In this document: positions 1-40,006 of the stretch, one piece after another
How positions within the stretch are numbered: the stretch's first letter is position 1
Layout: each line of letters begins with the position of its first letter
From: Deltaproteobacteria bacterium
GTDB taxonomy: Bacteria; Desulfobacterota; Syntrophorhabdia; Syntrophorhabdales; Syntrophorhabdaceae
Direction: 5' to 3'
Assembly: GCA_029553295.1 (NCBI GenBank)
Contig: JAKPCK010000136.1
Location: 1-40,006, forward strand
Length of the DNA: 40,006 bases
Translations under genes and position numbers: made by a program
The notes under the pieces: generated by a model
What the model was told of the DNA's origin: nothing
The model's input: the letters and a program-made list of their open reading frames with translations, nothing else
Database searches by the model: none

Positions 1-156
1 CTGCCTGTCCATAGCTTTTCTACACTTCTTGCCCACCTGGGGACAAGATGTAGAAACAGATGCAGGGTTGCATCAGATGAAAAGTCTCCTGCCTTTTACC
101 TTCTTACTGAACCAACACCTGTTCAAAAGATGGCTCTACAATTACTAAAACTGTAG
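1..156 (+). pseudogene. C-terminal end of a transposase (IS1634/IS4-like), cut by window start
   Basis: Frame 1 is open from the first base to a TAG at 154-156 and encodes about 51 residues. They include a Cys/Arg-rich stretch (TRCRNRCRV) and then LTEPTPVQ near the end. A 'TEPTP.Q..AL.LL' tail is typical of IS1634/IS4-type DDE transposases; this is recognised from memory, not from a search. The rest of the gene lies outside the window, so it cannot be told whether the element is intact. The family assignment is tentative. Confidence 0.5.
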
Positions 157-235
157 TCAGTATCGGGAAATTGATATTTATTGTTCTGTGTATAATATCA
201 ATGGGATAGCGTCAATTTGGGGGAGGAACTTCGGT
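157..235. mobile_element. Possible IS right-end segment with inverted repeat
   Basis: This non-coding stretch follows the transposase stop. It holds a perfect 9-bp inverted repeat, ATTGATATT at 170-178 and AATATCAAT at 194-202, with a 15-nt loop. A G-rich stretch (caatttgggggaggaac) follows. It could be the subterminal end of the IS element or a transcription stop for the transposase. No target duplication can be tested because the left end is outside the window. Confidence 0.25.
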
Positions 236-469
236 TTAAAGACCCTGGTTAGTCAGCTTTTTATAGTCCTCTATGTTCCAGCATGAACTGAAGAAACTGC
301 AGTCAAGACACCTGGGCAATTTATTTTTATCAATCAGGTATTGTTTTCCTGTGATGCCAGTGATTTTGTCTTTTTTCATCTCTGCGACACAGGGTGGTGT
401 CCCTGACTTACATCCGTGTTTATTGTCGCAGTTTATACAGTATCTTTTATTCTCTGCTGGTTCAGCCAT
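236..469 (-). CDS. Small Cys-rich protein of unknown function (77 aa)
   Basis: The predicted 77-aa protein has seven cysteines arranged as CINCDNKHGC, then PPC near residue 27, then CLDC...CW close to the C-terminus. This spacing suggests a small metal (Zn or Fe-S) binding fold. No membrane segment or signal peptide is visible. The start lacks a clear Shine-Dalgarno sequence. It stands alone, convergent with the transposase end and divergent from the TPR gene. The overlapping + strand ORF has no recognisable features, and the ordered Cys pattern makes the minus strand the better choice. Function is unknown. Confidence 0.55.
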   Translation of the reverse strand: MAEPAENKRYCINCDNKHGCKSGTPPCVAEMKKDKITGITGKQYLIDKNKLPRCLDCSFFSSCWNIEDYKKLTNQGL

Positions 470-591
470 TTTTTATGTGTGAGTGTATATGAACAGGTTT
501 TGCCTGTCAAGGAAAAACCCTTGACAACATATTGTGATTGCAGGAAAATGGATGGATAGCAGGGGGTGTGGTAAAATAAGCGGAAATAGGT

Positions 592-3500
592 ATGGAAGAG
601 AATAAAGACAATACAAAAATCAGAGAAATGGGCGGAAAAGACAAGAAGGAGCCTGAAAGAGAGATGGCTTCAAATGGTTTGTTACTCACAGATCTTTTAA
701 AAAAGGCCAGATCATTAGATGAATCAGGCAGGCATGAAGATGCAATAGAGGTCTATACACAGGTGATAAAGGTAGACCCCAAGTGTTTTGATGCCTTTTA
801 CAGCCGAGGTAATATCTATCTGACCATGGGCATATATCACAAGGCCGTTAAAGATTTTGATAGGGCAATAAAATTAAGACCTAAAAATGCTGAGGTGCAT
901 TACCAGCGTGGGGTTGTATACGACATACTTGGCAACTATGTAAAGGCAGTAAAGGAATACACAAAGGCAATTGAACTGGATCCCCTGTTTGTCGATGCAT
1001 ACTATAAAAGGGGGGCTATATATGGCATGGTTGGTGATTATGACAGGGAGGCCGAGGATTACAAAAAGGTAAAAGAACTGAACCCAGAATATATCATCCC
1101 CCACAAAGGAGTAGAGGTCTCAGGGCATGATGAAGAAGACTTTCTTAAAACATCAGAGCAAAAACCTACAGGTAAATGGAAGACCGAAGATGACCAGAAG
1201 GCAAGGGTATACAAAAAGATTGATAAAAAGGCACAGGAATTAGAATTTTATACCAGGGCCATTGAATTAAATCCTGATTTTACTGAGGCATATTATAACA
1301 GGGGCGTTGTCTATGCTGAAATGGGTGAATACGAAAGGGCCATCGAGGACTTAAGCACTGCAATAAAGCTCAATCCTTCCTATGCAAAGGCATATTACAC
1401 CCGTGGGACCCTATACGGTAGAATGGGTAATATGGAAGGTGAGCTCAGTGACCTGGACAGGGTTATATCCCTTAATCCCAATTTTTCAGAGGCATATTAT
1501 AGCCGTGGGATTATATATGCGAGAAAGGGTGATTACGAGCATTCCATAAGGGACTTAGACAGATCCATTAAATTGGCCAATAGAAACTATGACGCCTACT
1601 ATGCAAGAGGGGATTGCTATGCCATGATCGGTAACCACGGGAAGGCAGTAGAGGACTTTACCCGTGCCATAGAACTGAAATCTAACCTCCCGGAGGCATA
1701 TTATAAAAGGGCTATCTCTTATTGCAGGCTTGGCGAATCGAATAAGGCCCTCTCTGACCTTGATAGGGCCTGTGAACTGGGTCTGGAGGATGAGGAGGCC
1801 TATTACAACAGGGGTGACCTTTATCTTGAACTGAAAGAATACGAGAAGGCTATAGAGGATTTTAATCGAGTCATCTCCAGGAACAGGACATACAAAGAGG
1901 CATACCTTAAAAGGTCAATGGCCTATCAATCCCTTGGAGATTTTAAAAAGGCATTGGCAGACCTCAATAATTTTATTGAGTTTATGCCTAAAGCCCCGGA
2001 GGCATATTATAACCGTGGTATCATATCGAGGAGACTCGGGGACAACGAGAGGGCTATAGGTGATTTTACTGCTGCCCTTGAGATGAATCCAGGTTATAAA
2101 GATGTGTATTTTATGCGGGGTGTTGCCTTAGGTGAGGTTGGCAGGGCACAGGAGGCTATACAGGATCTTACAAGGGCAATCAATTTAGACCCTATGCTTG
2201 CCGAGGCTTACTATTACAGGGCATTGAATTTAGATAGCCTTGGCATGATAAAACAGGCATTAAAGGACCTTGATAAGGCAATAGATTTAAGACCTCGATA
2301 TCCAGAGGCATTCCGCAGCAGAGGGGCAATATTACACCGTATGGGTGATGTACGTCTTGCCATAAAGGATTTTGGCAGGGCATCGAGACAAGACCCATGG
2401 GACTTTTCTGTCTATTTTCAAAGAGGCCTTGCATACAAAGACCTGGGAGAAAAGAAACAGGCAATAGCGGATTTTACCAGGGCTTTGGAGTTGAGGCCTA
2501 AATATGCTGATGCATATTTTAACAGAGGCCTTGTCTATCTCAGCATGGGTGAGTTAAAGGCAGCCATTGGAGACTTTGACAGGGTTATAAAATTAAATCC
2601 CCGTATGATAGATGCATATCTCAACAGGGCCCATGCCTATGAAAGACTTGGGGATGTAGATAATGCAGCAAAAGACTATGACAGTGTAATAGATCTAAAC
2701 CCAGAATACAAAGAGGCATATTACAAAAGGGGTATCTTTTGCCAATCCATTAATGACCTTGAGTCAGCAGTTAGGTATTTTGATAAGGCTATTGAGCTTG
2801 ATAGCAGCCTTACAGAGGCATACTACAGGAGGGGTATGTCTCTATACAAACTGGGGGATATGGAGAGGGCAAGGCATGATTTTAGCAAGGCAATAGAGCT
2901 GGATAGGGGATTTGTCGATGCCTACTATCAGAGAGGGACAATCTATGTATACCAGGATAGACCGGATATGGCTGTTTTGGACTTTACAAGGACGATAGAA
3001 CTATCACCAAACTATGCATGGGCATATTACAACAGGGGTCTTGCATATTCAAAGCTCGGCAATTTAGAGGGTGCTATCCTGGATCTCAAAAAGGCAACGA
3101 TACTTAATCCTGATTATATGTGGGCCTATTATAATTTAGGGGTAATCCATGCTGATAGAGGTGATTATGAGGAGGCAATAGAAGAGTTTACCAGGGTCAT
3201 AGAGCTAAACCCCGAGTATATTGAGGCCTATTACAGAAGGGGTATGGCATATCTTGAGATGGATACTCTTGAAAAGGCCATAGAGGATTTTACAAGGGTA
3301 ATAGAACTAAACCCACGGCATGTAGATGCCTATTTTAATAGAGGCAGGGCCCATGGAAGACTGGGAAATATCTCTATGGAGATAAAAGACTATGATAGGG
3401 CCTTGGAATTAGACCCAAATTTTTCTATAAATTTTTATAAAGATGTAGAGATGCCATCAAGGCGAGATTCTAATATGAGATACGCTGAGGCGTATTTCAG

Positions 3501-4233
3501 GCGTGGTATGGTAAGCGGTAAATTGGGGAACTCAAGGCAGGCCATAAAAGATTTTACCAGGTCAATAGAGTTCAATCCAGAGAATATAAAGGCCTTTTAC
3601 AATAGAGGCATTGCCTATACAGAGGTTGGTGAACATAAACAGGCAATAAGCGACTTTAGTATGGCAATAAAGCTCAACCCCAGATATGCAGAGGCATATT
3701 ATAACAGGGGCAATGTATATTGTAAGGTCGGCGACCTGAAAAGGGCTATTGATGATTTCACAAGGGCCATCAACCTGAATCCAAAATACGCATGGGCATA
3801 TTACAAGAGAGGCACGGCATATATAAGTATAGATAGACCAAAACAGGCGATAAAGGATTTTGATAAGGCCATAGAATTGAACCCTAAATATGCTGAGGCA
3901 TATTGTAATAGGGGATGTGCCTATGGTAAGATTGGCAACACCCATCAGGAGATAGATGATTACAGCAAGGCTATAGAGATAAACCCTAAATATGCAGAGC
4001 CATACTGTAAGAGGGGGTCTAAATATGCAGATCTGGGGGATTATGAGCAGGCAATAAGGGATTTTAACAGGGCAATAGATATAGATTCACAGTATGTGTG
4101 GGCCTATTATCATAGAGGCACTGTATATGCAGACCTGGGGAGGTCACAGCTTGCCATAAGAGACCTAAAAAAGGCTGCATCCATGGGGCTTAGAGAGGCG
4201 CAGGAATTTCTAAAGGACGCAGGCATAGGATGA
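592..4233 (+). CDS. Giant tetratricopeptide-repeat protein (1213 aa, about 33 TPRs)
   Basis: Almost the whole protein is made of 34-residue TPR units with the consensus AYYNRG...LGDYE.AI.DF.RAIELNP. By eye there are about 33 copies from residue ~25 to the end. Two irregular spacers break the register, at about residues 166-219 and about 948-970. There is no signal peptide or membrane helix, so it is probably a cytoplasmic scaffold for protein-protein contacts; partners are unknown. The ATG at 592 has a weak ribosome site (AATAGG). The HEAT-repeat gene begins 10 nt after the stop, so the two all-helical repeat proteins are probably made together. High internal similarity between units suggests expansion by unequal exchange. 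Confidence 0.9.
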   Translation: MEENKDNTKIREMGGKDKKEPEREMASNGLLLTDLLKKARSLDESGRHEDAIEVYTQVIKVDPKCFDAFYSRGNIYLTMGIYHKAVKDFDRAIKLRPKNAEVHYQRGVVYDILGNYVKAVKEYTKAIELDPLFVDAYYKRGAIYGMVGDYDREAEDYKKVKELNPEYIIPHKGVEVSGHDEEDFLKTSEQKPTGKWKTEDDQKARVYKKIDKKAQELEFYTRAIELNPDFTEAYYNRGVVYAEMGEYERAIEDLSTAIKLNPSYAKAYYTRGTLYGRMGNMEGELSDLDRVISLNPNFSEAYYSRGIIYARKGDYEHSIRDLDRSIKLANRNYDAYYARGDCYAMIGNHGKAVEDFTRAIELKSNLPEAYYKRAISYCRLGESNKALSDLDRACELGLEDEEAYYNRGDLYLELKEYEKAIEDFNRVISRNRTYKEAYLKRSMAYQSLGDFKKALADLNNFIEFMPKAPEAYYNRGIISRRLGDNERAIGDFTAALEMNPGYKDVYFMRGVALGEVGRAQEAIQDLTRAINLDPMLAEAYYYRALNLDSLGMIKQALKDLDKAIDLRPRYPEAFRSRGAILHRMGDVRLAIKDFGRASRQDPWDFSVYFQRGLAYKDLGEKKQAIADFTRALELRPKYADAYFNRGLVYLSMGELKAAIGDFDRVIKLNPRMIDAYLNRAHAYERLGDVDNAAKDYDSVIDLNPEYKEAYYKRGIFCQSINDLESAVRYFDKAIELDSSLTEAYYRRGMSLYKLGDMERARHDFSKAIELDRGFVDAYYQRGTIYVYQDRPDMAVLDFTRTIELSPNYAWAYYNRGLAYSKLGNLEGAILDLKKATILNPDYMWAYYNLGVIHADRGDYEEAIEEFTRVIELNPEYIEAYYRRGMAYLEMDTLEKAIEDFTRVIELNPRHVDAYFNRGRAHGRLGNISMEIKDYDRALELDPNFSINFYKDVEMPSRRDSNMRYAEAYFRRGMVSGKLGNSRQAIKDFTRSIEFNPENIKAFYNRGIAYTEVGEHKQAISDFSMAIKLNPRYAEAYYNRGNVYCKVGDLKRAIDDFTRAINLNPKYAWAYYKRGTAYISIDRPKQAIKDFDKAIELNPKYAEAYCNRGCAYGKIGNTHQEIDDYSKAIEINPKYAEPYCKRGSKYADLGDYEQAIRDFNRAIDIDSQYVWAYYHRGTVYADLGRSQLAIRDLKKAASMGLREAQEFLKDAGIG

Positions 4234-4243
4234 GGTTCTTTGA

Positions 4244-5587
4244 TTGAAAGAGGGAATAACAGGTTTAATAGACAATATAATCCAGGGACCCCAGGACATC
4301 CGTGAGGCAGCGGCCTGTGCCTTAAGCAGAATTGGCGAACCTGCCATAGACCCGCTCCTTACCCTTCTTGGAAACAAAGATAACCAGATAAGAAAGTCCG
4401 CTGTAACTGCCCTCGGTGAGATAGGTGAAAAAAGACTTATAGAACACCTTCTGCCCCTCATATCTGATATGGATGATGGGGTCAGGGAACAGGTTGCCCA
4501 TGCCCTAGGCAAGATAGGTGATGTGAAGGCTATAGGGCCACTTACAGGCCTTTTTAGAGATAGAAATGTTTCAATCCGTATCGCCTCAGTGGATGCCATA
4601 AGCAGGATAGGCAATCCTGCTGTAGACACCTTAATTAGACTCCTTGGAGACCCCAATGAGTCTGTCCGTGAGTCATCAGCCCATGCCCTGGGTAAGATAG
4701 GTGACGAAAAGGCAACAGGACCTCTTCTTCAGCTTCTTTCGGACAGGAATATTTATGTCCGCATGGCAGCTGCCCAGGCCTTGAGTAAGATAGGTGAACC
4801 GGCAATAGGGCCTTTGATAGCCCTATTATCGGATAAAAATGATGCTGTCAGGGAATCGGCTGTCTATGCCCTTGGCGAGATGGCAGATATGAGGTCTGTC
4901 CCCCATATCATAAAACTTGTCACCGATAGCCATGCCTTTGTCCGCATGGCAGCCGCCCATGCCCTGGGTAAGATAGGGGACACCAGGGCTGTTGATCCCA
5001 TTATCAGGCTTGCAAAGGATAGAAATGTATTTGTCCGCATGGCAGCCGCCCATGCCCTGGGTAAGATTGGTGGTGTAAATGCAGTAGAACCGCTTCTTGC
5101 ATTGCTCTCCGATGACAATCTCTTTGTCCGCATGGCAGCCGCCAATGCCTTTAATAAATTGGGTCAAATGGCATTAGAACCAATTTTGAGACTCCTTGCA
5201 AGTAATGATGCCACCGTCAGGAGGGCAGCGGCACAGGCATTGGGCAAGATAGGTGATGAGCGGGCCATTACCCCTTTAATCCTATCCCTCTGGGATGAGA
5301 ACGAAGAAGTTCTGATTGCGGCTGGTGAGGCCCTGGAAAAGATTGACCCATACTGGTATGCAAGGGATGCAACAAGGCAGTACCTGCCCTATTTCTCCGA
5401 GGCACTGAAAAAGGGTGGTAAGCATGTGAAGCTCTATTTTATAGGCATCCTTGAAAAGATTGGCGAACTGGGTATATCAGATATAGATGTGGCAGATATA
5501 CTAAAGGACTATATAAAAGATGAGGACAAAAACATCCGTCTTAGCACAGCCCTGGCCCTGGAGAAGATAAAGAAAAATGCCAGATAG
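4244..5587 (+). CDS. HEAT-repeat (PBS-lyase-like) protein, 447 aa
   Basis: The protein consists of about 12 HEAT units of 31 residues with the core 'VR.AAA.ALGKIGD..A..PL..LL.D' up to residue ~365, followed by a less regular helical tail. Such proteins are binding scaffolds or lyase-like subunits; no catalytic residues are visible. The start is a TTG at 4244 with GAGG at 4232-4235 as the probable ribosome site, directly behind the TPR gene stop. The 93-bp unit is nearly identical at DNA level in places: the same 38 bp occur at 4937-4974 and 5030-5067. Pairing of a HEAT and a TPR scaffold suggests a shared complex, but this is inference. Confidence 0.85.
   Translation: MKEGITGLIDNIIQGPQDIREAAACALSRIGEPAIDPLLTLLGNKDNQIRKSAVTALGEIGEKRLIEHLLPLISDMDDGVREQVAHALGKIGDVKAIGPLTGLFRDRNVSIRIASVDAISRIGNPAVDTLIRLLGDPNESVRESSAHALGKIGDEKATGPLLQLLSDRNIYVRMAAAQALSKIGEPAIGPLIALLSDKNDAVRESAVYALGEMADMRSVPHIIKLVTDSHAFVRMAAAHALGKIGDTRAVDPIIRLAKDRNVFVRMAAAHALGKIGGVNAVEPLLALLSDDNLFVRMAAANAFNKLGQMALEPILRLLASNDATVRRAAAQALGKIGDERAITPLILSLWDENEEVLIAAGEALEKIDPYWYARDATRQYLPYFSEALKKGGKHVKLYFIGILEKIGELGISDIDVADILKDYIKDEDKNIRLSTALALEKIKKNAR
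4937..5143 (+). repeat. 93-bp tandem coding repeats in the HEAT gene
   Basis: A 38-bp block starting TTTGTCCGCATGGCAGCCGC is identical at 4937-4974 and 5030-5067, and its first 21 bp recur at 5123-5143. The period is exactly 93 bp, i.e. 31 codons or one HEAT unit. Sequence identity beyond what the protein requires points to recent duplication or gene conversion. Confidence 0.85.
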
Positions 5588-5616
5588 AAATCATTTTGTT
5601 GGAGATTTTAAATCCC

Positions 5617-6888
5617 ATGGATTTTAAGATAATAAGCCTTGGTTGTCCGAAGAACCTCGTTGAGTCTGAATACATGGCCAGAAAGCTGGAAGAGGCAGGC
5701 CATGTAAATAAAGAGGATTGCGATACAGTGATTATAAACACATGCGCATTTATAACAGAGGCAATCAAGGAATCCATCCACGTAATACTTTCTCAGGCAG
5801 AAAATAAAGACAAGACAAGGCTCGTTGTAACCGGCTGTCTTGTAGAGCGCTACAGGGAGAAACTGGCAGAGCTGCTGCCAGAGGTGGATACCTTTGTAGG
5901 CAGGGGGGATTATCCAAATATAGATAAGATTATTGAAAAAAAAGGTTTTTTTTACAAAAAAAGTAGCTTTTCAGAGACATACCCGAGAAAGGTATTTACT
6001 GCAAAACCTACAGCGTATCTCAAGATAATGGATGGATGTAATAATATGTGCAGCTACTGTACTGTTCCTTATGTAAGAGGACCACTCATAAGCAGGTCCA
6101 TGGAAGACATAGAAGATGAGTTTAGATGGCTTATAGAAAATGGATACAGGGAGATAAATATTATAGGCCAGGATATAGGCTCTTATGGAAGAGATAAAGG
6201 CGGCAATCTTAAAGAACTGCTAAGGCATATTCTTCGTATGGACGGCGATTATTACCTCAGGCTCCTCTACCTGCATCCTTTAAGGATAGATGATGACCTT
6301 CTCACTATGGTTAAGAACGAGGAGAGGATTGTAAAATATCTTGATATACCTATCCAGCACTCAGAGGACAGGATATTAAAGCTTATGAACAGGGGTTATA
6401 CAAAGACCTATCTTGAATCGCTCCTGGGGATAATCAGAGAAAAAATGCCAGATTGTATAATCAGGTCAACGGTAATAATAGGCTTTCCAGGGGAGACAGA
6501 GGAGGAGTTCTATAATCTCTGTGAATTTATAAAAAAATGGGGTTTTGATAACCTTGGTGCTTTTAGGTATTCAAGGGAAGAGGGCACACCTGCATACAGG
6601 TTAAGGGGTCATGTAAGAAAAGGCGTAAAGGAACAGAGGTTTAAAGGGATTATGGAGATCCAAAGGGATATCTCCCGGGCAAGACTCAAGAGGCTTGAGG
6701 GCCTGGAATCCCTTGTAATTGTAGAGGAGAGAGATGCTATGGGTATGACGGGGAGGATTATATTACAGTCCCCTGATATAGATGGTATTGCATTTATAAA
6801 GGGTAATGGCAAAGTAGGTGAGATTAGACCCTGTAAAATAGTGAAAACTCTTGATTATGATGTTATAGTAGAGATACTTGACAGATAG
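5617..6888 (+). CDS. rimO: Ribosomal protein S12 methylthiotransferase RimO
   Basis: A radical-SAM methylthiotransferase that adds a methylthio group to an aspartate of ribosomal protein S12. The order of domains is complete: N-terminal UPF0004 domain (SLGCPKNLVESE, then the NTCAF and TGC cysteines), radical SAM CxxxCxxC (CNNMCSYC, about residue 143), and a C-terminal TRAM-like domain. 'GCPKNLVESE' and 'RGPLISR' are RimO rather than MiaB hallmarks. The ATG at 5617 is preferred over the upstream TTG at 5596 because GGAG precedes it and MDFKIISLGCPKN is the usual N-terminus. About 423 aa, normal for the family. It lies 29 nt behind the HEAT gene. Confidence 0.93.
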   Translation: MDFKIISLGCPKNLVESEYMARKLEEAGHVNKEDCDTVIINTCAFITEAIKESIHVILSQAENKDKTRLVVTGCLVERYREKLAELLPEVDTFVGRGDYPNIDKIIEKKGFFYKKSSFSETYPRKVFTAKPTAYLKIMDGCNNMCSYCTVPYVRGPLISRSMEDIEDEFRWLIENGYREINIIGQDIGSYGRDKGGNLKELLRHILRMDGDYYLRLLYLHPLRIDDDLLTMVKNEERIVKYLDIPIQHSEDRILKLMNRGYTKTYLESLLGIIREKMPDCIIRSTVIIGFPGETEEEFYNLCEFIKKWGFDNLGAFRYSREEGTPAYRLRGHVRKGVKEQRFKGIMEIQRDISRARLKRLEGLESLVIVEERDAMGMTGRIILQSPDIDGIAFIKGNGKVGEIRPCKIVKTLDYDVIVEILDR

Positions 6889-6981
6889 CGAGACCATAGA
6901 GATAATAAACTGTTTTTATTCTATTGGGCTGATGTTTTTTAGAATCTGAAAGCTATAAAAAGATGATTGAGGTGGAGGTTT

Positions 6982-8445
6982 ATGGAACCCATTAATGAGT
7001 TGATTGCTGTAAGAAAAGAAAAGGAAAAGGCATTGAAAGAACTTGGGATAGAGACCTATCCCCAGGACAGGGGGCCCTATATAACCACAGAGGAGATAAG
7101 CCTGCGTTTTGGCACGCTCTCCCATGAGGAGCTTGAAAAAACAGATGAAAGGGTCTCTGCTGCAGGGAGGATCATGTCCTTCAGGGATTTCGGTAAGAGC
7201 ACATTTGTCCACATACAGGATAGAAAAGGCAGGATTCAGGTGTATGTGCGCAAAGATGTGTTGAAAAACCCTGAATACAGTATATTCAAGAGGTTTGATA
7301 TAGGGGATATCATAGGGGTTTTGGGTAGGGTTTTCAAGACAAAGACCGGTGAGCTTACAGTGCTGGCAGAGGAGATAAAGCTCCTTACCAAGTCTCTGCG
7401 ACCCCTTCCTGAAAAATGGCATGGATTAAAGGATATTGAGGAGAGATACAGAAAGAGGTATCTCGACCTTATAGTAAATCCCGGGGTAAAGGAGATCTTT
7501 ATAAAGAGGGCAAAGATAGTGGAGTATATAAGGAGATATTTTAATGAACGCTCTTTTATCGAGGTAGAGACCCCTATGATGCAGGTTATACCTGGGGGTG
7601 CTGTTGCAAAGCCCTTCATCACCCATCATAATGCCCTTGGGATAGATCTATATCTGAGGATAGCCCCGGAACTCTATCTAAAGAGGCTCATTGTCGGCGG
7701 ATTTGAGAGGGTATTTGAGATAAACAGGAACTTCAGGAATGAGGGTATATCAGTGAGACACAATCCTGAGTTTACCATGCTTGAGTTCTATCAGGCATAC
7801 TCAACCTATGAAGACCTTATGGATATGACAGAGGACATGGTATCATCCCTTGTCTATGAGCTTTATAAGACATATAAGATTACATATAACGGTCAGGAGA
7901 TTGATTTTTCAAGGCCATGGAAAAGGATAACCATGGAGGATGCACTAAAGGAGTTTGGTGGTCTGGATATCTCGGAGTTTATTGACACAAACAGATTGAC
8001 CTCATATGCCAGGGAACTGGGGATAGAGTCCCCGGAAAAGGATAAAAGAGGCAAGCTCATAACCAAGGTCTTTGAGGAACTATGCGAGAAGCACCTGGTC
8101 CAGCCTACCTTTATAACAGACTATCCTGTAGAGGTGTCCCCTCTGGCAAAAAGGAGTAAGGATAGGCCTGAGATAACAGAGAGGTTTGAGCTCTACATAG
8201 CCGGCATGGAGGTGGCAAACGGTTTTAATGAGTTAAACGACCCTGAAGACCAGAAGGATAGGTTCCTCCAGCAGATACAGGAAAAGGAAGAGGGCGCTAC
8301 CATGGATGAGGACTACATCACTGCCCTTGAGTACGGACTGCCCCCTACAGCAGGTGAGGGGATAGGCATAGACAGGCTTACCATGTTGCTTACAGACAGC
8401 CCCTCCATAAGAGAGGTTATACTCTTTCCCCTTCTGAAACCATGA
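6982..8445 (+). CDS. lysS: Lysyl-tRNA synthetase, class II
   Basis: Charges tRNA-Lys in the cytoplasm. An N-terminal OB-fold anticodon-binding domain (about residues 50-150) is followed by the class II catalytic core. Visible are motif 1 (FIEVETPMMQ), motif 2 (FRNEGISVRHNPEFTM) and motif 3 (GEGIGIDRLTML). At about 487 aa it is full length. The ATG at 6982 follows GAGGTGGAGG and is chosen over a TTG at 6967. The stop overlaps the next gene's ATG (ATGA at 8442-8445), so lysS and the lol genes are probably co-transcribed and translationally coupled, an arrangement I recall from other Deltaproteobacteria. Confidence 0.96.
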   Translation: MEPINELIAVRKEKEKALKELGIETYPQDRGPYITTEEISLRFGTLSHEELEKTDERVSAAGRIMSFRDFGKSTFVHIQDRKGRIQVYVRKDVLKNPEYSIFKRFDIGDIIGVLGRVFKTKTGELTVLAEEIKLLTKSLRPLPEKWHGLKDIEERYRKRYLDLIVNPGVKEIFIKRAKIVEYIRRYFNERSFIEVETPMMQVIPGGAVAKPFITHHNALGIDLYLRIAPELYLKRLIVGGFERVFEINRNFRNEGISVRHNPEFTMLEFYQAYSTYEDLMDMTEDMVSSLVYELYKTYKITYNGQEIDFSRPWKRITMEDALKEFGGLDISEFIDTNRLTSYARELGIESPEKDKRGKLITKVFEELCEKHLVQPTFITDYPVEVSPLAKRSKDRPEITERFELYIAGMEVANGFNELNDPEDQKDRFLQQIQEKEEGATMDEDYITALEYGLPPTAGEGIGIDRLTMLLTDSPSIREVILFPLLKP

Positions 8446-9650
8446 ATATAATGAAATACGAGACCATAATAGGATTGAGGTATCTCCGTTCCAAGAGGAA
8501 AGATGCCTTTATATCCTTTACCACATGGATATCCATTATAGGTATTGCCATTGGTGTTATGGCCCTTATTGTTGTAATAGCAGTGATGACTGGATTCCAG
8601 AATGAGATAAGGGAGAGGATCCTCGGTATAAACCCCCATGTCCTTGTCATGAACCTAAACGGCGAGATAAAAGAGCCTGAAAGGATTGTGGAGACTATCA
8701 AGAAATCAGGTGAGGTCACCCATGCCTTTCCCTTTGTTACATTTCAGGCAATGTTACAGAGCGGTAGACAGCTCTCAGGTGTCATAGTAAAGGGTATAAA
8801 TGCACAAGACATGATGTTTATGAAGAGGCTTATGAAAGAGGGGGATATTGGGTCTTTAAATGAGAAGGGGAATATACTGATAGGTAAGGAACTGGCAAAA
8901 AATATGGGGATTTTCAAGGGTGATTTCCTGTCTTTGATGGTGCCCTTTGCAGGGGTATCCCCCATGGGTGCTGTCCCCGAGACTGTCCAGGCACGGGTAG
9001 GAGGGGTATTCGAGACAGGGATGTATGAGATTGACAATACCCTTGTGGTCATGTCCCTCAAGGACGTGGAGGGTATCTTAGGTATTAAGGCAACGGGTAT
9101 AGAGGTAAAGATAAAGGATGTCTACAAGGCAGACACGGTAAGGAGGGAGATAAGCAAAGGCCTGGGGCATGGATATTTTGCCAGGACATGGATAGAGATG
9201 AATAAAAACCTCTTTTCTGCCTTAAAGCTTGAAAAGATAGCCATGTTTATCATCCTGGCCCTTATCATATTTGTGGCAAGTTTTAATATAATCAGCTCGC
9301 TGGTCATGACGGTTATGGAGAAGAAAAAGGATATAGCCATACTAAAGGCAATGGGTGCAAAAAAGAAGAGCATAATGAAGATATTTATGATTGAGGGTAT
9401 AACCATAGGGATACTCGGGGCTCTTATTGGTTCGTTCAGCGGTTATACCATATGCGAGATTATAAGGAGATACAAGATTATAAAGCTCCCGGAGGATATC
9501 TACTATATAAGCACACTCCCGGTAAAGATAAGCTTTTTTGATGTATTTCTTGTAGCATCCATAACAACGGTTATATGTGTCTTATCCACCATTTATCCAT
9601 CTTTTAAGGGCTCCAAGATAGACCCTGTAGAGACATTGAGGTATGAATAG
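8442..9650 (+). CDS. lolC: Lipoprotein-releasing ABC transporter permease LolC/LolE
   Basis: Inner-membrane permease of the Lol system, which extracts lipoproteins from the inner membrane for delivery to the outer membrane. The 402-aa protein has one N-terminal membrane helix (about residues 25-50), a large periplasmic MacB-like domain, and three C-terminal helices of an FtsX domain (about 265-395). A single LolC/E-type gene is present here, so a homodimer is possible. It overlaps lysS by 4 bp and lolD by 8 bp. An in-frame ATG at 8451 is an alternative start. Its presence implies an outer membrane. Confidence 0.9.
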   Translation: MNIMKYETIIGLRYLRSKRKDAFISFTTWISIIGIAIGVMALIVVIAVMTGFQNEIRERILGINPHVLVMNLNGEIKEPERIVETIKKSGEVTHAFPFVTFQAMLQSGRQLSGVIVKGINAQDMMFMKRLMKEGDIGSLNEKGNILIGKELAKNMGIFKGDFLSLMVPFAGVSPMGAVPETVQARVGGVFETGMYEIDNTLVVMSLKDVEGILGIKATGIEVKIKDVYKADTVRREISKGLGHGYFARTWIEMNKNLFSALKLEKIAMFIILALIIFVASFNIISSLVMTVMEKKKDIAILKAMGAKKKSIMKIFMIEGITIGILGALIGSFSGYTICEIIRRYKIIKLPEDIYYISTLPVKISFFDVFLVASITTVICVLSTIYPSFKGSKIDPVETLRYE

Positions 9651-10347
9651 AAAGATGAATGACCCGGTCCTTAAGGTATCCAATATAAAAAAGAGCTTTA
9701 ATAAAAACGGTAGTGAGATAAGCGTTATAAAGGGTGTGAGCCTTGATGTAATGGAGGGTGATTTTATTACCATAATGGGGCCTTCTGGGGCAGGTAAAAG
9801 CACATTTCTGCATATCCTGGGGACACTGGATAAACCCTCTGAGGGTGAGATATATTTCAGGGGTGAGGATATCCACAGGTATACAGAGGAACAGGCAAGT
9901 ATATTCAGGAACGAGAAGGTTGGCTTTGTATTTCAATTTTATCACCTGCTCCAGGATTTTAATGTCATCGAGAATATCATCATGCCACTTTTGATAAAAA
10001 GGGTAAAGATGAAGGATGCCATGGATAGGGCAGAGAGGTTTTTAGAGATTATGGGTCTTGCAGACAGGCGAAATCATAAGCCAGGGGAACTTTCCGGTGG
10101 GGAACAGCAGAGGGTTGCCATAGCAAGGGCTCTTATCAATGAACCGGAGATAATACTTGCAGATGAACCAACCGGTAATCTGGACAGGAAAACAGGGAAA
10201 GAGGTCTTGAGATATATATTCGAGATATACGAGAGGCTCTCATCTATCCTCATACTCGTAACCCATGACCCTGAACTGGGTATGGCAGGAAAGAGGAGAT
10301 TTAATATGATTGACGGTGAACTTTTTGAAATCAAAGTTCAGGATTAA
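9643..10347 (+). CDS. lolD: Lipoprotein-releasing ABC transporter ATPase LolD
   Basis: ATPase partner of the preceding permease. All ABC motifs are present in order: Walker A (GPSGAGKST), Q-loop (FQFYHLLQ), signature ([15 protein letters not shown]), Walker B ([12 protein letters not shown]) and the H-loop (LVTHD). 234 aa is normal for LolD/MacB-type ATPases. The ATG at 9643 lies within the last codons of lolC; another in-frame ATG is at 9655. Immediate pairing with the LolC/E permease supports LolD over other MacB-like ATPases. Confidence 0.92.
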
Positions 10348-10375
10348 TTTTTTTCAAAAAAAATGAAAAAAAATC

Positions 10376-10405
10376 TTGAATATTTTTTAAAATAAAGAGT
10401 ATAAA
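10376..10405 (+). promoter_or_regulatory. Candidate sigma-70 promoter for HU
   Basis: TTGAAT at 10376-10381 and TATAAA at 10400-10405 are separated by 18 nt in a very AT-rich gap. A strong ribosome site (AAGGAGG, 10451-10457) and the HU start at 10464 follow. Prediction by eye only. Confidence 0.45.
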
Positions 10406-10463
10406 CTATCTATAGATGCAGTGTAGATACTGCAAAAATCAAATTCCATAAAGGAGGGGGTTT

Positions 10464-10733
10464 ATGACAAAAGCAGAACTTATTAGCCAGATGGCAGAAG
10501 ATGCCGAGATGACAAAGACGGCTGCTGCAAAGGCCCTGGAGGCCTTTACAGGTGCAGTTAAAGATGCCCTGAAAAAAGGCGAAAAGGTTACACTTGTTGG
10601 TTTCGGCACATTCTCCGTATCCAAGAGAAAGGCGAGAAAGGGCAGGAACCCCAGGACAGGCAAAGAGATTAAGATCCCTGCCAAAAATGTCCCCAAGTTT
10701 ACACCGGGCAAGGCATTTAAAGACGCTGTTTAG
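10464..10733 (+). CDS. hup: DNA-binding protein HU
   Basis: An 89-aa nucleoid protein that bends and compacts DNA as a dimer. It starts MTKAELI and contains the hallmark VGFGTFSV followed by the basic arm GRNPRTGKEIKIPA and a C-terminal VPKFTPGK. A very good ribosome site (AAGGAGGGGG) precedes the ATG. It appears to be a single-gene unit with its own promoter in the preceding AT-rich gap and a terminator behind it. Confidence 0.96.
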   Translation: MTKAELISQMAEDAEMTKTAAAKALEAFTGAVKDALKKGEKVTLVGFGTFSVSKRKARKGRNPRTGKEIKIPAKNVPKFTPGKAFKDAV

Positions 10734-10768
10734 TGATTAATAAGTCTATTTATTGAGAGGCACACTAT

Positions 10769-10804
10769 AAAGGGCTACCTATCTAAAAATGGGGCAGCCC
10801 TTTT
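10769..10804 (+). terminator. Hairpin terminator between convergent HU and hemC
   Basis: AAAGGGCT (10769-10776) pairs with AGCCCTTT (10796-10803), and inner CC/GG pairs extend the stem with a mismatch. The + strand tail is TTTT then ATAATA. The hemC stop codon (10783-10785) lies in the loop, so the hairpin may serve HU on one strand and the hem operon on the other, although the T-run is weaker in the minus direction. Confidence 0.6.
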
Positions 10805-11682
10805 ATAATATCCTCTACCATCTCTTCTGCCTTATTAACATCCCCTGTATATTTTTCTTTGATTATGATATCCCCGCTTTCCTTACCCAAAAATATATTG
10901 ATGGTAAGTCTATCTCCTGATATAGATGCATTTATTCCAAGAGGGACCTGACACCCCCCGCCTATCCCCTTTTGAATCTCTCTCTCTATTGTTATCTCCT
11001 TCAGGCTTTTTTCGTGATTTAGAGGTCTTAATAATTCAAGGATGTCTTTGTTATCTTTTGTCTCTATACCTATAGCACCCTGGCCTGCAGGGGGGACCAT
11101 CACATCAACGGGCAATATCTCCTTTATCTTATCCTGAAGACCCATCCTCTTTACCCCTGCATAGGCAAGTATTATACCATCAAGCTGCCTTTCAGTAATC
11201 TTCCTTATCCTTGTGTCCACATTACCCCTTATATCCACGATATTTATGTCCCTTTTTATATTAATAAGCTGGGACCTCCTCCTTAGGCTGCTCGTCCCTA
11301 TTGTGGCCTTTGGTTTTAATTCATTTATGCCATTATACGTATGGGATATAAATACATCCCTTGGGTCTTCCCTCTCCAGTATAGCGCCTATTGTAAGCCC
11401 ATCTGCCATCTCTGTGGGCATATCTTTGACACTGTGGACAGCCAAATCAATCTGCCCTTTCACCATTGCATCTTCTATCTCCTTTACAAAAAGCCCCTTG
11501 CCACCTACAAGATGGAGTGGCCTATCCCATATGGTGTCACCCTTTGTCTTAATGGTCTTTACCTCAACCTCTATGTGAGGATAGAGGGCCTTTAGCCTCT
11601 CAACAACAATCCCTGTCTGCTTCAGAGCAAGACCACTACCCCTCGTCCCGATAATCCATTTTTTCTTCATCTTCATCTTCAT
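10783..11682 (-). CDS. hemC: Porphobilinogen deaminase (hydroxymethylbilane synthase)
   Basis: Polymerises four porphobilinogens to hydroxymethylbilane in tetrapyrrole synthesis. Family motifs seen are the N-terminal IGTRGSGLALKQT, KGLFVKEIE, HSVKDMPTE, TSSLRRRSQL, and the cofactor-binding cysteine in GGGCQVPLG (about residue 241). About 299 aa, full length. It overlaps the 3' end of hemA by 47 bp. Three in-frame ATGs (11682, 11676, 11670) occur in a GAAGAT-type repeat, so the exact start is uncertain and no clear ribosome site separates them. Confidence 0.94.
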   Translation of the reverse strand: MKMKMKKKWIIGTRGSGLALKQTGIVVERLKALYPHIEVEVKTIKTKGDTIWDRPLHLVGGKGLFVKEIEDAMVKGQIDLAVHSVKDMPTEMADGLTIGAILEREDPRDVFISHTYNGINELKPKATIGTSSLRRRSQLINIKRDINIVDIRGNVDTRIRKITERQLDGIILAYAGVKRMGLQDKIKEILPVDVMVPPAGQGAIGIETKDNKDILELLRPLNHEKSLKEITIEREIQKGIGGGCQVPLGINASISGDRLTINIFLGKESGDIIIKEKYTGDVNKAEEMVEDIIKGLPHF

Positions 11683-12922
11683 AATTAAAGAGATTCTTCA
11701 TTATATCCAGGACCATTGGATTGGTCTGCTGTTTAATCAGCTTTATATGGGGGTGGATTAGCTTGTTTACTATGGTCCTGGTTAGTAGATCAATGCCCTT
11801 TGCCGTATCTTCGTCTATGTTCTTTATTCTGTTAAGCATCTTGTGGAGTTCTTTATTCCTGATACCTTCTGCCTGTTCAATTATATGTGTTATTATGGGA
11901 TGGACCTCAAGCTGTTTTAGCCACTGGCTGAACTTTGCAATCTCTTCCTCTACGATCATCGCGGCATGTTCTGACTCCTTGAGCCTGCCCTCCATGTATC
12001 TCTGGGACAGCTCTTTAAGGTCATCTATGTTGTATAGGTATACGTTTTCTATCTCGTTTATTGCCGGGTCAATATCCCTTGGCACTGCAATATCTATAAT
12101 AAAGATAGGCCTGTTTTTCCTTTTTTTCATAATGGAAGGCATATCATCTCTCTTTACGATATAGTTATCTGACCCGGTGGAGGATAATATCATATCAACC
12201 TTTGTTAAAAGCCCAGGAATCTCTTGAAATGGGCAAGGGGTGCCTGCTATCTCCTCAGACAGTGTCTTTGCCTTCTGAAAGGTTCGGTTGGTGATATATA
12301 TGTCTTTCAGACCCTCTTTTTTAAAATTCTTAAGGGCTATCTCGCACATCTCACCTGCCCCTATAACGAGGATCTTCCTGTTTTTTAGGTGACCGAAGAT
12401 ATGCCTGGAGAGCTCAACAGCCATTGAGCTAATGGACACGGGGTTATAACCTATCCTTGTCTCTGTCCTCACCTTTTTTGCCACATAGAATGTCCTGTGA
12501 AAGAGCCTGTTGAGATAGAACCCTGTTGTCCCCATAAAAGAGGCTGCCCTGTATGCATCTTTTACCTGACCGAGTATCTGGGGCTCACCTATAACCATTG
12601 AGTCGAGACCTGAGGCAACTTGGAAGAGATGCCTGTATGCATCTTCATCGCACAATAGATATGTATATCTGTCAAACCATTCCATCTCAATCTGAAAGGA
12701 ACTGGATAAAATATCCTTTAAAATCTTATATGTTATGTCTATGTCTTCTGTGGCAAGGTATATCTCTGTCCTGTTACATGTGGACAGGACAACACTCTCC
12801 CCTATGCCCCTTGTAGTTAATTGTTTTAGAAAATCATTGAGCCTCTCCTCTGAGACATAGAACCTCTCCCTTATCTCTAACGGGGCTGTGTTGTGATTAA
12901 GACCGAATACAATTATGTGCAT
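11636..12922 (-). CDS. hemA: Glutamyl-tRNA reductase
   Basis: First committed enzyme of C5-pathway tetrapyrrole synthesis, reducing Glu-tRNA to glutamate-1-semialdehyde with NADPH. The catalytic cysteine is in LSTCNRTEIY (about residue 49). GLDSMVIGEPQILGQVKDAY marks the catalytic domain, VIGAGEM the NADPH-binding Rossmann fold, and the C-terminal helical dimerisation domain follows. 428 aa, full length. The acidic tail (YEDEDEEK) is encoded by the repeat that also encodes the Met/Lys start of hemC. AAGGTGA lies just before the ATG. It is 30 nt behind ccsB in the same operon. Confidence 0.95.
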   Translation of the reverse strand: MHIIVFGLNHNTAPLEIRERFYVSEERLNDFLKQLTTRGIGESVVLSTCNRTEIYLATEDIDITYKILKDILSSSFQIEMEWFDRYTYLLCDEDAYRHLFQVASGLDSMVIGEPQILGQVKDAYRAASFMGTTGFYLNRLFHRTFYVAKKVRTETRIGYNPVSISSMAVELSRHIFGHLKNRKILVIGAGEMCEIALKNFKKEGLKDIYITNRTFQKAKTLSEEIAGTPCPFQEIPGLLTKVDMILSSTGSDNYIVKRDDMPSIMKKRKNRPIFIIDIAVPRDIDPAINEIENVYLYNIDDLKELSQRYMEGRLKESEHAAMIVEEEIAKFSQWLKQLEVHPIITHIIEQAEGIRNKELHKMLNRIKNIDEDTAKGIDLLTRTIVNKLIHPHIKLIKQQTNPMVLDIMKNLFNYEDEDEEKMDYRDEG

Positions 12923-12952
12923 GTCACCTTTTTCTATATATTGTCGGTTGTT

Positions 12953-13768
12953 CTATACATATGAGTGGAGTCCGCCCAAGAGAAAATTTACACCCAGAAA
13001 TGTAAACAGGATGGAAAAAAAGCCTATTATCATCATATAGGCGGTCTTTTTCCCCCTCCACCCTATGGCAAGCCTGTTGTGGAGGAGTATGGCGTAAAAT
13101 ATCCATGTTATAAGAGACCATGTCTCTTTGGGGTCCCAACTCCAGTATGAACCCCAGGCTACCCCAGCCCATATAGAGCCTGTTATTATCCCTATGGTAA
13201 GAAAAGGGAAGCCATAGGACATACATCTGTAGTTGATGGTATCCAGGGCCTCAAGGGAAGGCAGTCTCTTGGAAAAGGATGTTATCTTTTTTCTCTTTAT
13301 GCTACGCTCAAGGACCAGATATAATATGGAGATAAAAAAACTGATTAAAAAAACTGCATTCCCTGCAAAGCAAAAAAAGGTATGTATGGGCAGCCAGAAA
13401 CTTTTCAGGATAGGGGGCAGGGGCTTTATCTCAGAGGGGAAGGTGGATGCCCATATAAGGATAATAGATATAACAGGTAGTATTATGGCACCGAGGATCC
13501 CTGTCTTATACACACCCTTGAGATATAGAAAAAAACCAGCAATACACAAGGAAAGAAAGGAGAGGGATTCATGGATATTTGTTATGGGTGTATAGCCTGC
13601 CTCGAAATACCTTACTATGGTTGCCACAAGGTGTGTAAGGAAGCCTGTTAGAAAGAGATAATGGCCTGTTTTTTCTATGTAATCCCTGTTTTTTATAAGA
13701 TAGACAAGATATACCAGTGTTGATAGAAGATAGAAGATGAGTGCTGCATAAAAAAAGAATCTATTCAT
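12953..13768 (-). CDS. ccsB: Cytochrome c assembly protein CcsB/CcsA (HemX-like)
   Basis: Integral membrane protein of about 271 aa with roughly eight hydrophobic helices. It contains the haem-handling tryptophan-rich motif WGSYWSWDPKETW near residue 210, characteristic of the CcmC/CcsA/ResC family that handles haem for c-type cytochrome maturation. Location between sirC and hemA is common in Deltaproteobacteria, where the protein is often called HemX or CcsB. It overlaps sirC by 8 bp. A separate ResB-like partner is not seen in this window. Confidence 0.88.
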   Translation of the reverse strand: MNRFFFYAALIFYLLSTLVYLVYLIKNRDYIEKTGHYLFLTGFLTHLVATIVRYFEAGYTPITNIHESLSFLSLCIAGFFLYLKGVYKTGILGAIILPVISIILIWASTFPSEIKPLPPILKSFWLPIHTFFCFAGNAVFLISFFISILYLVLERSIKRKKITSFSKRLPSLEALDTINYRCMSYGFPFLTIGIITGSIWAGVAWGSYWSWDPKETWSLITWIFYAILLHNRLAIGWRGKKTAYMMIIGFFSILFTFLGVNFLLGGLHSYV

Positions 13769-14441
13769 GGCCAGGTCTTAAGAATTTTTTCCTCATGTCC
13801 TTGATACCCATACTACTCAACTCTTTCACAGTAAACCTGCCTATCTCTTTCATAACCTCTTTTCGAACTACAGGGTCATTCACCTCTTCTATGAGTATCT
13901 TTCTGAATCTGCCCACAAGCCTCACATATCTCAGATAATCCTCTGTGATCAGGTTTTCTATCTCTTTTCTGAGCTTTTTTGAAAAAAGGGGGAGGACACC
14001 AGAGGTTGAGATAGCTATTGTGATAGGCCCTTTTTTCACAATGGATGGGACAATAAAGCTACATAGTTCAGGGTCATCCACTACATTAACCGGGATACCC
14101 CTCTCATTTCCCTCTTTCCTTATGTTACTGTTTATCTCACGATTATCCGTGGCAGCAAAGACAAGGACTGCATCCTTCATGTCTCCGTAATTATATCCCC
14201 TTCTAAGGATTGTGATTTTACCTGATGTCTCGAGCCTTAAAAGCTTTTTTGTTGTTACAGGGCTTATGACCCTTATGGCTGCACCGAATTTTAATAACAT
14301 GAGCACCTTTCTTTCAGCTACCTCTCCACCGCCGAAGACAATACACAGTCTGTCCTTTATGTCTAAAAAAACAGGATAATAAGATTTATCTGGTAATCTG
14401 GAAATCTGTGAACTCCCCTTGATATTCTTCATACCGGACAT
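13761..14441 (-). CDS. sirC: Precorrin-2 dehydrogenase / sirohydrochlorin ferrochelatase-type (SirC/Met8)
   Basis: Oxidises precorrin-2 to sirohydrochlorin with NAD+, feeding siroheme (and possibly alternative haem or cobalamin) synthesis. It has the Rossmann motif VFGGGEVAERK, followed by VFAATDNREIN and VNVVDDPELCSFIVPS. GPITIAISTSGVLP is a further family hallmark. The open frame extends to an ATG at 14489. The start at 14441 is preferred because GGAAA sits about 7 nt before it, and the next gene's upstream part would otherwise be overlapped by more than 100 bp. The start is still uncertain. It probably forms one operon with ccsB, hemA and hemC. Confidence 0.88.
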   Translation of the reverse strand: MSGMKNIKGSSQISRLPDKSYYPVFLDIKDRLCIVFGGGEVAERKVLMLLKFGAAIRVISPVTTKKLLRLETSGKITILRRGYNYGDMKDAVLVFAATDNREINSNIRKEGNERGIPVNVVDDPELCSFIVPSIVKKGPITIAISTSGVLPLFSKKLRKEIENLITEDYLRYVRLVGRFRKILIEEVNDPVVRKEVMKEIGRFTVKELSSMGIKDMRKKFLRPGHE

Positions 14442-14658
14442 CTGTTTTTTCCACAAATGCACCCTGTGGCCCTTTTTTGCTCCAGGCAATCATCTCCTTT
14501 ATAGCATCCTCATTGCCTTCGCACACCATCTCCACCCTTCCATCTCGTAGGTTTCTTACCCAGCCAGTAAGACCAAGCTGTTTTGCCTTCATGGATGTAA
14601 AGTGTCTGAAAAAAACGCCCTGAACAATACCGCTTACAAATATATGTACTCTTTTCAT
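14386..14658 (-). CDS. acyP: Acylphosphatase
   Basis: A 90-aa protein with both catalytic signatures: the phosphate-binding VQGVFFRHF (Arg about residue 18) and GWVRNLRDGRVE (Asn about residue 36). It hydrolyses acyl phosphates; the in vivo substrate is unknown. Its 3' end overlaps the 5' end of sirC. It is the first gene of the minus-strand hem group and is divergent from the activase gene. Confidence 0.92.
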   Translation of the reverse strand: MKRVHIFVSGIVQGVFFRHFTSMKAKQLGLTGWVRNLRDGRVEMVCEGNEDAIKEMIAWSKKGPQGAFVEKTDVRYEEYQGEFTDFQITR

Positions 14659-14676
14659 AACCCAATTATTTATATG

Positions 14677-14704
14677 TTGATTAGATGCCTATTTGTATTA
14701 TAAT
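14677..14704 (+). promoter_or_regulatory. Candidate sigma-70 promoter for the activase gene
   Basis: TTGATT (14677-14682) and a perfect TATAAT (14699-14704) are separated by 16 nt, about 58 nt before the TTG start of the activase. The region between acyP and the activase is AT-rich and holds no other ORF. Prediction by eye. Confidence 0.5.
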
Positions 14705-14762
14705 TAACATAACAACCTTATGCAAATCAAAGGCTTTATTTTAAGCAAGGAGGTGTCCATAA

Positions 14763-17700
14763 TTGTATAGATTAGGAATTGATATAGGTTCGGTAAGTAT
14801 AAATCTTGTGCTCATGGATGATAAGGGCAATATCATCCACAATGAGTATATAAGGCATAAAGGAAGACCCGTGGAGGTGGCAAGAGACCTTATCGAGGCC
14901 CAGATGAGAGATAACAAAGTGGATTTTATAGCAGCAACAGGGACAGGGGCAAAGATGTTTGCATCATTGATAGGTGCAACCTTTGTAAACGAGATTGTTG
15001 CCCTTACAAGGGCTTTTAATCATCTATATCCTGACATAAGAAGCGTCATAGATATAGGAGGTGAGGACTCTAAACTTATAATATTCGAGGATGAGGCAAA
15101 GGCCGGGAGGCTGAAGATTAAAGATTTCTCCATGAATGCCCTCTGCGCCGCAGGGACAGGGTCTTTTCTTGACCAGCAGGCATCGAGGCTCCGTTTTACC
15201 ATAGAGGAATTCAGTGAAGTTGCATTGAAATCAAAGAATCCGCCAAGGATAGCAGGCAGGTGCACGGTATTCGCCAAGTCCGATATGATACACCTCCAGC
15301 AGATTGCAACCCCGGACTATGAGATTGTATCAGGTCTATGCTATGCCCTGGCAAGGAACTTCAAGAGTAATGTGGCAAAAGGCAAGGCCATATTAAAGCC
15401 CGTTGCCTTTGTGGGAGGCGTTGCTGCAAATGCAGGGATGATAAGGGCTATCAAGGATGTGTTTGCATTAAAGGAGGATGAGTTCCTCGTGCCTGAATAC
15501 TTCACATCTATGGGTGCCCTCGGTGCTATATATACAGTGCTCGATGAGCCCTCATTAAAACAGAGTTTTGTGGGTTTTGAAAGGCTAAACAGCTATCTCA
15601 TTGCTGAACAGGAAGGAGAGACACTGGAGAGGCTGGTCCTCTCAAAAGAAAACATAGAGATAGATTATCATGTAAAAACCATAGACAGTGTCACTGATGC
15701 CTATCTCGGTGTAGATGTAGGCTCCATAAGCACCAATCTTGTGGTCATTGATAAAGATAAGAATGTCCTTGCCAAGAGGTATCTCATGACAGAAGGCAGA
15801 CCCCTGGAGGCAGTAAAAAAAGGTCTGGCAGAGATAGGGGAAGAGATTGGCAATAAGGTTAATATACTTGGGGCAGGGACAACAGGCTCAGGGAGATACC
15901 TGACAGCAGATTTTATCGGTGCAGATATAGTGAGAAACGAGATAACAGCCCAGGCAGAGGCAGCTATAAATATAGACCCCCATGTGGACACGATCTTTGA
16001 GATAGGGGGACAGGATTCAAAATATATAAGCATAGATAACGGCGTTGTCGTAGATTTTGAGATGAACAAGGCATGTGCGGCAGGCACAGGGTCTTTTTTG
16101 GAAGAACAGGCAGAAAGACTTGGCATATCCATTAAAGAGGAATTCGGGAAATTAGCCCTTTCTTCAGATAACCCTTTAAAGATGGGCGAGAGATGCACCG
16201 TGTTTATAGAATCAGATCTAGTCCACCACCAGCAGAGGGGTGCAAAGACTGATGACCTCGTAAGCGGTCTGTCATACTCCATTGTTGCCAATTACCTCAA
16301 TAAGGTTGTAGGGGACAGGAGGATAGGCAAGAGGATATTCTTCCAGGGAGGGACTGCCTTTAACAAAGGTGTTGTTGCTGCCTTTGAGAGTACATTGAAG
16401 AGGCCTATCAAGGTCCCACCCCATCATGACGTTACAGGGGCAATAGGTGTTGCCATCCTTGCCATGAAGGAGAGAAACTGGGATAGGAGCACATTTAAGG
16501 GCTTTGATTTGAGTAAAAGGAGATACGAGATAGAGACATTTGAGTGCAAGGGCTGTGAAAACCTCTGTGAGATAAGGAAGGTGACTGTGGAAAAGGAGGC
16601 ACCCCTTTACTACGGCAGCCGATGCGAGAAATACGATGTTGTGAGGAGGGTAGAAAAGAAGGAGATAGAAGACCTCTTCAAGGTAAGGGAGGACCTGCTT
16701 TTCAATGTCTACAATAAGGAGGCAGATGGTGATGTCATAGGGATACCGAGGATCCTGAACATGCACGAGCTAATACCCTTCTGGAAGGCGTTTCTTACAG
16801 AACTGGGCTTCAAGGTTGTTTTCTCTGACGCCACCAACAAAAAGATAATAAGGGAGGGCGTAGAGAACATAATAGTAGAGTCCTGCTTCCCCATAAAGCT
16901 TGCCCACGGCCATATCCTGAACCTCATCAATAAAGGCATAAAAAATATTTTTATACCCAGTGTAATAAACTTTAAAAGCCCCTCAAGGCATATTGCCAAC
17001 ACATTTGCCTGTCCATATGCCCAGTCCATACCCTATACTGTAAAGGCATCTATAGACTTTGATGCCCATGGGGTAAGGGTATTATCCCCTGTTGTCTATT
17101 TTGGTCTCGGTGAACAGACAACCCTGAACAATCTCAAGGCCTTTGGCAAGACCATCAAAAAATCAGCCTCTAAGGTAAAGAGGGCATTCAATATAGCCAA
17201 AGAGACCCAGGCACTTTTTTATGAGAGGTGTCTCGATGCAGGCAGGAGATTCCTCTCTTCGGTAAAGGACGATGAAAAGGTTATGGCAATTATTGGTAGG
17301 CCTTACAACAGTTGCGATGCCGGTGCAAACCTCAATATACATAAAAAGCTCATTGACCTCGGTGTAAAACCTGTGCCCCTTGATATGCTGCCTTTGATGG
17401 AGGGGGTTGAGGAGGATGAGGACTTAAGGGATATGTATTGGGGTTATGGACAGAGGATACTCAGGGCTGCCAAGATAGTAAAGAGACATGACAATTTTTA
17501 CGGTGTCTATATAACCAATTTCGGTTGCGGTCCTGATTCATTTATAACCCATTTCTTTAAAAAGACCATCAAGGGAAAGCCATTCTTGCAGCTTGAGATT
17601 GACGAACACAGTGCCGATGCAGGTATAATCACCAGGCTCGAGGCATTCCTTGACAGTATAAAGAATGCAAAGATCGAAAAAACCATAGAGGTCTTCAGGC

Positions 17701-18911
17701 CTGTCCATTTTACAAGGGATGGAAATAACAGAAGGGTTTATATCCCTTATATGTGCGACCACTCTATTGTCCTGTCCGGTGCATTCAGGGCATGCGGGGT
17801 AGATGCTGAGGTCATGGGGGAGTCCAATGAGAGCACTGTGGTATTGGGTAGAAAGTTCACTACAGGCAAGGAATGCTATCCATGCATACTAACCACCGGT
17901 GATATGATAAGGACAACACAGAGAGAGGACTTTAACCCTGAAAAGAGTGCATTTTTTATGCCCTCCGGGGCAGGGCCATGCCGCTTTGGTCAATACAATA
18001 GATTTCACAGGATGGTCCTCGATGAGCTTGGCTTCAACAATGTCCCCATATATGCCCCCAACCAAGACCATCGTTTCTATGATGAACTCCATGTAGTAGG
18101 GGATAGATTCTCCCGTCTTGGATGGAGGGCTATTGTTGCAACAGATTTACTTATAAAACTCCTCCACGAGACAAGGCCTTTTGAGGTAAATAAGGGCGAG
18201 ACAGACAGACTCTACGAACATGCAAGGGGTCTTATTACAGAAAGCATAGAGAGGGGAGGAGATGACCTGGAGGATATCCTGAAGGATATAGTGAGGGATT
18301 TTTTAAATATCAGAAAGACAGGTGAGAAAAAACCCATTGTGGGGATAGTGGGAGAGATATACATAAGGTCTAATAGATTCAGCAATAATGACCTTGTGAG
18401 AAAGGTTGAGGAGTTTGGCGGCATGGCATGGCTTGCCCCTGTGGCAGAGTGGATAACCTATGTTAATTACATGGCGAAGATAAAGAGCCTCCGCAAGATA
18501 AAATTTTCAAACCTCTTCAACATATTTCTCACTGATTATTATCAGAAAAAAGAGGAGCACAGACTCGAGAGTATCTTTGAAGGGCATATAAAATATGGCA
18601 GGGAGCCAAGGATAAAGGACATAATAGAAAAGGCAAAACCTTATATACACATAAGCTTTGAGGGTGAGGCCATACTGACTGTGGGTAAATCCATTGATTT
18701 TATTGAAAAGGGTGTCTCTGGTATAATAAATGCAATGCCCTTTACATGTATGCCCGGGACCATCTCATCGGCAATCATGAAGCTGCTCCAGAACAGATAT
18801 AATATCCCTGTCATCAATATAGCCTTTGACGGACAGGGTACGACCAATATCATGACAAGGCTCGAGGCGTTCATGCATCAGGTTAAAGAGAATTTTTACA
18901 GCAATGGATAA
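14763..18911 (+). CDS. Giant CoA-substrate-specific enzyme activase (tandem BadF/HgdC-type ATPase, 1382 aa)
   Basis: Two ASKHA ATPase domains of the 2-hydroxyglutaryl-CoA dehydratase activator type lie in tandem. The first spans residues 1-265 (GIDIGSVSINLV, IDIGGEDSK, CAAGTGSFLDQQ) and the second about 313-580 (GVDVGSISTNLV, EIGGQDSK, CAAGTGSFLEEQ). Each has the cysteine of CAAGTG plus a second one in GRCTVF / GERCTVF, expected to hold a [4Fe-4S] cluster between subunits. A DUF2229 domain (about 659-780) and a HgdB/C-like C-terminal half follow, with several further Cys. The TTG start is supported by AAGGAGGTG at 14747-14755. Such long fusions are common in anaerobes, but their substrate is not established. 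It overlaps the CorC-like gene by 8 bp. Confidence 0.85.
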   Translation: MYRLGIDIGSVSINLVLMDDKGNIIHNEYIRHKGRPVEVARDLIEAQMRDNKVDFIAATGTGAKMFASLIGATFVNEIVALTRAFNHLYPDIRSVIDIGGEDSKLIIFEDEAKAGRLKIKDFSMNALCAAGTGSFLDQQASRLRFTIEEFSEVALKSKNPPRIAGRCTVFAKSDMIHLQQIATPDYEIVSGLCYALARNFKSNVAKGKAILKPVAFVGGVAANAGMIRAIKDVFALKEDEFLVPEYFTSMGALGAIYTVLDEPSLKQSFVGFERLNSYLIAEQEGETLERLVLSKENIEIDYHVKTIDSVTDAYLGVDVGSISTNLVVIDKDKNVLAKRYLMTEGRPLEAVKKGLAEIGEEIGNKVNILGAGTTGSGRYLTADFIGADIVRNEITAQAEAAINIDPHVDTIFEIGGQDSKYISIDNGVVVDFEMNKACAAGTGSFLEEQAERLGISIKEEFGKLALSSDNPLKMGERCTVFIESDLVHHQQRGAKTDDLVSGLSYSIVANYLNKVVGDRRIGKRIFFQGGTAFNKGVVAAFESTLKRPIKVPPHHDVTGAIGVAILAMKERNWDRSTFKGFDLSKRRYEIETFECKGCENLCEIRKVTVEKEAPLYYGSRCEKYDVVRRVEKKEIEDLFKVREDLLFNVYNKEADGDVIGIPRILNMHELIPFWKAFLTELGFKVVFSDATNKKIIREGVENIIVESCFPIKLAHGHILNLINKGIKNIFIPSVINFKSPSRHIANTFACPYAQSIPYTVKASIDFDAHGVRVLSPVVYFGLGEQTTLNNLKAFGKTIKKSASKVKRAFNIAKETQALFYERCLDAGRRFLSSVKDDEKVMAIIGRPYNSCDAGANLNIHKKLIDLGVKPVPLDMLPLMEGVEEDEDLRDMYWGYGQRILRAAKIVKRHDNFYGVYITNFGCGPDSFITHFFKKTIKGKPFLQLEIDEHSADAGIITRLEAFLDSIKNAKIEKTIEVFRPVHFTRDGNNRRVYIPYMCDHSIVLSGAFRACGVDAEVMGESNESTVVLGRKFTTGKECYPCILTTGDMIRTTQREDFNPEKSAFFMPSGAGPCRFGQYNRFHRMVLDELGFNNVPIYAPNQDHRFYDELHVVGDRFSRLGWRAIVATDLLIKLLHETRPFEVNKGETDRLYEHARGLITESIERGGDDLEDILKDIVRDFLNIRKTGEKKPIVGIVGEIYIRSNRFSNNDLVRKVEEFGGMAWLAPVAEWITYVNYMAKIKSLRKIKFSNLFNIFLTDYYQKKEEHRLESIFEGHIKYGREPRIKDIIEKAKPYIHISFEGEAILTVGKSIDFIEKGVSGIINAMPFTCMPGTISSAIMKLLQNRYNIPVINIAFDGQGTTNIMTRLEAFMHQVKENFYSNG

Positions 18912-20217
18912 CCCTGTTTTAGACATCTTCATCATCTTTTTGTTGATTATCTTAAACGGGGTCTTTTCTGCAGGAGAGATATCCATTATCTCCTCAAGAA
19001 AGAGCAAGGTAAAGGAACTCCTGGAAGAGAGAAGGGATAAAAAGGCACAGACGCTCTTTGAGATGAAGGAGAACCCGGAGAGATTTCTCTCTGCTGTCCA
19101 GATCGGTATTACCCTATTTGGCACCCTTGCATCAGCTATAGGCGGCATCCTCGCATTAAAATATATCATGCCCCTTATTAACACCATCCCTTTTGCCAGC
19201 AGATTTTCAGAGTCCATTGCTGTTTTCATTATTGTTGTTGTACTCACATATCTATTCCTTGTTATTGGTGAGCTTGTGCCCAAGTATATAGGGATGAATT
19301 ACAGAGAAAAGGCAGCCCTCCACATAGCCCCCATATTTGATTTAACTGCACGACTCTTTTTCTTCTTTGTTGACTTCCTTACAGTATCAACCAATTTTGT
19401 AGTTAAGGGTCTGAATCTCAAAAAGATTGAGGAGCATATAGGTGAAAAAGAGATTAAGATGCTTATCGAGGAGGGCAGGAGAAAGGGGATATTTGACAAG
19501 ACAGAAGAGGAGTTAATACATGGTGTCTTCGAGTTTGCCGATAAATCAGTAAAAGACATTATGGTGCCCAAACCAAACATATACGGGATAGATATAGAAA
19601 AGAGCAGAGATGAGATATTAAAATACATCATAGAGAACGAATTTTCTCGCTACCCTGTATATAGAGACCATATAGACAACATTATAGGGATTGTGTATCA
19701 CAAGGATATAACAAAGTGTATATGGACCAAGGATAACTTTGACCTCAACAGGCTCTTGAAAAAACCATTTTTTGTCCCGGACACCATGAAGATAAGCATC
19801 TTGCTTAAAGAGATGCAAAAGAGGCATGTCCATATGGCTGTTGTCATAGATGAATACGGCACCACTGTAGGTATCGTAACCCTTGAGGACATAATGGAGG
19901 AGATATTCGGGGAGATTATGGATGAGACTGATGTGGATGACAGGCTCGAGAGGCAAAAAGACGGCTCTGTCCTCATAGATGCCTCTTATTCTGTAAGGGA
20001 CATAAATAATGTCCTTCACCTTGACCTGCCTGAATCACCTGACTATGAGACAATAGGAGGGTTTATCCTGTCTAAATTGCAGGACATGGCAAGGGGTGGG
20101 GAGATTGTAAACCATGGGGCATACAGATTCACTGTAGTTGGGGTCAAAGACAGGAGGATAACCAAGATAAAGCTCGAGAAAAGCCGTTCAGGCCCAAGAC
20201 ATAAAAACAATACTTAG
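18904..20217 (+). CDS. CorC/HlyC-family membrane protein with DUF21 and CBS domains
   Basis: 437-aa protein with an N-terminal DUF21 (CNNM) membrane domain of three to four helices (about residues 1-165, including GVFSAGEISIISSRKSK), a pair of CBS domains (about 215-340) and a C-terminal CorC_HlyC domain. The family is linked to Mg/Co efflux or Mg homeostasis; the old 'hemolysin' name is misleading. The ATG at 18904 lies inside the last codons of the activase gene, indicating co-transcription, though no functional link is evident. It converges with ygiQ across a short gap (20218-20265) in which no hairpin is obvious. Confidence 0.88.
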   Translation: MDNPVLDIFIIFLLIILNGVFSAGEISIISSRKSKVKELLEERRDKKAQTLFEMKENPERFLSAVQIGITLFGTLASAIGGILALKYIMPLINTIPFASRFSESIAVFIIVVVLTYLFLVIGELVPKYIGMNYREKAALHIAPIFDLTARLFFFFVDFLTVSTNFVVKGLNLKKIEEHIGEKEIKMLIEEGRRKGIFDKTEEELIHGVFEFADKSVKDIMVPKPNIYGIDIEKSRDEILKYIIENEFSRYPVYRDHIDNIIGIVYHKDITKCIWTKDNFDLNRLLKKPFFVPDTMKISILLKEMQKRHVHMAVVIDEYGTTVGIVTLEDIMEEIFGEIMDETDVDDRLERQKDGSVLIDASYSVRDINNVLHLDLPESPDYETIGGFILSKLQDMARGGEIVNHGAYRFTVVGVKDRRITKIKLEKSRSGPRHKNNT

Positions 20218-20265
20218 CATATAAAATCGAAAAAGTTGTTTTGTAAATCTCCACAGGTTAAGCTA

Positions 20266-22020
20266 CTATATGGTTGAGAGGATTTTTTCTGCCTCTTGAA
20301 TCAATTTTCTATTCTTCTCATTTTTATACTGGATTAATGCACGGTGCATCTTCCTTTCTTTAAATGTTTTGGCCACATATAGTTTTTCACCGGTAAAGGG
20401 ATGTTCTTCTGTGTAATACATGCAACCGGATGCTGTCATGGGAAGGGGTATAAAGTCCTGAATCTGTTCAGGATAGATGCCTCTCCTTTTCAGGTAAAGG
20501 GATGTAAGATAGGCATCTTCAAGCGTTGAGCCTGGATGGCCACATATAAAGTAGTGGACAAGGTATTGTTCTTTTTTCAGTCTCCTGTTTATCTCTTTAT
20601 ATCTATTGGCGAATTCCTCATAGATTTCAATATGGGGTTTATTCATTAACTTTAATATGCGATTAATGCAGTGTTCAGGGGCGACCTTCATCTGACCGCT
20701 TATATGATTCTTACAGAGTTGGATGAGGTATTCTGTAGATCCTCTGTCAACAAGAAGGTCATATCTTATGCCGCTTTCTATAAAAACGTGCTTTACCTTT
20801 GGGAGGGAAAGGACCTTGCTCAATAGTTCTATGGCATCACTATATCCTATATGGAGATTTTTGCATCTTTTAGGCATCAGGCAATGTTTTTCTGTGCATG
20901 TCCCTTTTTTATCCCATAATGGACACTCTGCCTTATAGAGATTTGCTGTAGGGCCTCCTATATCAGTTATAGTACCCCTGAAGTCTTTCCTTTCTGTTAA
21001 AAGCCTTGCCTCTTCTATAATAGACTCTTTACTCCTTGACTGGATAATCCTGCCCTGGTGCATGGAAAGACCGCAGAAACTGCATTCACCGCAACAACCC
21101 CTGTGGGAGACAATAGAAAACCTGACTGTCTCAAAGCCAGGGATACCCCCTATTTTTTTGTAGGATGGATGTATATCTCTTGCAAAGGGGAGTCTGTAGA
21201 TTGCATCGAGCTCACTGGTCTTTAGGGGTAGTGCCGGCGGATACTGGACTACATATCGGTTTCCATGTCTCTGGATTAACACCTTTGCCCTGAAAGGGTC
21301 CTGATTCCTGTATGTTTGTCTAAATGCCTCATTGAATTTCTTCTTCTCCTCTTTTATCTCTTCATATGAAAGGACCTCTATGATATCTAACTCTTCCCTT
21401 GTGATGTCTTCCCTATCCTTGACAATGACCGCTGTCCCCCTTATACCTCTTAGGCCTATGCCTTTTTTAACCCTGTGGGCTATCTCTACAACCTGTTTTT
21501 CACCCATTCCATAGACAAGTATATCTGCCCTGGAATCAAAGATGATAGACCTCCGCACATCATTATCCCACCAGTCATAATGGGCAAACCTCCTGAGGCT
21601 TGCCTCTATCCCCCCTATTACTATTGTTATATCCCCGAAGGCCTCACGGACACGGTTTGCATAGACTATTGTTGCCCTGTCTGGACGGAGCCCTATCTTG
21701 CCTCCCGGTGAATAATCATCTTTTCTCCTTGGTTTCTTGTTTGCCGTATAGTTTGCTACCATGGAATCCATATTCCCGGCGGTTATACCGAAAAAGAGCC
21801 TCGGTCTGCCCAGTTTTTTAAAATCATCTATACTTTTCCAGTCTGGCTGGGCTATGATTCCCACCTTATATCCTGCATCCTCCAGCACCCTGCCTATTAT
21901 TGCGGTTCCGTATGATGGGTGGTCTACATAGGCATCCCCTGTTATGAGGATTATGTCCAGGGTATCCCATCCTTTTTCTCTTACCTCTTCTATGGATATG
22001 GGTAGAAAGCCTTTTCTCAT
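20266..22020 (-). CDS. ygiQ: YgiQ-family radical SAM protein (UPF0313)
   Basis: 584 aa. The radical SAM cluster motif appears as CCGECSFC (C-x3-C-x2-C, near residue 301), preceded by the family's N-terminal domain (FLPISIEE, GDAYVDHPS, GGIEASLRR). The C-terminal part has IPLPMTASGCMYYTEEHPFTGE-type residues diagnostic of YgiQ. Its substrate is unknown. It starts 55 nt behind hcrA on the same strand, so it may be a read-through partner of the hcr operon, but YgiQ is widespread in other contexts. No good ribosome site precedes the ATG. Confidence 0.9.
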   Translation of the reverse strand: MRKGFLPISIEEVREKGWDTLDIILITGDAYVDHPSYGTAIIGRVLEDAGYKVGIIAQPDWKSIDDFKKLGRPRLFFGITAGNMDSMVANYTANKKPRRKDDYSPGGKIGLRPDRATIVYANRVREAFGDITIVIGGIEASLRRFAHYDWWDNDVRRSIIFDSRADILVYGMGEKQVVEIAHRVKKGIGLRGIRGTAVIVKDREDITREELDIIEVLSYEEIKEEKKKFNEAFRQTYRNQDPFRAKVLIQRHGNRYVVQYPPALPLKTSELDAIYRLPFARDIHPSYKKIGGIPGFETVRFSIVSHRGCCGECSFCGLSMHQGRIIQSRSKESIIEEARLLTERKDFRGTITDIGGPTANLYKAECPLWDKKGTCTEKHCLMPKRCKNLHIGYSDAIELLSKVLSLPKVKHVFIESGIRYDLLVDRGSTEYLIQLCKNHISGQMKVAPEHCINRILKLMNKPHIEIYEEFANRYKEINRRLKKEQYLVHYFICGHPGSTLEDAYLTSLYLKRRGIYPEQIQDFIPLPMTASGCMYYTEEHPFTGEKLYVAKTFKERKMHRALIQYKNEKNRKLIQEAEKILSTI

Positions 22021-22075
22021 ATTTTTTAAATTTTAGATATTGTTTTCCTTTATTTCACGGTAGCAATGAAAGGTC

Positions 22076-24436
22076 TCATTTTATGATCTTTATGGGCAGT
22101 GTCTTTGACCTGAAACCTGTGGCATTATACACAGCATTGGCTATAGCAGCAAGTATACCTGATACATACCCCTCACCCACCTCTTTTGTATGGAAGTGGT
22201 GGTCTTTTTTGTATTCCTCTGTGATTATGTCTATGTAATCGTTTTCTACCATCTCTGTTGCCAGGGGTAGTTTATATTCAAGAAAAGAAGGGTTCAGGGT
22301 AATACCGTTTTTCATCAAGACCTCCTCTGAGACCGCCTGACCGGTGGCCATTGATACCTGACCATCAATCTGTCCTTCTACAAGGAGGGGGTTGATGGGG
22401 AATCCACAGTCGTGTGCTGTGGTTGCCTTTAAAACCCTTATCCTGCCCGTTGCCATATCTACCTCAACCTCTGCAACCTGTGCATCAAAGGCATAGCTGT
22501 CACTCCATGAACCTTTAGCATTTTTCAGGCTCGGGCCTATCTCTGCATCCTTAAGCCCCCTGAAGAATCCCCTGCCAATGATGGGGTTTCCTTTATTTTC
22601 GTAGATGTGTCTTGCTATGGCCCTGGAAAAAGGTATGGATCTCTCGGGCATGTCGCAGACATATATCCTCTTTCCCCTTAAAAAGAGCCTGTCTGAATCT
22701 ATACCAAGCTCGGCGGATGCAGAGGTAAGTATCTGTCTTCTTGCATCCTCTGCTGCCTTTTTTACTGCATTGCCTGTTACATAGGTGAGGCCGCTTATCC
22801 ATGAGCCGATATCAACAGGTGTTGTATCTGTATCACCGGCAATAATCTCCACATCCTCTATATTCAGACCGAGTTCTTCTGCAACAATCTGTGAGAGGAT
22901 GGTCTCTGAACCCTGGCCTATATCCAGTGCCCCTGTCAGACACCTCACTGTCCCGTCATCATTGAACTGGACTATGGCAGCAGAGTTATTGGGATAGATG
23001 AGGGTCCCTGTAAAGTAACCACTTACACCTATACCTATACCCCGCCTAAACCTCTCTCCAAGATTTTTTTGATTATAAGGAAAGATATCATCCTGTCCCC
23101 TGTGTTCTGCTTTTTTCTCTCCATAATCTGCCCCATATTTTTTATATCTCTCCCTGAAGCGTGTTTTTTCTGCTATTTCCTCTATACACTCTATAAGACC
23201 TGCGTTTTTTATTGTGTCCCCATTAGGCAGGATGTCGTCTTTCATACGGGCGTTCTTCAATCTTATATCAATGGGGTCAATACCGAGTTCCTCAGCAATC
23301 ATGTCCATTTGTGATTCCACTGCAAAACGTATCTGAGGGGCACCGTGTCCCCTCTGAGGTGCCCTGACAGGATTATTTGTATAGATGGAATAGCCAATGT
23401 AATCAAGGGCAGGGATCCTGTATGGCAGGATTAAAAAGCCCCAGCATAGAAATATGCATACAACACCGCTTCCCCTATAGGCACCGCAACTGTTGAAGCA
23501 CCTAACCTTCTGACCGAGTATTTTTCCATCCCTGGCAACAGCAGTCTCAAGGTCAACCACCATAGGCTGGCCATGCCTGAAATACGAGAATATCTCATCC
23601 CTTTCAGCCACATATTTTACAGGTCTTCCTGTCCTTATGGATAAAAGGGATGTGCAGAACTCATGGGAAAACAGGTCTATCTTTCCACCAAAGGCACCGC
23701 CAACCCATATCTTGTGGACACTTATTCTGCTGGAGGGCATATTAAGGGTCCTGGCGAGGTGCATCCTCTTTCTGAATACACCCATTCCAGATGTCCAGAC
23801 GTGGAGTTTGCCGCCTTTATCATAGTGGGCGACTGTTGTCTGTGGTTCAAGGTAACAATGGGTCCTCAGTTGCGCCTCAAATCTGTCCTTTTTTACAAGA
23901 TACGCATCCTTGAATGCCTTATCTATGTCACCAAAAGAGTTTGCGCACCTACCGCCAATATTTTTATAAGGCTCAATCAAGTCTGGCAGTTCATTAGGGT
24001 GTATCTCCGGGGAATCTGGTTTAATGGCTTCAAATATATCAAAAACTGGGGGGAGCTCTTCGTATTCTACCTTTATGGCATCCAGTGCCTCCATTGCCGT
24101 ATCCTCATCTAATGCAGCAACAGCAGCCACCTCCTCGCCTATATATCGAACCCTGTCATTGGCAAGGCAGTATTGGTCTGCAGGGTATCTCGGTGTCTCT
24201 ACAAAACCGTGACGGACACCCCATGCATCCCTCCCTGTGATGATTGCCTTGACCCCTGGTATCCTTTCTGCCTTTGAAGTGTCGATATTCACAATCCTTG
24301 CATGGGGCAGGGGGCTCCTCAGGATCTTTGCCCACAGCATATCAGGGAGATAGATATCAGCGGTATATTTTGCCTCCCCGGTGGCCTTCTGCGGCCCATC
24401 TACCCTGGGGATTCTTTTACCTATCATGTCTGTCAT
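22076..24436 (-). CDS. hcrA: 4-Hydroxybenzoyl-CoA reductase, molybdopterin (alpha) subunit
   Basis: Mo-cofactor subunit of the enzyme that removes the para-hydroxyl of 4-hydroxybenzoyl-CoA to give benzoyl-CoA. 786 aa, xanthine oxidase family: N-terminal 'ald_Xan_dh' domain (PRVDGPQKATGEAKYTADI), cofactor-binding GGAFGGK and APQRGHGAPQ, GQGSETI, and the active-site Glu in KEVGEGY near the C-terminus. It overlaps hcrC by 20 bp. Identification as 4-hydroxybenzoyl-CoA reductase rests chiefly on the linked HcrB with its extra Fe-S insert. Related CoA-ester or aldehyde-acting molybdenum hydroxylases are the main alternative. Confidence 0.82.
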   Translation of the reverse strand: MTDMIGKRIPRVDGPQKATGEAKYTADIYLPDMLWAKILRSPLPHARIVNIDTSKAERIPGVKAIITGRDAWGVRHGFVETPRYPADQYCLANDRVRYIGEEVAAVAALDEDTAMEALDAIKVEYEELPPVFDIFEAIKPDSPEIHPNELPDLIEPYKNIGGRCANSFGDIDKAFKDAYLVKKDRFEAQLRTHCYLEPQTTVAHYDKGGKLHVWTSGMGVFRKRMHLARTLNMPSSRISVHKIWVGGAFGGKIDLFSHEFCTSLLSIRTGRPVKYVAERDEIFSYFRHGQPMVVDLETAVARDGKILGQKVRCFNSCGAYRGSGVVCIFLCWGFLILPYRIPALDYIGYSIYTNNPVRAPQRGHGAPQIRFAVESQMDMIAEELGIDPIDIRLKNARMKDDILPNGDTIKNAGLIECIEEIAEKTRFRERYKKYGADYGEKKAEHRGQDDIFPYNQKNLGERFRRGIGIGVSGYFTGTLIYPNNSAAIVQFNDDGTVRCLTGALDIGQGSETILSQIVAEELGLNIEDVEIIAGDTDTTPVDIGSWISGLTYVTGNAVKKAAEDARRQILTSASAELGIDSDRLFLRGKRIYVCDMPERSIPFSRAIARHIYENKGNPIIGRGFFRGLKDAEIGPSLKNAKGSWSDSYAFDAQVAEVEVDMATGRIRVLKATTAHDCGFPINPLLVEGQIDGQVSMATGQAVSEEVLMKNGITLNPSFLEYKLPLATEMVENDYIDIITEEYKKDHHFHTKEVGEGYVSGILAAIANAVYNATGFRSKTLPIKIIK

Positions 24437-24938
24437 CCCCTGAATCCCCTTGCATATTTTTATCTCTCACCGCCTCAATTGCCTCGATAATCTTGTTGTA
24501 ACCGGTACACCTGCATATATTCCCCTCTATGGCCTTTTGTATCTGTCTCCTTGAGGGTCTGGGGTTTTCTCTCAGCAGGGCTGTTGCTGTAAGTATCATC
24601 CCTGGGGAACAGAAACCACACTGGATTGCCCCATGCTCGATGAACGATTCCTGGATAGGTGTCAGGCCCCTGTCTTTTGCAAGACCCTCTATGGTGGTGA
24701 TACTTTTATTGTGTGCCTCTATGGCCAGCATGAGACAGGCAAGGACAGGCCTTCCCTCTACAAGTACAGTGCATGCCCCGCATTCCCCCTGGCCACATGC
24801 ATCCTTTGTCCCGGTGAGCAGTAGCTTTTCCCTCAATACCTCAAGGAGTGTGTCCCTGTGTCTTATAAGGACATCATAGTCTATGCCGTTTACATTTATA
24901 CGGATTATTTTTTTATCGTTTTTATCCTTTAATGACAT
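24417..24938 (-). CDS. hcrC: 4-Hydroxybenzoyl-CoA reductase, [2Fe-2S] (gamma) subunit
   Basis: 173 aa with two [2Fe-2S] sites typical of the family: a plant-type ferredoxin site (CGQGECGACTVLVEGRPVLAC) and the C-terminal helical site (QCGFCSPGM ... CRCTGYNKI). It passes electrons between the FAD/Fe-S subunit and the Mo site. The ATG overlaps hcrB by 10 bp, with GGAGG 8 nt upstream. Confidence 0.9.
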   Translation of the reverse strand: MSLKDKNDKKIIRINVNGIDYDVLIRHRDTLLEVLREKLLLTGTKDACGQGECGACTVLVEGRPVLACLMLAIEAHNKSITTIEGLAKDRGLTPIQESFIEHGAIQCGFCSPGMILTATALLRENPRPSRRQIQKAIEGNICRCTGYNKIIEAIEAVRDKNMQGDSGDDRHDR

Positions 24939-25915
24939 GTATCTGCCTCCAAAAGGGCATCAAAGACCATCTGCCTGACCATTAATCTTCTTTTTTTAGA
25001 AGAATCCTCAAGGTTATCTACAGGGTGGGCATTTTCGAAGGCCAAATGGGCAATCTCTTCCATAAGTTGGGGGGATAGGGTTTTACCATAAAATACATGG
25101 CCCATGTCCTTGATTATAAAAGGTCGGGATGCAACCCCTGTGAGACAGATCCTCAGATCAGCAATAATGTCCTTTTCCCTTTTTATTGCAATGGCAACCC
25201 CTGCAAGGGGAAAGTCAACCCCATCCCTTATCCTGTATTTTTTGTAGGTCGAAAAAAGACCTTCTTCAGGGGAAGGAATCCTTATGGATGCAAGGATTCT
25301 ATTGCCCTCCACAGTAATAGGTCTTTTTCCATCCATGGAGAATATATCCTCAACAGGGATTTCATGGGTGCTTTCAGAGGTATAAAACACCGCCACGGCC
25401 TTTAAGGCTATAAGGACAGGTGCCATATCCCCCTGATATACAGCAAAGCACCTCCTGCTGTTTTTTACAGCGTGACAGATATTGCCCCCTCTTTTATGAC
25501 ATGGAGGGACAGTTTTTTGCCACTGTCTTGAACGGTTATAAAACATGCAGCGTGTATCCTGAAGGATATTGCCTCCAATGGTTGCCATATTCCTGATCTG
25601 GTGCGATGCTACCTGGATAGCTGCCTCATGGATGGCTTTATACGGTTTGACCTTTTCAAAGAAATGGGCTACATAATTAAGCATTGCTGTGGCACCTATA
25701 TCTATCTCTTTGTTTTTATTGACCGATATATTACCAAGGCCTCTTATCATGGAAAGGGATATGATATGCTCTGGTTCAACGAGCCTTAATCTCATCCTGT
25801 TTAAGAGTTCTGTACCCCCTGCCATAATAATGCCCCTGCCATCTATTTTCTCTAAAAGTTTTAAGGCAGCATTTAATGACTTAGGTGTGTGATGTTGAAA
25901 ATAAGGTAACCTCAT
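24929..25915 (-). CDS. hcrB: 4-Hydroxybenzoyl-CoA reductase, FAD and [4Fe-4S] (beta) subunit
   Basis: 328-aa FAD subunit of the CO-dehydrogenase-medium type (IMAGGTELL, ATIGGNILQ). It has an insertion at residues 123-156 with Cys at 123, 139, 147 and 156. The spacing 16-8-9 equals that of the extra [4Fe-4S] cluster of Thauera aromatica HcrB (Cys 122/138/146/155 as I recall), which supplies low-potential electrons for ring reduction and runs the enzyme as a reductase. Ordinary xanthine dehydrogenase FAD subunits lack this insert, as does the second trio in this window. It is 10 nt behind the VOC gene. Confidence 0.9.
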   Translation of the reverse strand: MRLPYFQHHTPKSLNAALKLLEKIDGRGIIMAGGTELLNRMRLRLVEPEHIISLSMIRGLGNISVNKNKEIDIGATAMLNYVAHFFEKVKPYKAIHEAAIQVASHQIRNMATIGGNILQDTRCMFYNRSRQWQKTVPPCHKRGGNICHAVKNSRRCFAVYQGDMAPVLIALKAVAVFYTSESTHEIPVEDIFSMDGKRPITVEGNRILASIRIPSPEEGLFSTYKKYRIRDGVDFPLAGVAIAIKREKDIIADLRICLTGVASRPFIIKDMGHVFYGKTLSPQLMEEIAHLAFENAHPVDNLEDSSKKRRLMVRQMVFDALLEADTCH

Positions 25916-25925
25916 CTCTTGCAGG

Positions 25926-26357
25926 TTATTTCCCTTTTTCTATGAGTTCGATGAGCATCCTATCCGAGGCCATGAAAAAGGCTATCTTTGTATGAGTGGC
26001 ACAGGCCCTTTTAAAGTTTTCATCGTAGGCTATGCACTCTACTGGAGGTGAAACCACCTTGAAGCCTTTTTTCTTGAATTCCTCTGTCTTTTTTTGGATA
26101 TCATCTACCTCAAAACACAGGTGGTGCAACCCGCCTCCCTTTTTTTTAAGGAAGTTTGTAACAGGAGACGTGTCGTCAACAGGCTCAAGGAGTTCTATGT
26201 GGACATTATTATCAAACCCTACATCTATAAAGAGCCCTGTCACCTTTTGGATGGGGTCTGTTGCGGGTTCAGTGGTAGTGTGCAGGCCTATGTCATAGAA
26301 CAGCCTTTTATATTCCTCTATGTCCTTGACAATTATCCCTATATGATTAAGCCTCAT
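25926..26357 (-). CDS. VOC-family protein, methylmalonyl-CoA epimerase-like
   Basis: 143 aa with two vicinal-oxygen-chelate halves. Candidate metal ligands of the epimerase type are seen: His5 (LNHIGI), Glu55 (IELLEP), His78/79 (GGLHHLCFEV) and Glu137 (LIELIE). Methylmalonyl-CoA epimerase is the nearest match by eye, but no mutase genes are nearby. Its position as first gene before hcrB suggests another CoA-ester role in aromatic degradation; this is inference. Confidence 0.75.
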   Translation of the reverse strand: MRLNHIGIIVKDIEEYKRLFYDIGLHTTTEPATDPIQKVTGLFIDVGFDNNVHIELLEPVDDTSPVTNFLKKKGGGLHHLCFEVDDIQKKTEEFKKKGFKVVSPPVECIAYDENFKRACATHTKIAFFMASDRMLIELIEKGK

Positions 26358-26410
26358 GTATCTATTCTATAATAACCATTGCAAAAAATGCCAGCTAAAT
26401 ATTAAGACCT

Positions 26411-26881
26411 TTAAATTAATTTTTTAAGTAGTTTTTTTGGGTTACCTTTTTTTGTTAATCTTGGTGCTTCATCATCATAATCTTTTTCTTCAAGCTCATA
26501 TTCTATTATTAATTCTTCCATTTTTGATGGTGTAATAAAGGCTATACCGTATCTTTTTGCCTCATCGATGATTGTTCTGTCGGAAGTTACAACGACCATA
26601 CCTGAGGGCTTTTTTCTTATCCACTCCATTATCAACTCGTCTGCAGTTTCGTTTTCTTTTGTATAGATAACCTCTATGCCTTTGTAATTATCCCTTTGCC
26701 TCGTAAGAGAGATGCTTTTATAGGCATCAAAAACAACTGTTATTTTATTGGGTTTTTGTTTTTTATAACTGACAAGCCTTTCAAGGAGATATTTTCTTTG
26801 CATTTCAAGGTTAACTGTATCTAAATTTACAGGTTTTATCCTATTTATATAGTTATATCAATCAATTGCTAAGTGAGGCAT
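26411..26881 (-). pseudogene. YacP-like NYN-domain RNase gene interrupted by an in-frame TGA
   Basis: An ATG at 26879-26881 opens a frame reading MPHLAID, then TGA (26858-26860), then YNYINRIKPVNLD, running without a break into the 130-aa frame that starts at 26803. The expected motif at the TGA is IDGYN, the metal-binding Asp motif that opens YacP/NYN nucleases, so TGA replaces a Gly codon (GGA to TGA needs one change). The rest (TVVFDAYKS, ETADELIMEWI, VVTSDRTI) matches the family. The residual ORF from 26803 lacks the first catalytic motif. A sequencing error would restore a 156-aa gene. It is upstream of the VOC/hcr genes on the same strand. Confidence 0.75.
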
Positions 26882-26949
26882 ATTTTTATTGTAGATAAAA
26901 GAGGGGTTTTATTCAAGCTTTAAATCCAGTGAAACTTCTCATATTTTTT

Positions 26950-26978
26950 TTGACAATGTCGTATATAACTAATACTAT
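26950..26978 (+). promoter_or_regulatory. Candidate promoter for the adenylate cyclase
   Basis: A consensus TTGACA (26950-26955) is followed after 17 nt by TACTAT (26973-26978). The transcription start would fall at about 26985, which is the annotated GTG start, raising the possibility of a leaderless mRNA. Confidence 0.45.
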
Positions 26979-26984
26979 ATCCCT

Positions 26985-27884
26985 GTGAAGGGAAGAAAAG
27001 ATTACATTCATTTATTTGGTATTTCTTTAATATTTTTCATTCTGTCATTAATTAGCATAGTTTTTAACTCATTCGAATCACTCAGAAATATTATATTTAA
27101 ATATATAGACCCGTTCACTGTAAATATATTCATGAATTTTATGTTCCTTTATTTCATTGGTTTGCTTCTATTTACTTTCTATCGTTTGAAAAAAGTGGAG
27201 ATGGAAAAAAGGAAACTTAAAGATGAGGTGCTTTTGAAGATAAGGGATGAGATTGCCAGATATGTTGCCCCTCCTACAATGGAAATTGTGGAAAAAATAG
27301 CAACAGGAAAAAAAGTAGATACAGGTGAAATAGTTAACGTAACTATTCTTTTTTCAGACATCAGAGGATTTACACAGATTGGTGAAAATATGAATCCCGA
27401 TGAACTGTTTAAGGTTCTAAACCTTTGCCTTTCAATCCAGATACAAATAGTGGAAAAATATCATGGTATTATAGATAAATTAAACGGCGATGAAATCATG
27501 GCTGTTTTTCATGGCCCGGAGGCAACCGAAAACGCCTTGAATTGTGCTTTGGAAATAATTAAAAACCTCCGGAATCCAGAATTTAAAATGGAAAGAGACT
27601 GGATAGGTGTAGGAATTGGTATCAACACAGGTCCTGCATATTTAGGACCTCTCGGGTCAGAAAGTCGAAAGCAATTTACCCTTGTTGGAAATACAGTCAA
27701 TGTTGCCGCACGATTATGTGGAATAGCAAAGAAATTCGAGATCCTCTTTGGAAAAAATACGGAAGAATTGATAAAAGATAAAGACTTTAATTATGAATTC
27801 TTAGGAAAAGTTTCTTTAAAAGGTCTAAGTGCCCCTTTTGAAGTGTTTAGATTGAGAAATAATGAAGTGGCCAACCTTTTTTAG
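26985..27884 (+). CDS. Membrane-bound class III adenylate cyclase
   Basis: 299 aa: two N-terminal membrane helices (about residues 9-27 and 43-63), a short coiled linker, and a class III cyclase domain from about residue 95. Metal-binding Asp125 (FSDIRGFT) and Asp169 (NGDEIMAVF) are present, as is the purine-selecting Lys165. Thr232 (FTLVGNTVN) and Arg243 follow, so an ATP substrate is likelier than GTP. There is no recognisable sensor domain beyond the membrane part. GTG at 26985 is the only standard start in frame before an upstream TAA, and it has no ribosome site. It lies alone between the broken NYN gene and an IS relic. Confidence 0.85.
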   Translation: MKGRKDYIHLFGISLIFFILSLISIVFNSFESLRNIIFKYIDPFTVNIFMNFMFLYFIGLLLFTFYRLKKVEMEKRKLKDEVLLKIRDEIARYVAPPTMEIVEKIATGKKVDTGEIVNVTILFSDIRGFTQIGENMNPDELFKVLNLCLSIQIQIVEKYHGIIDKLNGDEIMAVFHGPEATENALNCALEIIKNLRNPEFKMERDWIGVGIGINTGPAYLGPLGSESRKQFTLVGNTVNVAARLCGIAKKFEILFGKNTEELIKDKDFNYEFLGKVSLKGLSAPFEVFRLRNNEVANLF

Positions 27885-27920
27885 ACAGCCTTTAGCATTT
27901 TTTTTAAGCGGTTTTGCCGC

Positions 27921-28430
27921 TCATACTGCATTCTCAATATTTTGCAATGTTTCATAGCACACTTCATCCGGTGTTTTCTCGTTTAACCCCTGATTGTGCC
28001 TCCATATATTGTATTTATCAATAAAACGTGTAATCTCCCTTCTCGCATGACTTATTGATTCATAAGCCTCTAAGTATACTTCCTGTTATTTTAGGGTTTT
28101 CCAGAAATGTTCTTGATGTTGTTCTTTAATAGAATGTCTATAAATTCCATAGAGGTAAACTGACCCCCTGATCTGTATTGAATATATCAGGTTTTCCGTA
28201 TTTATATATTGCTTCCTCTATGGCTTCTATGCAGAAGGATACATAAAGGGTATTAGATAATCTAAAGGATAATATCTTTATTTTTGCCCATTCCATAATG
28301 GCTACAGGGTAACAGAAACCTCTTATAGCACCATATTTAATTGGCCCTTGTAATATTGAATTCTATTGATATACCTAACGTCCATTTGCGTGTTCTGCCT
28401 GTGTTGGCAGTGGCTGAAATTATTGTAGCA
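27921..28430 (-). pseudogene. Degraded IS3-family transposase (OrfB, integrase-core fragment)
   Basis: Read on the minus strand, short in-order pieces match IS3-family OrfB: GFCYPVAIMEW, LSFRLSNTLYVSF, KYGKPDIFNTDQG, SMEFIDIL, FWKTLK, EVYLEAYES, RFIDKYNIWRHNQGLNEKTP, ending at a TGA at 27921-27923. There is a -1 frameshift near 28161-28166, an apparent deletion of about 15 codons near 28105-28115, and an in-frame TAA at 28086-28088. The N-terminal part is lost or beyond recognition. No terminal inverted repeats were found. It abuts the LysR gene's 3' end. Confidence 0.8.
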
Positions 28431-28437
28431 TGTCTGT

Positions 28438-29349
28438 TCAAAGATGTTCTATATAATTAACTCCATGGTTTCTATTTGAAAGTAGTATATCAATAAATGC
28501 CTGGGCAGGCTTTGAGAGCGTCATATTACTCAAAAATGCGATCTTTGAGTGCATCTTGAGCCTGAGATCCTTAATCTTTATCTCTCTGAGCAGCCCATTA
28601 TCTATCTCCCTCTGGACAACCGGCCTTACCATAAAGGATATACCTTCACCACTTATTAACAGTTCCTTTATGAAATCGAGGTTACTTGCCTCATAGAGGA
28701 CTGTAGGTGTCAGACCCCTTTCTTGGAATACATCCATAACCACCCTCCTTGTCCCTGAGCCCTCTTCCCTCATTATTATAGGTGTCTGTGCGATATCCTC
28801 AAAGGTCACATACTCTTTATTAAATATCTTATGTTCGGGAGAGGCTATAAATATTATCTCCTCTTCACTGAATTCAATGGTGTTTATAGCCTTTGGATAA
28901 TCCGTATGTGCCACTATGGCAAGCTCATTATGGAGGCTGAAGAGGCTCTGTATCATCTCTAACGAGCTACCTTCATTGAGTGTAATACTGATATTGGGAA
29001 ACCTCGAGTGAAATTTTGATATAAAACCGGGCATGAGATATCGGGCATAGGTCTTTGTCGTCCCTATATGGATGCTACCCTTTTTTAGCTCTGATAGTTC
29101 CTTTAAGGCCTTCTCTGCCTGATTTTCCAGCTCGAATATCTTTCTGGCATAATCGAGGAGGATATGTCCTGGTTCAGTGAGATATATCCTGTTTCCTGCC
29201 TTGTTAAAAAGCTTTATATTTAAGAGTTCTTCAAGATTTTTTATATGCAGCGAGACCGCAGGCTGACTTATGAAGAGTCTCTCTGCAGCCTTTGAAAAAT
29301 TCAACTCCATGGCAGTTATATAAAAAACACGGAGCTGATTTAGATTCAT
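28438..29349 (-). CDS. LysR-type transcriptional regulator
   Basis: 303 aa with an N-terminal winged helix-turn-helix (MNLNQLRVFYITAMELNF, AAERLFISQPAVSLHIKNLE) and a periplasmic-binding-like effector domain (about residues 90-295). The ATG at 29349 follows GGGGGGAAG; the longer frame from 29400 adds 17 residues without a ribosome site. It is divergent from the UbiD-family gene, with two dyad sites between them, so it most likely controls that operon in response to a pathway compound. The effector is unknown. Confidence 0.93.
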   Translation of the reverse strand: MNLNQLRVFYITAMELNFSKAAERLFISQPAVSLHIKNLEELLNIKLFNKAGNRIYLTEPGHILLDYARKIFELENQAEKALKELSELKKGSIHIGTTKTYARYLMPGFISKFHSRFPNISITLNEGSSLEMIQSLFSLHNELAIVAHTDYPKAINTIEFSEEEIIFIASPEHKIFNKEYVTFEDIAQTPIIMREEGSGTRRVVMDVFQERGLTPTVLYEASNLDFIKELLISGEGISFMVRPVVQREIDNGLLREIKIKDLRLKMHSKIAFLSNMTLSKPAQAFIDILLSNRNHGVNYIEHL

Positions 29350-29376
29350 CTTCCCCCCCAATTGTAAAATTATCTC

Positions 29377-29391
29377 ATAAGTTTTACTTAT
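29377..29391. promoter_or_regulatory. Candidate LysR operator 1 (T-N11-A dyad)
   Basis: Perfect inverted repeat ATAAGT-TTT-ACTTAT, containing the T-N11-A pattern (TAAGTTTTACTTA). Its centre is 33 bp (about three helical turns) upstream of the second dyad. It probably acts as the high-affinity recognition site and may also repress the LysR gene, whose start is 28 bp away. Confidence 0.55.
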
Positions 29392-29410
29392 ATGCAACAT
29401 AAAAAATATG

Positions 29411-29423
29411 TATTTGACAAATA
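29411..29423. promoter_or_regulatory. Candidate LysR operator 2 (T-N11-A dyad over the -35 box)
   Basis: TATTTGACAAATA is a perfect 13-bp palindrome with T-N11-A form. It contains the TTGACA -35 hexamer of the downstream promoter, as expected for an activation site. Confidence 0.5.
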
Positions 29424-29441
29424 TTTTTCAGATGTTAGAAT
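29414..29441 (+). promoter_or_regulatory. Candidate promoter of the UbiD-to-PpsA operon
   Basis: TTGACA (29414-29419), 16 nt, TAGAAT (29436-29441). A strong ribosome site AAGGAGGGG (29466-29474) precedes the ATG at 29477. Confidence 0.55.
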
Positions 29442-29476
29442 TGCAGAAATAGCAATACAATTTATAAGGAGGGGTT

Positions 29477-30883
29477 ATGCAGATAAAAGATATGAGAGAT
29501 TTTATTGCATTGGCAGAAAAGGAGGGTGAATTAAAGAGGATAAAGGCGGAGGTGGACTGGAATCTTGAGCTATCACATATCGCCAAGTTGAACGAAGAGA
29601 AACACGGTCCTGCACTTTTGTTTGAGAATGTAAAAGGATATAAATCCCCTGTTATAACCAGTGTCTGCACAGAGACAAAAAGACTCGCCATGATAATGGG
29701 AGAGCCCCTTAATTCGAGCCTTGTGGATCTTATGCGGGCATGGGTGGAAAAGGGCAAAAAATCCATACCCCCTAAATGGGTTGATAAGGCACCATGTAAG
29801 GAAAACATCATGATGGGGGATGATGTGGATCTATTTAAGTTTCCTGCCCCAAAATTTTATCCAAGAGATGGAGGCAGATACTTTGGCACTGCTCATTTCT
29901 TTATATCAAAAGACCCTGAAACAGGCTGGATAAACCTGGGCACCTACAGGGCACAGCTACTTGATAAGAACCATCTGGGTACACAGTTCATCAAAGGAAA
30001 ACATGCAGATATAATGCTGAAAAAATATGCGGCCATGAAGAAACCCATGCCTGTTGCCTGTGTTATAGGCTGTGACCCGCTTTTATTTTTAACAGGTGCT
30101 GCCCGTATCTCTGCCTTTGTATCAGAGTATGATTTTGCCGGTGCTGTACGTGGTGAGCCCATAGAGGTCATAAGAGGCGAGACTGTTGACCTGCCTATCC
30201 CTGCAACTGCAGAGATTGTAGTAGAGGGCGAGGTTGACCCTAATGCCTTCATGGACGAAGGACCTTTTGGTGAATACACAGGATACTATTCCGGTGTAGG
30301 GACAGATAAAAGGAACTTTGTAAAGGTTAACTGCGTTACATACAGGAATAATCCCATATTCTGGGGCACAACAGTGGGCCGTGCTGTCACGGACACCCAC
30401 ATGACCATGGCATTGACCTATGGCGCAACCCTCTGGCAGCAGCTTACAGATATGAAGATCCCGGGCATAAAGGCCGTATATTGTCCCCCTGAGGGTGCAG
30501 GAAGATTCATAGCCATTGTATCGGTAAAGCAGATGTATCCAGGCCATGTAGACCAGGTGGGCACAGCAGTAATATCTACAGAGATGGGTGCATATGGCTT
30601 AAAGACAGTAATTATAGTGGATGACGATATAGACCCGTGGGATATACCGAGGGTCTTATATGCCATTAGCTTTAGATTCCAGCCAAACCGCTGCCAGATA
30701 ATCCACAGGGGTCGCTCTACACCCCTTGACCCATCCCTTCCCATTGATGCCAGAGATATTACAGGCAGGATTATCATAGATGCCACAATACCTTACGAGT
30801 GGAAAGAAAAGCCCATCCCCATTGAACTCGACCCTGAGATGGTTAAAAAGATTCAGGCAAGATGGGGTGAGTTAGGCTTATAA
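29477..30883 (+). CDS. UbiD-family (de)carboxylase, possible phenylphosphate/hydroxyarene carboxylase
   Basis: 468 aa of the UbiD family, which uses prenylated FMN to (de)carboxylate aromatic or conjugated acids. The catalytic triad is visible: Arg158 (GTYRAQ), Glu261 and Glu266 (EGPFGE). With a PpsA-like gene downstream and a CoA ligase next door, carboxylation of a phenol or phenylphosphate to a hydroxybenzoate is the likeliest role; Thauera phenylphosphate carboxylase uses UbiD-like subunits. A plain hydroxybenzoate decarboxylase is the alternative. No UbiX-type prenyltransferase is seen in this window. First gene of the LysR-controlled operon. Confidence 0.85.
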   Translation: MQIKDMRDFIALAEKEGELKRIKAEVDWNLELSHIAKLNEEKHGPALLFENVKGYKSPVITSVCTETKRLAMIMGEPLNSSLVDLMRAWVEKGKKSIPPKWVDKAPCKENIMMGDDVDLFKFPAPKFYPRDGGRYFGTAHFFISKDPETGWINLGTYRAQLLDKNHLGTQFIKGKHADIMLKKYAAMKKPMPVACVIGCDPLLFLTGAARISAFVSEYDFAGAVRGEPIEVIRGETVDLPIPATAEIVVEGEVDPNAFMDEGPFGEYTGYYSGVGTDKRNFVKVNCVTYRNNPIFWGTTVGRAVTDTHMTMALTYGATLWQQLTDMKIPGIKAVYCPPEGAGRFIAIVSVKQMYPGHVDQVGTAVISTEMGAYGLKTVIIVDDDIDPWDIPRVLYAISFRFQPNRCQIIHRGRSTPLDPSLPIDARDITGRIIIDATIPYEWKEKPIPIELDPEMVKKIQARWGELGL

Positions 30884-30902
30884 AAATCTTCAAATAAGAT
30901 TT
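30884..30902 (+). other. Small hairpin just after the UbiD-family stop
   Basis: AAATCTT (30884-30890), loop CAAAT, AAGATTT (30896-30902): a perfect 7-bp stem directly after the stop codon, with no T-run behind it. It may protect the mRNA 3' end or pause translation; function unknown. Confidence 0.4.
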
Positions 30903-30910
30903 GAGGAGCC

Positions 30911-30956
30911 AGGGGTTTAAAGGTTACAGTGTCAAAGACCTTAACCTTTAGCCCCT
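30911..30956 (+). other. Long intercistronic hairpin (terminator-like or processing element)
   Basis: AGGGGTTTAAAGGTTA (30911-30926) pairs with TAACCTTTAGCCCCT (30942-30956), with one bulge and a 15-nt loop. A mixed T-rich stretch follows (gaacttttaatctttaatttta), but not a continuous T-run. It sits between the UbiD-family gene and the ligase gene and could give partial termination or differential stability. Confidence 0.55.
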
Positions 30957-30995
30957 GATTCTCGAACTTTTAATCTTTAATTTTAGGGGGGATCC

Positions 30996-32642
30996 ATGAG
31001 ACCAATAAGATACACAGATGAAATGATAGAGGAGTTTAAGGCAGAAGGCTACTGGACAGACGAGGTATTTACAGACTTCTGGGAGAGGAATGCAAAGGAA
31101 TTAGGGGACAGGGAGGCACTCGTTGATTCAAAATACAGGGTTACATGGAAACAGGCATGGAAACTATTAAATAACCTGGCCTATGCATGGGTGAGCCTGG
31201 GTATACCCAAGGATTCTCGTATTATAATACAGGCGCCCAATAGCGTCTACGGATTTATCGCCAGGATTGCCGCTGACAGGGCAGGCCTCATCTCCCTTAC
31301 CGTATACCCTTATCTCAGGGAAAAGGAACTGACCTATATGGTGGAGAAGACAGAGGCAGTTGCTGTAGCAATCCCGCATATCTATAGAAAATTTAATTAC
31401 CTTGAGATGTATAAAGAACTGAAAAAGACATCACCTTACCTCAAGTATTTCTTCCTCTTTGAAGAGGAGGTCCCTGAGGGCGTACCAGAGGGCTCTTACT
31501 CCCTCATAAAACTCGCCAACCAGGATGTAGATGAGTCAAAATACAAGGAGCTCGATGCAAGGAGATTCAGCCCTTACTACGATGTAGGGCTCCTTACGAG
31601 CACAACAGGGACAACAGGGCTGCCCAAGCTTGTAGAGTGGCCTATTGCCTCAAGGGTATGCACATCCAAGGCAAGGGTAGACATTTGGCATCTCACAAAG
31701 GACGATATTACTGTTGCCATAGCACCCCACGCCGGTGGTGCAGCAGGGACGCTCACATACTTTGCAGCACCCCTTGTAGGGGCAAAGACAGTAATGATGG
31801 AGGAATTCGACCCTGAGGGCGCCTTAAAGCTCATAGAAAAGGAAAAGGCAACAGCTATTGGGGTTGTGCCCACACACCTCGTCAGGATGCTCGAGGTGGA
31901 TGAGACAAAATATGATTTGAGCTCACTACGTTTTATCCGCTCTGCCGGTGGCTACCTACCACCTCAGGTGGCAGAGGAGGCAGAGAGGAGATACAAGGCA
32001 ATAATCACAAGTGACCTTGGGACACAGGATGTGGGCTCTGTTTCTGGATGCACAATAGATGACCCCGGTGAGATAAGAAGAAGGACAGTGGGCAAGATGC
32101 TTCCTGGCAATAAGGTAAAACTACTCGATGATAACGGCAATGAGGTAAAAGAAGGAGAGCCTGGTCAGCTCTGGTTCAGGGGTCCCCATGCACCTGCCGG
32201 GTATTACCGTGACCCTGAAGCCACTGCCGCTGTGTTCGATAAGGATGGCTGGACAACAACAGGGGACATAGTCAAGTCAGAGGATGGATACCTCTGGATT
32301 ATGGGCAGGGCAAAGGATATGATTATCCGTGGAGGCCAGAATATATATCCTGCCGAGATAGAAGGTATACTCAATGAACACCCAAAGATTGCAAATGTGG
32401 CTATTGTCGGCTATCCTGATAAGGAGATGGGGGAGAGGGCCTGTGCATATGTTGTCTTAAAACCAGGGGAGACCTTCACAAAGGAAGAGATGGTAGAGTT
32501 TCTCAAATCTAAAAAACTTGCCGCATATAAACTACCGGAGAGGCTGGAGATAGTGGATTCCCTGCCCATAGTAGGTGATTCAGGAAAGGTGGATAAAAAG
32601 GCACTCAAGGCAGATATAGAAAAAAAGGTGGCAGGGGGATAG
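30996..32642 (+). CDS. AMP-forming acyl/aryl-CoA ligase
   Basis: 548-aa ANL-superfamily enzyme that adenylates a carboxylic acid and transfers it to CoA. The P-loop TSTTGTTGLPK, TTGDIVKSEDGYLWIMGR, the hinge DMIIRGGQNIYPAEIE and the C-terminal catalytic Lys in GKVDKKALK are all present. The A5 motif, usually Y-G-x-T-E, reads DLGTQDVGS, similar to aryl-acid ligases of the EntE/DhbE type, so a hydroxybenzoate substrate is plausible. The ribosome site AGGGGGGAT precedes the ATG. The Tm-1-like gene follows 4 nt after the stop. Confidence 0.85.
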   Translation: MRPIRYTDEMIEEFKAEGYWTDEVFTDFWERNAKELGDREALVDSKYRVTWKQAWKLLNNLAYAWVSLGIPKDSRIIIQAPNSVYGFIARIAADRAGLISLTVYPYLREKELTYMVEKTEAVAVAIPHIYRKFNYLEMYKELKKTSPYLKYFFLFEEEVPEGVPEGSYSLIKLANQDVDESKYKELDARRFSPYYDVGLLTSTTGTTGLPKLVEWPIASRVCTSKARVDIWHLTKDDITVAIAPHAGGAAGTLTYFAAPLVGAKTVMMEEFDPEGALKLIEKEKATAIGVVPTHLVRMLEVDETKYDLSSLRFIRSAGGYLPPQVAEEAERRYKAIITSDLGTQDVGSVSGCTIDDPGEIRRRTVGKMLPGNKVKLLDDNGNEVKEGEPGQLWFRGPHAPAGYYRDPEATAAVFDKDGWTTTGDIVKSEDGYLWIMGRAKDMIIRGGQNIYPAEIEGILNEHPKIANVAIVGYPDKEMGERACAYVVLKPGETFTKEEMVEFLKSKKLAAYKLPERLEIVDSLPIVGDSGKVDKKALKADIEKKVAGG

Positions 32643-32646
32643 ATAG

Positions 32647-33861
32647 ATGAAAAAGATACTCGTTATCTCAACCCTCGATACAAAGGGGGTTGAGACCTTC
32701 TATCTGCGGGATAAGATAAGGCAGCTCGGCAAGACACCTGTTGTAATTGATATATCTATGAGACAGGCAGAGGGCTTCCGGGCTGATGTGACACCGGAAG
32801 AAGTAGCAAAGGCAGGGGGTAGCACCTATGAGGCGATACTGGCATCCCGTGAGAGGGCAAAAAATACAGCCATTATGACCAGAGGTGCATCCAGTGTGGC
32901 CCTTGAGATGTGGAAAAGAGGTGAGCTTGACGGGGTGATTGGCATAGGTGGCTCCACAGGCTCCCTTATGGCCACAGATGTAATGAGGGCACTGCCTTTT
33001 GGTGTCCCAAAGATGATGATATCATCAACAGCTGCCCTGCCGGGCATGTCTACGAGATACATAGATATAGGTGATATAGCCCTTTTTCATTCTGTTGTGG
33101 AGATCTCAGGGCTCAGCGAGGTATTAAAGAATGTCATAGACAGGGCTGCCCATGCCATATGCAGTATGGCAGAGGTGGCACCTTTAGGAGGGGTAAGGAA
33201 AGAGGGGGGTAGAAAGGCTATAGCCATTACCATGCTTGGACCATGTGAGAAATGCGCATCCAGGGTCCGTCAGGCCCTGGAATCAAAGGGTTTTGATGTT
33301 ATTGGCTTTTCTGCTGCCGGCATAGGTGACAGGGCAATGGAGGCCATGGTGGAACAGGGGCTTTTCAGCGGGGTTATTGACCTTGCCCCTGGTGCTGTAA
33401 TCGAGCACCTCGTGGGGGGTATGAGGGATGCTGGGCCTACAAGGATGGAGACAGCAGGGAGATCAGGTATCCCCCAGGTCATATCAACCTGTGGTTTAAA
33501 TCATATAACACCACCTAAGTCAAAATACACAGATGACCATAAAAGCAGGAGAAAATACGACCTTGATAAGTTCAGGACATGGCTTCGGGCATCCCCTGAT
33601 GAGCTTAAAAAGGCGGCCATGGAGTTTAAAAGAAAGCTTAACAATGCATCAGGTCCTGTAAAGATAGTCCTGCCCATGAAGGGGTGGTCTTCTGTTGATG
33701 TCCCGGGGAGCGCAACCTATGACCCTGAGGAGGATAAAATCTTTGTTAATGAATTGAAGAACGGGCTAAAAAAGGATATAGATATTATCGAGGTTGATGC
33801 CAATATGGAGGAGCCTGGCTTTGCCGAGGCAGTGGTAAGGGCGTCAATCAGTATATTTTAA
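32647..33861 (+). CDS. Tm-1-like ATP-binding domain protein (UPF0261)
   Basis: 404 aa matching the UPF0261 / Tm-1 N-terminal family (VISTLDTKGVETFYLRDKI at the start, GIGGSTGSLMATDVMRALP, MISSTAALPGMSTRY). The family binds ATP in the plant Tm-1 protein, but its bacterial reaction is unknown. There is no membrane segment or signal. Gene order (ligase, this, molybdenum trio) places it inside a catabolic operon, so it may carry out an ATP-dependent step or a C-C bond step. This is inference only. Confidence 0.8.
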   Translation: MKKILVISTLDTKGVETFYLRDKIRQLGKTPVVIDISMRQAEGFRADVTPEEVAKAGGSTYEAILASRERAKNTAIMTRGASSVALEMWKRGELDGVIGIGGSTGSLMATDVMRALPFGVPKMMISSTAALPGMSTRYIDIGDIALFHSVVEISGLSEVLKNVIDRAAHAICSMAEVAPLGGVRKEGGRKAIAITMLGPCEKCASRVRQALESKGFDVIGFSAAGIGDRAMEAMVEQGLFSGVIDLAPGAVIEHLVGGMRDAGPTRMETAGRSGIPQVISTCGLNHITPPKSKYTDDHKSRRKYDLDKFRTWLRASPDELKKAAMEFKRKLNNASGPVKIVLPMKGWSSVDVPGSATYDPEEDKIFVNELKNGLKKDIDIIEVDANMEEPGFAEAVVRASISIF

Positions 33862-33894
33862 GCAGTTATAAAACTTTGACTCAAGGAGGTATTG

Positions 33895-34779
33895 ATGCTT
33901 TTATTACCGAGGTTTGATTATGAGGAGCCAAAAGACCTTTCTGAGGCCTGCAGGATACTGGCAGGTCTAAAGGGTAATGGCAAGGTAATAGCAGGCGGGA
34001 CAGACCTGCTTGTTAATATGAAAAAGGGTCTTATCTCACCGACCTGTCTTGTCGGTATCAGTAAGATACCAGGTTTATCGGAGATAGAGCCTCAAAATGG
34101 CAGTATCTTCATAGGTTCAAATCTTATCGTGGCAAAATTAACAGAATTCGAGGTTATCAAAAAGAAATACCCCATGCTCTACGAGGCAGCATCTGTCCTT
34201 GGTTCACCGCTTATAAGGAATAGGGCAACCATAGGGGGAAATATTGTCACTGCAAGACCTGCTGCAGACCTGCCCCCACCCCTTATAGCCATGGGTGCAA
34301 GGGTCAGGTTAAAAAATAGAAGGGGGGAGCGGGAGGTAGAGCTCGACAGGTTTTTTAAAGGCCCTGGTGAGACCATTATAAAAAAAGATGAGATACTGAC
34401 AGGGATAATACTCGATGAACCACCAATATTCAGCGGGGGCAATTACATAAAACTCGGCCATAGAAAAGCCCTTGAGATTGCCATAGTCGCCGTGGCATCC
34501 TTTATAGTCCTTGACAAGCCAGATGGTATTATAATGGATGCAAAGGTCATATTAAGTTCAGTGGCACCAAAGGCAATCCATGCAGTCTCAGCAGAGAAGA
34601 CACTCATAGGTGAGAAACCAACAGACAAACTCATAGAAAGGGCTGCCAATCTTGCATCTCAGGATTGTTCACCCATAGATGACATAAGGGGAAGCGCCCA
34701 GTATCGCTGTGCTATGGTAGAGGTGCTCACAAAAAGGACATTGACAGCTGCATTGAAGCAGGCAAAAAAAAGTAGGTGA
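33895..34779 (+). CDS. Xanthine-oxidase-family FAD subunit (no 4Fe-4S insert)
   Basis: 294-aa FAD-binding subunit (VIAGGTDLLVN, ATIGGNIVTARPAADLPPPL). After ATIGGNI the chain goes straight into ARPAADLPPPL, where HcrB has its four-Cys insert, so this is the ordinary short form. The ATG at 33895 is chosen over the adjacent TTG because AAGGAGGT ends 4 nt before it. First of a FAD / 2Fe-2S / Mo trio (33895-37630) with the same gene order as the hcr trio but opposite orientation. The substrate is unknown. Confidence 0.9.
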   Translation: MLLLPRFDYEEPKDLSEACRILAGLKGNGKVIAGGTDLLVNMKKGLISPTCLVGISKIPGLSEIEPQNGSIFIGSNLIVAKLTEFEVIKKKYPMLYEAASVLGSPLIRNRATIGGNIVTARPAADLPPPLIAMGARVRLKNRRGEREVELDRFFKGPGETIIKKDEILTGIILDEPPIFSGGNYIKLGHRKALEIAIVAVASFIVLDKPDGIIMDAKVILSSVAPKAIHAVSAEKTLIGEKPTDKLIERAANLASQDCSPIDDIRGSAQYRCAMVEVLTKRTLTAALKQAKKSR

Positions 34780-34787
34780 GGTGAGGC

Positions 34788-35261
34788 ATGAAGAGAATAA
34801 TCAATCTAATAGTAAATAACAAGGCTTATGAGATAGCGGTTTTGCCAAACAGGACACTGACACAGGTATTGAGGGAGGATTTAAATCTCCTCGGGACAAA
34901 AGAGGGCTGTGGGATAGGTGACTGCGGTGCATGTACCGTGATATTAAACGGCAGGCCTGTAAATTCCTGCCTTGTCCTTGCTGTCCAGGCAAATGGATGC
35001 AACATCCAGACCATAGAAGGTGTTGCCGATGGAAATAATCTCCACCCTATCCAGGAGGCATTCGTGGAATATGGCGCTATACAGTGCGGTTTTTGCACCC
35101 CTGGCATGGTTCTATCTGCCAAGAGTCTCCTTGAGAAGAACCCAAAGCCCACTGAGATGGAGATAAGAGAGGCTATCTCAGGTAATCTCTGCAGATGCAC
35201 AGGATACCAGAAGATAGTGGAGGCAATCCAGGCTGCATCCAAGAAAATGAAGAAAAGATAA
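34788..35261 (+). CDS. Xanthine-oxidase-family [2Fe-2S] subunit
   Basis: 157 aa with both family clusters: CGIGDCGACTVILNGRPVNSC and QCGFCTPGM ... CRCTGYQKI. GAGGTGAGG just before the ATG is a good ribosome site. It is 8 nt behind the FAD subunit and 14 nt before the Mo subunit. It is the electron-transfer subunit of the second molybdenum enzyme. Confidence 0.93.
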   Translation: MKRIINLIVNNKAYEIAVLPNRTLTQVLREDLNLLGTKEGCGIGDCGACTVILNGRPVNSCLVLAVQANGCNIQTIEGVADGNNLHPIQEAFVEYGAIQCGFCTPGMVLSAKSLLEKNPKPTEMEIREAISGNLCRCTGYQKIVEAIQAASKKMKKR

Positions 35262-35275
35262 GGAGGAGAGATTAA

Positions 35276-37630
35276 ATGAATGATTTTAGCGTAATAAACA
35301 AAAGACTCCCAAGGGTTGATGCATGGTCAAAAGTTACAGGAGAAGCAAGATATGCAGCAGATCTCTCCATGCCCAATATGCTCTATGCTGTCCTATTACA
35401 GAGCCCACTTGCCCATGCAAAGATATTGAATATAGACACCTCTGCTGCAAAGAAGGTGGTAGGGGTTAAGGATGTAGTCACATATAAGGAGGCAGGGACA
35501 ATCCACTATGGTGTAAGCCCTGCAAGATACGATGAGACTATGTTCTGTTACGATAAGGTGCGATATGTGGGCGACGAGATAGCTGCTGTGGCAGCAGTTG
35601 ACTTTGAGACCGCCATGGAGGCGGTGTCCCTTATAAAGGTAGATTACGAGGAACTGCCTGTTTATCTCAATATATTCGATGCCATGAAAGAGGGTGCAGT
35701 CCCCATTCACGATGATTACCCCAATAATATAGGTGCTGAGGTCCATCAGGAGTTCGGCAATGTAGAGGAGGCACTGAAAGAGTGTGACTATGTCAGGACA
35801 GATAAATTTGTAAACAAAAAACAGGACGGTGGATTCTTGGAGCCCCAGGCGTGTCTTGCCCATTTTGATATGAACGGCAACTTAACACTGTATACATCCA
35901 CCCAGACACCCCACTATGTCCAGAGGACAGTCTCCATGGTCCTAAATATACCCATTGGAAAGGTCAAGGTTGTGAAACCTTATGTAGGTGGTGGCTTTGG
36001 CCCAAAGGCATCGGCAAATACTATAGAGCTTGCAGCAAGCCTATTATCAATGAGGACAGGCAGACCCGTAAAGATGGTCATGAGTAGGGAGCAGGTATTT
36101 ATGCACTCCCGTGGCAGACACCAGTTTTATCATGAGCTTACAACAGGCGTGAAAAAGGACGGGACAATCTATGCATTAAAGAATACATGCTATCTCGACG
36201 GGGGTGCATACTCAAGCTTTGGTATTGCTACTGTCTATTATGCAGGGTCCCTCCTTGGTGCACCATACAGACTCCCCAATATGAGATACGATGGATACAG
36301 GGTATATACGAATAAGCCTGCATGCGGTGCCCAGAGGGGTCATGGGGGTGTTGCAGCCAGGGCAGCATGGGAACAACAGCTCGATATTATTGCAGAGGAA
36401 CTGGGTATAGACCCCATAGAGTTCAGGCTTAAAAACGTGAGAGAAAAGGGAGAGGTGACCTGCAATGACTTTAATCTGAGCAGTTTTGGTATGAAGGAGT
36501 GTCTCGAGGCAATAAGGGACCGTTCAGATTGGAGAAACAAAAAGGGTAAGCTCCCCAAGGGAAAGGGTATTGGTGTGGCATGCGGATTTTTTGTATCCGG
36601 TGCCGGCTATCCCATCTATCGCTCTGAGACATTCCACTCTACAGCCATGATAAAACTCTCTGAGGACGGCGGTACTGTGGAACTCTATACTGCTGCAGCA
36701 GAGATAGGCCAGGGCTCAGATACAGTCCTCACCATGATAGCAGCAGAGGCACTGGGTGTGAGATACGAGGATGTGAAGATATACTCCGGGGATACAGATT
36801 ATGGTGTTGATCTGGGTGCATATTCATCACGTCAGACACTTATGTCAGGCCATGCAGTAAAGCAGGCAGCAGAGGACGTAAAAAAACAGGTCCTTGAGGT
36901 CCTATCAAAGAGGCTTAATGTCCCTGTTGAGGATATGGATATAAAAGACGGCTATATAGTCTTTAAGAAAGGGCAGGTAGACTTCTCAGGTATCAGGTCC
37001 TATTATGTAAAGGAGCACAGGGGATGGGCAGAGCAACCCGGTGATGATAAACTCACATTCAAGGAGGCGGCAAGGATTGCATATATCGAGAAGGGCACAA
37101 TAGTAAGCGCAGGGGCATATAAGCCCGGTGAGCTGGGAGGCAAATACAAAGGGGCCACCGTAGGGACATCGCCTGCCTATGGATGTTCAGCGCAGATTGT
37201 GGAGGTCACTGTGGATATGGAGACAGGCAAGGTTACTGTGGATAAGATGACAGATGCCCATGACTGCGGTTTTGCCATTAACCGCACCAATGTAGAGGGA
37301 CAGATGCAGGGTTCTCTCTCTATGGGTCTTGGGGAGGCACTCTTTGAAGAGGTGAAGTTTGATGAAAAAGGCAGGGTTGCAAACCCTACATTCGGTGAAT
37401 ATCGAATCCCTACAGCACTTGACATGCCCAATGTAAATACGATAATTATTGAGAGTAACGAACCAAATGGCCCATTCGGGGCAAAAGAGGTTGGAGAAGG
37501 GGCTATTATGCCGACCATCCCTGCTATATTAAACGCTATTTATGATGCCGTAGGCGTAAGGATCGATGAACTCCCTGTAACATCAGAACGCATCTACAAT
37601 GCCATAAAGGAAAAAGAAAGGAAGAAATAG
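35276..37630 (+). CDS. Xanthine-oxidase-family molybdopterin subunit, substrate unknown
   Basis: 784 aa with the full family layout: N-terminal PRVDAWSKVTGEARYAADL, cofactor-binding GGGFGPK, AQRGHGG, GQGSDTV, and the catalytic Glu in KEVGEGA near residue 745. It resembles HcrA in length and order but differs at the cofactor motifs (GGGFGPK against GGAFGGK) and in an added stretch around residues 565-630. Without a 4Fe-4S insert in its FAD partner it may act as a hydroxylase or aldehyde/CoA-ester oxidase, or as a reductase at less extreme potential. AAGGAGGAG overlaps the previous stop. Confidence 0.85.
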   Translation: MNDFSVINKRLPRVDAWSKVTGEARYAADLSMPNMLYAVLLQSPLAHAKILNIDTSAAKKVVGVKDVVTYKEAGTIHYGVSPARYDETMFCYDKVRYVGDEIAAVAAVDFETAMEAVSLIKVDYEELPVYLNIFDAMKEGAVPIHDDYPNNIGAEVHQEFGNVEEALKECDYVRTDKFVNKKQDGGFLEPQACLAHFDMNGNLTLYTSTQTPHYVQRTVSMVLNIPIGKVKVVKPYVGGGFGPKASANTIELAASLLSMRTGRPVKMVMSREQVFMHSRGRHQFYHELTTGVKKDGTIYALKNTCYLDGGAYSSFGIATVYYAGSLLGAPYRLPNMRYDGYRVYTNKPACGAQRGHGGVAARAAWEQQLDIIAEELGIDPIEFRLKNVREKGEVTCNDFNLSSFGMKECLEAIRDRSDWRNKKGKLPKGKGIGVACGFFVSGAGYPIYRSETFHSTAMIKLSEDGGTVELYTAAAEIGQGSDTVLTMIAAEALGVRYEDVKIYSGDTDYGVDLGAYSSRQTLMSGHAVKQAAEDVKKQVLEVLSKRLNVPVEDMDIKDGYIVFKKGQVDFSGIRSYYVKEHRGWAEQPGDDKLTFKEAARIAYIEKGTIVSAGAYKPGELGGKYKGATVGTSPAYGCSAQIVEVTVDMETGKVTVDKMTDAHDCGFAINRTNVEGQMQGSLSMGLGEALFEEVKFDEKGRVANPTFGEYRIPTALDMPNVNTIIIESNEPNGPFGAKEVGEGAIMPTIPAILNAIYDAVGVRIDELPVTSERIYNAIKEKERKK

Positions 37631-37634
37631 AAAG

Positions 37635-38282
37635 ATGTCTATTTTGTTTGTCCAGAACTGGGATATAATCCATGGAAAGGAGAATGAATACAAGGCCTTT
37701 ATTAATGACCGGTATCTCCCGGAGATAGCTGAACTCGGCCTTATAGCTGTTGGAGGTTATTATGTTGAGGTGGGGTTCGGTCCAAGGATAATAGGGGTAT
37801 TCAGTGCAGAAAGCCATGAGATTTTATCAAGTTTTATTGCGAGTAAGCGTTTTAAAGACCTCCTTGTTGACCTCAAATCTATAATCTATAACTACAAGGC
37901 ATCTGTATTGGAGCCAACAGGGGCCATAAAGAGGAGGGGATATACAATACAGAAGGGTGTATGGAAGTTCAATCAGTATTATGACATAAGACCGGGCATG
38001 AAGAAGGAATACGCAGAATTTGTCCTGAATGAGCACCTGCCTACCATGCAGAAGATAGATTATGTGGAGGTCACAGGTGGTTGGAATGTTGTCCTCGGGG
38101 GATTCAGTGAGATTATCGCAGAGTTTACCTTCAAAGACCCTGTAGATATAGGAAGACTTCTGTTAAATGAGGATTTCAGGAGGATTACCCTTAAACTGAA
38201 AAACGAGTTTGTCCTTAATTACATGAGCCGAATACTGAGGACAACAGAGCGATTCGATGAGCCAAGGTGGTTCAGATTATGA
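37635..38282 (+). CDS. Duplicated small alpha/beta (dimeric-barrel-like) protein, unknown function
   Basis: 215 aa in two similar halves: residues 1-95 begin VQNWDIIHGKENEYKAF, and residues 110-205 begin FNQYYDIRPGMKKEYAEF. Each then has a LPEI / LPTM helix end and a GGYYVEVGFGP- or GGWNVVLGGF-type strand. The pattern resembles a dimeric alpha/beta-barrel (NIPSNAP/ABM-like) domain duplicated in one chain. No catalytic residues can be named and there is no signal peptide. It starts 4 nt after the Mo subunit, so it is part of the operon. It could be a small accessory or sensor; unknown. Confidence 0.75.
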   Translation: MSILFVQNWDIIHGKENEYKAFINDRYLPEIAELGLIAVGGYYVEVGFGPRIIGVFSAESHEILSSFIASKRFKDLLVDLKSIIYNYKASVLEPTGAIKRRGYTIQKGVWKFNQYYDIRPGMKKEYAEFVLNEHLPTMQKIDYVEVTGGWNVVLGGFSEIIAEFTFKDPVDIGRLLLNEDFRRITLKLKNEFVLNYMSRILRTTERFDEPRWFRL

Positions 38283-38312
38283 AAAAAGAAGGGGGGTGTA
38301 ATTTTTTATAAC

Positions 38313-38334
38313 TCAGACCCGAGGCCGGGTCTGA
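38313..38334 (+). other. GC-rich hairpin before the PpsA-like gene
   Basis: TCAGACCCG (38313-38321), loop AGGC, CGGGTCTGA (38326-38334): a perfect 9-bp stem. The + strand tail is A-rich (aaattaaaatt), so it does not look like an intrinsic terminator in the operon direction. It may be an mRNA stability or processing element. Confidence 0.5.
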
Positions 38335-38360
38335 AAATTAAAATTAAGGGGGGTTAAGAA

Positions 38361-40006
38361 ATGGCAGAGGCAAAGAAGTTTCCTTTTGCGGATGAGGTAG
38401 TGCTCCCACCAGAGCTCGAGGGATGGGAGGAGATGTATGCACCTCAGCGTCTTTTCAGCAAAGACAGAGAAGATTGGGAAAAGAGGCATTTCTGGTATCA
38501 AGATAAGACCCATGCACCTGAACCACTCTATCCACTTGATGACATATTTCAGTCATCATGGCAGATAGCCCTATCTCAGTTCACCACCAGGGTATTCTGT
38601 ATACCACCTGCACAGGGTGTGGCACAGAGGATACTGGGCTGTTACATGTATATCGCTGCTGTTGAGCCGCCTCCACCGGAGGTGATGGGGGAGAAGGCAG
38701 AAAGGTTTGGAAAGAGAGTCCCCTATGTATTCCAGAATTATAATATGCTCTGGGATAAATGGTACGAGAAATTTGATGCCCTGGGAAAACAGATGAAGGA
38801 ATTGAAGGTAATAAAAGAGTTTGATAAGTATGTCCCGGAAGAAGAGGTTATACCTTATCCCAAGGGATATACACAGGCATATGAGCTCATAGAATCGTTC
38901 AACAATATTATAAACATGATAATAAAGGCCTGGCAGTGGCACTTTGAGTATCTGAACCTTGCCTACCTTGGTTATCTTATGTTTACTGACACTGCAAAGA
39001 AGCTTTTCCCGGGTATAAAGGAGAGCACCATTGGTAAGATGGTTGCCGGTGCAGAGGTATCCATGTTCAGGCCTGAAGAGGAGTTGTGCAGGTTGAGCAG
39101 GCTTGCAATGGAAAATCCTGCTGTAGCGGCCATATTGAAGAAAGATATACCAGTAGAGGAGAAGATAAAAGAACTGAAAGAGACAGATAAGGGGAAGGCA
39201 TGGTTTGAAGAGTTCGAGAAGGTCAAAGACCCATGGTTCTTTGTCTCATGCGGCAGCGGCTGGTATCACTATGAGGGGAGCTGGATCAACAAGCTCGATG
39301 TGCCATTCAGCTATATCAAGAGCTATATAGAGAGACTTGAAAAGGGCGAAAAGATTGAGAGGTCTTTTGATGAAATATCTAAGGAGAGGGAGAGGATTGT
39401 AGATGAATACAGAAAGCTTATAGGGACCGACGATGACAGGAAGTCCTTTGATGATGCCTATAATGTGGTAAGGACAATCTACAGATATGCAGAGGACCAT
39501 CTCTTCTGGGTCGAGCACTGGTTCCACACCATATGGTTCGAGAAGATAAGGGAATATGGTGAGCTCCTCGTAAAGTATAATGTCCTGAAGGATATAGATG
39601 ACATATATCTATTCAACCGCTTTGAGGTCCCCATGCTCCTCGAAGACCTTGCCACAGCCTGGGCCCTTGGTGAGGGTGTACCAACAAGGGGAAAATTCTG
39701 GCAGGAAAAGGCTGCAAAGAGGAAAAGGATTCTGGAGGCTGCAAAGAAGTGGCTGCCTGTGCCTGCCCTTGGTGTACCCCCTGAAGAGGTAGCTGAGCCA
39801 TTTACTGTTATGCTGTGGGGTATTACATCTGAAAAGGTGGGTGAGTGGCTAAAGGGTGGTGGCGGAGAGGTTGTTACAGACGTAAATGAGATCAAGGGGT
39901 TTGCATCATCTGCCGGTGTTGCAGAAGGTCCTGCAAGGGTATTGAAGCTCATGGAGGATGTTGTTAAGCTCCAGCCCGGTGAGATCATGGTTGCACCGTG
40001 CACAAA
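38361..40006 (+). CDS. ppsA: Phenylphosphate synthase alpha (PpsA)-like protein, cut by window end
   Basis: Open frame of 548 complete codons with no stop, running off the end. It begins MAEAKKFPFADEV and has a long N-terminal region (ALSQFTTRVFCIPP, WQWHFEYLNLAYLGYLMFTD) like Thauera PpsA. From residue ~513 comes the start of a PEP-utilising swivel domain (GVAEGPARVL, LQPGEIMVAPCT). The phosphorylatable His of that domain would lie about 20-30 residues past the edge, near residue 570, agreeing with His569 reported for Thauera PpsA. PpsA transfers phosphate to phenol. The ATP-handling PpsB would be expected just downstream. GGGGGGTTAAGAA precedes the ATG. Other PEP-synthase-like proteins are the alternative. 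Confidence 0.8.
   Translation, partial: MAEAKKFPFADEVVLPPELEGWEEMYAPQRLFSKDREDWEKRHFWYQDKTHAPEPLYPLDDIFQSSWQIALSQFTTRVFCIPPAQGVAQRILGCYMYIAAVEPPPPEVMGEKAERFGKRVPYVFQNYNMLWDKWYEKFDALGKQMKELKVIKEFDKYVPEEEVIPYPKGYTQAYELIESFNNIINMIIKAWQWHFEYLNLAYLGYLMFTDTAKKLFPGIKESTIGKMVAGAEVSMFRPEEELCRLSRLAMENPAVAAILKKDIPVEEKIKELKETDKGKAWFEEFEKVKDPWFFVSCGSGWYHYEGSWINKLDVPFSYIKSYIERLEKGEKIERSFDEISKERERIVDEYRKLIGTDDDRKSFDDAYNVVRTIYRYAEDHLFWVEHWFHTIWFEKIREYGELLVKYNVLKDIDDIYLFNRFEVPMLLEDLATAWALGEGVPTRGKFWQEKAAKRKRILEAAKKWLPVPALGVPPEEVAEPFTVMLWGITSEKVGEWLKGGGGEVVTDVNEIKGFASSAGVAEGPARVLKLMEDVVKLQPGEIMVAPCT

Follow-up and report, generated by a model that had tools for sequence, protein, structure and literature searches.

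A stop codon in the active-site motif of a yacP-like gene from a Syntrophorhabdaceae bacterium: probable decay of a redundant, horizontally acquired copy

The yacP-like gene of this Syntrophorhabdaceae bacterium that carries an in-frame TGA in its catalytic motif is very probably a redundant copy that was acquired horizontally and has turned into a pseudogene. Despite this motif-killing stop, the organism retains a YacP ribonuclease through an intact native copy on another contig, C144. The interrupted copy lies at 26411-26881 on the minus strand of the window, by which we mean the whole 40,006-nucleotide stretch of DNA analysed. It opens with an ATG at 26881-26879, reads MPHLAID, meets the TGA at 26860-26858, and continues as YNYINRIKP and onward to a TAA at 26413-26411, with no further stop or frameshift. 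In a whole-genome search, the PF05991 (NYN_YacP) match runs across the stop (26435-26872, one TGA inside) with an E-value of 9.7e-27 and a score of 94.4 bits against a cut-off of 24.6. With an X at the stop, the window frame covers profile positions 1-147 at 94.9 bits. The original prediction was of a TGA replacing the glycine of an IDGYN motif, with a YacP/NYN frame on both sides, and coordinates, translation, and profile match all agree with it; the family assignment holds as well since PF05991 spans the stop. As the match crosses the stop and the glycine is invariant among relatives, the frame is not a product of chance.

The position taken by the TGA (26858-26860, minus strand) is glycine in all 30 aligned family loci, a set made up of the organism's own C144 copy and 29 relatives fetched from a search that gave a yacP match in 47 of 60 genomes, with lower-scoring matches left unfetched. 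The codons at this site are GGA (21 loci), GGC (6), GGT (2), and GGG (1), and with GGN throughout, the proposal that the stop is one substitution away from a glycine codon is upheld. DGYN is also found in 18 of 18 genome_contigs loci (tblastn alignments), at least two of which appear to be the same contigs as loci of the first set, and a scan of viral contigs gave no yacP relatives. The placement of the stop in the active-site motif is likewise confirmed by the DGYN of the 30 relatives, all of which start translation upstream of the motif. The alternative that orthologues lack the motif and truly start at the internal Met is thereby dismissed.

Over nearly the whole profile, the window copy is alike to YacP/Rae1-type NYN ribonucleases (PF05991), and the PDB YacP entries 5mq8 and 5mq9 were matched by phmmer with an E-value of 8.1e-09. 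It differs from this type in that a stop interrupts its first catalytic motif and the conserved C-terminal tail of its relatives is missing. Sections of PMC11346440 describe ribosome-dependent mRNA decay by Rae1/YacP of B. subtilis and the requirement of another NYN ribonuclease for its first active-site Asp, the D13A variant being inactive, while a section of PMC6294520 describes metal binding by acidic clusters in NYN and PIN nucleases. In the window copy, the TGA splits the first conserved Asp from the remaining open frame. What remains is a 130-aa frame (26411-26803, minus strand) that lacks the first strand and this Asp, matching PF05991 at 80.8 bits over profile positions 27-147 only, which bears out the earlier statement that a protein begun at 26803 loses its first acidic residue. 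Judged from its sequence, the window frame would thus be a pseudogene of the YacP-like NYN family and not a working member.

The organism's own genome (G000) is a 2.25-Mb draft assembly of 157 contigs, and the second PF05991 gene, that on C144, encodes 165 aa without a stop (E 9.9e-27). Its sequence begins MPHIVIDGYNYINRI. The gene order on C144, nusB-ilvE-yacP, is identical to that of a congener (G002:C8), and for this reason the C144 copy is taken as the native gene; from the appearance of their sequences, we take its neighbours to be an ilvE-like aminotransferase and a nusB-like gene. Among the 60 genomes searched, no other has two full yacP matches, and one (G041) has two partial ones.

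The TGA is not the only damage to the window copy. At the left junction of the insert in which it lies, the frame enters native DNA and terminates at 26413-26411, and the tail LPKK-x-RK, with a Pro and an Arg found in 30 of 30 relatives, is missing, so that the copy is without the basic C-terminal tail of orthologues in this bacterial family. A global alignment of the C-tail DNA with that of G015 was uninformative. Counted by leave-one-out, the window copy departs from the conserved core at six positions including the TGA (0-5 in the other 30 rows) and from the conserved tail at six (0-2 in the others). The claim of an otherwise clean gene therefore holds as regards stops and frameshifts, of which no others are present, but not with regard to the 3' end cut at the junction and the excess of departures at conserved positions.

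An error of base calling or assembly, or a minor strain, could place a TGA in the assembly where the cellular copy has glycine, and such an error is made easier by the single substitution required, the lack of another stop in the frame, the low dN/dS given below, and the draft state of an assembly in 157 contigs. We regard it as improbable nonetheless, since the copy bears independent damage in the loss of its 3' tail at the insertion junction, has more deviations at conserved sites than any of the 30 relatives, and could be lost cheaply given the intact native copy. Taken together, the independent damage and the native copy would make this a truncated spare even if it had the glycine. The TGA is genuine in the assembly and lies within a damaged second copy of yacP, a common ribonuclease gene, very probably a case of ordinary gene decay.

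The damaged copy is part of an insert of about 2.05 kb (26422-28474) that was delimited by blastn against congener G001 (G001:C12), GC content, and junction alignment. The blastn matches run from 23255 to 26421 and then from 28475 to 38105, at points 10 bases apart in G001, where the epimerase and LysR genes that the insert splits here are adjacent. The 2053 inserted bases have a GC content of 0.331, compared with 0.434 for the window, and contain, besides the window yacP, a gene for a cyclase and the remains of an IS3 transposase. The adenylate/guanylate cyclase ORF (26985-27884, plus strand; PF00211) is closest to that of G014, at 69% over the catalytic part. The IS3-family remnant (27863-28364, minus strand) has stops and frameshifts and matches rve_3 (E 7.5e-07) and rve (E 3.4e-05) in two frames; its 36.2 bits to NF033516 (IS3; E 4.1e-09) against a cut-off of 160 are the score expected of a broken piece. 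It shares 77% DNA identity with a copy on the organism's own contig C137 (G000:C137), whose transposase frames score 193 and 274.5 bits to NF033516, and similar DNA was found in 8 of 36 genomes searched, own included. The first 3000 bases of that contig (L107, G000:C137:1-3000) hold two different IS3-family transposase frames that are possibly nested or side by side. A putative role for IS3 is to have moved the insert, target duplications having been sought within the junction alignments alone. The insert may be composite, as the cyclase and the window yacP have different nearest genera. Three RNA family matches in 26300-28500 were all far below gathering scores and taken as chance, among them a SAM-II riboswitch match where the IS3 remnant ends (27882-27926, minus strand; 26.5 bits, gathering 44), which is probably chance.

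On either side, the DNA resembles that of the organism's own genus, g1 (congeners G001 and G002). The glyoxalase/epimerase-like protein (25926-26357, minus strand) is 85% identical to that of both congeners, and the LysR-type regulator (28438-29400, minus strand) is 87% identical to that of G001 over residues 1-310 of 320, its last codons lying in or beside the insert. Most flanking proteins are 81-98% identical to those of G001:C12 or G002:C22, with one at 65%, and by these similarities the flanks belong to g1. Contamination by a neighbouring genus of the same family, g2 (G015 and G003), was considered for the contig and rejected, since the flanks match the congeners best and only the yacP insert departs. 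At the right junction (28438-28474, minus strand), the last dozen or so LysR codons differ from G001, and this gene may likewise owe its present end to the insertion. In G002, the contig ends beside the epimerase and different genes lie on the epimerase's other side, so the locus has undergone more than one rearrangement within the genus. An epimerase homologue in another genome (G011:C56:5020-5446) gave a match split in two, with one TAA and one TGA within it, and looks like another decayed gene. The polarity of the insert is read from one congener, G001, and could instead reflect loss in G001, which counts against the explanation we prefer.

The window copy itself is closest to genus g2, with 79% identity to G015 and 75% to G003, compared with 70% to the organism's own C144 copy and 70% to congener G002. 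In a tree of 31 rows, it groups with the two g2 rows (support 96/87), its place inside g2 being weakly supported (85/33), and the two g1 rows group together (92/83). The GC content is 0.31 for the window yacP, 0.33 for the G015 copy, and 0.42 for the native copy. By its tree placement and the synteny of the native copy, the window yacP is a xenologue, as it groups with another genus while the native copy groups with its own. Directly before its ATG is a promoter-like block, TTGAAT-17-TACAAT (26888-26916, minus strand), that is shared with the g2 orthologues in G015 and G003. A scan for promoter patterns gave no excess over shuffles (4 found, 3.0 expected), and it is the common upstream block that makes it likely that the gene travelled with its own promoter. 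Only six bases separate the -10-like hexamer from the ATG, so the transcript may be leaderless. Elsewhere in the window, a second YgiQ-type radical SAM gene (20266-22020, minus strand) lies outside the g2 group and has no match in congeners G001 and G002, the organism's other copy, on C14, grouping with g2 (100/98); it is perhaps another gene of mixed origin.

The dN/dS of the window yacP is 0.114 against G015 and 0.107 against G003, and that between the intact g2 copies G015 and G003 is 0.100. Most of the divergence of the window copy thus accumulated under selection, before the transfer or before the stop. The value of about 0.11 against the nearest relatives points to long selection and so to a young stop, less likely an error, in line with the recent mutation originally proposed. 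That proposal is correct but passes over the foreign origin of the copy in an IS-associated insert, its shortened 3' end, and the intact native yacP. Weighing against gene decay are the roughly 130 remaining codons without a second stop or frameshift and a pairwise dN/dS no higher than that of the intact g2 copies, so either decay has begun very recently or the cell still retains the downstream part.

In the history that we propose, a relative of genus g2 would have donated the second yacP, which may have arrived on the IS3-associated insert together with the cyclase gene. The insertion would have cut the 3' end of the gene so that its frame ran into native DNA and an early stop. With the native yacP on C144 already doing the job, the extra copy would have been free to decay, and one substitution could then have turned the glycine codon of the catalytic motif into TGA. 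Translation from the normal start would give seven residues, and a restart at 26803 would give a product lacking the initial beta strand as well as the first conserved Asp, for which reason no active ribonuclease is expected.

Alternatively, the cell may express and retain the 130-aa frame from 26803 as an NYN protein without catalytic activity that modulates the native enzyme, a reading that we consider very improbable. The frame is open for its whole length and its dN/dS past the internal Met is 0.098 against G015, but intact copies give 0.100 over the same stretch, and a low value can predate the stop. All 30 relatives start upstream of the motif, the promoter-like block six bases from the normal ATG fits a start there and not one about 80 bases downstream, and the tail is missing too. 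We attach hardly any credence to the idea that translation of this frame continues, yielding a dead NYN domain able to bind and tune native YacP or its ribosomal site; if true, the stop would have served to convert a donated enzyme into a regulator.

It is also most doubtful that selenocysteine insertion or read-through at the TGA yields a full NYN protein. The genome does contain selenocysteine machinery, SelA and a tRNA-Sec with anticodon TCA, and a hairpin begins about 13 bases past the TGA. This hairpin is weak (-7.3 kcal/mol, z -1.50, with 15 of 200 shuffles as good), however, and the identical stem and loop fold in the GGA-bearing copy of G015. The hairpin is thus a product of the coding sequence and, being present in a glycine-bearing relative, is not distinctive of the TGA copy as a SECIS-type element would be. 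The relatives have a Gly codon in 30 of 30 cases, neither Cys nor Sec, and Gly-to-Sec in the IDGYN motif would probably have no chemical rationale. With a weak hairpin shared with G015 and Cys in 0 of 30 relatives, read-through is unlikely. A change in the genetic code was rejected as well, since TGA terminates 6 of the 28 window frames taken as genes, a hand-picked set whose last entry (39479-40003) is possibly no gene.

Pseudogenised xenologues beside insertion sequences are a common class of bacterial pseudogene, and the same features recur here: the copy has a foreign placement, a low GC content, a nonsense mutation, and a truncated end, it lies beside an IS3 remnant, and the genome retains an intact native gene elsewhere. 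Nothing of note sets it apart, the stop simply happening to lie in the active-site motif. A literature search found no paper on pseudogenes in Syntrophorhabdaceae. The window yacP offers a small, clean example of a redundant xenologue that was probably lost soon after its arrival, and it means little beyond annotation. For annotation, it is a case in which the contig read alone would lead to the false inference that YacP has been lost or that the TGA is recoded.
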